Source of the DNA: Spirogloea muscicola
Lineage: Eukaryota > Streptophyta > Zygnematophyceae > Spirogloeales > Spirogloeaceae
DNA: 64,000 nucleotides
Direction: 5' to 3'
Assembly (NCBI GenBank): GCA_009602725.1
Contig: WELB01000134.1
Coordinates: 70,287-134,286 of the forward strand
The notes under the pieces are model-generated. The model ran no database searches and had not been told where the DNA came from. It saw only the letters and a list, made by a program, of their open reading frames with translations. Of this stretch, positions 1-64,000 are shown piece after piece (within the stretch, counting starts at the first letter, position 1; each line of letters opens with the position of its first letter). The position numbers and the translations under genes were made by a program.

Positions 1-84
1 AATCCCTCAGCGGCTGATGAGCACATCGACATCATGCCGAGCCCTCTGCGAAGCCTTAGGATCATGTCATTGAAAATAAAATCC

Positions 85-235
85 TCCGGCCAAGAGACTT
101 CAAGTGTAAAGGCACATGGGTTTTGGGATGCTGAACACTCAAGAAGAAGGATGTAGCTGTGGTATAGCAACGAAGGCATTGTTCACCGCATACTCCGCTG
201 GAGCAACTAATGCTGAACATTTTACTGGGGTCTCC
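85..235 (-). mobile_element. Ty3/gypsy integrase fragment
   Basis: The minus strand matches a short piece of the integrase of the element at 16.4-22.5 kb (compare 17590-17700), including the stretch that reads roughly APAxYAVNNA. It is an isolated, decayed fossil with no LTR beside it. The match was made by eye. Confidence 0.5.
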
Positions 236-240
236 AAAAA

Positions 241-514
241 GCCCGACTCATGCTATCAGTTACCAATTAATTTGTGCGTGAAGTCACGTGGTCATCGACT
301 TCTTTGTTCAACCAGAGCTGCAAATTTATTTCAGACGCCAAGCTCGATAATGGGGCGAACGCCGTGAGTACCAATCCGGAAGGGAATAAGTAATCAGGAC
401 CGAAGGGGCCGAACATCGCTGCTACAAACAAATCTCTTAAAGTCCACGTGGGACAATTAAATAGTGAAAGGTAATTAGCAGCCGCAAGGTAGAAAGATTA
501 GCCCCCAGAAAGCA
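241..514. other. Unassigned spacer
   Basis: I see no recognisable domain, splice structure or repeat here. Short open frames on the plus strand do not resemble any family I know. Confidence 0.4.
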
Positions 515-913
515 GTCCAGTCCAGGCCAAGAGCCTAGCTCACGGGGCCAAAGAACTGAGGCCATAAGGACTCAGGATCGAGGCCATGCAGCCATGAGGT
601 CAAGAGAGCTGGCCAACCAGGTCAGCCCGCAGGGCGCTGGCCTGAGGGAGAGCTGCCCACCCGGCCAGCCCGTAGGGCGCTGCCTGAGGGAGAGTTGCCC
701 CAACCGGCCAGCTCGCAGGGCGTGGGCGCGAGGCGTGCGCGCGGGGCCCGAAGCGTGCGCGCGTGGTACGGAGCCCAACACCTCGAATCGTACTTAGCTA
801 CACGGAGTGCAGCACATTTACCCGCACCGTTTGGGACTCCAAACGGTAAATACGATACGCTCATGTAAGGTTATCGCGTACCGTTAGCACTCTCAAACGG
901 AGGAAACGTTACA
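515..913 (-). mobile_element. Solo/partial LTR, family I, reverse orientation
   Basis: The minus strand matches the start of the LTRs at 7929, 11055 and (reversed) 14271. It begins TGTAACGTTTCCTCC and contains the inverted motif ACCGTTTGGAGTCCCAAACGG. Only about the first 400 bp of the roughly 900-1000 bp LTR is present. No target-site duplication could be shown. It is a fossil. Confidence 0.75.
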
Positions 914-1065
914 ATACGAGATGGCGTCGATTGGTCTATATAGAACATGTTGATGCATGCAAGCTACGTGATACACAGACCGAATAAGAAGTGGTTGCGT
1001 TGGCCACGCTGACAAGGAGGCAGTCCGTCAAGAGGCCAGCGTCGACAATCATTTATCTCAAGCAA
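914..1065. repeat. Dispersed repeat shared with 55416-55567
   Basis: About 150 bp beginning near GAGATGGCGTCGATTGG is repeated at 55416-55567 with clear similarity over its whole length, then both copies diverge abruptly. The second copy lies just downstream of the methyltransferase-bearing element, so this may be part of that element's end or of an independent repeat. The identity is unknown. Confidence 0.6.
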
Positions 1066-1289
1066 TGTCAAAGAAAGAATTAGAGGTCCGATCTAAACCT
1101 GAAACTGATGTTGATTGACCTGCGCTGTTTTACTCGACCAGTCTGACGAGTTTGCCAGATTTTCATCTGATGCAATGTGTCAACAGAGAGGATTTAGCCA
1201 AAAGCAATAATAGATCTGATATGTAAGTTACAAAGGCAAAGCACTTCAAGAGATCACAAAAGCTAATCACTCAAGTCTAGCGAGAGCAG
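1066..1289. other. Unassigned spacer
   Basis: No gene, repeat or domain was recognised in this stretch. Confidence 0.35.
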
Positions 1290-2390
1290 TCACAGTCCGC
1301 TCGGCAAGTAAAGAAGGATCATGTGGACTCGGTCTCGTAACTCGATCAAAGTAACTCGGCTTTAGTAAACAATCGAAAGTGTCTCGGCTTCAGTAACAAC
1401 TGATATGGTCACACGGCTTTTGTAACAGTGATTGTAATGGCTCGATCTAGCAACTCGGCTTTGCGTCCCGGTGCAAAAGATGCAAGGATATGTGCAAAGA
1501 TGCAAGAGCAAAGCCTTTAGCAACAGATGCAGTAAACTTGACCACACTCAGTGCTGCACGTGACACCCCAGGCTCGCAATGACATCAACCTTCAGATCCG
1601 GACAAACAGACGATGGCAGCACTATACGCGAGTCTTCGGAGACTTCTCGCAGTCGTGACATGGTCCAGGCGAAGGTTTCCTGGCTGTCATACGCGGTATG
1701 CTCTACGCTCTCGGGCGTGGGCGCAAACTCAGGCGCTGCCATACGCCGTATGCTCTGGCTCTACGCTTTTGGGGCGCCGCGCAGACGCAGGCGCGGGTGG
1801 GCGCAGGCGTGGGCAAGAGGGCGAGACTTGCCGAGCGGACTGATCGCCCCTCATCGAACTGCCGCTCGCTCCGGCCAGGGCCAGGCGCTGCGACGGCCGC
1901 TAGCTTCGGCTGGGGCCAGGCACTGTAGCGGATGCTAGCTCCGGCTTGGGCCGGGCACTGTAGAGATCCTAGCACTGCCTAAATAGGCCAGTTTCGGCCG
2001 TGGCTACGCTGGTTGGCTAAGCTGGTTTGCCGGCCTTTCGTGGGTCAATCACCAGACTTAGGGTTCAATCAGTCCCCGGGTGGTGAGCTCCAGCCGTCCT
2101 ATTTACGATCGCCCGCCATCGCCCTATTGGCATCGTGCGTGGATTTGGGCCATTGTAAAGGCGTCGTTGTTGTCTCTTCGTCACGTCGAATGTCGTTGCT
2201 TCGTTGCGTCATTGTGGTAAATTTGGTTGAGCGATTGCCTTAACTTCAGTCTGGAAGAGGTCTCCCATCCCCGGCTCGATTTACATCCAAAACTGTCCGA
2301 CTCAGCCGTATAAGACACGTGTCAAGCCAAAACTGTTATTTTAGTCCGATCGACACAAATAGGCCGTCGACGGTATATAGCACCGCAAGG
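1290..2390 (+). repeat. Old copy of the about 1-kb repeat also at 62200-63190
   Basis: The block starts with CCGCTCGGCAAG and decayed CGGCTTTTGTAAC-like tandem units. It continues with paired TACGCxGTATGCTCTACGC segments and ends with a conserved tail containing GACTCAGCCG and CAGATCGACACAAATA. The same order is seen at 62200-63190, and the tail alone recurs at 32900-33150. It holds no recognisable protein. It could be an LTR, a LINE 5' region or a non-autonomous element, and I cannot decide. It is more diverged than the copy near 62 kb. Confidence 0.65.
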
Positions 2391-2392
2391 GC

Positions 2393-2890
2393 TGATTGTT
2401 GAAGGGAAACCTCATAAGGCTCAAGAGAGCCTTAGTAGGAAAGCCTATAGTGGCTTTGGTGGCTAGTGGATCATCTGGCAACTTCATATTAAAGGCCTTT
2501 GTGACAGACAACGGACTACATACAGAGGTAAAGGAAGGGAATCACGTAGTGGTTCTTGCCGGTGGATCCCGCCACGACAGCTCCCCTGCAACGCCGCCTG
2601 TGAAGCTCACAATCGGCCGCCACAAAGAGAACCTCTCGCTGGACGTGACGAGGTTGGCGACCTGATGACGTCGTTTTGGGGAAGCTGTGGCTAGCCAAAC
2701 ACAACTTCAAGATAGGTTGGCCAAAGGACCAAATCACTTCGGTAACTAAGGGTGGCCAGTCGATCAAAATTCCACCAGAAGACTCCACAGCTAAGAGGGA
2801 CAACGTTTGGACGGCCATTCAACTCAGGAAGGCTTGCGTGAAGGGGGACCCACTTCTCTCTGGCACTGGTAAGGACGAGCACTAAGGACG
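2393..2890 (+). mobile_element. Retroelement aspartic-protease region, fragment
   Basis: The plus strand encodes a retropepsin-like segment (GSSGNFI followed by a downstream W-LAKHNF-I-W pattern typical of Ty3/gypsy proteases just before the RT). No LTR, gag or RT belonging to it is next to it. It is a broken fossil with at least two reading-frame interruptions. It follows directly on the repeat ending at about 2390, which may be coincidence. Confidence 0.5.
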
Positions 2891-2959
2891 TCAATCCTTT
2901 TTAAAATAATTTTAGCCGTACAGCGTCGGAGGTTAAGGACAAAAAACCTGGACTTAAGG

Positions 2960-3430
2960 CGTCTTTCAAGACGAATTCAGAAGGACTGCAGCTGAGGCAC
3001 ATTCCGTGGCACAGGATCCCGTACGACCGAAGTCTTCTTAGGGTCGACGCGAGTGCCGTCTTTGCACTCAACACGCCCAAGGTACGTCACTCCGGCTGGG
3101 TAATACACGCATTATGACCGCTTGGCATACAGCTGCTTCCCAACAGGCCTAAACCAGCACGAAGTCGTACTGAAAGGGGCCACAGACCTTCGTCATCACC
3201 GCCAGAAAGGTCGCCGGTGCGCGGTCAAACCAAAGCTCGGCACCCGGAAGTGTCCAATCGGCCTCCGAAAAGCCGATTTCGAGACATCCGCACGGGTGAT
3301 ACCAATCTGATGACACCCACCTTGCAGATCAAGAGAGCTAAGCACAGTAGCTAGCTCCTGCGAGACGATCGAATTGGTCATCTATTTGCGACAAAGGGTA
3401 CGGGTTATTGACAGCGAGCTTGATTAAAGC
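2960..3430 (-). mobile_element. Ty3/gypsy reverse-transcriptase fragment
   Basis: The minus strand aligns by eye with the RT of the element at 16.4-22.5 kb (compare 19080-19620), including the LDLxxGxHQI segment and the palm region. It is a decayed fragment with many interruptions. The LTR piece to its right (3453-3791) could be the 5' LTR of the same element with gag and protease lost, but the link is inference. Confidence 0.7.
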
Positions 3431-3452
3431 TTAGTGGTCAGTCGACATCCAT

Positions 3453-3791
3453 TGTAGAGATCCTTGCCCTACACCAGCAGTTAAAGAGAGTCGTCCTTCT
3501 TATGTTCGGTTGTAGGAAATTTTGGGACCAAGCCATTATTACACCAGTGAAGCACAGCGCATAGGCGCAGCGGAAAACAGGCCCTGTGGCGTCGCCGTCC
3601 GGCGGCCACTCCACCTCCGGCGGCTGTCCCCCAAGGGACGCAGCCACGGACTCTCCGCAGCAAGCCCCGCAGCAGGCTGCAACGGCAGCTGCGGCGGCAG
3701 CAGCAGCAAGGCTGCTCCTAGGCTTTACAGGTCCGATCTACTGTCAGGTCTCAGCCCAAGGCTCGCAGTGCTTCCCTTGTGCCACGCCCAC
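3453..3791 (-). mobile_element. LTR fragment, family III, reverse orientation
   Basis: This matches the left parts of the reverse LTRs at 16401-16949 and 47932-48369: the same TGTA start, the CCCTACAC segment, then a GC-rich block with GCGCAGCGGAAxACAGGCCC. It is cut off on the right by the LTR that starts at 3792. It is a fossil. Confidence 0.7.
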
Positions 3792-6700
3792 TGTAATGTC
3801 CCCCCGTTTTTAAGAGTCAAACGGTCCAGGTGAACGGTTTCACGCGCGCTTCACGCGCGCTTCACAAGCGTCACGCGCCAGTCACGTGCGCCACGCGCCA
3901 GCCTGGACTTGTATCCCATCCGTCAGGCTTGCGCCACGCGCAGCCCGCAGTACGCGCGGCACGCCCCCCCTGTATCCTCATTGTGCGGGCTCTTCCAGGG
4001 GCCGGACCTTGGGGGCTACCCGCGCCACTCGTATTCCCATCGTGCGGGTCCGCTCCCGAGGCTGGACCTTGGGGCCACCCTCGTCACACCCTCCGGGGAA
4101 GGGGTGGCAGGTGGGACGCGATAAGTAGTAGGCCAAGGCCAGACTCTTCAGTCGGACCAGTGACGCACAGAGAGGCATAGCACTGCTTGCCCTGCTGCCG
4201 CAGCCGCCGCCCAGCTCTGCTGCTGCCGTCTGCTGCCCAGCCGGTTGCCGCAGCCCGTCCCTGAGGACATCGTCGGCTCTCCGTAAGTGCCACGGTTGCG
4301 CCCCATCTGGGGCCAGCTACTAAACCCAGACCCTCTGTAGAGTCGCCGCCTTCTGACGGCGCCTCAGGGTAAGACTTCCGCTGTGCTATGCGTTGCACTT
4401 GAGTGCACCGTGTGCGTTGGCGCTCAATTATATAGAAGGGTAGTACCTAAACCCCCTAGGTTCGAAGTCAGTAAGGACGTTCTAACCCCTAAGTGCGTGC
4501 TCAGGGATCAGGACGTCAAATTTGGCATCAGAGGAGTCCTTGCATCTGGCTAGCCTCGTATATATTGTGATGATATAACTAGCCATGCAAGATTCCTTTT
4601 GATGCTCTCTCTGGCTGACTTGTCTCTTGTGGTTGAGACCCCTTGCCAGACTGTATTCGTGGATCTGTATAGACGGGCTGATTGATACGGTTGTCCACTA
4701 GCCCTTCATCCACACGCTCGGGGTCGGACAATGGCGAGTGTTCCCCGCAGTCATCGAAAGTGCCAACTCAGTACTTCGCCTGCGTAACCACCTGTGGTCG
4801 GCCGACTGCCTGTCTTTTGACAAGGAGGTGAAACCGACCGCCGATGGGCGGCGAGTCTGGCCACATGCCATAGGCTGGTCCATACTCCAGTTCTGGTCCC
4901 TCCCTCGGCTGCGCGTGCTGCTTTGCGTTTTGAGGATATGACTTGCGCGCTGCCATGATTGCTTTGCTTGTCTGGGGGCACCAGCTTGCTTAGTATATAT
5001 AGTATGGTAGTATTGTCTCTTAGGTGTCTCTTATGCCTTCCACTGGCTTGGCCCTCAGTGTGATGGTGTAAAGGCATGGAGTCCGAGGACTTAAGTGCGC
5101 AACCTAGCGCCCCTCCGCCGGCAGTACCACCGGCCGATGTCGAGGAGGTGGCCAATTACTTGGCGGAGCTCCAAGCACCCGGACAAGACGGCCTTACAAC
5201 GGCCGAGGTGCGGCGACTCAATCGCCTACAGGAGCAAGTCGAGGCTGCGGTCCAGGGTGGGGATCCGCTAGTAACCCCCGTACTGAAGGCGCTGAGCGAG
5301 GAGGTACGGGTCCTTATCAGCCGTATGTGTGCGGATGAGCAGCGTACTCGTCACCTCCGAGCCAAAGTAAGCCATGGTGCGCGGTTAGGCCGTGCCCAGC
5401 CGTTTCAGCAGTCTCAAAGTTCGACGGGATGGGGAGCCTCGCAGCATGGATCCGGTAAATGAACGCATGGTTTAATCTGTGCGAGGCGCCGGTGACATCC
5501 CGCGTAGGAATCGCCGCCATCTATCCTACCGGAGATCCAGCCGCCATATGGGAAAGTACGAAATCGTCCTCAACACCTAGGGTATACAACACCTGGGACT
5601 TTCTCACCCGATCATTGATTACTTTGTATGGTGAAGTACATGCGGAGCTGAACGCTCGTAATCAGCTCGACGCCATCCAAATGGTCGACGAGGACTGGAG
5701 TACGTGCGGCGTTTTCGTCTCATCTTGATAAAGTGTGGTGACATGAATCCCATGACCAGGTCCAGGGAAGCTGGCCTCCCGCGACATGTGGCGGTGTTGT
5801 CCCAGCTTGATAAGCTGACGCATGAAGCAGTGACTTCCCTCGACAAGTTCATCGAGCAAGCGCGACAATCTTTTCCGATGTACCCGACCAAGAAGCGACT
5901 GCTCGAACGTGAGGATCGTGACGCGCTGGGCCTTCGACTGTGAAACGTCTTAAGCCTAGGAACGGCTACGGTAGTAGACCTCGGCCGCCGCCTCGGTTGC
6001 AGGTAGTGCTCAAGGGGAAGCCAAAGTTCGTCCCTGAGGAAGATCGTGCATACAACCGTTGTGGCTCGAATGGGCACCATAAACAAGACACAGTCGCCGA
6101 AGCCGCCGACGTCGTCTACGCCATCCTCCAAGGGCCCGAACGGCCAGGACAAGGAAAAAGGGGAAGGTGAGGAACCCTTCATTCTCTCCTTATGTGTGAG
6201 CTAGCAGCGTGGTGTGCATATGCTGTTTGAATTGATACGCGAGTATGTCCAAAGTCTGTTGTGCCAGTAGTACGCTCTGTGCATGTGCTTACGCAAGTAC
6301 TGGTGAACGAAGGCCCCCTTGTCGTATGGCTTCCTTCTAATCAGCTGCAGGAAGCGGCAGGCACGTACTTGAGCTGGATCACTGTACACGGGACCTAAGA
6401 ACCGTCTTCTCTCTTGTGTCGTGCAGTCGTGGAGTGAAACCTCCACAAGGGGCTGGCTTTATTGTGTCGCCCGAAGTCGGGCCAACTCCACGTGAAGTAC
6501 AAGGGGGAGGATGTTTCTCCAAGACCTCCTAACTGCTCGTTTTTGTAGCTAGTACCTGTATTCTTACGGTAGTAAGTGCCTCAGCACTCAGCGCTGACGC
6601 GCCAACTATGTCGTTCTCAAGACGGGTGGCTAATCAGCCAGCCCAGATCCATCTGGTTACGGGAGCCACAGTCTCCTGTGTTAGTGAAAATTTTGTGAGC

Positions 6701-7928
6701 GGCAAAGGTTTAATTGTAAAACCGACTGGTATTCCGCAAGCTACATTGGCAAATGGACAAAGTGCCAATATCGTGGGCCTGTGTCAAGTCCCCTCTACGC
6801 ATTCAAAAGCATAAGACGATTGTGTTTTGCCATGTCATTGAGTTGGCACTGGGCTTTGATGACTATTGGGCGATGACTGGTTGTGTGCTACCGCGGCCCT
6901 CCTCGATTTTGACGCGCGGACTTGCTCGTGCTGACGGGGTGCTCGTCGCTTCGTTCTGCACAAAGACGTTCCCTTTGTTTCATCTGCTGTGACAAACTCC
7001 TCTATTCAGCTGTCGGCGGTGCATTTCAAGAGGATTCACGCAGAAACCACCTCGGCTGTGTATCTGCTAATGGTGATGAAAGATGAGCCCCCCCCTGACT
7101 CAGTAGTAGTGAGTAATGTGGCCTCACATGGTGCGGCTCTTGACAGTTTGTAGTCAGAGTTCTCGAATGTGTTACTCGATGCTCTTCCGGACGGTTTGCC
7201 TCCTGACCGAGCCGTTGCTCATACAATTCAAGTGGAGCTCGGCGCTTCGCCGCCGTACCGTCTGATGTATCGACTGAGTCCTCTCGAATTTTGAGAGATG
7301 CAGTCCCAAGTGGAGGAATTGCTACGGAAAGGGCACATAGAGCTTCCCAGTCGCCATACGGTGCACCAATCCTCTTGTGGAGAAAGATGATGGTAGTCTT
7401 CGTATGTGCATCGATTATCAAGCCCTGAACAAGCTCACTGTCAAGAATTGGTATCCTTTGCCTCGAATAAATGACCTGTTTGATCGCCCTGGCGGGAGCT
7501 GATGTGTTCAGCTGCCTCGACTTGCAAAGCGATTATCATCAAATTTGTATCACTCCTGAGCACGTCCCGAAGTCGGCGTTCCGTATACCGCTCGGTCACT
7601 TCCAGTTTAAGGAGCTTAGCTTTGGTCTAACCAATGCACCTGCCATATTTCAGGGTGTGATGACGAAAGTCTTTGGGCCCTTACTGTATGACTTTGCGCT
7701 GGTCCGCTTGGATGATACACTGGTGTTTTGTAAAACGCCTGAGGAGCACGTACGACACCTGCGGCAGGTGCTGCAATCACTGCGTGCAAAGCAGTTGTAT
7801 GCCAAGAGATACCAATTTGTTCTCAACCAGCCTGAGCTGACATACTTAGGGCATGTTGTGGGCAAAGACGGGGTACGCGTCGACCTCAAAAAGACTGCAG
7901 TAGTAAAGGACTGGCCAATGCCACGAAA
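3792..7928 (+). mobile_element. Ty3/gypsy element (family II), broken, lacking its 3' part
   Basis: Parts in order: 5' LTR about 3792-4520 (TGTAATG start), tRNA-iMet-type primer-binding site about 4523-4534, leader about 4535-5075, gag about 5076-6180 with a remnant CCHC knuckle, protease about 6600-6990, and the first part of the RT about 7000-7928 (LDLQSDYHQI, FGLTNAPA). RNase H, integrase and 3' LTR are missing because the LTR at 7929 interrupts it. The coding part is broken in roughly ten places, so the copy is old. Gag and leader resemble the elements at 12.0-14.3 kb, so families I and II are close relatives. Confidence 0.8.
4523..4534 (+). other. Primer-binding site of the 3792 element
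   Basis: TGGCATCAGAGG closely resembles the common plant Ty3/gypsy site TGGTATCAGAGC, complementary to the 3' end of initiator tRNA-Met. It lies directly after the LTR, where a primer site belongs. Confidence 0.7.
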
Positions 7929-9068
7929 TGTAACGTTTCCGCCGTTTGAAGGTGCTAACGGCGCGCGATAACCTTACATAAGCGTAGCGTATCTACCGTT
8001 TGGAGTCCCAAACGGTGCGGGTAGCTTGGCTGCACTCCGTGTCGCTAAGTACGGTTCGAGGGTCCCGGGCTCCGTACCCTGTCGACACGCCTCGGGCTCA
8101 CGCCTTGCAGGCCGGCCGGGTGGGTCAGCTCTCCCTCAGGCCGGCGCCTCGCGGGCCGACCGGTGAGAAAGTGCTCGCCCATTGAGAATAGGGGCTGGAA
8201 CAACCAGCCCGAAAAAGAATGAACAGAGTACGAGAAGGGGGCCAGGGGAAGCGCTAAGTAACAGAAACAAAGCTGCTACGAGACACTCAGTAACCCCTGC
8301 TAAGCAGCCGCAGATCAGAGATCGGTGACCAGCTCTCTCGGCCTCATAGCTGCATGGCCTCGGTCCTGTGTCCGCATGGCCTCAGTCCCTTGGCCCCGTG
8401 AGCCAGGCTATTGGCCTGGCGCGCCACCTCCTTGGCGCTAGTCACTGTTCAGCGCGCCAGTCCTTTGGACTCGCGCGCCGGCCTCTTGCCGCTAGTCCTT
8501 TGGACTCATGCTGTGCAGCGCGCCAGTCCCTTGGACTCGCGCGCCGGCCTCTTGGCGCTAGTCCCTTGGACTCATGCTACAGGCCTCTGGCCCTGTGTGC
8601 CAGCCTGTTGTATTTGTCGTGTCCCCTTGTCAGGCCCGCCCCTCCGAGGGAGGGCCCTGGGGGCGACCCTCGTCACACCCTCAGGGGAGGGGTGGCAGGA
8701 GAACCGCTATAAGTAGTGGGCCTTGGTCAGACTCCTCAGTCGACCAACGCCGGAGAGAGACAGCCCTGCTGCTGCCTAGCCAGCCCCGGTGCTGCCTGCT
8801 GCCGCCGCCGCCGCCACAGCTCTGCTGCTGCCTTTTGCTGCCAGCCCGTCGCCGCAGCTCATCGCTGCGGGTCCTGCCGGCTCTCCGTAAGTCTATTGGT
8901 AGAGTCACCGCCCTAGGGCGGTGCCTCAGGGTAAGACTTCCGCTGCGCTCTGTGCGCGTATGTGCGTTGGCAATCTCCTGTATGAGCGTTGTCTCCAAAA
9001 CACCCTATGCTCGAATCCAAACCAGGACATTCTGACTCTAACTGTGTGATTAGAGCAGAGGTGTCACA
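7929..9068 (+). mobile_element. LTR, family I, with a LINE tail inside
   Basis: The LTR starts TGTAACG and ends TGTCACA. It contains the inverted motif around the AACGGT box and a GC-rich middle. It is 1140 bp, against 998 bp at 11055 and 895 bp at 14271. Most of the excess is the LINE piece at 8167-8322. It cuts the RT of the upstream element, and gag of another element follows, so no matching target-site duplication is expected or seen. It is a fossil. Confidence 0.8.
8167..8322 (-). mobile_element. 5'-truncated LINE insertion (3' tail only)
   Basis: The minus strand is the last 156 bp of the R2-like LINE seen at 61.5-61.7 kb (TCTGATCTGCGGCTGC through to GGGCGAGCACTTTC). It is flanked by the six-base duplication CGGTGA at 8161-8166 and 8323-8328. 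The host LTR is otherwise continuous across it. This is a textbook 5'-truncated LINE insertion with no poly-A tail, and it fixes the 3' end of this LINE family. Confidence 0.85.
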
Positions 9069-9692
9069 CGCCGAGTACAGTCGCTGGGACTTCATTTCCA
9101 GCTCGCTCACGTCCGCTGATGGCGACCCACACGCGGAGCTGCGCGCCCGTGATTAGCTGGACGCCCTCCACATGCAAGGCGAAGGCAGCGAAGGCTTTGA
9201 GCACTATGTGCGGCGCTCCCGTCTGCTGCTGTCCAAGCCACGCAGCGAATCCATGAAGCCGATGACTAACACAGCGTTTGAAAGCTGGACTGCCTTCTCG
9301 CATGCGCAATTGGGTCGCGGTGGAATCTGCGACGTCGCAAGCTGTCACGGACTTCACCAAGATGATGGAGGACGCTCGCAAGGTGCTCAGCACACCGGAC
9401 ATTGCCGGTTCGGGCAAGCGTCCCCTGCTGGAGGCAGGCGGCTCTGATGCAGACCTAGGCAAGAAGCGGTTCAACCCAAGGCAGGGCTCGAACACTCGTC
9501 CTCAAGGCGGCTTTCCCAAGCCGCGAGTGGAAGGTGCTGGCTGCTTCAAGTGCGGTAACAAGGAACACCAGCTCAGGGACTGCCCAGCGGCGGGTCCCGC
9601 TTCTTCGAGAGGCCAAGCTCACAGCGCCCTGTCGGCCGGGACAAGGGCATTTTTAAGGGCAAGCGTGAGTGCCTGACCCTTGCTTCTGAGAG
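9069..9692 (+). mobile_element. Ty3/gypsy gag fragment (family III type)
   Basis: The plus strand matches the C-terminal half of gag in the 16.4-22.5 kb element, including the CCHC knuckle CFKCGNKEHQLRDC at about 9540-9585. The fragment continues at 10511 on the far side of an inserted LTR. It is broken, with several interruptions. Confidence 0.8.
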
Positions 9693-10510
9693 TGTGACGT
9701 CCCCACCCGTTACGTGATGTTTCATTGCGTAGTAACGGCGTGCGGCCCCAGTCTCGTTGGCGTGCGAAACGTGGGCGACGCGCGACAGTGAGTGCGGCGT
9801 GCCGTGGCTCGCCTGAGCTGCCGCTGCATGGCCGCCGGGCCGCCGGGCGACATGCCGCCTGACCGCCCGCATAGCCGCCAGGCCGCCGGGCGGCATGGCC
9901 GCTGGGCCCGTAGTGACATGCCTGTGACGCGTGTGGCGCTGTGACGCGCCTGGCAGCGCCGCCCCGCGCAGGGCGGCGCCACGCAGGAGGGCACCACGCC
10001 GCGCAGGGCGGCGCCGCCGCCCTCACGATCGTATTCCCCTCGTCGGGCCCGCCTTCTCGAAGGTGGGCCTTGAGGCGAGCCTCCCAGAGACCCCTGGGGA
10101 GGGTGGCACATGAAGCACTATAAGTAGGGCTGAGACCAGCCTCAGGCCACGGGTCGAAGTCAGCGAAGCCCGCACTAGAGAGAGGCGCGCAGCCCTGCTG
10201 CGGCCTGCTGCCGCAGCTCGTCCACGCAGGCTGCTGCTGCCTGCTATTGCAGCCCAACGCTGCAACCCGTCCCTGCGATACTTTATCGGCTCCTCTGAAG
10301 GTAGACTGTGGCTGCTCCTTTTGGGGACAGTTGCTGGACCTTACCGAGAGGTGAGTCGCCGCCTGTCGGTGGCGCTTCAGGGCAAGGTATTACACTGCGT
10401 ATGAATGTGGTGCTTCTTTGTGCTGGGGGTTCCGTCTCAAAATCCCAGCGACCGACTACAATCAGGACGTTCTAACCCTTGACTGTGTCTGCAGGCCTCG
10501 GAACATTTCA
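9693..10510 (+). mobile_element. Solo LTR, family IV, with 5-bp target duplication
   Basis: The sequence between TGTGACGTCC and GGAACATTTCA (TG...CA ends, 818 bp) sits inside a gag coding stretch. GAGAG is duplicated at 9688-9692 and 10511-10515. Removing it in thought makes the gag homology contiguous, so this is a clean insertion later reduced to a solo LTR. It carries the GC-rich CACTATAAGTAGGGC block that may be its promoter. It is younger than the gag around it. Confidence 0.9.
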
Positions 10511-11054
10511 GAGAGCCATCTCATGCAGCCAAAGCACTTGAGCTGTTGATGTTGCTGGCATTGCTTGCCCGTCGACCAACGTACCGGTTGTGCGCTCCAT
10601 TTCTGCTCTGTTGCAAGGTCTGGAGGCCGAAGGGCCTCTATTTGTATGGCTTGCCCACAATGAATTGCAAGTGGCTGCAGATGTCTGTCTGAGCTGGCCT
10701 GAGGGCCGTCGGACTGAATTAATGTTGCTCGTCATTGTGCTACAGAAGCGCGGCGTAATGGATCAAGCTCCGCTGGGGATGTCGCTGTTGTGCTCACACG
10801 AGGCGGGACACAGGCTCCTTCGGCGTAGTGTTGATGCTCAGCTTAGGCCTTTCCCAGAGGGAGGTCAGGGTATATGTCGCTCGAACCCCAATCCATTGTA
10901 GCATTGTCCGTGGGGACACACGATGCTTTCAAAAGGGCCTGGTTGCTTGGGCAGCAGCCAGGATCCATATAGACTCAGGGGTCTCAGTGTCCTTCGTCAA
11001 TAGGGATTTGGTGTGCTCCACTGGCGTGCATTTGCAAGCAGATGGTTTGCCTAG
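10511..11054 (+). mobile_element. Ty3/gypsy gag-protease fragment (continuation)
   Basis: This continues the fragment at 9069-9692. The plus strand matches the region after the CCHC knuckle and the protease start of the 16.4-22.5 kb element, and is then cut by the LTR starting at 11055. It is a broken fossil. Confidence 0.75.
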
Positions 11055-13157
11055 TGTAATGTTTCCTCCGATTGAGGGTGCTAACGGTGCGCGATAACCC
11101 TACAAGAGCGTAGCGTTCTACCGTTTGATGTCCCAAACGGTGTGGGTAACTTGGCTGCACTCCGTGTAGCTAAGTACGGTTCGAGGGTCCCGGGCTCCGT
11201 ACCTTGTCCGCACGCCTCGGGCTCACGCACTATGAGCTGGCAGGGTGGGTCAGCTCTCTCTCAGGCCTGCACCTTGCGGGCTGGCTGGGTGGGCCAGCTC
11301 TCCCTCAGGCCAGCGCCCCGCGAGCTGGCCGGGTGGTCCAGCTCTCCCTCAGCAGTACCCTGCGGGCTGGCCAGATTGGCCAGCTCTCTTGGCGTCACGG
11401 CCGCATGGCCTCGGTCCTGTGTCCTCATGGCCTCAGTCCCTTGGCCCCGTGAGCTATTGGCCTGGCGCGCCACATCCTTGGTGCTAGTCACTGTGCAGCG
11501 CGCCAGTCCCTTGGACTCGCGCGCCGGCCTCTTGGCGCTAGTCCCTTGGACTCGTGCTACAGCCCTCTGGCCCTGAGTGCCAGCCTCTTGTATTCGTCGT
11601 GTCCCCTTGTCAGGCCCGCCCCTCCGAGGGAGGGCCCTGGGGGCGACCCTCGTCTCACCCTCAGGGGAGGGGTGACACGAGAACCGCTAGAAGTTAGTAG
11701 GCCTTGACCAGACTCCTGAGTCTGACCAACGCCCGAGAGAGACACAGCCTGCTGCTGCCTAGCTAGCCCCGCTGCTGCCTGCTGCTGCCGCCGCCGCCAC
11801 AGCTCTGCTGCTGCCGCCTGCTGCCAACCCGTCGCCCGTAGCTCACCGCTGCAGGCCCTGCCGGCTCTCCGTAAGTCTATTGGTAGAGTCACCGCCCTAG
11901 GGCGGTGCCTCAGGGTAAGACTTCCGCTGCGCTCTGTGCGCGTATATGCGTTGGCGTTTTCCTGTATGAGGGTTGTCTCCAAACACCTTGTGCTCGAATC
12001 CAGACCAGGACACCCTGACTCTTATTGTGTGATTAGATGCAGAGATGTCACATAGCCAGTCAAGTTAAGAACTTGTGTTTTACTGCTGACAGTGCATGGG
12101 TCCCTCTGTATTCTGGACTGAGTTTTCTCTTTCGAGTAATTTTTCTTCCAGAGTAGACGTGGAGCTGTCATCGGCAAAGTGGCACGTGTGCCACCCTCTC
12201 GCCTTCGACATCCACGTACGGGGACCTCAAGATGCCAAGCGGCTCTTCGTCCCGGCAACAAACTATCGTGCCAGGTCAGCACTTACCAGCATAAACCACC
12301 AGTGTCCGGCGGATTGCCGGCCAATGCGGCACGGAAGTGAACCCGGTCGCCGGTGGGCGGCAAAGTCTGATCGTATGCCAGGAATTGGTTGGTTCGTCCA
12401 CTCCTGGTCCCTCCCTCTTGCTGCTCGTACAGCTTTGTGGTTTGGAGGTATGACGCATGTGCTGTCTTGATTGCTTGTGGGTCTGGGGCACCAGTCCTTC
12501 TGAGTACTTCTTGCCAATATGGATCCTCGATATGTCTGCCGCATCTGACTTGATCCGTCAGTGTTTGGTATCAGGCATGGAGTCGCCGGACTCCAGTGGT
12601 GTGAAAGCGTCAAGTAACCATCCACCCCCGTAGTGTATAACCATTGGGATATCTTCGTCAGATCGTTGTCAATCATGTATGGCGAGGTGCACGCCGAGCT
12701 CAATGCGCGACACGAGCTTGATGTCATCCGAATGAGAAACAACGAAGATTATGTGCGGCGGTTCCACATGCTGTTGTCGAAACTCAAGACCAAGCCCATG
12801 GATACCGCTGACCAGTGCTAGAGGTTTAAGGCAGGGCTGCCCGAGCACGTGGCCCTCCTTGCCCAATTGGATGCTGTAACCTTCCAGCCAGTGGACACTT
12901 TGGACCGCTTGATTGAGCAGGCGCGCATCACTTTTGCCATGTTTCCCCGCAAGCGTCCCCTGGCAGAAATTGTCGACCTCGCTGCGCCTTCATCTTCGAA
13001 GCGTCGCCCCAGTAGTATGCCAAGCACCAGTGGCAAGCCCTATGTGGGGCCACGGCGCCCAACCAAGCCCGCAGCCTTCGTCCCCGAGGAGGACCGCGCT
13101 TGCTACCGATGTGGCCAAAAGGGCCACCGCATCCGTGATTGCACCCAAGCTCCCAAG
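11055..13157 (+). mobile_element. Ty3/gypsy element family I, copy a: 5' LTR, leader, gag
   Basis: LTR 11055-12052 (TGTAATG...TGTCACA), leader about 12053-12600, gag about 12618-13157 with a CCHC knuckle (CYRCGQKGHRIRDC at about 13105-13145). The primer site and the gag N-terminus are lost. Everything downstream of gag is missing, because at about 13158 the sequence switches to an inverted copy of the same element. It is broken, with several interruptions. Confidence 0.75.
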
Positions 13158-15165
13158 CACCTCGCCGTACATGCTTGACAACGATCTTACGAAAAAATCA
13201 CACTGATTGTACACAACGGGGGTGGAGGATTTCTTGACGCTTTCCCACCACTGGGCGGAATCGCCTGAGAGATACGTTGCCGCAAGCCCGACACGGTGTT
13301 GTGTGCCGGTACCACATTGTACGATCCACGCAAGAATCTCGGCAAGCCAAGCGTTGAGGCCGCCGCGGAAGGACTGTCCACTGAACTTGGCCGGTGAGGC
13401 GGGCTTGGCACGCCCCACCTGCGACTCACGGAGTCTGGCCTTGAGTTTTCGGACACGCTCTTCGCCCTTGGTTACTCAGGCGACAAGCGCTTGTACTTCT
13501 TCCAACAGCGCTCCCGAGAAGGAAGCTACTGCTGGGTCCCCACACACCGGGACCGCAGCCTCGTGGAGCTCCTGAAGGCGCGCACTGCGCCGGGCGTCGT
13601 CGGAGGTTAAAACGGAGCCGTCGCCTGGAGCTCCCCTAGATCGTCGGCAAGATCCTCGACCTCAAGAGGTGGAACAGCCGGTGGAGGAGGACTAGGGCAT
13701 GTACTGGAGTCCGGCGACTCCATGCCTGATACACCACACTGACGGATCAAGTCAGATGCGGCAGACATATCGAGGATCCATACTGGCAAGAAGTACTCAG
13801 AAGGACTGGTGCCCCAGACCCACGAGCAATCAAGACAGCACATGCGTCATACCTCCAAACCACAAAGCTGTACGAACAGCAAGAGGGAGGGACCAGGAGT
13901 GGACGAACCAACCAAGTCCTGGCATACGGTCAGACTTTGCCGCCCACCGGTGACCGGATTCACATCCGTGCCGTACTGGCCGGCAATCCGCCGGGCACAG
14001 GTGGTTTACGCTGGTAAGTGCTGACCTAATACGATAGCTTGTTGCCGGGACGAAGAGCCACTTGGCATCTTGAGGGCCCCGTACGTGGATGTCGAAGGCG
14101 AGAGGGTGGCACACGTGCCGCTTCACCGATGAAAGGTCCACGTCTACGCTGGAAAATTTCACTCGAAGGAGAACAAATTAGTCCAGCAAACAGAGGGATC
14201 CATGCACTGTCAGCAGTAAAAGACAACCTTTTACTTGACTGGCCAGATGCAAGAACACCTCTGATACCAATGTGACATGTCTGCTCTTAATTACACAGTT
14301 AGAGTCAGAATGTCCTGGTTTGGATTCGAGTATAGGGTGTTTTGGAGACAACCCTCATACAGGAGAACGCCAACGCACATACGCGCACAGAGCGCAGCGG
14401 AAGTCTTACCCTGAGGCACCGCCCTAGAGCGGTGACTCTACCAATAGACTTACAGAGAGCCGGCAGGGCCCGCAGCGATGAGCTGCGGCGACGGGCTGGC
14501 AGCAGCCGGCAGCAGCAGAGCTCTGGCAGCGGCGGCAGCAGCAGGCAGCAGCGGGGCTGGCTAGGCAGCCGCAGGGCTGTGTCTCTCTCGGGCGTTGGTC
14601 AACTCAGGAGTCTGACCAAGGCCCACTACTTATAGCGGTTCTCCTGCCACCCCTCCCCTGAGGGTGTGACGAGGGTCGGCCCCAAGGCCCTCCCTTGGAG
14701 GGGCGAGCCTGACAAGGGGACACGACAAACACAATAGGCTGGCACACAGGGCCAGTGGCCTTTAGCACGAGTCCAAGGGACTAGCGCCAAGAGGCCGGCG
14801 CGCGAGTCCAAGGGACTGGCGCGCTGGACACTGACTAGCGCCAAGGAGGTGGCGCGCCAGGCCAATAGCCTGGCTCACGGGGTCAAGGGACTGAGGCCAT
14901 GCAGCCATGAGGACTGGAGAGCTGGTCAATCCGGTCGGCCCGCGGGGCGCCGGCCTGAGGGAGAGCTGACCCAACCGGCCGGCCTGCAGGGCGTGAGCCC
15001 GAGGCGTGCCGACAGGGTACGGAGCCCGGGACCCTCGAACCGTACTTAGCTACACGGAGTGCAGCCAAGCTACCCGCACCGTTTGGGACTCCAAACGGTA
15101 GATACGTTACGCTCATGTAAGCTTATCGCGAGCAGTTGGCACCTTCAAACGGCGGAAACGTTACA
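13158..15165 (-). mobile_element. Ty3/gypsy element family I, copy b, inverted
   Basis: On the minus strand: 5' LTR 15165-14271, primer-binding site about 14270-14259, leader, then gag from about 13843 down to the junction at about 13158. It is an inverted relative of copy a, so 11055-15165 forms a large imperfect inverted repeat with both 5' LTRs outside. No pol is present. It is a broken fossil. Confidence 0.75.
14259..14270 (-). other. Primer-binding site of inverted element b
   Basis: The minus strand reads TTGGTATCAGAG directly after the LTR end, matching the initiator tRNA-Met primer site used by many Ty3/gypsy elements. It fixes the LTR boundary at 14271. Confidence 0.8.
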
Positions 15166-15170
15166 CGCGG

Positions 15171-15844
15171 TGTCCAGCATGGCGCCTGGCGCACTAGGGC
15201 GGTGGCGAGGTGTCCCCTCCAGCGCCTCGACACGTCGGCCCCGACAACGGGGCCTTCCCCTCGACAGGCCGGCCCCTTGGGCGGGCCGCATTCGCCCGCC
15301 ACGCGGGGTGGGCCTTGGAGCGACCCCATGCGCCCCTGGAGGGGGGGGCGGCACCGGGATCACTAGGAGTCGCAGGGCAGGGACACAGCCAGCACTTCGG
15401 ATCAGTGAAGCTTCGAGAGCGGCGCAGCCCTGCTGCTGCGCCTGTTGCTGCACCGCGTCGCCGGTAGGACGCTGCCGGCTCGCTGCAAGGCGTCCGTGGC
15501 CGGTCCATGGTAAGTAAGCTAGCCGCGGGCTAGTGCCCGAGACGAGAGGTGGAGACGCCACCTGACGGCGGCGCCACAGGGCAAGACCTCCGCTGCGTGC
15601 CGAGGCGCGAGGTGCGTTACGGTGTGGGGGGTTGCTTGTAAATCCTACAGCCGAACCCAATCAGGACTTGACCGCTTAATTGCCTGTCTACAGGGTCGAA
15701 TTATTACATCTGGTATCAGAGGCTGTTTTTGCATCTTCAGGTCTTCTTTTACTTCACAGTGCTGATGCAAGGATTTATGATGCTCTGCCCTGACTTCCTC
15801 GTGTGAGCGAGAGCAATTATGTCAGAGCAGGGACGTGGCAGTGC
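15171..15844 (+). mobile_element. LTR (family V), primer site and start of leader
   Basis: A GC-rich LTR of about 538 bp (15171-15708, TGTCCAG...TTATTACA) is followed by TGGTATCAGAGG at 15711-15722, a near-perfect initiator-Met primer site. About 120 bp of leader follows before another LTR cuts it at 15845. The left boundary is uncertain because the LTR at 14271-15165 abuts it. Confidence 0.65.
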
Positions 15845-16387
15845 TGTAATGAACCGGTTGTTTGGTCAAGCCACACGGCTCCATATATATAATATGACCG
15901 ACTATTTGGACCAAGTGGCCCGCCAGGTGGCGGGCTGGTTTGCCGAGCAAGTGGCCCGCCCAGAGGCGGACCCCGCCCGTTCTAACATACCCTCGCCATG
16001 ATCCACTCGTTCAAAGGAGGATCTCTGGCCTGCCGCAAGGCGGGCCATGGGGCGACTCGCTGACACCCCTGGAGGGGAGGTGGCACGGGGAAGCACAAGG
16101 AGCCTTGGGGGCTGAGGCTCGACCGGAGTTCGAATCGGGGAAGCCCAGGAGCAGCCTTGCCGCTCGCCGCCGCAGCCGCCGCCGCACTCTGCTGCGGGAC
16201 CTGCTGCGCCGGCCTGCGCCTAGGAGGTGGAGTCGCCACCGGACTGCGGCACCACAGGGCCTGTCTTCCGCTGCGCTATGCGCTAGTGCTTTCCTGTGTG
16301 TCCAATGGTTGGTCCCAATATCCCCTACAGCCGAACTCAATAAGGACTTCACTCCCTAACTGCGTGTGTAGGGCGAGGTTGTCTACA
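15845..16387 (+). mobile_element. Solo LTR, family III, forward
   Basis: TGTAATGAACCGGTTG...GTCTACA, 543 bp, is the forward counterpart of the reverse LTR that starts 13 bp further on (16401-16949). No element interior of its own lies on either side. Together the two make a head-on inverted LTR pair. Confidence 0.8.
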
Positions 16388-16400
16388 AGTGCAGTCGGGC

Positions 16401-16949
16401 TGTAAGGAACCTCGCCCTACACACGCAGTTAGGGTGAGCAGTCCTTCTTGAGTTCGGCTGTAGGAGTCTAGGGACCAACCCACTACACAGGCAAAGCACT
16501 AGCGCATAGGCGCAGTGGAAGACAGGCCCCGTGGCGCCGCCGTCCGGCGACGACTCCACCTCCTGGGCGCAGGCCGGCACAGCGGGCCCCGCAGCAAGGT
16601 GCGGCGGCGGCTGCGGCGGCGAGCAGCGGCAAGGCTGCTCCTGGGCTTCACCGGTTCGAACTTCCTCCGAGCCTCAGCCCCAAGGCTCTTCGTGCTTTCC
16701 TGTGCCACCCCCCCCTCCAGGGGTGTGAGCGGGTCGCCCCATGGCCTGCCAGACGGCGGGCCAAAGATCCTCCCCTGAACGGGCGGATCCTAGCGAGGAG
16801 TATTTCTGGACGGGCTGGCTGGACCCGTCTCTGGGCGGGCCACTTGCCCGGCTGGCCAGCCCGCCACCTGGCGGCCCACTTGTCCCAAATAGCCGGTCAT
16901 GTAATGCAAACAGAGCCATGTGGCTTAACCAAACGGCTGGTTCATTACA
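16401..16949 (-). mobile_element. 3' LTR of the chromovirus
   Basis: 549 bp; on the minus strand it starts TGTAATGAACC and ends CTTACA. The neighbouring tract at 16950-16963 (minus strand AAAGTGGGGAGGTA) is the expected polypurine tract. The LTR is similar to 15845-16387 (+), 47932-48369 (-) and 3453-3791 (-). Confidence 0.85.
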
Positions 16950-19900
16950 TACCTCCCCACTTTGGTGTGCACGTCCTCGGGAACAACGAGAAAACAGCCG
17001 ACAGGTATTAAGATGCCCGACGGCTGCTGCCTCTACCAAGCCTAGGAGAATTACCACCCTTGGCCAGGTATTCCCTGAGAGCATCTGGGCAATTTTGCCA
17101 AATTGGCCGCAGGCTCCCACGTGTTGTGCTCAGGCCATACCCGAGCCACTTCACCAAGTACTCACGGGTCTTACGCCCTCGAGGCTTGTCCCTGTGAGAC
17201 AAGATCTCTTCCACCTCAAACTCAAGATCATCCTCGATGACGAGTGGAGGGGGGGGCGGTTGGACACGACCATCCGAAAGGAAGGCCCTCAGTTGAGACA
17301 CATGGAAGACGCTATGGACCTTCCAATGCACCAGTGTCTTTAACTCGTAGGACACCTTGCCCACAAGGCGTACTACTGCAAATGGTCCAACCCACTTGCG
17401 CGTACCCACAGCCCGCAAGGATAAGTGCTTCGTGCTCAGCAGCACTTGCGCACCAACATCGAAGGACACGTCCTTCCGATGTTTGTCAGCATAAGCCTTC
17501 TGGCGACTCTGGGCAATTTCCAAGAGATGCCGAGCTCGTCTTTGAGCCTCCAAGAGGGTCCCAGTAAAGGCTACCGCGGCGGGAACCCGTTCCGGCCTCC
17601 CCACCTGAAGTGGAGCTCGGGGATGCTGACCATAGTTGAGGAAGAATGGAGTCTCCTTGGTGGACGCATGATAGGCATTGTTCACAGCATATCCAGCCGG
17701 AGCCAAATAGTCATCCCAGTCAGTGTGGCTAGAATTGACAAAGTGCCTCAAGATGTCCTCAAGAACTCGATTCATTCGCTCAGTTTGGCCATCCGTTTGT
17801 GGATGAAAGGCTGTGGACATGGACTGCCTCGTGCCAATAAGCTTGCAGACTTCTTTCCAGAAGTGACCTGTAAAGCGAGGATCGCGGTCCGAGACCAGCC
17901 TCTCAGGTACTCCATGTAGCTTCCACACCTTATCCACAAAGATGCCAGCGAAATCCTTCGCCGGTGCCCGCGTAGTAGTGGGAGCAAAATGCACCATTTT
18001 ACTCGGGCGATCCACAAAGACGACAATGGCATCATAGCCATTCCGCGTCTTAGGCAATTGTGTGATAAAATCCACACTAACATCAGACCAATTCTGCTCC
18101 GGAATCTGCAAAGGCTGAAGTAATTCGGCAGGCTTGCCAGAGATTGCCTTACTACGCTGGCATGTGGCACAGCTTGCCACAAAAGCGCGCACCTGGGCTG
18201 AAAAACCCTTCCACCAAAAGAGGCGTCGCACAGCCTGTTTGGTTTTGCTCACTCCCAAATGACCACTGTAAGGCTTATCATGCAGCTCCTGCATAATGTC
18301 TGTGCGCAAGGCATTGCAGTCCGGGACCACAATAGCGTCACCTTGCCACCAGAAGCCTTTGTCATCGGGGAGGGTGCCTACGTTGGCGGCGTCAGCAAAC
18401 CATGGGTCTGTGCCGTACCCTTTACGGATACGCACATAGAGCTCAGAGAGCTCAGCCGTGGTGTGCCGAGAAGCTTGACGAGTCGGACGCAATCCTGTAG
18501 CCCGTACTCCAGAAGCATTCAAGGAAGCCAACGCATCAGCGCCGCGAATGTTGCGACTCACAGGGTCTGCAACATTAAGACGTCCAGGGCGATAAACCCA
18601 CTGGAAATCAAACTGTGCCATGCACTGAGCCCATCGAGCTTGACGCCTAGTAAAATGCTGTTGCGTGTGAAAATATGTCAACGGGCAATGATCCGTGACA
18701 ACCGTAAATGCCGCACCTTCCAGGTAGCAACGCCAGACACGTAAGGCGTGCACCACAGCCAGCAATTCCTGCTCGCCCGTAGTGTAATTGCGCTCTGCAG
18801 GGATCAGCAGGCGGCTCTCAAACGCTAACGGGTGACCCTCCTGCAAGAGCACGGCACCAATGCGGGTCAAAGAGGCATCGCAGACGAGTTCATATAGCAC
18901 GCCTTCACGAGGAAAGGCCAGCACAGGCGGAGATGTCAACGCCTGCTGTATTCCCTCAAATGCCGTCCGGCATTCGGACGAACAATCCCAAGGTACTTCC
19001 TTACGAGTCAGCTTCGTAAGAGGAAGTGCCAAGTTCCATAGCCTTGTAGGAAGTTTCGGAATTAATTAGCGAATCCCAAAAAGGAGCGCAAGTGAGGCAC
19101 AGTTTGTGGCACAGGCCAATCCCGTACGACCAAAGTCTTCTTGGGGTCGACACGTATGCCGTCTTTGCCCACGACATGCCCGAGGTATGTCAGCTCTGGC
19201 TGCTTAATTGCGCACTTGGACCGCTTGGCATACAATTGATTTTCACGCAGCAACTGCTGCATCACTTGGCGCAGGTGCTTCACGTGATCTTCAGGCGTTT
19301 TGCTGAACACCAGTATGTAATCCAAGTAAACCAGCACAAAATGGTAGAGCAGGGGGCCAAAGACCCTCGACATTACTGCCTGGAACGTAGCCGGTGCATT
19401 GGTCAAACCAAAGCTCAGCACCTTGAACTGAAAATGTTCAAGCGGCGTACGAAATGCCGACTTTGGAACATCCGCAGGCGTGATTCGAATTTGGTGATAC
19501 CCACTTGCGAGGTCCAGGGAGCTAAACACAGTAGCCCCTGCGAGCCAATCGAATAGATCGTCTATCCGAGGCAATGGGTATCGGTTCTTGATAGTCAGCT
19601 TATTCAAAGCCCGATAACCAATGCACATGCGTAGAGTGCCATCCTTCTTTTTGACAAAGAGGATGGGTGCTCCGTATGGCGACTGAGATGGCTCAATGTG
19701 GCCCTTCGCCAGCAGGTCCTCGACCTGGGATTGCATTTCTCGAAATTCGAGAGGGCTCAGCCGGTACATGGGACGGAAAGGAGGGTTGGCGCCTGGCTTC
19801 AATGGAATTGTATGAGCCACACCTCGGTGAGGAGGTAGACCGTCCGGAAGAGAGTCGGGAAACACATCCGCAAACTCTTCCAGCAGCTCATCAAGAACCC

Positions 19901-21903
19901 CGCCATGTGAATTCGCAGCATTCACACTTCACACACAAGTCAGGCTTAGACTCGTCTTTCAACGCCACCATCACAAGAAATGCCATTTGGACAGTGCACT
20001 TGTGAATCAATCGCTTCATCTGCATGGCGGATAGCAGAATGGAAGCCCCTGCCGCCAGCGGCGGTGCACAGGGAAGCTGCTTGCAAAGGACAAAGCGCCG
20101 TGCGCCACGTTGTACCGTGCAAGTATGGCGTTTAAAATCAAGGCATGCTGATGTGGCACAAAGCCAATCATCTCCCAATATCACATCAAAGGCGACAGTC
20201 AACGCAATGGCATAACAAGGCACCTCGGCTTTGTATTGCTGGATGCGAATGGGAACCTTGCACAGGCCCAACACAGCGGTTGGGTGACCATCGGCCAATG
20301 TCACTCTAGGCAGGCCATCTGCTTGCAAATGCAAGCCAGCGGAGCACACCAAATCCCTTTTGACGAAAGACACTGAGGCCCCTGTGTCTATGAGGATCCT
20401 CGCTGGTGCCGCAGCAACCAGCCCCTCAAAAAGCATAGTGTGTCCCCCATGGACACTGCCAAGGAATGGGGTGCGAGCGACATATACCCTGACCGCTGTC
20501 GGGTAAGGCCTAAGCCGAGTGGCATCAACACTACGCCTAAGGAGCCTGTGTCCCGCCTCGTGCGAGCACAACAGCGACATCCCCAGCGGAGCTTGATCAA
20601 CCACGCCGCGCTTCTGTGGCACAATGAAGAACAGCATTTCTTCAGGCCGACGGCACTCAGGCCAGCTCAGATAGATATCTGCAGCCTCTTGCAAGTCATT
20701 GTGGGCAACCCACACAAACAGAGGCCCTCCGGCCTCCAGACCTTGCAATAAAGCAGGAATGGAGCGCACAACCGGTATGTTGGTTGACGGGCCAGCAATG
20801 CCAGCAAGATCAAACAGCTCAAGTGCGTCTGGCTGAATGAGATGCCTTGCAGAGGCAGGGGTCAAGCACTCACGCTTGCCCTTGGAATTGCCCTGGTCCC
20901 GGCCCATAGGGCGCTGTGGACGTGGCCGTGAGGGACCTGCCGCCGGGCAGTCCCTGAGCTGATGGCCCTTGGCACCGCACTTGAAGCAGCCAGCGCCTTC
21001 CATCCGCGGCTTGGGGAAGTCGCCTTGAGGGCGAGCGTTCGAGCCGTGTCGTGGGTCGAACCGCTTCTTGCTTCGCTCTGCATCAAAGCCGCCTGCCTCC
21101 AGCAGGGGGCGCTTGCTCGGACCGGCAATGTCCGGCGTGCTGAGCACCTTGCGGGCGTGCTCCACCATCTTGGTGAAGTCCGTGACCGGTTGTGCCGTTG
21201 CGGAATCCACCGCGACCCAATTGCGAAAGCGAGAAGGCAGTCCAGCCTTAAATCGCTGGCATTGGTCGATTGGCCTCATCGGCTCGCTGCGTAGCTTGGA
21301 CAGCAGCAGCCGGAATCGTTGCACGTAGGGCTCAAAGCCCTCGCTTCCCTCGCCCCTCATGCGGAGAGCATCCAGCTCATCGCGGGCGCGCAGCTCTGCG
21401 TGTGGGTCGCCATACGCCGACATAAACGAGCTGCAGAAGAAGTCCCAGCCACCGGACTCCTCGGGCGTAGCGCTCTTCCTCAACGTATTCCACCACTCCC
21501 GGGGCTCCCCTGAGAGGTAAGTGGCAGCGAGGCGCACGCGTGCCCCCGCGTCCGTGTTGGAGCAGACGAACCATTCGTCCATCTCGTCCAGCCATGGCTG
21601 CAACCCTCCCCGATCATCGTGACCGGAGAATTGGCGGGGTGCATGGGCCCTAGCAAGTCCATGCTCAGGGTTGCCACTGCTCTTGCGCATCAAGTGCAAC
21701 GAGGCATCCACCTCTTGCATGCGCCGCTCTTCGGCGCGCTGCCGGACGAGGAGGGCGCGCTGCTCCGCGCAGATCCTCGCAAGGAGGCGATATTGCGCTG
21801 GGTCCGTCGTCGACTGGGCTGCTGCCAGATCCCGAGTGAGGAGTGCAACGCGTTGCAAGTCCCCAGCCGACAAGCCCTCCTGGCCTCCGGCTCCCAGCTC
21901 GAC

Positions 21904-22233
21904 GTGCCCCTCGTGGGCGTGCCCCTCGTGGGCGTGCCCCTCGTGGGCGTGCCCCTCGTGGGCGTGCCCCTCGTGGGCGTGCCCCTCGTGGGCGTGCCCC
22001 TCGTGGGCGTGCCCCTCGTGGGCGTGCCCCTCGTGGGCGTGCCCCTCGTGGGCGTGCCCCTCGTGGGCGTGCCCCTCGTGGGCGTGCCCCTCGTGGGCGT
22101 GCCCCTCGTGGGCGTGCCCCTCGTGGGCGTGCCCCTCGTGGGCGTGCCCCTCGTGGGCGTGCCCCTCGTGGGCGTGCCCCTCGTGGGCGTGCCCCTCGTG
22201 GGCGTGCCCCTCGTGGGCGTGCCCCTCGTGGGC
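21904..22233 (-). repeat. 22 perfect copies of a 15-bp unit inside gag
   Basis: The unit GTGCCCCTCGTGGGC is repeated 22 times with no difference that I can see. On the minus strand it encodes HEGHA repeats at about residues 49-158 of the gag-protease frame. The unit length is a multiple of three, so copy-number change does not shift the frame. The related gag at 49.2-49.8 kb has a single degenerate unit (PEGHAKLGA), so the array is a recent expansion. A His-rich repeat could bind metal, but that is speculation. Confidence 0.9.
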
Positions 22234-22490
22234 GTGCTCCGCAGCAGCCACTGCCGCAGCAGCTGGCCCTGCAGCAGCCGCTGCCTCAGCAGCCGACCGC
22301 TCTGCCTCCCGAGGAGGGCTCGGCCGCGCACTGGAGGTGTGCGATACCATGCTGGCTGAAGGACACTGAGTGATCAATTCAGGCTCCGACAGTCAGCAAA
22401 TCACACACTCCATACCGCAATACAGGACATCGCAAGACTGGTGCACCAGCGAGCGAGCAAGCAAGGCAGCGCGCAACTTCACACCTCAAT

Positions 22491-22673
22491 CATATCATGT
22501 TTTCGTAAGGTTGCATCTGATTGTCAGATTGACCATCATTGAGAAGAGTACTTAGAGCAGTAGATGACGAGATAAAGAGCTGCCTGAAGCTTGAAAGGAG
22601 CTGATTGCTATTTGTCCTAACAAAAGCCAAAATGCTGGCGACTATGTGAGCTTTGCTCTTCCTTGCATTGCAG
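22491..22673. other. Junction between chromovirus leader and receptor-kinase copy A
   Basis: No LTR or target duplication could be recognised here. The sequence becomes intron-like before the LRR exon that begins at 22674. Confidence 0.35.
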
Positions 22674-24957
22674 CCTCACTGGTATTCTACCGTCTGAGCT
22701 GGGAAACTGCACCAGTCTCAGCATCATTTCTGTCAGCAATAACCGGTAGGCTCGGAGCTGCCCTCTGCCTAAGTGTCAAGCCATATATTTCTGCTACACT
22801 GATTACATTTCATGCAACAGTAGCTGCCCGGACCTTGAAAGGAGCCACTGCAATTTGTGTTAGTGAAAGCCCCATTGAGCCTGACCTCCAACTTTTAAGG
22901 GCTTACCTGCAGCTCATGTCAATTGCTTGACCCCTATCGAATGTTCTTTTGGTGTCAGCTTGGAGGGTGGAGTGCCACCAGAGCTCGCTGATCGCAGGGG
23001 AATGATCAGCCTGGACCTAAGCCACAACAGGTGCTGAGCTGTGACTGCATCTTCGCAGCCATGAGTTGCCTGATTTGCCATCTCAGAACATTACATAAAT
23101 TGCAGAGGAGCCACAGCTGGCATTCTTAGCGGCCTACTCGCAATTGTTGGCAGGTTGAGTGGCCACGTGCCACCTGAGTTGGGAAGACTCGTGCTGCTCA
23201 CCAAGCTGTGGCTTGATAGCATTAGATTCTCCGGACCGATCTCGACAACGATTTCCGATCTGGAAAACCTGCAAGTGCTGACGATGGACAACAAAAACTT
23301 CTCTGGCCCATTCCCACAGTGGCTTGGAAACTTCAGCAGTGCATTGACTATCTCCCTAGGTTACAACAACTTGACCGGACGAGTCTCTCCAAGCATTCGC
23401 AGTCTGCAGAGCGTTCAGTATCTTGATATCTCCAACAACCGCCTAACAGGCATTCTCCCGCTGGAAATTGGAAAATTAAGCAACTTCATAACATTTTCGG
23501 CTGCAAGCAACTCAGTCAGCGGGCCAGTACTGGAGGGTATTGGCAACTTGCCGAGTCTTACCTATCTCGATCTTTCGAACGATAATCTCAATGGCAGCAT
23601 CCCGGCAAATTTGGGATATACACCTTTCTTTAACATCTCCGATAACAAAACATCTCCGTTAACAACCTCAGTGGGCCTATTCCAGACATTCTTATTGGTC
23701 ATTACAACAGCAGCTCCTTTCCGGCAATCCCGCCTTATGTGGCGGCCCTTATGTGGCCTGCAAGACAAGTCCACCACCTCCAGAGCACAAACCGTCGAGC
23801 TTATCAGGAGAAGCAATTGCTGGCATTGTTGTTGGGGCTGTTGTTCTTCTCCTTTTATTGCTGGGACTTCTCCTGCTGTGCTGCTTAGCTTGGAAGAAAA
23901 AGAAGGACAAGACTATGCCAGACAAGGAGCGGAGCATCGAGCACTTCTGGTCCGAGATGTTCATCACGCAGGATAGAATCCAAGCTCCCTTCACCTTCGA
24001 GGAGCTCATGAGTGCAACTGAGAATTTCAATGCCAACTAATATTTTAGTTGGCACTGGGGGCTTCGGAAAAGTCTACTTGTAAGTAACTTTGCCTACTTG
24101 CCGGGTGGTGTGCTATCCTTGGTGCAAATTGTCCAGGCCTCTTCTTAAGGTATGGTACACACAAACTTACGATCATTTCAATGGAGATGCTGAGCAGTGC
24201 CCAGATGAAGAATGGCCAAACGTATGCAGTGAAGAGGCTACCAGCAGACAGCAAGCAAGGATTGAAATCGGTGAAAGCTGAGGTGGAGACACTGGAGAGA
24301 GACACTGAGTCGCATCAGACACCGCAATTTGGTCCCGCTACAGGGCTGGTAAATCCCCAGGGACAGCCAAGCGGGCATGCTCCTCATCTACCCTTTCTTG
24401 CTTGGCGGAAATCTTGACCAGTTGGTGCACGGGGGCAAGGGCGTGCCTCCAAAGCCAGACGCGTTTCATCACTGGGCTGCACGGATGAAGGTCATATTGG
24501 ATGCAGCAGTTGGGCTTAATGACCTGCATCATGAGTGTAGTCCTCGTGTGCTGCATAGGGACGTCAAGCCAAACACCTTGTTGGATGGACGGTCAAGGTT
24601 ACGTGGCGGATTTTGGGCTTGCACGAGTCTTTCAGGCACATGAAACGCACGTTTCAACCATAGCTGCAGGTGAGTTTCACTGACTTTCAATGTCCGTTGA
24701 GCTGAAGTACAGGCCTCTCTGGCATCGTACAAGAAGGATGTGCTGATACATGCCGGTAGAGGTATCTCAGACTGCCTCGCAATGATCCTGGGTCACCTTT
24801 CCTGCAATATATGACGTCCTGGTGATGCACATGGGCAGGCACAGTCGGGTATCTCGCTCCAGACTGCGCCCTAGGCCAACTGACCGAGTACAGCGATGTC
24901 TTCAGTTTTGGAGTGATGCTGCTGGAGACTGTAACTGGCAAACGGCCTGAGTGGTGA
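22674..24957 (+). pseudogene. LRR receptor-like kinase, copy A (pseudogene)
   Basis: Exons by splice sites and homology to copy D: 22674-22745 (LRR), 22959-23030 (LRR), 23106-24079 (about eight LRRs, transmembrane helix near residues IVVGAVVLLLLLLGLLLL, juxtamembrane FTFEELMSATENF, P-loop GTGGFGKVY), 24198-24669 (kinase N-lobe and HRDVKP loop) and 24839-24957 (APD, SDVFSFG). The large exon has a frame change between the last LRR (near 23650) and the helix (near 23753), and another just before the P-loop. The N-lobe exon is also frameshifted, and the last exon stops at 24957, soon after TGKRPE, where copy D goes on for about 80 more residues. It therefore cannot make a full kinase. LRR exons upstream of 22674 are absent, removed or hidden by the chromovirus. 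Confidence 0.85.
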
Positions 24958-25246
24958 GAGTGAATCAATGCACATAATACCAGCTGCAGCCTCTGGCTTT
25001 CGGCAAGGGACTGCTTTCCGGCTGCTAGTCTTTCTGACTCGCGGCTGCTGAGTAGAAATTCAGTGGTGATAAAAGAGCGACTACCCCGCAAAGTGATTCT
25101 TAATGATGTGTTCCAGCGCTTTTTGGCCTCTTCGGACCTTGTCAACCCGTCTAGGGCTGTCTTTTCACTGGCTAATTTGGTTATGTGTTACATACAGCAG
25201 ATTCTCAGCCGCTTACGACCTGGTCACTTCTTTCCTGTAGGGATTG
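24958..25246. other. Spacer with a LINE-tail remnant
   Basis: A degenerate LINE 3' tail is visible near 25125-25170 (CTTCGGACCTTGTCAA and following, no clear hairpin). Nothing else was recognised. Confidence 0.4.
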
Positions 25247-25700
25247 TCACAAGAAGGTTCTCAATGCTCCGCTCTGTCTGTCGAAGTCTTTTCCCTCTTC
25301 CGAGCTAAGCAATACAGCAGGAGCAGTCGCAGCGACTGAAGGAGAAGGACAACAAAAGCACCAATGCTGCCAATTGCTCCCCCTGATAATCTCGACGATT
25401 TGTACTCCGGAGGTGATCGAAAAGGAGGAAAGCGAGGTGGGCAGCTCTTTCGGGCAGGCCACATAAGGGCCGCCACATAAGGCTGCATAGCCAGAAAAGG
25501 AGCTGGCGTCGTAATGAGTAAGAGGACCACAAAAGTAGGCCCACTGAGGTCGTTGTTGAGGACATTGAGAAGATAGTCAAGACCCAGATCCGAGAAAGAT
25601 GTCGGGGTGCTGCTTTTGATTTCATTGTTTGGAAGGTCGGGGTCTTTTCTTCGAGGTAGGTCAAAGCCGGCAACTACTAAATCTCTCCTCTGGCTTGGGC
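25247..25700 (-). pseudogene. LRR receptor-like kinase fragment B
   Basis: The minus strand carries the last LRRs, the proline-rich linker, the transmembrane helix and the basic stop-transfer segment of the same receptor family, spread over different frames. It is inverted relative to copies A, C, D and F. No kinase part follows. It is a short decayed fragment, probably moved by rearrangement. Confidence 0.7.
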
Positions 25701-25704
25701 ACGC

Positions 25705-26190
25705 TGACACAGTGTTGTAGTAACGCGATCAGGTCGGCACCAGGCGTGTCGACCTGGTCGCCATCTCGCCTGGCGTCGCCCTATGCACTTTGGCCACTGT
25801 GGTTACCACGGACGCTGGTCATCTTGTCCTCGGCAATGTATCTAGAGTACGAGGTCATCGACACCGCCCGCAATAAGGAGGTCGCCAACGCCACCCTCAA
25901 TAAGGGTCTCAGATATGCCGATCATCCAATAAGGTCTTGGATTTAAGGCACTTCTTGTCCAAAAGGTTCTTGAGGCGCGGTGGCTTGATCTCCTGCATAC
26001 CGAGTCGTCCGAACGAGCGGTGTGTCAATGGCAACCACAAATCAATGCCGCGGGCTATCTCGCCCCTGTATACCGCATTATCTGAGTGCAGTCGTCCCTG
26101 GTAGTATGCCTTGCATCTGCGTGGCCACGCCCTGGCTGCCGCTCTAGGCTAAGGCGGGGGGACCCCTTGCCGGCTGCCCCTTGAACATGA
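25705..26190 (+). mobile_element. LINE fragment: restriction-like endonuclease and C-terminus
   Basis: The plus strand in changing frames shows RVDLVAI...VVTTDA (the endonuclease core), a YADHP segment, then ARWLDLL and AGYLAPVYR, in the same order as the LINE protein at 30331-31209. Several frameshifts and stops make it non-functional. A separate minus-strand LINE tail abuts it on the right. Confidence 0.65.
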
Positions 26191-26195
26191 AATTG

Positions 26196-26262
26196 CTCGC
26201 TCATAGAAAAAGAGGGGCTAGCAAAGCCAGCTCAGAATAGAATGGACAATATCCAAACTTGG
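26196..26262 (-). mobile_element. LINE 3' tail, reverse
   Basis: The minus strand reads TTGTCCATTCTATTC, then a GGCTGGC-like stem and CTATGAGCGAGC, a diverged copy of the common LINE 3' end. Confidence 0.6.
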
Positions 26263-26394
26263 ACTGGCAAGCAGCAGCTGACCGGGGATCATCAGCCGCC
26301 ATCCGTAGCTGTGACTTGCTGTGTCAAGTTCTTTGCGCTCTCGACGTCGTTTGGACCTTGTTGTCCTGTGGGCTGGCATGCCGCAGCCGTTGTA

Positions 26395-26530
26395 CCATCT
26401 TGGAAGAAAGGCGCGCGGTGCGCAGGAAGAGAGGCCAAATCGAGCCTAACAGGAGTTCTGGTAACGGGGCAATGTGCTGGCTAAGGGCCATTGTTCCATC
26501 TTGGAAGAGAAGTGGCTCTCTCAAAGGAGG
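26395..26530 (+). repeat. Short interspersed repeat with GCGCGCGGTGCGC core
   Basis: The core AAGGCGCGCGGTGCGCA and about 100 bp of following sequence (GGTAACGGGGCAATG, GCTGGCTAAGG) are shared with 35839-35960. The core alone recurs at 32843-32890 (+) and about 46700-46745 (-). No coding potential was seen. A SINE or tiny non-autonomous element is possible. Confidence 0.5.
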
Positions 26531-26559
26531 CAAGGGCCGTGAACAGCCACCCTGACAAG

Positions 26560-27490
26560 AGTGACAAGGTCCAAGTCTCTTGGAAGAGCCCACACCCTCG
26601 ACCTGCGTGCTCAGGCGCATTACATGGCGTTGGTGGAGAAGGCTTTCAACCAGGCTGTGGCGCTCCTTCTCCAGGACGACCTTCTTGGGCGCGCCCGGCT
26701 CTTGTCGGCCTCCTCCCAAGGTGCGACGGCGTGTTTGACAGTGCTCCCCATCTGCGCGGCTTGACCATGCCGGAGGCTGTCTTCTGGACGGCTCTCTCAA
26801 CCGGCTCCTGGGAGAGCCCAAACCCGCCCTGCCTCATTGGTAGTGCGAGTGCGGAGCGCGCAACGCCGACGCTATGGAGTTGGTTGCGCACATGCTTTGC
26901 TGAGCACACACGGGAGAGCGGGCTGGGTCTCTTGGATTCCTGCGAGTTAGCATGTTTGGCGTGCTCCTTAAGGCCGGCTACACCGTGGCCTTGGAAACAC
27001 GTCTGTCATGCCCATTAAGCTGGGCCTGATAGTCGTCTCCATACACGGCGCGCCCACCTGGACGCCATCCCGCCCGGAGGGGCTCTCCGCATCATTGCGC
27101 ACGTGCTTTTACGACTCCGTTGACTCCGCCAACCCAAACAAAACGGCGACGGAAGCAGGGCACGCGATTGGCAAGGCTGCTGGCGGGAAAGAGCCAAAAA
27201 GGCAGATCACTCTGCCGGTGCTGAATTTTGTGGCGCTGACAACGAACGTGCACGGGGCGTTTGGCAGTCCATGGCTGGACCTCCTGCATTCACTCCAAGT
27301 ACATTCCCTTTTCTGGGCTGGCCTATCAAAGCTTTCGCCCTCTACTGGAAGAGTCTGGAAGAGTCTTTCTTTCTTGCTTTCCTGCAACGGCTTGCACGGC
27401 AAGCCATCAATCGTTGGCAGGGCAGAGCTGCTACTCGCGCGGAGGTGACGCCGCCGTGCTCCGCGGCGGGGAAGATTCCGTGTATTTGAA
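26560..27490 (+). mobile_element. LINE ORF fragment, decayed
   Basis: The plus strand contains pieces matching the LINE protein at 30331-31209: LLGRARLLSASS, later an ANPNKTATEAGHA segment corresponding to the endonuclease lysine region, VHGAFGSPWLDLLHS, and LARQAINRW. The pieces are in the right order but in different frames, so there are several frameshifts. It is a dead copy. Confidence 0.65.
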
Positions 27491-27539
27491 ACAAATGTAG
27501 GCCAAATGGCCAAGTACAAAGGCAGGCACATCTAAAGAT

Positions 27540-27790
27540 CTACATAATCTACAGCAGATTGACCCGCTCAATAATCACGGGTCAAAACATAAAGGTCACT
27601 AATCGATTCATGAATACTAGACACCAGAAACGGAGCCCTTCTGCCGCCGACTAGAGCTCGCCCAGCTTTCTGGTGCAAGGCACTAGCCTGAGCACGCTGC
27701 AAACAAGCCGAGACTCGTCGTCGCAAGAGCGACAGATATGCAGCTGGCAAGCCCATCTCAGCCTGAAACACATCTGCGCGTCGAGTGTAG
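27540..27790 (-). mobile_element. LINE C-terminus and 3' end, reverse
   Basis: The minus strand encodes a C-terminal block ending SISDLYVLTRDY before a stop. This matches the ends SISDLRLLSRGY at about 61590 and SDLMLLTRGY at about 63585. Only the end of the ORF is present. Confidence 0.6.
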
Positions 27791-27951
27791 CCTAGATTGG
27801 AAATGTATGAAAAGTGAGTCCGATTACCCCCAATGCACCTTTGCTCTTCTACTAAATGTCACATAAGCTGCACGTCAAGCTCAACCCTAGATGATGATGC
27901 AGCTTGTGCTATTTCGAGAAGCTAAAATGTATGACTGTGCTATGTCGACAG

Positions 27952-30178
27952 CTTTACTGGTCCGATTCCGCCTGGATATGGCAACCTTACCAGCTTGAAC
28001 TCCTTCGTGGCATCCAACAACAGGTTTGCTGATTGACAGAGTACAAGAACTGTATACAGCCGAGCTTCATGAGACTAAGCCTGTATCACAGTAGCATGTG
28101 GATGTGAAGCCACGTACCAAGGAGTGACAGGACCTCCACGTATATTATATGATGCCAAGCGTTTGTATGCGTGTCTTGCGCAGCTTAACAGGTAGCCTCC
28201 CACCCAAGCTCAGCCACTGTAGGTCACTTGACTCGCTTGAACTTCAGAACAACAGGTACTCCTCATCTAGCCCATCTTAGTGCTACTTCCAGGACCTCTG
28301 CTCTTGATCATTTCAGACCAGCTGTCAGTGTCCAACGTATGTAGCATGTGACTGCCTAGTGTGTTCAATGTGAGCTGATATGATAGGCACTTGTTGTTCA
28401 CTGCCTAAGCCTGCAGAGGATAAGTCTGTCACGAACGGTGGGGCTCTGCTCAAGTGTTGAAATGATACTTCATGTATTTCTGCTCTTGGCAAGGAACGCA
28501 ATGAGACAGACACGTTGTGACTCATTCTCTGATTCTGCAGTAGCAGAAGTCTGTCACAAATAGTTTGGCTCTGCTGAGTAATGTACTGTTCGTGCTTGTG
28601 GGACCTGTGAGAATGCTGCTCACATTCTCTCATACCTTTTCCACAGTCTCAGTGGGCCCATCCCTCCATCATATGGCAGCCTGGCTAATTTGTCACATCT
28701 CTTCTTTACTCCAACAAGCGAGCACTACTTCTCCGTTGTCGGATAACATACTGGCATCGTGACTTCAAACCTGATACTGACTGTTTCCAAGCTACCTCCC
28801 ATGAAGTGAGGTCACAGAATCGTCATAGTAATTTGCCATAGCTATGTTTGAGAGCTCTTTCTCCTGTTCCCATTGCAGATTATCGGGCACCATACCAGAG
28901 CAGCTAAGCAAGTGCAAAAAGCTCAGTCACCTCCAACTGACCTCCAACTTGTAAGAGCTTGCTTGCGGCTACGTTAATTGCTTGGCTGATGACACAAATA
29001 TTAAAATTTCTCAAGTCAAGGCATGTGTACGTGGCTCTAAGTTTGTCTGCTATGAGTGCAGCTTTCAAGATCTTGCATGTCCACATTATCTCCAACACGT
29101 ACCCCAATAGCTTATGAGGTGGCACTCTGTATACTGGATATGGCAGGCTTGTTGCAGGAGTACCACAAGAGTATGGGGAACTACCTCTCCTCGACTTTTC
29201 AGCGAGCAAGAACAGGTGATATAAGCAAAAGGTCCAGACTTCAGCAGCAACTTTCGGCATTGATTATGGAGAATTGTGATCGCTTAGAGTTTCTCACGCC
29301 TGCAGTGTCATGCAAAGTGATCTCTTGTTCTGTGTCAGCCTGTGCTAAATAAGAGGTCACCTTGCAGGTGTTAACCCAACCCCTGTCAAATGCTTGTTTG
29401 GTGTCGGCTTGGAGAGTGGAGTGCCACTAGAGCTTGCTAATTGCACGGCAATGGTCAACCTGGCCCTGAGCAACAACAGGTGCTGAGCAAGGACTGCATC
29501 TTCAGTAGAGCCATTGCTTGCCTGAATTACCATGTCAGCAGATATATAAGCAGCTGACATTGTCACTTGGCGGCTCACTCGCAGTTTCTGGCAGATTAAG
29601 CGGCCACCTCCCGCCTCAGTTGGGTGGACTTGTGCTGCTCAACCGGCTCTACCTTACTGGCAACAGCCTCTCAGGACCGATCCCGACAACCTTCCGACCT
29701 GGAGAACTTGCAAGTGCTGGAGATGGACAGTAACATTTTCTCTGGCCCATTTCCAGAGTGGCTTGGCAACCTAAGCAATGCATAGAGCATTTACTTAATT
29801 CACAACTTCTTATCGAAGGAGTACCTGCGAGCATTCGAAGTCTGCAGAACGTTCATTTTCTTGACATTTCCAAGAGCCGCCTAGATGGCAGTCTCCCCCC
29901 CGAAATTGGAGAATTGAGCAGCTCATCACGTTTTCGGCTGCAAGCAACTCATTCAGCGGGCCCTTACCGGAGCGTATCGGCAATTTGCCGAGTCTTACCT
30001 ATCTCGATCTTTCGACAATAATATCACTGGCAGCATCCCGGCATCCTTTGCTAACTTGAGTCTTACTCGACTTTTTAACATCTCAAATAACCTCAGTGGG
30101 CCCATTTCTGGCGGTTCTATTGGTCAATGTAGCAGCAGCTCCTTCTCTGGCAATGGCGCCTTGTGTGCGGCCCTTACG
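27952..30178 (+). pseudogene. LRR receptor-like kinase copy C, 5' part (pseudogene)
   Basis: Recognisable exons: 27952-28023, 28184-28255, 28647-28717, 28879-28950, 29147-29215, 29408-29479, then a long LRR exon from about 29545. Defects visible by comparison with copies A and D: the 28647 exon is one base short and has GC instead of GT at its donor, the acceptor before 29408 reads GG instead of AG, and the long exon changes frame several times. Introns are alignable with those of copy D (28256-28640 against 41415-41730), so C and D are tandem duplicates. The copy is interrupted at 30178 by inserted LINE sequence and resumes at 31692. Confidence 0.8.
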
Positions 30179-30180
30179 TT

Positions 30181-31690
30181 TGAACGTTCCTAGAAAGGGC
30201 TCGCCCATTGAGGATAGGGGCTGGACAAGCCAGCCCAAAAAAGAATGAACAAAGAACGAGAAGGGGGCCAGAGGAAGCCAGAGGAAGCGCTAAGAAACCA
30301 AAGCACACAAAGAAAGAAAGCAGCTACAAATTACTCAGTAACCCCTGCTAAGCAGCCGCAAATCAGAGAGGCTAGGGTCCTGGAAGTGGGTCCCCTGGAC
30401 AGAGCCAGAGGCAGCAGCGAGGGCTCTCCCGGCACGAAGGTGCAGCGCACGGGCCATGACCTCTGCAGCGAGACGGCCAAGCGCATGCGATACACTTGCG
30501 CCAGCGACCCGGCTGCAGGAAAGTCTACCGGTTCACCATGGAAGCGACGGGCGATTGCGTGGCGGGCGAGCTGGTTAAGTAGCTCAAGCCACCGAGCGCC
30601 CAGTGCCCCATGGATGTCAATTGCCAACGGGAAGAACTCGTCTTCCGGTGGATGGTCGGCGTACTTGATCTCTTTTGCCCGAGCGGCGCAGGCGACCGCA
30701 TACCCAGCCTTGGTGGCAGACTGGGCTGGGTGGGAGCGGTCAAATGCGTCGGTAGTCACCACATCCAGAAGCAGACGTGGCCCGCCGGCCTGTGGGGTGG
30801 CCACCAGGTCGACGCGACGAGCGTGGAGACCGTCGGCCCTGGCCTGGAGCGGCATGACGCCGGAGTGCTCCGCTGCCACCGCGAAGCCAGCCTCCACCAG
30901 GATGCTGTGCATCGCGTCCCGGAGGCGGTCGTGGGCCGCCGTCCTCTCGCCGCCATGGGAACAGCGCAGGACGTGAGCAGCCAGCTCGCCAGGCTTGGCC
31001 CCTCGCTCGCCACACTGGCATTGACGCACGCCCTGGAGGCATGGAGGCGGCAGCCCCAGGAGCCGGTGGACGGCAGTGCGAAACACCTCATCTGGGAGGG
31101 TCAGGGCGTCAGTGATGGGGAGTGCCTGGAGCCACGCCGCTGCCCCCGGGGAGGAGGCCGAATGTAGTCTCGCGCGCCCGCGCAGGTCAGCCTCAGGAAG
31201 CTGCAGCACGGCGGTGGTGTAGGCGGCCTTGTCGACGACGGCCGCGAAGCGCGCTGGGCTGCGTGCTCTTGTACCTGCTCCTGTACCTGTCCCTGTGTGT
31301 TGTACACAGCGTTTTCAGAGTCTGCATTCCTCCATTCCCGCTCCTTCATTGGACGTCCCCCAGGTCCAGCAGATCACCCTCGTTGAGGCGGCGGCCCAGC
31401 AGAGCGATCTCGTCGCAGTGGCTCAGATACAGATGTGCTCATGACGGCAAACAGATTCAGATCTCAAACAGACAGTCAGACAGCACAGGCTCCGCCCTCA
31501 CCCAAGGTGGGTGGCAGCCAGGGCTAGGGCGCACGGGCGCGTGACCGCGTGGCCTCAGATGTTGAGAGTGTGTACCGACCGGTGCCCGAGGCCTCCCTTA
31601 TCCAGGGGAGACTCTAAGGGCCCAATGAGACGGGCGGGATGGTCACCCACCCCGACCCGCCGATTCAACATATTACAATATCCAACAACG
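30181..31690 (-). mobile_element. R2-like LINE, 5'-truncated, inserted in copy C
   Basis: On the minus strand, a 292-residue open frame (31209-30331) has C64-x-C66...H79-x3-C83, then a restriction-like endonuclease core with D134 in RRVDLV, D149 in LLLDVV and K167. An IDIHGALGARWLELL block and the family's C-terminus follow. The 3' UTR ends near 30194 with the GGGCGAGC tail. The upstream RT domain is missing. Copy C reads TTACG before and TGGCCTGC after, joined without a gap in copy D, so the LINE is an insertion. The segment 31440-31690 is unassigned and may be 5' LINE sequence or filler. Confidence 0.8.
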
Positions 31691-31691
31691 T

Positions 31692-32383
31692 TGGCCTGCA
31701 AGACAGCTCCTTCACCTCGTTCTCTTCCTCCTTCCCCACCACTTCCTGTGCACAAGCCATCGAGCTTATCAGGGGGGCCAATTGCCGGCATTGTTGTTGG
31801 GGCTGCTGTTGTCCTTCTCCTCCTGTTGCTGGGACTGCTCCGGCTGTGTTGCTTAGCTCGGAAGAAGGAGAAAACTATGACAGACAAGGAGCGGAGCATC
31901 GAGAGCTTCTGCTCCGAGTTGTCCATCACTCGGGATAGACTCCAAGCTCCCTTCACCTACGAGGAGCTCATGGACGCAACTGAGGACTGAGGACGCAACT
32001 TCAACGACAACCACATTGTTGGTTCGGGCGGCTTTGGGAAAGTCTAACGGTACGTACATAATGGAAGCACAAGCTTTGCATATGCCGGCCCTGCTTGCAT
32101 CCTTCTTCCTTGGTGTGTTTCCTTAGTGCTTGATGTCCCGATTGTTTTCTTGTCCTATGGCTTGCACAAGTATACAGGCCACTAAGATGAAGTTGCTGAG
32201 CAGTGCACAGATGGAGGATGGCAAAACGTATGCGGTGAAGAGGCTAGCACGAAAAAGCACGCAAGGCATGAGAGAGATCCAAGCTGAGGTGGAGACGCTG
32301 AGTCGCATCAGTCATCGCAATGTGGTTCCGCTACGGGGCTGGTACATCCCCAAGGACAGCGACGTGGACATGCTGCTTCATTT
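31692..32383 (+). pseudogene. LRR receptor-like kinase copy C, 3' part (pseudogene)
   Basis: The coding sequence resumes with the proline-rich linker, a transmembrane helix (IVVGAAVVLLLLLLGLL), juxtamembrane FTYEELMDATED, then an in-frame stop. The P-loop follows at about 32020-32045, then an exon with EDGKTYAVKRLA, the alpha-C glutamate region and RGWYIPKDSDVDMLL. It ends at about 32383, where LINE 3' sequence begins. The catalytic loop and C-lobe are absent. Confidence 0.8.
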
Positions 32384-33620
32384 ATCCTTAGCACTCCGGC
32401 TCCTTCAGACCTTGTCCATTCCGTTGGGCTGGCCTTTCCCAGCTACCAGTCAATCTGGCCGCGCTTTCTTATGTTCTGTAGCGATGTCTTAGTCCTCAGC
32501 ACTCCGGCTTCTTTAGACTTTGTCTCTGGTCTGGCCAGGGGACCCACTTCCAGGAGCCTAGCGTCTCTGACCTGAGGCTGCTTAGCAGGGGTTACTGAGT
32601 GATCCATAGCTGTGATGTTTCTTTGTGTGCTTGTTTTTCTTAGCGCTTCCCCTGGCCCCCTTCTCGTCCTTTGTTGACTTCTTTTGGGCTGGCTTTTCCA
32701 GCCCCTATTCTCAATGGGCGAGCACTTTCTACTTGTCCATTTTTTTGGGCTGGCCTCTCCCAGCCACCACTTAATCTGGCCGCGCTTTCCTTCTGTAGCG
32801 CCCACCTTCACGGTCTTGTGGGTGGTTGAAGTGCCTTCAGAGAAGAAGGCGCGCGGTGCGCATGATTTTGAAAGGGATCAGATGGACTTCCCTTGTTGCG
32901 CTTCGAACGGTCTTCTGACGGTCGGCGTCGTGCGTGGGCTTCAGCCCTTGTGGTCGCGTCGTTGTTGTAGTCCGCTTGTGATGAGCGGTCGCCTCAACTT
33001 CTGATGTGGAAGAAGTTTCCCATCCTTGGCTCGAATCACACCCAAAAATGTCAGACTCAGCCGCAGGACTTCACGTGTCATGCAAGGTCAGCCGTCCTAG
33101 TCAGATCGACACAAATAGGCCGTCGACGTGACATAGCACGACACCGCTTCTGCCCCATCTGGCCCTTTTAGACCTTGTTATGCCTTTGGGCTGGCCACTC
33201 ACAGCCACTTCTGTCAATGTGGAAGAGCTTTACCCCTTATATTGAGAGAGCTCTTTTAACAGCCTAAACCCTTCGGATGACCATACTTGGTTTTTCTGGC
33301 ATAATTCTTCTTCTTATTGGCATTAGAGGCCAGCCCAACTGCGAGCAGGCCGCGCTATGGCTGCTGCACCTGGGTACAGACGGAGTGCCTCTTTCCTAGC
33401 TGCTAGTAATTCCGACTTGCTGCTGCTTACCCGTGGGTACCAGGCTTCCATCTGCGGTCGTCTCGAGTCTGACTGTGTGGTTTTTCTTTTCGGCACCCTT
33501 TGGCTCCCTTGGACCTTGTCCATTCTTTTTGGGCTGGCCTTTCCCAGCCCCTAACCTCGTTCGTTACTCCTTGGCCCAAAGGAATGAACAACCGGCACGC
33601 CGCCTGCAGCGGCTGCACCT
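32384..33620 (+). mobile_element. Pile of LINE 3' tails plus one repeat tail
   Basis: At least five separate LINE 3' ends lie head to tail: about 32384-32480, 32520-32727, 32728-32810, 33165-33235 and 33340-33560. Most show CTTGTCCATT-like sequence followed by the hairpin GGGCTGGCCTTTCCCAGCC or a variant. The 33340-33440 part also encodes the C-terminus LLLLTRGY. Between them, 32900-33150 is the tail of the repeat found at 1290-2390 and 62200-63190. The stretch looks like a preferred landing zone for this LINE. Confidence 0.7.
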
Positions 33621-34194
33621 CAAATATCGGGGGTATTGAGGGCGCCCTGTCTGCCTAGCCTTTGGCTCCATCATGAACACCTGCATGCATCTGGCTGGCA
33701 GTTTACAGCCGATTCTTTAATATCAGCAGCCGCTTTCTTCAACTATGCCACTCTCTTATTCTCGGCCCGTTCCGACCTTGTCAATTCTCTACGAGTTGGC
33801 ATTTCACAACTCGCCCCCTCTTAAGAGCTCACTTCTCCTTGTCCATTTCATTCGTTTGGCCTCTTACTGCCATTGCCTTAGCATTAAGAAGAACTGTTTC
33901 TTCCTCGTTGACTTCTGTTCGACTATTCTGTGACTTCCCTCCGCGAGCTTCGCCGCTGGCGCACCCCACGCCCACCGTCATAAGCGCCGCCGCCGCCGCC
34001 GTATGAGAAGCCCATTGGCCTAGTTGTGGCGAGCCGTCCAGAGGCGCTTCCGCCTTAGTGCTCAGTGGCTGCGGAAACAGGCCACGTAGCGGCTCTCGTT
34101 GACAATGGCAGCGGCTGCAGGCGCCACGGCCGCAACCACGGGCTGTGTCGCAGTTGCGCTGTTGGCTTGCTTCGCCGTTGCCATCGGGAGTCTC
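33621..34194. other. Spacer with a degenerate LINE tail
   Basis: A weak LINE-tail match lies at about 33770-33870 (CCGACCTTGTCAATTC, GTTGGCATTTCACAAC). The rest, including a GC-rich GCCGCC run near 33985, has no recognised content. Confidence 0.35.
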
Positions 34195-34450
34195 GCGTGA
34201 GCAGCCCCTTCTCTGTGTGTCAGCCTGTTTGCAGCGAGCTCAGGCTCATCCTTTGCACCAGAAAAGCTGGTCGAGCTTTAGCTGGTGGCACAAGGGCTTG
34301 TCAGTTGCCTTCCGGTAGTCGAGCATCAATTAGCGACCTCTAAGTGCTGACTCGTAGTTACTGAGCGGGTCAGTTCAGCAGCATGTCATGTACATCTGTC
34401 AATGTGCTTGCCTTTGCACTTGGCCCCTCAGGCCCTCCATCACTCAAAAC
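34195..34450 (+). mobile_element. LINE C-terminus fragment
   Basis: The plus strand encodes KAGRALAGGTRA and later SRASISDL, matching the LINE C-terminal block at 27568-27771 and 61500-61590. It lies just upstream of receptor copy D. Confidence 0.6.
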
Positions 34451-34603
34451 ACAGTCCATCCCCTTCTGTTCCCATTAAATCTGAAAATTCTTCAATAAAC
34501 ACGGCACCGCAAGTCCTTACTTCGAGCAAACTGCGCCTGCGAGTCATCTCCCTGCACTTTCAGAGATTTGTCACGCTGGGCTCCTGCAGTGGCATGAACT
34601 CCT

Positions 34604-37600
34604 ATGTACGCTGCATGGCGTCCTCATTGTTCCCGCCCGCTGACTTCCGTCTCTCCTCCGCCTCGCAGCTCCGACAAGGCCGCCCTGCTGGCCTTCAAGG
34701 CTGTGATCACCAACGACCCCTATGGCACCCTCGGAGCCCAACCGACCCTACCCCGTGCGGCTGGTTTGGCATTGAGTGCAATGCAACAATTCAGGGAGGC
34801 CCCAGGCAAGAGCTCCGTCCTAAACCCGGCCTACATCAAGCCGGCCAGTAAACATGTCAAGCAAGAGGCACGAGCATTGGTGGCAGCCCTTATTAAGGTC
34901 GTGGACCTGCAGAGCCCCCCTTCTCTGCGGCCACTCTCGCCAGGACCAACCTCAGTGGCTGTGTAAGGCAGCAGAGGGCCCCTGGCAGCAGCTTATAGGC
35001 CAGCTCATCGAGAGGCGCAGCATGGAGATCTCGGTCAAGCTCAGCCGTATTCACTCCTGGCCACTGGTATCTACTTGCAGGCAAGTGATTGGGCTAGATG
35101 TGATGGAGATGCTGCTGGAAGGCAAGCTGGCCCCGGAGCTCGGCAACATTGGCAGCCTGCACTACATATTTCTGAATGACAATGTCCTCTCGGGCCCCAT
35201 CCCGTCAGCACTGGGCAACCTATCGAAACTTCAGATACTCGACCTCAGCTACAATAGGTGAGCAGATTTACATTTCTCAATCTCGATTTCGATCAAAAGT
35301 TTGACAGCAGTGATCCTTTGACTTTTTCTACCTCATGGATCCTCCCTGGGGGCCCTGCGTGCACGCCAAATTTGCGTGGCCGCTTGTGAGCCTTCTTGAG
35401 GTCGTGCCTGTCTATCTGAGTGTCAAGCAGTGGGGCAGAAGCCTTTATGGCTGCACCCTTCATCTTGAAGCTGCTGATATCAAGTGCGATCTCAAGAGTC
35501 TTGCTCTTTTGTGTCATGGCAGATTGTCAGGTCCCATCCCAGAAGAGCTTGGAAATCTCTTGGCCCTCCGAGGCCTCAACCTTGACAACAACAAGTAATG
35601 ACCCTCCCACCACCTGCGTGTGCTTGAAAGGCTGTCCATTGTCCACCCTTGACAACAGAAGCAAGCTAGCTTTGTATACACAACCGAAACAGGCTTAGCC
35701 TTACCATGACCCATGCTAAGGCTGCTGCATGCTCCACAATCAGTAATCTCAGCAAGCAAGTTGCTTCACACTGGCTTCTCAAATGTACATCCTGCAATAC
35801 CATCTCTCATCACAATGGTCTTGAAGCCATCACTGACGTGCCAGGAGAGAACACGCGCGGTGCGCATGAAATCGGAAAGGGAGGCCAATCCTAGCCATAC
35901 AAATATCCTGGTAATGGGGTAATGAGCTGGCTAAAGGGGACACTAAATATCCTCCAGGAAATGATCACATTGCCGTCGCCATTCCTCAGATTGAACGGCC
36001 CCATCCCAATCAGTCTTACCGCGCTTCCGTTCCTCGAGGAGCTCTACTTGAAAAGTAGACCCCTTTCCTACTCTATACTCAACTTGGAGTTGAGGATGTG
36101 GACATTCTGATGCACATGCCCTCTACTCCCATTGATTCCAGCTTTTGATTCACTTCTACTAGGCCATTTCCGCAGCCTTACGGGACTAGTGCCAGCTGAA
36201 TTTGGAGTCTCTTTGAGCCTCACAGATTTACTCCTGGCTTACAATAGGTGCGTTTACAGGATACTTTTCGTCCGAATTGGCAAGACTGGATAGAGAAGCA
36301 GACAGTATCATTCAGACAACCAATCATACCTGCTTTATCTGTCTTGTCTTCTTTCCCATTAAGTGCGACTTGTTTCTCAGCACATCTGTTGCATTGATTG
36401 TAGCTACTAAGGCGAGCAGCAAAAGCAGCTGTCTGGTTGCTCAGAAGTCATTCTCGTTTCTTGATTCAGGCTCATGGGAGTTATCCCATCTCAGCTTGGT
36501 CAAAATCAGGTTCTCCAATTCTTGAGACTCGCAGGCAATCAGTAAGTACAAATTCGCTGGAAGGCACATCTACATGGCGCTTTTAAGCTTGCGGTCTCTC
36601 ATGTCATATGTCCCTCTGTCTATTGTGGCGGCATTTTATTTTGAAACGTCAAGTTGGTGCTATCATTCTACGGCAAATATGTGCTGCTGCCACACCCAGT
36701 ATGAATGCACTTGTTATCATCAGCATTCTTTGGGAACCACAAAGGGTTTTGATCATGCAATTCCTATTTTTCTGCATGCGGCTGCCCATCTCATTGTTGA
36801 CTATCCTTCAACCCAGATTGTCAGGAAGCATACCAGCTGCGCTCGGAAATTGCTCGCAGCTCCTTGGTCTTGATATCTCCTATAATAGGTTTGCTGCTGC
36901 GCATTAAATACTATGAGCCTCTTCGCATGTACTGCATGTACAAGGCTCCGCAGCATCCATCTTATTGAAGGAAAGCAATAGCACTCAATCTGTTCGAGCT
37001 TTACCTTCTTTGCCGGTGCTATCTCTGCACGCTTGGGGTTCTTCACAACAGCATCAATGAAAAGTTGAACATTGTCTAGGTTGGTTGGGGCCATTCCTGT
37101 GGAGCTTGCGATGCCTCAGATTAAGTACCTCTCTATCCAGAACAACAGGTGGAACATGTGCAATAATCTTACAAATCAAGTTGCCAGTCTTTCTGCCAGC
37201 CTCTTGCACATCTCTTTTTATGAGGCTGCCTTACTGATGTCGTTGCTTAGCTTCCTGCATATCAGTCTCACAGGACCCATTCCTAAGGAGTTTGGACAGT
37301 CAGTCAACTTCACAATCTTCTTTGCAGACAACAACCAGTATGCGACCGTCCCTTGCAAGACATGTAGTATACCTTGCTTGTGTTGTCTAAACTCACCCCA
37401 TTTTAGAAAGCGTATGAGGTGGCATGGAAGGCAAAATTTAAGGCAACACCAAGACCCTGAAGCCCCTCCTGTTGCAGATGTTTACAAGCACTGTGCAATG
37501 CAGGCGGGGCTTTGTCGTGAGTTTGATTAATGCCTACTTGTGGATGTACTTTCTTTGTTTTTCCAGCTTGACAGGTGCTGTACCTGCCGAGCTGGGAAGG

Positions 37601-40600
37601 ACCTCCATGAGAGTTTTGAGCCTCACCAACAATCTGTACGTCTTGACAGACCTTCATAGATGCAGTCCTCGTCAAGAATGTTGTCAGCTGAGGCACCAAG
37701 AAGTCACTTGTGGTGAGAGAATGAATATTGCAGCCTAAAGCAAATCAGCTGCATTCAAATTGTGATAACAGAAGCTTTATGCTGTTGATATGGTCCTTTC
37801 AGTTTGAAAGGCATTATCCCTCCTGAGCTCTGTGGCCCCAGTAATAGGTTGACTCTGTTGGCTCTCGATAGCAATAGGTGAGGTTACTTGAACTGACCTT
37901 ATTTATTTATACCCCTCTCATGCTGCTGCCTTTGATCTAATGGTTGATGGAATTATCCATGATGCTTCTAGTGGTGCTGTGGAAAAACCTCAAACCCTTT
38001 CATTATGACTCATTTTTGGGCTAAGATTATCCGGGCCACTTCCAGCAACAATGGGGAATTGCACGTACCTCACGGACGTATTCTTGAGTAACAACAGGTG
38101 AGGAAGCATGCTCCACCTCTCCTACATCCTTGAAAGTTCACCTTAGAAGAAGTTTACAAATGAGTCCTCTGATGCTCTTTATTTGGACTGGATGATGCAT
38201 TGTGCTCACTTCGAATATTGATTTGAAGCGCAATATAGCTGGACTGAATCAAAGGCCTCTCTGTGAGCCCGATATTCTATGGCAGCTTTTGGATGCCTGC
38301 TACTTTGTCAAACTCCTCAACTTTGTCCTTGCATTGCCTACTTCCGCATTCGAATATCATAGACAGAAGCTTTTTAGTCGTGTGAGTCAGAATAGAAGAA
38401 TAATGCGTCCTATGTAGTGATGGCAGCTTCACAGGAGAGGTCCCGCCTGGAATTGGCAACATCAACGGACTTGTAACACTTGAACTCACCAATAACAGGT
38501 GCTAGTACCTCAACAAATTTACTGGCCATCTTTACACAAGGTGTCACAAGTACGCTCTGTGCAAGCCATAAGTGCTCGCAGATGCCCGACTGTTGTGGAT
38601 CTGCTCTGACGAGCATAGAAATTGGTGTTGAACAACTGTCAGCAGCAACCGCCTGCATGCAATGGCACGATCTATATAACCACGATTGCCATCTGAAGTC
38701 TCACCAGCAATCTGCAGGTTTACAGGAACAATTCCGCCAGAGCTTGGGAGATCCAGTGTTGTGAAAGTGGGCTTGGGTTTGAACAGGTTTGCTCACTAAT
38801 TGGAAACACAAGTTCGGATAGCGGCTGCTGTTGAGAACGCTATCAGTCTTCATAATTTGTGCAATTGCTTAACATTGTCAGTAGATATATTGTCAGTGTG
38901 TGGCAGAACAGGGAGGGCATGATGAGTTCTGATTCATCTTCTGTGGATTCACAGAAGTCTGCTGCAAGTGGTCCGCCAATCATGCACAATATGTGACTCC
39001 CTGGTACATTGCTTTTCGCAGGCTCACAGGCGTGATTCCTCCAGAGATTTTTGGCAATGGCAGGTTGCAGTACCTGTCTCTCTTCCAGAATAAGTATAGG
39101 CTTCATCCTCCTCACGGCTGCGATTGAGAAGCAACCTCTCCTTTCGCACATACTGCAGCAGTAGATACGTGACGAAGTCAGGAGACTGATAGTACTTTGC
39201 TTGGTGACATCAACAGACTCACAGGAAGCATTCCTGCAACAATTGGGAACTGCACCACACTGGCACATTTTGATGCATCCAACAACAAGTCAGTGCTCAC
39301 ATTGCTCTGAGCAGCATACCAAACTCTGTGGCAGTGGTGCACAAAGATGAACAGAAGCGACCTCTTTTTTTACATACTGCAGGAGATGCATTCGGAGTCA
39401 GGAGACTGAATAGTCCTTTGCTTGGTGACATCAACAGACTCACAGGAAGCATTCCTGCAACAATTGGAAACTGCACCATACTGACACATTTTGATGCATC
39501 CAATAACAAGTCAGTGCTCACATTGCTCTGAGCAGCATACGGAACTCTTGTGGCAGCGGTGCACAACAATGAACATGATCGAAGGAGTCCCTTGAAAACC
39601 TGATGGCACAATGCCAATGCTCTGTGTTTTGCTATTAGATTTACATTGATGACTTACAAAATATATGACCCTCTTGTGCAAAGTTTGTTGCAGGCTCACA
39701 GGCGTGGTTCCCTCAGAGCTTTTTGCTAGTGGCAGCTTACAGTTGCTGCAGCTTTTCCAAAATGAGTATGGGCTTCATCCTTCTCAGTAAGATGGACAAT
39801 CTTTACTTCAATCAGCTGATACATGATGAAGTCAGCAGACTGATTGTCCTTCTCTCGATGACATCAACAGACTTACTGGGAGCATCCCTGCAACGATGGG
39901 GAACTGCACAACGCTATCAAGCTTTGATGCTTCCAACAACAAGTCAGCTCTCATATTGCTCTGGGCAGTGTTTGAAACTTTGTGTGGTCTCACCTTGTAC
40001 ATTCCTCTGGGCTGGCCGCTCTCAGCCATTGCCTTACATTGAAAGGGCTCTTTCATTCACACCTAAACGCAGCAACAAATATATCATGCAGTTGGCAGAC
40101 TAATTGTCCTTTTCTCAATGACATTTACAGACTCACAGGAAGCATTCCTGCCTCAATTGGGAACTGCACAACGCTGTTAAATTTTGATGCATCATCCAAC
40201 AAGTCAGCTCGCACATCGCTCTGAGCATTATATAGAATTAGTGGCGTGCTCAACATAGCACATATCAAAGTTAAGGGCGATTCATTTAAGACCAGGTGGC
40301 ACGTATGCCCATGCGCTGTAATCGTCTTGCATCCAGATTGACGGGAGTCATCCCTTCAAGCATTGGCAACCTTCAAATGTTGAGGGCGTTGATTTTGGGG
40401 ATCAATAAGTAAGTATGAGCAAGACACTCCTAGCAAAAATGTGCCGTGCGTAACGCATCGAGGCATCATTGCAAGTAATGAACTTGAGACACGGTGAGCT
40501 TGACATCATCAACTCATTGCGAGTTGTTTGATTGATGACGTGGTCATCAGTGATGAAGCTATGAAGAGTGTGGACATTGTTTGTTGAAGCTCTCTGTTGT

Positions 40601-43600
40601 GATGCAGCCTTACTGGTCCCTTACCACCGGAGATAGGGAACTGCGCCAGTCTCAGCTATCTCTATGTCAGCGACAACTTGTAGGCTCCAAGTTGCTTTGG
40701 CCCAGATGTCAGCCACGTAGACCTTCTTTGCTGTCCATATATGCAACAGCTCCCAGTCTAGATGGAGCTGACCGCTATTTGTGCACAAAAGAGCCTGATT
40801 GCTGGCCACATTGGCTTTACAACTTCCAAAGAGTCGTATTGCAATTGCAAGTCCATGCAATCCTGCTGAAGTTTGCATCTTAAAGGACAAGCCTTCCAAC
40901 GCAGTGCAGATTAAGCGGAGAGTTCCCCGCTTCGTTGGCGAGATTGTCCCTCTTACAGGTCCTTGTCATTTCGAATAATCGGTAAGTGACCATGTACAAA
41001 TGTGGCAAGCTAAGTACTCATGGTCGTCTGCCAAAACACAGAGAAGTCAAAGTTTAGGCCAACCAATCGTGAAGACCCCTGATGTCGTCTCTCCTCGCTG
41101 CCGCCATGCAGTATATCTGGAAGCCTGCCCGCCGAGCTTGGGAAGAGTGGAACTTTCATTGATCTTATCCTCTCCAACAACAAGTACTCTCAATACTGCA
41201 CTTCTTTCCAAACTAGTGTGACGGTGTGGCTGGCCACAGCAGTATGTCTGACGTTTTCATCGAGACTGCTCCTGTGCATATTGAGGTCTGCTTGATGCAT
41301 GAATGCATGTTGAGTAACTTGATCTGACACAGACCTGAACAGGCTGACAGGCTCCCTGCCACCAGCAGTCGGCAATTGTCGGAATCTGACAATCCTTGAG
41401 CTTAATGATAATCAGTGCGCAGTCCTGCACCTCTGCTCTTCTACTTTATGTCACATATGCTGCACAATAGACATAATCATTCACTGTCATACCTGCACTC
41501 GTAGAAATGTGTCAGCATAGTGGGGCTCTGCTACAGTGTTGTATTGATACTGCATGTGTTCAGGCGTTTGACTAAAAAAATCATGAGACAGACACATTGC
41601 ATTTCAATGTCTGATTCTGATAGTACAAGTCACAAACAGTGGGGCTCTGCTGAAGTATTATAATGCATGTCACATTCTTCGTGCTTGTGGGACCTGTGAG
41701 AATGCTGCTCACAGTCTCTCATGCCATTTCCACAGACTCAGTGGGCCCATCCCTCCATCATATGGCAACTTGGCTGATTTGTCAAGCCTCTTGCTGTACT
41801 CCAACAAGTGCGTTTTTCCCCCTTACTGTTGACTAAAGTTTTGCATTGATGAATCTTAATCTTGACAATTTCCATGCTACCTTCCTTGAAGTCAGGATAC
41901 AAATCGTCATAGTCAGCTGCCACGGCATTGTTTTATAGAGCCCTTCCTACTGTACGAATCACAGATTATCGGGCAGCATACCGAAGCAGCTAAGCAAGTG
42001 CCAAAAGCTCCGGTACCTGGACCTGAGCTTCAATTTGTAAGGGGTTTCTTGCCGCCCATGTCAACTGCTTGGGTGACTATCCAGTTTCTCAAGGAGGTAT
42101 GTGTACGTGGCTCCAGTCTCCACTCTCGGTGTAGCTTCCAATATTTTATTTGTCGACAGTATGTCCAACACCAACCTATATAGCTCATAAGGTGGCACTC
42201 TGCATATTGAACATAGCAGGCTTGTTGGAGGGGTACCGCAAGAGCTCGGAGAGCTGCCTAATCTCCTCGGCTTTTAGGCAAGCAACAACAGGTGACAGAA
42301 GCATGAAGTCCGAGAGTCGGCAGCCGATCAGAGCATGTGAATGTAGATATTTGTGATCGCAATTAACCCGAGCAGTGCATTGAGTGTTTATCTAGGTCAC
42401 AACAACATGAGCGGAGGAGTACCTGCGAGCATTCGAAGTCTACAGAACGTTCAAGTTCTTGACATCTCCAAGAACCGCCTTAATGGCAGTCTCCCACCAG
42501 AAATTGGAGAATTGAGCCAGCTCATCACATTTTCGGCTGCAAGCAACTCATTCAGCGGGCCATTACCGGAGCGTATCGGCAACTTGCCGCGTCTTACCTA
42601 TCTCGATCTTTCCAACAATAATCTCAATGGCAGCATCCCGGCGTCCTTTGCTAATTTGAGTCTTACTCGATTCTTTAACATCTCAAATAACAACCTCAGT
42701 GGGCCCATTCCTGGCGGTTCCATCGGTCAGTACAGCAGCAGCTCCTTCTCTGGCAATGGCGCCTTGTGTGGCGGCCCTTACGTGGCCTGCAAGACAGCTC
42801 CCCCAACTCATCCTCCTCCCCCACTACCTCCAGTGCACAAGCCATCGAACTTATCAGGGGGTGCAATTGCCGGCATTGTTGTTGGGGCTGTTGTTGTCCT
42901 CCTCCTCCTGTTGCTGGGACTTCTCCTGCTGTGTTGCTTAGCTCCAAAGAAGGACAAAAATATGACAGACAAAGAGCGAAGCATTGAGGACTTCTGCTCC
43001 AAGTTGTCCATCACTCGGGATAGACTCCAAGCTCCCTTCACCTACGAGGAGCTCATGGTTGCAACTGATGACTTCAACGACAATCATATTATTGGCACAG
43101 GGGGCTTTGGGAGAGTCTACGGGTACGTACACTGCCCTGCTTGCAAGCCTTGTGCTAATTTTGGTGCTTGGTGTCCCGGTCAAATATTGTCCTATAACTC
43201 TTATCCTAAGGCACAATCACTCATCCATAACGATGCAAAATGCTGTGCAGTGCGCAGATGAAGGATGGGCAAAAGTATGCAGTGAAGAGGCTAGCGCCAG
43301 ACAGCAAGCAAGGTCTGAGAGAGGTGCAGGCTGAGGTGGAGATATTGAGTCGCATTCGTCACCGCAATCTGGTCCCGCTACGGGGCTGGTACATCCCTAA
43401 GGACAGCGATGTGGACATGCTGCTCATCTATCCATTCTTGCCTGGCGGGACTCTTGACCAACTGGTGCACGGGGGGAAGGCCGTGCCTCCAAAGCCAGAA
43501 GGGTATGATCACTGGGCTGCACGTAAGAAGGTCATATTGGGTGCAGCAGTTGGGCTTAAGTACCTGCATCACAAGTATGAACCTCGGGTGCTGCATAGTG

Positions 43601-44294
43601 ACGTCAAGCCAAGCAACACCTTGTTGGATGAACATGGTCAAGGGTACATGGCGGATTTTGGGCTTGCACGGACCTTTCAGGCACTTGACTCGCACGTGTC
43701 AACCATAGCTGCAGGTACTTTCTTCGAGCACTTCAATGGCATCTGTGCTTTGTCATTGGCTTCTTTGGCAAGAAGGACGAACTTCTCCCTGCAATTACTT
43801 GTACATGCGGTGGTTGTGGCACCTCAGACTAACAGCCTCGTACAGAGAGCAGTCAGGTCTCCTGCAAATCATGAACGCAACACCATGACTGCTGCATATC
43901 CGCAGGCACAGTTGGATATTGGGCTCCAGATTGCGCTCTGGGCCAATTGACTGAGCGGAGCGATGTCTTCAGTTTTGGAGTCATGATTCTGGAGACCGTC
44001 ACCGGGAAGCGACCTGTTGACCCTTTCTTTCAAACTGAAACAGTAATTGGGGGTAACTTGATCAGTTGGGTGCGATCATGCCTTCGCAATGAGAAGCCTT
44101 TGGAGTGCATCGATGTGGCTCTAGCTCCATTTGTTCCCCAGAACGTGGACGAGATGAAGGGAGCCTTAAAAGCAGGGCTATTTTGCTGCTCCAATACTCC
44201 AAATCAAAGGCCACCAATGAATGACGTTGTAGAAATGCTCCAGAATCTCCAAGCATTTGGTGCAGGTTTGACATTTCCTAAAGTGCTGAGTTGA
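34604..44294 (+). CDS. LRR receptor-like serine/threonine kinase, copy D
   Basis: This is the fullest gene of the window. It comprises an LRRNT domain, about 27 LRR exons, one large exon with more LRRs plus transmembrane helix and P-loop, and two kinase exons ending in TGA at 44292-44294. Such proteins sit in the plasma membrane, sense ligands outside and phosphorylate partners inside; the ligand here is unknown. The start is uncertain: ATG 34604 opens the frame that contains SDKAALLAF, but an acceptor-like CTCGCAG at 34662-34668 suggests an upstream first exon. Blemishes are a frame change in the LRRNT, a poor donor after the exon at 35990 and an in-frame TAG at 42275-42277. It may be a live gene that skips bad exons or a recent pseudogene. 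Confidence 0.65.
34669..34860 (+). other. Copy D: LRRNT-type N-terminal domain
   Basis: SDKAALLAFKAVITNDPYG is in the frame opened at 34604, and CGWFGIECNATIQ follows in another frame. Together these are the hallmarks of the plant LRR N-terminal cap (LRRNT_2). The frame change lies between about 34715 and 34740 and could be a real lesion or an assembly error. The donor joining this exon to 35081 could not be placed. Confidence 0.65.
39188..39630 (+). repeat. 221-bp tandem duplication carrying one LRR exon
   Basis: The exon 39217-39288 with its flanking intron is repeated at 39438-39509 at a spacing of 221 bp. Intron matches extend on both sides (GCTTGGTGACATCAACAG before, CAGCATAC...GGTGCACAA after). 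The duplication adds exactly one LRR to the receptor. Confidence 0.85.
39995..40065 (+). mobile_element. LINE tail inside an intron of copy D
   Basis: CCTTGTACATTCCTCTGGG, a GGCTGGCC...GGCC-like stem and ATTGAAAGGGCTC resemble a diverged LINE 3' end, lying between the exons at 39871 and 40131 in the sense direction. It does not touch either splice site. Confidence 0.5.
42376..43122 (+). other. Copy D: terminal LRRs, transmembrane helix, P-loop exon
   Basis: This 747-nt exon stays in frame from the acceptor CCCGAGCAG to the donor GG|GTACGT. It encodes about six LRRs (NNMSGGVP, NRLNGSLP, NSFSGPLP, NNLNGSIP, NNLSGPIP), a proline-rich linker, a helix (IVVGAVVVLLLLLLGLLLL), a basic stop-transfer, FTYEELMVATDDF and the glycine loop GTGGFGRVYG. 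Compared with copies A and E it lacks the first two or so LRRs of this exon, so its acceptor seems to be a newly used one. Confidence 0.8.
43251..43714 (+). other. Copy D: kinase N-lobe and catalytic loop exon
   Basis: 464 nt, entering in phase 2 and leaving in phase 1. It contains the ATP-anchoring lysine in YAVKRL, the alpha-C region EVQAEVEIL, the hinge-side LLIYPFLPGGTLD, the catalytic loop as HSDVKPSN and the DFG triplet in ADFGLART. The catalytic loop has serine where most kinases have arginine (HRD), so this would be classed with non-RD kinases; copies A and F keep HRD. Confidence 0.85.
43906..44294 (+). other. Copy D: kinase C-lobe exon and stop
   Basis: It enters in phase 1 (AG|GTVGYWAPD), giving the activation-segment end as APD, then SDVFSFGVM, the TGKRP segment and the subdomain XI arginine in NQRPPM. 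It runs without interruption to TGA at 44292-44294. The length and motif order are those of a complete RLK kinase domain. Confidence 0.85.
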
Positions 44295-45119
44295 CCATCT
44301 CAGAGGGACTGATGCCACCCATTATCACTTCTTATTATTTCGTGGTTGTGTTCTTTATAGCCAAAGACCTTGGCAATGGACGACGTGTCATATGAGACGC
44401 CTGACGTTGAAGATCTGATGCTACAGATGCGGTGCAATCTGTTGTCAGAGGTCCATGTGCACGGCCCCCTGGCTTTGTTTGCCCTGCTGTTCAATTTTTA
44501 GCACGATATCAAGAAACAGGAACTGAGGCAGTGAGAAGTCAAGAGAGTGAGTGATCTGTCGAAAAGAAGGAGAAGAGAGACAATGTTCATGGCGAGCGTA
44601 AGAAGAAAGGAGGTGACCGAAAACGAAGCGAAGTCGGACGGGCAGTAGGAAAAGAATGAGGCGTGAGACCGAGGAATGACTCAAGAGGATATTCAGCTTC
44701 CTAGGCTCAGCAGTAACGCCATCGGCGTGCCAGTAGCAACATGACCAGCGCTTCGCACACGTGTCATAGCCAGTCTGCAGCAGTGGCTACACGGCTAACA
44801 ACCACAACAAACATACGTGGTCTACGTCAGTGCGAAAGTAATCTACTAATACCTTACGCACTGCTTGTCATTGATCAGCGGTGTGGAGAACGGAACTGGC
44901 AAGAAGCAGATCAATGCAGACCCAGGTGCAGATTCAATGAGTGACCTGATTTCAAGAAAGTCGCTGGGGTTGCGCATGCTCCCGCTTCTGCATGTCTTCA
45001 CATGAAATTGGAAGTTGTCGACTATCATGAAGGAGACTCGGGCGGGGCAAGGGCTGTCAATGCTCGGGACGATCCTTTGAGCCGTGGCAGCAGGGCTGCC
45101 GAGGTGTGCACAGCCGGCA
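44295..45119. other. Downstream of copy D; 3' flank and unassigned DNA
   Basis: The first about 400 bp weakly resembles the sequence after copy F (54190-54540), including CTTGATGCTxCA-like and purine-rich stretches, so it is probably the gene's 3' flank. No clear polyadenylation signal was chosen. The remainder has no recognised content. Confidence 0.4.
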
Positions 45120-45670
45120 CTCCTGCCAGATACGTCTTATCGGCCGAGTGCATTGTTTGGCCTTCTACTTGCAAATGCAAGCCTTCAGCGGCTCTCACAA
45201 AGAGGAGCGTGTCCACAAATTTGAGCTCAGGCTCATGCTTTGCACCAAGGTTGGACGAGCTTCATCTGATTGCAGAAGGGCTTGGGACCTGCTGGCCAGT
45301 GTTCGAGCATCACTTAGCAACCTCTACATGTTGACCTCGTGGTCCCAGAGATGCGCGTCAGCTCAGCAGCTTAGCTCCAATCCCGGACGCCTCATGGCAC
45401 TCTTGAGTGCCACTGTCAGCGCCTGAAAGGCCCCAGGCCTTAATAATATACTTCGCTTTCGTGCCCAAATCTTGACGAGTTGCTGGACAGGTTGAAGGGA
45501 TGGCGTGTGTATTGAGTGATGGAGGGCCTGATTGGCCAAGTACGAAGTCAAGCTCGCTACTACATGCCCGAATACCGGACACTTCATGACAAGCCCTTGT
45601 GCCACCGGCTGAAGCTCGACCAGCTTTCTGGTGCTGAAGGGTGCAAGGTTCTCTGCAAGTATGTACATGA
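45120..45670. mobile_element. LINE C-terminal fragments, both strands
   Basis: The plus strand 45190-45345 encodes a block ending ASLSNLYMLTSW like the LINE C-terminus. The minus strand 45500-45660 carries KAGRASAGGTRACH and a tail-like GGCCTGATTGGCC. The two fragments are in opposite orientation. Neither is intact. Confidence 0.5.
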
Positions 45671-45854
45671 CAGCAAGTCACTGGCAAAGTAGGACAACTC
45701 AGGTCACAGTATTCTAATGAATTTCTATGTTCTGTTGTATTTCTAATAGAAGAACACTTTCCACAGAGCAATAAACAAATGTCAGTATAACAGTGGTTTG
45801 ATATCTGTAAGTGAGGGTCCACCGGGACTACCCTTGTAGCCATTGCTGTAAAGT
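45671..45854. other. Unassigned spacer
   Basis: AT-rich relative to its surroundings; nothing was recognised. Confidence 0.3.
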
Positions 45855-46400
45855 GGAAGAACTGGTCTTTAAAAGCAGAAAGCGCGGCCAGATTGACTGG
45901 TGGCTGGGAAAGGCCAGCCCAAAAAATGGACAAGGTCTGAAGGAGCCGGAGTACGAAGGACTAGGACTAAGACATCAGCCAGGGAACGCTCAGTAACCTC
46001 TAGTCAGGAGATGCAAGTCTGAGTGGCTAGCCGGCGGAAAGACGTCGCCCTGACGGAAGCCGGAGGCCGCCGCCAAAGCTCGGCCTGCGCGCAATTGAAC
46101 CGCGAAGGCAAGGGACCGCTGCATCGAGATGGCCATACGCATTCGAAGACTTGAGGGAGGGACCCGGCGACGTTGAAGCCGGGCTGCTCGCTCTGCTGCC
46201 CAAGGCGGCGGGCCGCTGCCGGCCGCGCAAGGCGGTGAAGCAAGTCAAGCAATTTCGTGCTGCCAAAGGCTCCGTGCACGTCGACTGCTAGTGGAACAAA
46301 CTCGTGTCCCACCGGGTGGTCTGTCGTGCGCCGTCCCGTCGGTGGTCGATTCGCGTCGGTGCTGACCCGGACGCGGAGGTGGCCGCATGCGTGGAAATTC
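45855..46400 (-). mobile_element. LINE 3' part, reverse
   Basis: The minus strand has the end of the ORF (GHEFVPLAVDVHGAFGS, LLHRLARPAAARR, VAGSLPQVF), then the 3' UTR hairpin GGGCTGGCCTTTCCCAGCC near 45907-45925. It matches the LINE at 30181-31690 with several frame changes. The upstream part is missing. Confidence 0.75.
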
Positions 46401-47931
46401 AAGACAGGTCATCCATCAGCTTAATGTGAAGAGAAGACGCAAGCGCGGGACCTCTCACTCGCTTTGGTCAGCCATGGTGCCCAGTTGTCGCCAAAACACC
46501 AATTGGCGACGTTCGAATTCAAATGCCGCCCGCTCCCGTCAGAAGTGGGAAGCATCGCCCAATCGCTGCTCACGTGCCGTCCGACGCGGGCCCACCGCCC
46601 GAACCGTCGCCCCAGCTCCGCCGGACACGGGGAAGGCCCAACCAATCAACTAGCCGTGACAGCCTGGTCACGGCGTGCGGGCATCTTGCCGCCCATGTTC
46701 TTTTCTTTTAATTTCATGCGCACCGCGCGCCTTCTCTCTCTTCTGACACCAGTGAGCAGTGCCTCCCTTGCTACCCACACCACACACAGATTGGCCCTCA
46801 ATTATAGACCGAGGTAGTCCCGGTAGGCGCGTCGAAAGGTGTGATTCACCTCAACGAGCCGTGGGTAATCGGCTAGCTAGGCCGTAGTGGGAAATGGTAG
46901 GACAATGGTAGGAGTGCTTCTCAGGTCACACTGGCCTTGAGGTCTGGGGTTTGATAAGCTACATAGCTCACCTCATTCAACAATGTACATCTCCTGACCA
47001 AGCATAAGGGTGTGGAGGACCGGAGCCGAGACAAGTCCTTCTCGGCTCTGTCTCTCCCTCTGGCTTTTGCCGCTGTCGCCACCGCCGCCGCCGCCGCTGC
47101 CGCCACGGTCGTCGCTGCTGCTGTCATTGCCGCCGCCATCACCGCTGTCACAAGCACGAGCGTAGCACGCGCGTTCAGTGTCACGCCAAGAGGGCGTGGC
47201 AAAGGCGTCTGCGTAAAAGCCGCTAGAGAGCCTTACCTCCGAGGAGCTTCCGCCACCGGCGCGTAAGACCGGATACACGTGGTGAGTCACAAAGCATTGT
47301 GACCTTGTGTATTGTTGAGGGCAGCCGACAAGCATAATCGTGCGTTGCTCTGAGTTGTTGTATACATCCAACACCTTCCATTTCTTGCAAGAGTGCATAC
47401 TGCATCTTCGCCTGGACACACTGTTCTACTACATCAAGGCTTGGAGCCTCAAAGTAGAGATAGGACTGGGCTTGGCCCCTGTTACGAAGTAGATAGGCTG
47501 GGCTAGGCCCCCGTTCTGGCTCGAATCACTATCTCTTCGATCTGGAAACCAAGTTACCACCTATTGGTTCAGCTCTGCTGGCTGAGCAATTATCCTCAGG
47601 ACCTGCATTGAGTACATAATTGAATATCTCGTTGCTTGCACCCATTTTACAGTGGAGACATCGCCAGCTGTGCTCTGACTCTCAGATAAATGCGACTGCC
47701 ATACCTTATGAGCTGTTCTATATATATTTTTTCGAAACATACATCATCGAAATATCGCCAAGTCTACTTCTACACTTGACCCTGCTGATCACCTGCGGAT
47801 TGCCTGTCAACTACTTCTGTGCTAATTTAAGTTATCGACGTCGTATGGCAGCCGACATCATATGGCACGACAGGTCCGAGTTCAAAGCTTGTAGCGAGGT
47901 CTATCCCCTTAGGACATGCTGTGACGGTACC
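46401..47931. other. Unassigned region with one short repeat
   Basis: The GCGCGCGGTGCGC repeat core lies reversed at about 46700-46745. A GCC-rich trinucleotide stretch occurs at about 47070-47150. No domain or splice pattern was recognised in either strand, although this is over 1.5 kb. It might hold a decayed LTR, but I could not match it to the other families. Confidence 0.35.
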
Positions 47932-48409
47932 TGTAAGGAACCTCGGCCCTACACACGCAATGAGGGTGAGTCGTCCTAAAGTTCGGCTGTAGGGGTTCAG
48001 GAGCGAACCCACTACACGGTGAAGCACTGACGCATAGGCGCAGCGGAAGACAGGCCCTGTGGCGCCGCCGTTCGACGGCGACTTTACCTCCTGGGCGCAA
48101 GCCAGCGGCTGTCCCCCAAGGGGCGCAGCCATGGACTCCCCGCAGCGAGCCCCGCAGCAGGCTGCGGCGGCGGCTGCGGCAGCAAGCAGCGGCAAGGCTG
48201 CTCTCAGGCTTCACCAGCGGGCCCAAGGTCCCCCTCTTGGCAGGGTGGAACCTAGCGAGGGGACGGGCAGGACTCGCCCGCACCTGGGCGGGCCAGTTGT
48301 TCGTCAAGCGGCTGGCGGTCATGTAACTTAACAGCACTGTGTGGCATAACCAAACGGCGGATCTTTACATACCTCCCCACTCTGGTGTTCACGTCCTCGG
48401 AGACAACGA

Positions 48410-48492
48410 GAGAAGCAAGGCCACGTTGACTGGTGGCTGGGAGAGGCCAGCCCAAAGGAATGGACAAGATCTGAAGGAGCCGGAGTGCTACA
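48410..48492 (-). mobile_element. LINE 3' tail inserted in the deleted element
   Basis: The minus strand shows CTTGTCCATTCCTTTGGGC and the GGCTGGCCTCTCCCAGCC hairpin, placed between the purine tract and the integrase remnant. It is shorter than other tails. Confidence 0.65.
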
Positions 48493-50216
48493 AGCAAACA
48501 GCCGGCAGGTATTACGATGTTCAGACGGATGCGGCCTCTACCAAGCCTAGGAGGATCAGCACCCTTGGCTAGGTGTTCCCAAAGAGCAGGTGGACATATT
48601 GCCAGATTGGCCGCAGGCTGCCACGTGATGTGCTCAGGCCCATAATAGAGCCACTTCAGCAGATACTCATGGGTCTTGGACGACGTTGTTCTTATCGCCG
48701 CAGCGAAAGCAACCTTCCCCCTCCATAGCTGGCTTCTCCAAGCCTCTCATGAGAACGAATGTGCAGCCCCTCCTTAGGCCGAAACTCTTTGGGTCCCCTC
48801 TCTGCCTCAGCAGATACTCCCGCCTCAAGCAGGGAGCGCTTGTCAATACACGTAGATAAGGTTCAGCACCTTCCTGGCGTGCTCCACCAGCTGGAGCAAG
48901 CTGGCAAGGGCTGCGAGGTCACGGGGTCCACACGAGCCACCTCCGCATCGGCTCGGGCACCCCAGCCTCAAAGCGCTGGCGCTGATTGACAGCCTTCATA
49001 GGCTCGTCTGCGCAGCATTGAGACCAGCAGCCTGAATTGCCGCACATGGTCCTCAAAGTCCCCGCGCAGACGAATACCATCCAGCTCATCACGAGCCTTC
49101 AGCTCCCCATGAACCTCACCATACACGTGGTGAGCGAGCCCGAGCAATACTTCCAGGTGTTGTACACCTCTAGCGTGGAAGTCTTGTTCATGGTGTCCCA
49201 CCACGGGGATCTCCGACGAGTTAAGTAGCGGCAAGCTCATCTTGCCGACACGTCCGTGCCACTCAGCACGAACCACTCAATCATCTCGCTGAGCCACGCG
49301 TGGAGTCCACCCTGGTCACATTGACTAGAGAAACGCTGAGACTGGGCGGCACTGGCAAGTCCGTGCGCAGGATTCTCCCAGCTCTGGCGCATCGGATGCG
49401 CCTCAGCCCCAACCCTTTGCAAACGCCTGTCGCCGGCCCGAAGCCGGCCGAGCAAGCTTTGCACCTCCCTACACAACGGCGCCAGAAGGGCGTAGAAGGA
49501 CGGGTCCAGCACAGCCTTGGCTGCCTTCAAGTGCTCCTTGAGGAATACAAAACGTTGCATCTCCCCAGCCGACAGGCTCTCATAGCCAGCCGACAGGCCC
49601 TCACGTCCTGCGGCCCCGAGCTTGGCGTGCCCCTCAGGCACATGCCGTGCGCAGCCACTGCTGGCTCCGCAGCAGCCGCTGCCTCAGCAGCCGGCCGCTC
49701 TACCTCCCGATGAGGGCTAGGCCGCGCACTGGAGGTGTGCGACTCCAAGCCGTCTAAGGAACACTGTGTGGTCAAGTCATGCTCCGCAATTAGCATATCT
49801 TACACTCCATACTGCAATACAGGACATCGCAAGACTGCTGCAGCAGCGAGCGAGCAAGCAAGGCAGCGCGCTAAGCCATACCTTCAAACAGCAGGCTGGC
49901 AAACAGCCGCAGATAGGCCAAGACCGATGCACAAGATCGATGCTGGCCACACGAGTAACCTTCACCACACAAAGGCTGCAAGCTTCAATCCCCACCTCAG
50001 AGTTGGCGATATGCAGCAGGTGGCCCATCACAAAGTATTACTCTGGCTAGGATTGGCGCTGGTCGCGGCTGGCTCAGTGTGCAAAGATGACGCAGCACCT
50101 GGCGCTTCCGCTGAGCAGCCTCCCGGACCAACGTCTGGCAAGACACTTTATCTCAACAGAAAAGGTCAAGCCAGCACATCAGGAAGATCCTTGCATCATC
50201 AGCAGCAAGTACGATA

Positions 50217-50231
50217 CTATATATATATATA
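50217..50231. repeat. (AT)n microsatellite
   Basis: Uninterrupted TA/AT run in the leader of the deleted element. Confidence 0.8.
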
Positions 50232-50330
50232 GCGGCAGTTGCTACAAGCATAACAGAAGCGTTTTCCACGGTATCCCAAAACCACCATCCACCCCAACCA
50301 AGTTCATGGTATGCCCACCAACTTCCCATC

Positions 50331-50355
50331 TATATATATATATATATATATATAT
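50331..50355. repeat. (TA)n microsatellite
   Basis: Uninterrupted TA run of 25 bases, about 30 bp from the primer-binding site of the deleted element. Confidence 0.85.
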
Positions 50356-50396
50356 GCATATGCCCGATGGATGCTAGACCGCCTCTGATACCAAAT

Positions 50397-50530
50397 GTAT
50401 ACAAAATGGAGTGTGTATTAGAGATGGAGGCCGTGAGTGGCCGGCCCAAAGGCATGTACAAGGTCTGAAAGGGCCGGATGGCGCAAAAAGCAGGATGCTA
50501 ATATCCAGTTCGTCAGCAAGTGGGCGCTAA
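50397..50530 (-). mobile_element. LINE tail remnant between the element and copy E
   Basis: The minus strand has CCTTGTACATGCCTTTGGGC and a shortened GGCC stem, a diverged LINE 3' end. It occupies the place where the 5' LTR of the deleted element would be expected. Confidence 0.5.
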
Positions 50531-52605
50531 TTAGCTAATAAGGATCACTTCTCTGTCGTAGTTTTGTCCTTCCGTGCTAAGCAACACAGCCGGAGCAGTG
50601 CCAGCAACAGGAGGAGAAGGACAACAACGGCCCCAACAACAATGCCGGCAATGCCCCCCCTGATAAGCTCGACGACTTGTGCTCCGGAGATAGTGGGGAA
50701 GGAGGAGGAGAACGAGGTGGGGGAGCTGTCTTGCAGGCCACGTAAGGGCCGCCACACAAGTCGCCATTGCCAGAGAAGGAGCTGCTGTTGTGGTGACCAA
50801 TAGAACCGCCAGGAATGGGCCCACTGAGGTTGTTATTTGAGATGTTAAAGAAGAGATTAAGAGTCAAATTAGCAAAGGACGCCGGGATGCTGCCATTGAG
50901 ATTGTTGTTGGAATAATCAAGATAGGTGAGACTCGGCAAGTTGCCAATACGCTCCGGTAAGGGCCCGCTGAATGAGTTGCTTGCTGCTGTAAAACTGATG
51001 AGCTTGCTCAATTCTCCAATTTCCGAGGGGAGACTGCCAGTTAGGCCGTTGTTGGAGATGTCAAGATCTCGAAGATCTTGCAGACTCCGAATGCTCGCAG
51101 GTACTCCTCCGGTCAATTTGTTGTGAGCTAGGTAGATAGCCAACGCATTGCTTAGGTTGCCAAGCCACTCGGGGACTGGGCCAGATAGATTCTTATTTTC
51201 CATCACCAGTGATTGCAAGTTCTCCAGGTTGGAGAAGGTTGTCGGGATCGGTCCAAAGAGCTTGTTGTCACCAAGCCAGAGTGCATTGAGCAGCACAAGT
51301 CTCCCCAACTGAGGTGGCACAAGGCCAGTTAATCTGCCAGTAAGTGTGAGTGAGCCGCTAAGAATGCCAGCTGTGCCTCTTCTGCAATTTATGTACCTGC
51401 TGACATGGCAAATCAGGCAACGTATAGCTGCATCGGAGATGCAGTCACAGCTCAGCAGCTGTTGAAGCTCAGGTCCACACTGATCAACCCCCTGCAATCA
51501 GCGAGCTCTGGTGGCACTCAACCCTCCAAGCTGACACCAAACAAGCATTAGACAGGCGGTGAGTTGACACCGATAGTAGTCAGCTCCCTCATGAAGTGGG
51601 AGCTTGTTGCACGAGACGACCTGCACGCAGGGACAGCAGAGCAGGCCTACATGCTCGAAACTTGTTCAGAAGGCATACTGGAGCCTACTGGTTGTGATTA
51701 ACCCAGAGAGCGCCGAGATTGGCGCAGTTTCCCAACTCCGATGTTAAGGGACCAACCAGTAAGGCTGCATGGCAACGAAGAGCTTCGATAACTGTCCACC
51801 TTCACCTTAGCTTCGTGAGCGATGACCACTTCATCTACCAGACACTCGCAACTGAGTTGTTGTCAAGCTCACTCTGTCTGAAGGACACTCCTTGCAAAGA
51901 TGCCTTGATGCACTATGCACGGCAACAGTCTGGTAGGAGTGTCTTGCTCATACTTACTTGTTGCTCCCCAACAGTAACAGTCTCAACATTCGAAGGTTGC
52001 CGATGCTTGAAGGTATGACTCCCGTTAATCTGAATGCAAGACAACCACAGGGCATTGGCATATGTGCCACTTGGTCCATGTATGAAATGCCTTGAAGTTG
52101 ATGATGGTTTCCTGATCGGCCTGATCAGCCTTGATCGTCTTATGTGCACATATAGCAGACAGCTCCCTCATGAAGTGGGAGCTTGCTGCACGAGATGACC
52201 TGCACTTAGGGACAGCAGAGCAGGCCTACCTGCTCGAAACTTGGGCAAAAGGCATTTTGGAGCCTACTGGTAATCATAGACGTTGAGATTGCTGAGACTG
52301 GCGCAGTTTCCCAACTCCAACGGTAAGGGACCAGTAAGGCTGCATCGCTACGAAGAGCTTCGATTACTGTTCACCTTCTCCTTAGCTTCGTGACTGATGA
52401 CCACTTCATCAATCAGACACACTCGCAATTGAGTTGATGTTGTCAAGCTCACTGTGTCTCCAGGACACTCCTTGCAATGATGCCTTAATGCAATACGCAC
52501 GGCAAAATTCTGCAAGGTCTTGCTCATACTTACTCATTGCTCCCCAGATTTGACGTAATCAACATTCGAAGGTTGCCAATGCTTGAAGGTATGACTCCCG
52601 TCAAT
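50531..52605 (-). pseudogene. LRR receptor-like kinase copy E (no kinase part)
   Basis: Minus-strand exons in order: 52605-52534, 52339-52268, 52029-51958, 51764-51689, 51530-51459 and the large exon from 51381 to about 50540. The large exon holds about eight LRRs, the SFSGNGDLCGGPYVAC segment, a proline-rich linker and the helix. It has one frame change near the helix, and the kinase is cut off. Exon 51530-51459 has TGA as its fourth codon and CT instead of GT at its donor, and exon 51764-51689 is 76 nt instead of 72. The copy is therefore a pseudogene, although most LRRs in the large exon are intact. Confidence 0.8.
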
Positions 52606-52760
52606 CTAAATGCACGACAACCACAGGGCATTGGCATATGTGCCACTTGGTCCATGCATAAATGGCCTTGAACTTGATGATAATGCCTTGATCAGCCTGA
52701 TCAGCCTTGATGCTCTTCTGTGCACAAATAGCAGTCAGCTCCCTCATGAAGTGGGAGCTT
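51582..52760. repeat. Tandem duplication, period about 577 bp, with two LRR exons
   Basis: CTCCCTCATGAAGTGGGAGC begins repeats at about 51585, 52165 and 52738. Exon 52534-52605 pairs with 51958-52029 (576 bp) and exon 52268-52339 with 51689-51764 (579 bp). The third unit is partial and runs into copy F. The block duplicates a pair of LRR exons in copy E. Confidence 0.8.
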
Positions 52761-52784
52761 GTTGCACGAGATGACCTGCACGTA

Positions 52785-54372
52785 GGCTGTTGTTGTCCTC
52801 TTCCATTTGTTGCTGGGACTTCTCCTGCTGTGTTGCTGTGCTCGGACGAAGGAAAAATCTATGACACACAAGGAGCGGAGCATTGAGAGCTGCTGCTCCG
52901 AGATGTCCATCACTCAGGATAGTTTCCAAGCTCCCTTCACCTACGAGGAGCTCATGGTTGCAACGAAGTTGAAGTATTGCCTTCAACGACAATCACATTG
53001 TTGGCAGAAACGGCTTCGGGAAAGTCTATGGGTACGTACATTCCCTGCTTGCAAGCGGTATGTTATTCTTGGTGCTTGTGTCCAGGTCATTTTCTTCTCC
53101 TATGGCTCTTTCAAATCCTTTGGCAACCTTTTGCTACGATGCAAAACGCTGAGCAGTGCGCAGCTGAAGGACCGGCAAAAGTATGCAGCGAAGAAGCTAG
53201 CGCCAGAAAACAGGCAAGGACTGAGATCGGTGAAAGCTGAGGTGGAGGTATTGAGTCGCATTCATCACCACAATCTGGTCCCGCTACGGGGCTGGTACAT
53301 TCCTAAGGAGAGCGACGTGGACATGCTGCTCATCCATTCATTCTTGCCAGGAGGAAATCCTGACCAATTGGTGCACAGGGGGAATGCGTGCCTTTAAAGC
53401 CAGAAGGGTTTGATCACTGGGCTGCACGTAAGAAGGCCTCGTTGGGTGCAGCAGTTGGACTCAAGTACCTGCATTACGAGTGCGAACCTCGGGTGCTGCA
53501 TAGGGACGTCAACCCAAGCAACGCCTTGTTGGATGAACATGGTCAAGGGTACGTGGCGGATTATGGGTTTGAACGAACTTTCAGGCACATGACACGCACG
53601 TGTCAACCATGGCTGCAGGTTACTTTCGATGCCCTCCAATGTCCTTTGAGCTGTATTGTAGGCCTCTTTGGCATCGTGCAAGGAGGATGTGTTGACACAT
53701 CCTGGTAAAGGCACCTCAGACTGCCTGGCAATGACTATGGCTCATCTTTCCTGCAAGTCAAGATGCGTGACGATGATGCACATGGGCAGGCACCAACGGG
53801 TACATCGGTCCAGACTGTGCCCTCGGCCAACTGACTACACACAGCACTGTCTTCAACTTTGGAGTGATGGTTTTCGAGATTGTCACTAGCAAACGGCCTG
53901 TTAACACTTTCTTTCAAATCGAAGTTGCAACTGGTGGCAACTTAATCTTGTGGGTGCGATCCTGCCTTCGCCACGAGAAGCCTTTGAAGTGTGATACTAT
54001 GGTCCTAGCTCCATTCGTCCCCCAGAAAGTGGACTTGTGATTAAGGCTAATGAGCTGCTCCGATGTTCCAAAACAAAGGCCAACAATGCTTGACGTGGTT
54101 GAGATGCTCCAGAATCTCGGAGCATTTGGTGCTGGGTTGACACTTCATTCATCAATCGTTGCCACCGAGTCAGTCAGATCTATTCACTTCGTGAACATCC
54201 CTCTCTTGGCTGGCACTATCAAATGCACGACACGAGACTTCTGGAGGTCGAGACTTGATGCTGCAAAGACGATTTCTATGTTACGACAGGCTAATGTTGG
54301 TGCAATGCCCCGTCACTCCATTTGCCCGTCTGACCGTGATGTTGCGTATGTAGCACGATGGAAAGGGTGGTA
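52785..54372 (+). pseudogene. LRR receptor-like kinase copy F (kinase part, pseudogene)
   Basis: It starts within the transmembrane helix (LLLGLLLLCC), then FTYEELMVAT and the P-loop ending at 53031. The second exon is 53157-53618 (KYAAKKLAPE, LLIHSFLPGG, HRDVNPSN, ADYGFERT) and the third starts at 53790. Defects: a frameshift before the P-loop and another near 53390, lysine replaced by asparagine in the catalytic loop, DFG changed to DYG, and a stop near 54040. LRR exons are absent because an inverted breakpoint joins it to copy E. The true end is unclear; the last frame runs to 54372. Confidence 0.8.
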
Positions 54373-54555
54373 GTGCGAGGAGAGGAAGTGGCAGAGGAGA
54401 GTCAAAGTGATTGGCGAGCTTGATCGGGAAGAAAGGCGACAGAGAATGAAGGAAATGGCGAGAGGGAGCAGGAGCAGGAGAAAGTGAGGATGAGACGGAA
54501 GGAGGAAGGTGAGAGGTGGCCAGCCTCTTAGGCTCAATTGCGGGTACTGAGCTTC
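54373..54555. other. Purine-rich spacer
   Basis: A GA-rich stretch resembles the flank after copy D near 44520-44690. No other content was recognised. Confidence 0.35.
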
Positions 54556-54710
54556 CACCTGCATCGTCTCGTGTCTAGTTGTGTTTATTTTCTATTTGGC
54601 ACCCTCTTTGGCTTTTGGATATTGTCCCTTTTTTTTTGGTGGATATTGATAATTCTTTTCGGGCTGGCTCTGGCAGCCCCTCTTCTTCATGGGCGAGCAA
54701 TTTTCTTAGG
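54556..54710 (+). mobile_element. LINE 3' UTR fragment
   Basis: GTGTCTAGTTGTG, CTTTTGGATATTGTCC, a GGCTGGCTCTGGCAGCC stem and CATGGGCGAGCAATTTTC match the 3' UTR of the LINE at 63590-63740 in order. Confidence 0.7.
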
Positions 54711-55054
54711 CTGGGCAGCGTTTTATCACCGTCCCAGTGGCACTGTGGTCAGTGGAATGCAACGGAGCTTTGCCCGTCCTGCAATAGTGTCAAAAAAAGC
54801 TACAACAGAGAAACAGCTATAATAATGTACAGACTTACAAGTACTGTCGTCACAGTGGTGAAACGGGCGAACGACCACGCACGACAATGAACAAACCGAA
54901 GACCTAAACAACGACGCACAACGGCGACGAATGCGCAACCTGGAATCCTGGCGCGCGACGGCAACAAAGGCACACCTCGAAACAACGACTTTTGTTTTAG
55001 TGGTGCACTTTAGTGATTATTTATGTATTTGTGGTGGTAGGCTGATGACAACGA
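54711..55054. other. Unassigned spacer
   Basis: It contains short overlapping open frames on both strands without recognisable motifs. Confidence 0.3.
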
Positions 55055-55130
55055 GAAGCGCGGCCAGATTGACTGGTGGCTGGGAAAGGCCAGCCCAAAG
55101 GAATGGACAAGGTCTGAGGGAGCCTGAGTG
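55055..55130 (-). mobile_element. LINE 3' tail, reverse
   Basis: The minus strand carries CTTGTCCATTCCTTTGGGC and the GGCTGGCCTTTCCCAGCC hairpin. It abuts a LINE fragment in the opposite orientation, so two insertions or an inversion met here. Confidence 0.65.
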
Positions 55131-55400
55131 CGGAGCTGGCGGCCCACATGCTCCGTTGTGCCCACGGCGGCGAGAGGACCGGATCCCATGACCTTCTCAG
55201 GGATGGCATGCAGGGTGTCTTCATCTAGGCGGGCTACAAGGTGGCCGTGGAGCACTCCTCGACAATACCCCCCGTGCGCGGCGCCGATGGTCAGCTCCAC
55301 ACCCGGCGCGCAGACCTAGTCGCCATCCCGCCCGGCGGCGGTCCGCGGATGTGGTGACCGCCGACTGTGTCGACTCCGCCAATCCCTCCAAGTCGGCGGT
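55131..55400 (+). mobile_element. LINE endonuclease-region fragment
   Basis: The plus strand encodes ELAAHMLRCAHGGERT (zinc-binding CCHC end), AGYKVAVEHSS and RRADLVAIPPGGGPR, corresponding to residues about 75-146 of the LINE frame at 30331-31209. Two in-frame stops and a frame change are visible. It is dead. Confidence 0.7.
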
Positions 55401-55415
55401 GTCATGCGCGAGGGC

Positions 55416-55567
55416 GTCTATGCGAGATGGCGTCGATTGGCCGATATAGAGACAGATGCTGACGTATACGAGCTATGTGATACACAACCAAACAAGAATG
55501 CGGTTGCGCTGGCCATGCCAACAAAAAGGCAGTCCGTCGAGAGGCCATTGTCACCAATCGTTCATCT
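55416..55567. repeat. Dispersed repeat shared with 914-1065
   Basis: This is the second copy of the 150-bp block, lying between a LINE fragment and the methyltransferase-bearing element. It encodes nothing recognisable. It might be a remnant of that element's 3' end, but the copy at 914 has no such neighbour. Confidence 0.55.
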
Positions 55568-55588
55568 CATAATTCTTGTGAGGTCGCA

Positions 55589-58500
55589 TCAACTGGTTGT
55601 TTTGCCAAACATATCTTCTAGCTCTGTGCTTGATGCAATCCTTCTGGATGGTAGTAGTATTGGGTAGGTAGGTCCCAGTCTGAAGATGATGTAGAACTGG
55701 AACATCCAACCATACATCTTTTGAAAAGAACTATCATCAGGAGCATCAATAGCACAAGCCAATGGAGAATACTTGGCGAAGCGAGCCAAATAAGAAGCAG
55801 GATTGCTGGGAAGCACAGGAACAGTGGCAATAGACATCAGAGCAAAATGATCATCTACAGTTGTTGGAATGGGGTGGCGACTGAGGGCATCCGCATCCAG
55901 ATTTTGAAGCCCTGGCTTATGAATGATGTCAAAGTCGTATTCCTGCAACCGTAACGCCCAGCGAGCCAATTTACCAGTCAGATTGGTAGAGGTCATCAAC
56001 CATTTCAAAGGTTGATGATCTGTAAACAGTGTAAATCGACGACCAATTTAATAAGGCCTAAAATGTGTAATAGCCCAAACAGCTGCAAGGCATTCGCCGT
56101 CATATGCCGAGTAGTTTTGTTGAGCAGCATTGTTAGAACGACTAGCAAATGCAATGACGTAACCATGGTGTTTCTCATCCTGCTGTTTAAGTACAGCTCC
56201 CATGCCGAGTTTACTCCAATCTGTCTGCAACTGGAAGTCTTTGGCATAGCTAGGACGACGCAATACAGGAGCAGTTGTCAGTGATTTCTTCAACTGACAA
56301 AAAGCGTTTTCCTGCTCGGAACCCCAAAGCCATTGCTTGTTTTTGTGAAGTAGGTTATTCAGAGGACGAGCCAGAGAGCTAAAATGCTCAAAATACCGAT
56401 GGTAGAAGCTGGCAAGTCCTAAAAAAGATCTCAAAGATGTAAGATTCGTTGGAGCAGGAATGGATAGAATTGCCTGCACCTTACTTGTTTGAGGAGAAAG
56501 TCCATTTTCCGTGATGTTATGACCAAGGTACGAAACTTCAGGAAGCGCAAACCGGCATCTCTCAGGGTGGCACTTCAAGCCTGAAGTTTGTATCAGTTTT
56601 AGTACACAGTCAATGTGAGTCACATGTTCAGCAAACTCATGACTGAAAACCAAAACGTCATCAATGTAACATCGAGAAAACGATACCCCTTTCAGCACTT
56701 GATCCATTGCACGTTGGAACATAGAAGGAGCATTTTTCAACCCGAACGGCATTTTCACCCATTGGAACAGTTGGTCAACACCCCAGAAGGCCGTCTTGTG
56801 ACGGTCGCACGGCTCAATCTCGATTTGATTGAAACCCTGTCTCAAATCCAGAACAGAAAAGTTCTTAGCGGAACCTATATGATTTATAATTTCTTCAGGC
56901 GTCGGCATTGGATATCTATCAAGTGGCGTATTGGCATTCAAAAGACGATAGTCACCACACATACGCCGGTCTGTGTAATTTCCGTGCTCATCCTTTTTGG
57001 CTGGAAGCACAGTGGGAGCTGCAAAAGAGCTATTAGAAGGCTCAATCATACCAATTGTCAGCAATTCTTGACAACGTTTGTGTACAAAGTCATCTTCAAA
57101 AGGAGATAGAGTATACCGTCTTCAGAAGATTGGTTTGTCATTGTTGAGGTCAATCTTGAACTTGGCACCCTGAAAAGTACCCAAGTCAGTTGCTGAAAAA
57201 GCAAAACATGCAATTTTGTTCTGCAGCATTCGGATCAATTGTTGCTTTTGCCTGGCATGCAGTTTGGAACCAAGATGCCAGTCATAGGTAGCAGATAAAT
57301 TAAAAACAACAAGTGATACAAAAGGTAATTGGTACGTTTGCAGAATTGTTTCGTCTGTTTCATCGTCAGAGCCTCCAAGGAGGGGAGCGTCAAAGATACT
57401 CAGTATACGATTGTTCAAGTCCGTAAGTGGCGTAGTGCCATCCATGCAATCTATCCACCTGCAGTGAGCCTGTATGCAATGTATCACGCTAGATAGCCAG
57501 GTGATAGCATTCAAGTCAAAGGCCTGACCTATGAGGCAATTCTTGGTGACATCAGAAAAGTGAGAAGGGGTGATGTCACCGGGGTAAAAACCCATGCATT
57601 TCTCACGCTCCCGTGGTGTAGGAGCCTCATACTGGTCGGAGCCCCCCGACTTGATCAAAATCATGCCTTGCCCAACAGCTCCTCGGTTGGAAACTCGAAA
57701 AGCTGCAGACTTGTCAGTGGCCACAAAGGTTGGCAATGTGCGCTGATAATGACCAGCCTTGTTGAGTGGGTGTCCTGTAACAAACCGTGGAACCGCTGGA
57801 GTTTTCCTCCAAGCATCAAGGATCAGATCAACCCGTGTTGCATTTGGAGGGTGTTGTCCGTCTATGCAAGCCTGGAGAAGAACTGCGGGCGCCAAGTTCG
57901 TCCAGAACAGGCGGGTCCTATCGGCTAGAGAACCTACCCTAGCAGCATCGAGTGTTACACAAGGTCCCAAAATGTGGAACACCCTGCGAAAATCATACAT
58001 CGCCTGCCTCTTGTCATTGGCAGGTCCTACATTCTCTAGAATATAACCCATGTATCTTTTCTGCCTACTACGAATATGCAGCAGTATCTTGATCATGGGG
58101 AAATATAATGCAGAATTTGGATGATCAAAACCTCGACCTGATCCTGCATTGCTAAAGCCTTCACAAGGAAAGCCAGCAATGACTAGGTCAATTTCAGGAA
58201 GTTTGCTGAGATGGTCTGACGTAATGTCCCTGATGTTGCCGGGCAGTGTTGTAGCCCAGCCCTGAAAGGTTGCATCCGAAAGGAGATGCGAGTACCTCTT
58301 TTTCAGAATTTGGATATGGTGGGAAGCTGCCTCACGGGCCTCCGGATCGTTGTCAATGTATATGTAGTTGGCAATCCGGTACCGGCTGCGGAGGAGACCT
58401 GCGAGACCAGTGGCGGAGCCTGCAAATAACTCCAACACCGTAAGTCCTTCCTCAGGAATATCGAAGGGGATGACCCCTTCGTAGAAGCGTTGATCTTGGG

Positions 58501-60933
58501 CTGGGCCTGCATTGGTCCCAGGATCATATAAACTAGTTTCAAAAACTTTGGAGGACCAGGCCTCCTTCACGTGAAGGGACGCTGTACGGCTCCAGTCTGG
58601 CAGCATGGCCAGGTACTTTCGGTAGTTCTCCTCCACAAGCATACCCTCGAAATCCTCTTCAGCGAAACCATCTGTCTTTAGGCACTTGCGCAACACAGAA
58701 GGTTCAGAGTTATAATCCGAGTTATCTCCTGAAGAACCCCTCTTCTGGTGAATGACCACCGGGACCTCTCCTTTCCCTTTGCCTGTAACAGGTGGTAATA
58801 AGGGAACATGATCAGTTAAGGCTGACTCATTGGAATCTGGTATGCCAGCATGGACTTGTAGTCCAGCGTGAGACTGGTTCTTAAGGAGTAATAACACTGT
58901 GTTAGTACCAGAATTCTTCCAGTCTGGCCTATACCAAGCTTTCTCTGAGTAAAAATCCATACCAAATCCTAGCGGAACTAGGAATTTGGTTCCTAACAAA
59001 ACATCGTAAGTGTCTGCTTTTGTGATCATACAAATAACAGACAATGATGTCTTCTTCGAAGGTATATTAGCATATAGGGTAATGCAAGGGGGTTTCCTTG
59101 TTAACCCTATGATACTATCAGTCCCACCAGCTGCAGTCTTGATTTTCAAGTTGCTGCGAACAATATCTCCAGCCTGCAGGTGCAATTTACCAATCATGCT
59201 GCGACCCAGGAGTACTGGCTGGGCACCTGTGTCAATGAGTACAGAAGGTGGTGCAGTACCTTTCACGGTCAGAATGCCTTCGGCATTGTCGAGGAAAGTA
59301 GCTGACGAGAATTTCTTCTGCCTCTCTTCTGCTGATCTGCATGGAAGAGAACCAGGACCAGATAGATCTGGGTTCGCTTTAGCAGAATTCATGGTCGGAA
59401 CAGCTGCAACTTGAACCGTAGGAGAGTTGTCAGTACCAGAGCTATTCAGTAGTGTAGCACACAATCTCTCCTTTGTCCAACCTAGCTCATGTAAGCTGAA
59501 CACCGGTGTTCTATGCAGCTTAGTCAGAAGAACGTCCTTGGACAACTGGCAATTGGTAGGAGCCACATCATCTGAAGCTATTCGGGCTTTAGGCAGACGA
59601 GGCTCATTGGTCAGTGTAACGTCCTTGACTTTAAAACTTGCAGCGTAACGTGCATTCCCTGCACGTGCTGCCTTTTGCAAGTTAGTTTCGCCCCTTTTGA
59701 GGGGATTCCTGCTGACAACAGTTGGTTCAGGGGCAGTGGCAGCAATAACAGCAAGGTGTGAGTAATCATACTCGTTTGCTGTCCCATCGAGGTCTTCTTC
59801 AACATCGTCGTGGTTCGCTTGAGCAACTGCAGCTGCAGCCAACTTGGCTCGAGTTTTAGCCTCGGCCTCATAAATAGCCAAATTCTGTGTCAGCCGTGCA
59901 ACATCCTGTTCCAGTCTATTCATATTAGATTGGTCAGTATGAACGGCGTGATCTTTAGAAGGACCCTGGCCACTCCCGTCCTTAGCTCGAAACTGAGCTG
60001 GAAGTTTCTCTGGATTCGTTTTCCAACATTGTGTATCACTATGACCCAACCTTCCACAAAAACCACATGTGGCACCAGCAGTCTGGTGTAATGCAGCACA
60101 GTTCCTTTTTATATGACCAGGCTTACCACAATTGTGGCAAGTGATAGAAGGACGCTGTTGATACTGCTTAGAGGCTTGAGTCATTGTGTGAGACATATCA
60201 GGTAGAGCCACATGAGCTCTGGTGTTACCTGATAGAGATTTCTTAACGACAGTGTCTTTCTCGTCCCTCCTGTCCTTGTCAGAAGTTGACGAACCTGAGA
60301 AACGATCATCAAGATTTTTAAGTGCGAAGTCGGCAGACTCCTTCTCAAGCATGACCTGGAAAACATCGGCCAGGTCAAAATGAGGCTTGTGGAGTTGCCG
60401 CGTCTGCATCAACAGTAAGTTCAGAACATGGTGCATGGCTTTCCCAGACACAACCCGAAGGAACTGATTTGCTAAGTCTTGCGAACTGATGCTTGTCCGC
60501 GACTTCTCTATAAGAGTGGTGTACCGATGATAGCATGCGGTCACCGTTTCACCTTCAAGACGTCTGAACTTATATAACTCTTGTTAGCAATGCATGACAT
60601 TCTCCGGAAATTGTTTAGACATGCGTTTGATCATCTCTTCGACAGGATCCTCAATCAAACTAGGACCTGCCGCGATCTCTGCTGACGTAGCCGTCAAGGA
60701 TAGAGGTGTTCTAAGGTCTAACACTTCTTGTTTAGTCCTTCTGTACACAGCTCCGGCAGCACCAGTAAATTATTTGGCAAACAAGGTCATTCTCTGACCT
60801 CGACCAACCACGAAACCCTGTACGTCTAACTCACAGAGTTCTGCCACGAAATGGTCTCTGACTTCTTCCAAAGAAGACCCGTCAGGCATGCCCGAGAATC
60901 TCGGACGATCACCTGAAGCCATGTGTGTACGTC
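55589..60933 (-). mobile_element. Ty3/gypsy element encoding a cytosine-C5 DNA methyltransferase
   Basis: Parts on the minus strand: gag with two CCHC knuckles (about 60139-60026), protease with LIDTGAQ (about 59257-58910), a cytosine-C5 methyltransferase domain (about 58447-57470), RT with CYIDDVLVFS (about 57130-56400) and RNase H (about 56390-55870). Gag, protease and methyltransferase share one 1140-residue frame (60544-57122). The integrase and both LTRs are not seen: the left end is truncated near 55.59 kb and the right end runs into the assembly gap. It has few breaks, perhaps two or three in the visible part, so it looks fairly young. Methyltransferase-bearing Ty3/gypsy elements are, to my memory, known from Klebsormidium. 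Confidence 0.85.
57470..58447 (-). other. Cytosine-C5 DNA methyltransferase domain inside the element
   Basis: At about residues 700-1025 of the frame: motif I VLELFAGSATG (SAM binding), motif IV GFPCEGFS with the nucleophilic cysteine at residue 794, motif VI ENV at 837-839, motif VIII ADRTRLF with R876 and R878, a variable target-recognition stretch, then REREKCMGFYPGD and the motif X-like LIGQAFDLNAITWL. The motifs run in the canonical order I to X, not permuted as in plant DRM enzymes. The enzyme family transfers methyl from SAM to cytosine C5. All core motifs are visible, so the domain may be catalytically competent; target and activity are unknown. Confidence 0.9.
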
Positions 60934-61438
60934 NNNNNNNNNNNNNNNNNNNNNNNNNNNNNNNNNNNNNNNNNNNNNNNNNNNNNNNNNNNNNNNNNNN
61001 NNNNNNNNNNNNNNNNNNNNNNNNNNNNNNNNNNNNNNNNNNNNNNNNNNNNNNNNNNNNNNNNNNNNNNNNNNNNNNNNNNNNNNNNNNNNNNNNNNNN
61101 NNNNNNNNNNNNNNNNNNNNNNNNNNNNNNNNNNNNNNNNNNNNNNNNNNNNNNNNNNNNNNNNNNNNNNNNNNNNNNNNNNNNNNNNNNNNNNNNNNNN
61201 NNNNNNNNNNNNNNNNNNNNNNNNNNNNNNNNNNNNNNNNNNNNNNNNNNNNNNNNNNNNNNNNNNNNNNNNNNNNNNNNNNNNNNNNNNNNNNNNNNNN
61301 NNNNNNNNNNNNNNNNNNNNNNNNNNNNNNNNNNNNNNNNNNNNNNNNNNNNNNNNNNNNNNNNNNNNNNNNNNNNNNNNNNNNNNNNNNNNNNNNNNNN
61401 NNNNNNNNNNNNNNNNNNNNNNNNNNNNNNNNNNNNNN
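60934..61438. other. Assembly gap (505 N)
   Basis: Undetermined bases. The gap separates the gag end of the methyltransferase element from a LINE 3' end, so the 5' LTR of that element may be hidden here. The real length is unknown. Confidence 0.99.
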
Positions 61439-61709
61439 GCCTGGCCGTCTCGCTGCAGAGGTCCATGGCCCGGGCGCTGCACCTTCGTGCCGGCAGAGCC
61501 CTCGCTGCTGCCTCTGGCTCTGGCCAGGGGACCCACTTCCAGGAGCCCAGCATCTCTGATCTGCGGCTGCTTAGCAGGGGTTACTGAGTGTCTCGTAGCA
61601 GCTTTGTTTCTGTTACTTAGCGCTTCCCCTGGCCCCCTTCTCGTACTCTGTTCATTCTTTTTCGGGCTGGTTGCTCCAGCCCCTATTCTCAATGGGCGAG
61701 CACTTTCTT
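61439..61709 (+). mobile_element. LINE C-terminus and 3' UTR
   Basis: The plus strand starts in the ORF end (LAVSLQRSMARALHLRAGRA, then SISDLRLLSRGY and stop at about 61585-61587). The 3' UTR continues with GGGCTGGTTGCTCCAGCCC and ends at GGGCGAGCACTTTC at about 61709. This is the best-preserved 3' end of the family; the 156-bp insertion at 8167-8322 matches it closely. Confidence 0.85.
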
Positions 61710-62708
61710 CAAGCCGAGCAGTCCGCTCGGCAAGCTTCACCCTCCTGCCCACGCCTGCGCCACCCGCACCGGTGTCCGCGCCTGCGCCCAGAGAGCGTAG
61801 CGCGTAGAGCATACGGCAGACGGCCCCGCGCCTGCATCCACGCCTGCACTCAGAGAGCGTAGCGCGTAGAGCATACCGCAGGCGGCAGCTAGTGTAACTT
61901 AGCCTGGACCCGCGTACGACTGCGTGAAGTCTCCGTGACACTGCGGTAAGCAGTTGCTAATCTTGCCATATCTTTATATGAGGCAAGGTGCTGCACTTGG
62001 TGCCTGCGCGTATATCCTTGCATGCTTGCATTGGTGCATTGGGTCACAAAAGCCGCGGTTCGGACTATTTGTTACAAAAGTCGCGGTTCGGACTATTTGT
62101 TACAAAAGTAGCGGTTCGGACTATTTGTTACAAAAGTCGCGGTTCGGACTATTAGTTACAAAAGTCGCGGTTCGGACTATTTGTCACAAAAGCCGAGCCC
62201 GCTCGGCAAGCGAAGCGGTACAGAACGAACTCGGTCTTGCAACTCGGGCTCGGCTTTTGTGACAGATAGTCCGAACCGCGACTTTTGTAACTAATAGTCC
62301 GAACCGCGACTTTTGTAACAAATAGTCCGAACCGCGACTTTTGTAACAAATAGTCCGAACCGCGGCTTTTGTGACCCAATGCACCAATGCAAGCATGCAA
62401 GGATATACGCGCAGGCACCAAGTGCAGCACCTTGCCTCAATATAAAGATATGGCAAGATTAGCAACTGCTTACCGCAGTGTCACGGAGACTTCACGCAGT
62501 CGTACGCGGGTCCAGGCTAAGGTACACTAGCTGCCATCTGCCGTATGCTCTACGCGCTACGCTCTCGAGTGCAGGCGTGGACGCAGGCGCGGGGCCGTCT
62601 GCCGTATGCTCTACGCGCTACGCTCTCTGGGCGCAGGCGCGGACACCGGTGCGGGTGGCGCAGGCGTGGGCAGGAGGGTGAAGCTTGCCGAGCGGACTGC
62701 TCGGCTTG
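61710..62708. repeat. 1-kb inverted repeat (palindrome) with 28-bp tandem units
   Basis: The left arm 61710-62200 and right arm 62246-62708 are near-perfect reverse complements around a 45-bp centre (62201-62245). The left arm carries five 28-bp units (GCGGTTCGGACTATTTGTTA phase starts at 62055, 62083, 62111, 62139, 62167) and the right arm four, which accounts for the 28-bp length difference. The right arm continues as the 1-kb repeat to 63190. The left arm abuts a LINE 3' end. The high arm identity implies recent origin or gene conversion. Confidence 0.9.
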
Positions 62709-63190
62709 GGGTGCCCGCTTGGGCTCGGGACGGGCGCTGCGGCGGCCGCTGGCCCTGGCCGGCAGGGCATCGTGAAGATCCGAACGCTGCCTAATAGGCC
62801 AGGTTTGGCTGTGGCGACGCTGGTTGGCTAAGTTGGGTGACGGGCTTGGTGTGGGCCAACCACATGACCCATGGGCAATCAGCCCCCGGGTGGTGACCTC
62901 CAGCCGTCCGTTCCACAATCGGATGGTGGTCGTCGCGCGTGGGCTCGGGCCCTTGCCGTCGCGTTGTCGTTGTCGTTCCGCCCATGTTGTTGTCGTCGCT
63001 CCGTCGCGTTGGTGTCGCGTTGTCGTTGGGGTTGAGTTGGTTGAGCGGTTGCCTTGATTTCCGGCTGGAAGAGGTTTTCCATCCCCGACTCCGTTTCACA
63101 TCTGGAACGCGTGACTCAGCCGTAGGACGCGTGTCAAGCCAGGTCAACTGTCCTAGTCAGATCGACACAAATAAGCAGTCGACGGGATAT
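62201..63190 (+). repeat. Younger full copy of the about 1-kb repeat (see 1290-2390)
   Basis: It begins GCTCGGCAAGCG at the centre of the palindrome. It passes through two TGCCGTATGCTCTACGCGC blocks and a GC-rich middle, and ends with GACTCAGCCG...CAGATCGACACAAATA and CGACGGGATATCGCACGAC. It encodes nothing recognisable. It directly precedes a LINE ORF end, as the copy tail at 32900-33150 also sits among LINE tails, so a link with that LINE is possible. Confidence 0.7.
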
Positions 63191-63740
63191 CGCACGACAG
63201 CGGCGACCGCTGCGCATGCGGTCGCTTTGGCGGCCCGGGGCAAGGAGCGGAAGTATGCAGATCAACCCCCAGGCGATGAGTTCGCGGCCCTTGCCATAGA
63301 CGTCCACGGGGCTTATGGCAGCGGCTGGCTGGATCTTCTCCAGCGGCTTGCCCGGCAGGCCATGGAGCGGCGGCCGGATCCGCCAGGGGGCTGCCCGGCT
63401 TCAACGCGGCCGGCTCCCTGGCCCAGGTCTTCCGGATGCGGCTCTCCGTGTCCCTTCAACGCTCCCTCGCTCATGCCGTCCACTCGCGCGCGGGCCGTGC
63501 TCTTGTTGCTTCTTCCGGGTCTCGTCTGCCTGCATCTTTTCCAGCTTCGAGCTACTCTGACCTGATGTTGCTCACACGCGGGTATTGAGCTTCCTGTGGT
63601 TTTGTCATGTCTAGTTGTCTAGCTGCCTAGCTGTGTGTTTCCCTTCTTTTCGGCACCTGTTGTAGCTCTTTGGACTTTGTCCATTCTTTTTTGGCTGGCT
63701 TCTGCCAGTCCCTCTCTTCTATGGGCGAGCTCATTCTTCT
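63191..63740 (+). mobile_element. LINE C-terminus and 3' UTR
   Basis: The plus strand shows GKERKYADQPPGDEFAALAI, DVHGAYGSGWLDLLQRLAR, then after a frame change AGSLAQVFRMRLSVSLQRS and SDLMLLTRGY with a stop at about 63587. The 3' UTR follows to CTATGGGCGAGCTC near 63735, with a weak GGCTGGCTTCTGCCAGTCC hairpin. The N-terminal ORF, RT and most of the endonuclease are missing. Confidence 0.8.
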
Positions 63741-64000
63741 GAACGACTAGGACTTAGACATCAGCCAGGGAACGCTCAGATGACAGGAGTCTGGGGTTTT
63801 TCTCACTGGGTGCTCCAGATCTTCTTTATGAAGACCAGTTTCCACGGGATCGGCGGCGGCTTAAGCGGCGGAGGTGGCGGCTACGGGTGGATCTCTGTGA
63901 GGGGGAACTGTGGCATGTGGCCTGACGCTCTTTCGTCACCTGAGGCCGCCGGAGGCCGGGCTCTGATATGAGAAAGGGGGCTGGAATTATAGCTGCGCGC
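63741..64000. other. Window end: short LINE-related segment and unassigned DNA
   Basis: 63741-63780 (GACTAGGACTTAGACATCAGCC and on) matches 45955-45995, part of the reverse LINE region there. The rest is GGC-rich with an open frame to the window end but no recognised motif. Confidence 0.4.

Follow-up and report, generated by a model that had tools for sequence, protein, structure and literature searches.

The window, the whole stretch of 64,000 nucleotides that was analysed, most probably contains a Ty3/gypsy-type retroelement that had captured a Dnmt3-class methyltransferase (DNMT); the copy is defunct. Taken jointly with the mechanism proposed below for the junction, the packaging and the PHD finger, this reading has a probability of about 0.7. 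The kind of element is already known from the main text of PMC5890265 as KnitGypsy-Dnmt3 of Klebsormidium nitens (de Mendoza 2018). It poses a puzzle: a transposon carries the type of enzyme that hosts use for silencing transposons. A conserved stop codon followed by CARYYA right after the DNMT hints where the enzyme is needed, that is, with Gag and in excess. The junction makes the puzzle testable by predictions on particle content and cDNA methylation. The window copy has the following features.

55400..63199, minus strand: whole insertion, 5' end TGTCGTGC (63199), 3' end GCATGACA (55400); ends set by comparison with the C2, C328, C330 and C16 copies
63200..63203: target-site duplication CCGC, 5' side, identical to 55396-55399
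55396..55399: target-site duplication CCGC, 3' side
63112..63199, minus strand: start of terminal block A, the portion aligning to the C328 copy, where block A has 388-395 bp
62203..62709, minus strand: part of the 5' leader, with an inverted copy at 61711-62201; the pair is a fold-back of ~1 kb
61439..61710, plus strand: foreign repeat piece within the element, also adjoining the copies L052, L071 and L072
60934..61438: N run over the gag start
60023..60142, minus strand: two gag CCHC zinc knuckles (zf-CCHC match at residues 148-162, second knuckle by eye from the sequence)
58979..59266, minus strand: retropepsin-like protease (LIDTGAQ; PF13975, 6e-4, under the curated cut-off)
57452..58450, minus strand: Dnmt3-like C5-methyltransferase domain, 333 aa
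57326..57334, minus strand: ORF1/ORF2 junction, TAC CAA TTA in the window copy; TAG or TGA in relatives, mostly followed by CARYYA
57122..57124, minus strand: in-frame TGA ahead of the reverse transcriptase (RT) core, window copy
56513..56974, minus strand: RT core (RVT_1, 2.7e-26)
55937..56326, minus strand: RNase H, broken by an in-frame stop at 56048-56050
55569..55740, minus strand: frameshifted remnant preceding the integrase; place of the frameshift approximate, from translations
55400..55569, minus strand: terminal block B, 3' end, which comes after the PHD finger in C330 and C2

A preliminary description had confined the element to 55589..60933. This is too small, as the insertion extends from 63199 to 55400 between the CCGC duplications. 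Its claim of gag knuckles, retropepsin and a full set of C5-methyltransferase motifs in one frame was borne out by a stop-to-stop frame of 1153 aa (57122-60583, minus strand), and profile matches confirmed RT and RNase H downstream on the same strand. The frame has a significant match to the C5-methyltransferase profile, the check that had been proposed (PF00145, 5.3e-13, residues 782-873 only), and matches zf-CCHC (2.6e-5); the match to gag-asp_proteas (6e-4) is below the curated cut-off of that profile. The frame is this long because a sense codon, TAC (57332-57334), replaces the stop found at the 16 other junctions examined. The N run hides the start of gag. The copy is defunct: Pol carries the in-frame stops at 57122-57124 and 56048-56050, and about 1.38 kb, corresponding to integrase and PHD finger of the C330 copy, are deleted at 55568/55569. 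No direct repeat flanks the element within window positions 50000-64000, so that the copy has no LTR pair there. The repeat piece at 61439..61710 is, by our reading, presumably the 3' end of a LINE. The CpG figure of the element is 0.60 versus 0.74 for window positions 1-55000, a mild depletion; it was rejected as proof of methylation since 5-kb stretches span 0.41-0.91. By our own reading, the window also encodes leucine-rich-repeat receptor kinases, as in a streptophyte-like host. Dnmt3 class, the stop with CARYYA, the PHD finger, the lack of terminal repeats and the defunct state of the window copy are additions to the preliminary description.

The 333-aa domain aligns end to end with other genomic copies. 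Its motifs ELFAGSATG, GFPCEGFS, ENV, DAARVGSLADRTRLFW, PTPREREKCMGF and IGQAFDLN are taken to be the numbered C5-methyltransferase motifs. In P0003 and C361 (L038), motif IV has EC instead of PC. A profile built from 10 domains was compared with solved structures. The best match was DNMT3A (8e-21), followed by HaeIII (3e-11), HhaI (1e-10), DRM2 (about 1e-8) and a DNMT2-type enzyme (1e-5). Chains named DNMT1 or CMT were absent among 57 distinct sequences at E values up to 0.1. The AlphaFold model has a moderate confidence (pLDDT 67). Among the best 50 of 110 Foldseek matches at E <= 0.001, DNMT3 protein entries occupy ranks 1-43 and HaeIII is 44th. The domain thus has the catalytic motif set and, judged against solved structures only, both its profile and its predicted fold place it nearer to Dnmt3 than to the other C5-methyltransferases.

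Some candidate relatives were rejected, among them C81 as a host Dnmt3 gene; its locus L076 reads as a worn element copy. A close viral relative was not recognised in 13 IMG/VR loci, which have 21-29% identity, one with a short segment of 52% (L058 was inspected). The 107 phage records are all below 60% identity, and none covers 80% of the query. ORF1 of C2 had no match in a protein search.

The coding-competent relatives have the order gag, two CCHC knuckles, protease and DNMT, then UAG or UGA with CARYYA, and then RT, RNase H, integrase and PHD finger. The DNMT closes the gag-side frame, which gag and protease share in C2 and C38, and beyond a single stop the second part resumes without a change of frame. 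This gag-side position is not universal, since in P0003 the DNMT sits between RNase H and integrase. A stop is present in 16 of 17 junctions in the genome (12 TAG, 4 TGA, no TAA). CARYYA follows in 14 of these 16; the others are one letter off (CAATCG, CAACGA). The residue after the glutamine varies (L, P, S), the codon is constantly YYA. Among the 2447 in-frame dicodons of the C2 ORFs, 6 are CARYYA. L081, a distant element from a MAG contig of soil crust, carries TAG CAATCA at this junction and has the same domain order, with a DNMT 34% identical to that of C2. It is placed outside the other elements in the RT tree, unlike in the DNMT tree. The shared order suggests an old, maintained arrangement and not a quirk of a single genome. 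A stop, CARYYA and an open frame downstream, present in the 14 copies and in L081, are a putative readthrough signature. According to PMC4132726, the effect of CARYYA in mammalian reporters is similar for UGA and UAG and far stronger than for UAA. Several of the 16 copies (C24, C39, C27b, C246) are worn and have further in-frame stops nearby, so their junction stop proves little.

Pol was characterised on ORF2 of C2. Pfam domains are RVT_1, RT_RNaseH, Integrase_H2C2 and rve, and a PHD finger (PF00628, 1e-9) is located at the C-terminus. The order RT, RNase H, integrase with a DDE integrase is that of Ty3/gypsy; the window copy has lost the integrase. Pfam found no PF00589 in this ORF, and an identity as tyrosine-recombinase DIRS element was rejected. 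TG...CA ends and 4-bp target-site duplications were present in all four insertions for which both ends were retrieved and could be recognised. The insertions in the window, C2 and C330 are single A-coding-B units, and no direct repeats were found at their termini. The term Ty3/gypsy-type is therefore based on coding content only. C328 has split repeats in an A-coding-B-A-B form, and C65 shows this form in part.

Chromoviruses are Ty3/gypsy elements with a chromodomain integrase. They share a chromatin-reader domain after the integrase with the element described here, in which a PHD finger replaces the chromodomain and a DNMT is added. A chromodomain was not detected by Pfam in C2 ORF2.

The preliminary description mentioned methyltransferase-bearing LTR elements from Klebsormidium and dinoflagellates, and PMC5890265 describes retroelements with a DNMT from both. 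The element may be identical to the one published from K. nitens and hold nothing new, which we consider a serious alternative with somewhat less than even odds. It belongs to the same domain class, the receptor kinases suggest a streptophyte-like host, and the A-coding-B-A-B form of C328 is given in PMC5890265 for DIRS (Fig. 1e legend) and for the K. nitens element (Fig. 4c legend). Gypsy-type domains, an intronless Dnmt3-related DNMT inside the coding region and purifying selection (Ka/Ks < 0.2 in K. nitens) are shared. However, in the main text the DNMT is part of the Pol polyprotein ORF, whereas a stop separates DNMT and RT in 16 of 17 junctions here. Further differences from the main-text description are the PHD-ending Pol and several insertions that consist of one A-coding-B unit and have target-site duplications of 4 bp. 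Readthrough and PHD do not occur there as terms, nor does the main text mention a DNMT that closes the gag-side frame before a stop with CARYYA, a C-terminal PHD finger, or TG...CA ends that are flanked by 4-bp duplications and often lack terminal repeats. These differences were drawn from the main text of PMC5890265, and some may not be real. As described in the same source, SymbioDIRS-Dnmt3 of Symbiodinium shares a Dnmt3-class DNMT and the split-repeat structure of a retroelement, but instead of DDE integrase and protease it has a tyrosine recombinase, and its RT-DNMT lies in a single Pol ORF. In SymbioLINE-Dnmt, too, the ORF with the DNMT precedes the RT ORF, but this element is a LINE with an orphan DNMT class (PMC5890265). 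Tobamovirus-type readthrough sites share the stop with CARYYA (PMC4132726); here, the site is in a retroelement and the DNMT is the last domain before the stop.

The preliminary description had suggested that the element could mark its own copies with 5-methylcytosine and so persist under host silencing, or could redirect silencing to host DNA. In the mechanism proposed here, most ribosomes would terminate behind the DNMT, and a minority would continue and make Pol. The DNMT would thus belong to the gag-protease product and be made and packaged at gag level. The position just before an apparently leaky stop suggests a bulk supply with the particle proteins, not a sparing supply with the copying enzymes. 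The most likely targets of the DNMT would be CG sites of newly made cDNA, either within the particle or during integration. Against this, expression of the KnitGypsy-Dnmt3 DNMT in yeast gave no methylation, a result called inconclusive by the authors (PMC5890265). The PHD finger carried by Pol would probably assist in positioning the integration complex on chromatin, a role that the chromodomain has in chromoviruses.

A DNMT that targets host DNA or element RNA, or limits the copy number of the element, instead of marking cDNA is a possible but rather doubtful alternative. PMC5890265 discusses effects on the host methylome, RNA methylation for the LINE DNMTs and slowed transposition as possibilities. 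A gag-level supply and the Dnmt3 class would agree better with DNA as the target, close to the cDNA.

It is improbable that the stop before RT is not leaky, with Pol made from a separate start or a spliced or subgenomic RNA, or with UAG and UGA read as sense codons in the host. ORF1 and ORF2 are separate ORFs, yet ORF2 continues in frame right after the stop, which is only UAG or UGA and mostly followed by CARYYA. Over their 1411 and 1037 codons, the two ORFs of C2 have no other in-frame stop, which argues against reassigned stop codons, and this reading was rejected. RNA structure 3' of the stop was also rejected as a recoding signal, with inconsistent z-scores of 0.38, -0.51, -3.30 and -1.49; the fourth stretch (L028) began elsewhere than at the stop.

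At least 122 DNMT domain matches, a lower bound, are present in 100 clusters of the 153-Mb genome. In 26 of the 100 clusters, an integrase follows on the same strand at most 5 kb downstream, which supports further copies with this architecture; the reverse order occurs in one. DNMT distances are congruent with RT distances (Mantel r 0.79, 0/2000 permutations). Of 78 DNMT pairs, 69 were saturated. Among the remaining nine, seven have dN/dS values of 0.07-0.29, and two are higher (0.61 for C39-C66, 0.43). An inert passenger, a chance host-gene fragment in a few copies, is hence very improbable even with a defunct window copy and stops in many genomic copies: copy number with the full motif set, low dN/dS, the linkage with congruent distances and the same order on the distant contig oppose it. 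The lone chance insertion that would have overturned the preliminary description was rejected on copy number, selection and linkage.

A broader reading is tentative and rather unlikely in full. An ancient, widespread gypsy-type clade may split a Dnmt3-like writer and a PHD reader across a leaky stop, with the methyltransferase in excess with Gag and packaged, and the PHD finger in trace on the integrase. Given such a supply of writer and reader, the element would already be methylated on entering the genome, and histone state would steer it. Its mobile form would be permuted A-coding-B units that have no LTRs and concatenate at a GACAGCTGTC junction.

A Ty3/gypsy element with its own cytosine-C5 methyltransferase, as proposed in the preliminary description, is confirmed and belongs to a known kind. 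It is supported by the PF00145 match, the methyltransferase motif set, zinc knuckles, protease, RT and RNase H. The window copy contains:

57122-60583 (-), 1153 open codons with zinc knuckles, a retropepsin-like stretch and the C5-methyltransferase
57452-58450 (-), C5-methyltransferase domain (DNMT), 333 aa, PF00145, 5.3e-13
downstream of the methyltransferase, same strand, RT and RNase H
57122-57124 and 56048-56050 (-), in-frame stops of the RT-RNase H frame
55568/55569, sequence jump

The DNMT domain aligns end to end with those of other copies and has motifs I, IV, VI, VIII and X in the usual numbering. Motif IV reads EC in locus L038 (contig C361) and in the related protein P0003, and PC in the other aligned domains. 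Integrase and PHD finger are missing from the window copy; at the sequence jump, the copy on contig C330 (95% identity over 2671 bp) carries about 1.38 kb extra.

The copy on contig C2 is nearly intact. Its ORF1 of 1411 aa encodes gag, knuckles, protease and DNMT, and ORF2, in the same frame, encodes RT, RNase H, integrase and a PHD finger in 1037 aa. Protease-DNMT frames were also present in the related proteins P0001 and P0002. P0003 has the order RT-RNase H-DNMT-integrase-PHD, so Pol, too, can harbour the DNMT. Its DNMT is under the Pfam cut-off, yet alignable with the other domains. By reading, without a profile match, the C-terminal stretch of this gypsy Pol resembles another methyltransferase.

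The ORF1-ORF2 junction was surveyed at every place in loci L009-L057 with an alignable ORF2 start. After loci covering the same place had been merged and the second pieces of frameshifted copies removed, 17 junctions remained, 16 with an in-frame stop. The stop is TAG in 12 (C351, C2, C330, C174, C38, C39, C65, C328, C24, C27b, C246, C341), TGA in four (C27a, C30, C48, C59) and TAA in none of the 16. The window copy has a sense codon instead (TAC CAATTA). Some copies are worn, with further in-frame stops nearby, including C24, C39, C27b and C246. CARYYA directly follows the stop in 14/16; the exceptions are CAATCG in C246 and CAACGA in C341. Flanking residues are highly variable; the residue after the hexamer's Q is L, P or S, but its codon keeps the form YYA. 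In C2, this form makes up 27% of L/P/S codons, and CARYYA 6 of 2447 in-frame dicodons. Since the copies share ancestry, the 14 cases do not count as independent events. The best evidence for constraint is the change between TAG and TGA clades, in which the hexamer persists, plus the distant element L081. Tobacco mosaic virus has CARYYA as its readthrough hexamer; combined with it in mammalian reporters, UGA and UAG were similar and both far better than UAA (PMC4132726). The hexamer is no rule for LTR elements, because a Verticillium copia-type element has a leaky-stop arrangement without it (PMC3441728). For the LTR element Tca2, a UGA between gag and pol was reported (PMC2194720).

L081 lies on CADCWO010000201.1, found in a scan of genome contigs and labelled as a Synechococcales MAG; AVDCRST presumably denotes desert soil crust. 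Its translations give gag knuckles, protease, DNMT, TAG CAATCA and RT-RNase H-integrase-PHD, with RT recognised by PF00078 and integrase and PHD by eye. Its DNMT is 34% identical to that of C2. In the RT tree, L081 falls outside the other elements, with an unrelated Ty3 of the window; the DNMT tree differs. A bacterial origin of the contig is unlikely; it reads as a eukaryotic retroelement, taken to have ended up in a cyanobacterial bin. The contig end (L081/L086) runs into a gag start, like a tandem or collapsed-repeat assembly.

In the genome (153.1 Mb, 471 contigs), the DNMT domain had at least 122 matches in 100 clusters and the integrase-PHD part of a relative at least 118 in 75 clusters; these are lower bounds, because 99 of 634 integrase-PHD candidates were scored. 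Of the 100 DNMT clusters, 26 are followed on their own strand by an integrase cluster no more than 5 kb away, and the reverse order occurred once. Pairwise DNMT and RT distances correlate (r 0.79; 136 pairs, 16 copies and P0003; Mantel 0/2000), and the two trees have their main clades in common. Thus, DNMT and RT travelled together. Constraint on the DNMT is about equal to that on neighbouring domains. Unsaturated pairs gave dN/dS of 0.61, 0.16, 0.07, 0.12, 0.12, 0.19, 0.28, 0.29 and 0.43 for DNMT (9/78 pairs), 0.13-0.34 for protease (14/45) and 0.07-0.42 for RT (5/28), by Nei-Gojobori with an own script, after removal of domains that had two or more stops or less than 70% coverage.

The methyltransferase class was assigned by profile and predicted-fold matches, without a tree including reference DNMTs. 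A 10-domain profile matched DNMT3A best (8e-21), followed by HaeIII, HhaI, DRM2 and DNMT2; no chain named DNMT1 or CMT was among its matches up to E 0.1. With an AlphaFold model (pLDDT 67.4, pTM 0.73), DNMT3 protein entries took ranks 1-43 among the best 50 structure matches.

The element termini, TGTCGTGC...GCRTGACA, were set by the C328 copy and the tandem units of C16 (L042, L045; junction GACA-GC-TGTC). Both ends were recognised for four insertions, and each of these is flanked by a 4-bp duplication (window CCGC, C2 GGCT, C330 CAGC, C328 GTGC). Terminal repeats are absent from the window, C2 and C330 units. With A and B as the 5' and 3' terminal blocks, C328 reads A-coding-B-A-B; its A blocks differ by 8 mismatches and 7 gap positions in 395 columns, its B blocks by 3 mismatches in 208. 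This is the DIRS arrangement (Fig. 1e legend, PMC5890265), also given for the Klebsormidium nitens gypsy element (Fig. 4c legend). In C65, a B block abuts an A block and another B follows at 1.26 kb; the second unit may therefore represent a tandem copy with an internal deletion instead of a fixed repeat. By order of matches, other genomic pieces resemble internally deleted units.

DNMT retroelements were reported from dinoflagellates and K. nitens, with purifying selection and DIRS-like repeats on the gypsy element; for the K. nitens DNMT, no activity was seen in yeast (PMC5890265). That report is mentioned again in PMC12344493, and a search on the published element names gave no further paper. 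In KnitGypsy-Dnmt3, the DNMT is placed in the Pol ORF (PMC5890265), whereas here it is on the gag side of the stop. The terms readthrough and PHD do not occur in that paper's main text. The gag-side position of the DNMT, before a conserved stop with CARYYA, the PHD reader on Pol and the insertion unit structure were not seen described; part of these features may be the published Klebsormidium element in more detail.

The window holds further repeats and gene-like stretches. A palindrome of about 1 kb (61710-62709; parts 93-99%) has 28-bp tandem repeats at its centre. A second Ty3/gypsy element (17008-22392, -) has a gag frame with a GHAHE repeat run and an RT frame apart from gag-protease. The sequence at 23074-23976, 42347-43950 and 50577-54373 reads as receptor kinases of the plant leucine-rich-repeat type, several of which seem to be broken; a stretch like 53222-54533 adjoins the C330 copy (L057 487-1831). 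A frame at 30331-31314 (-) resembles the C-terminal end of a LINE reverse-transcriptase ORF, and by eye similar sequence apparently recurs at 61439-61710 and beside other copies.
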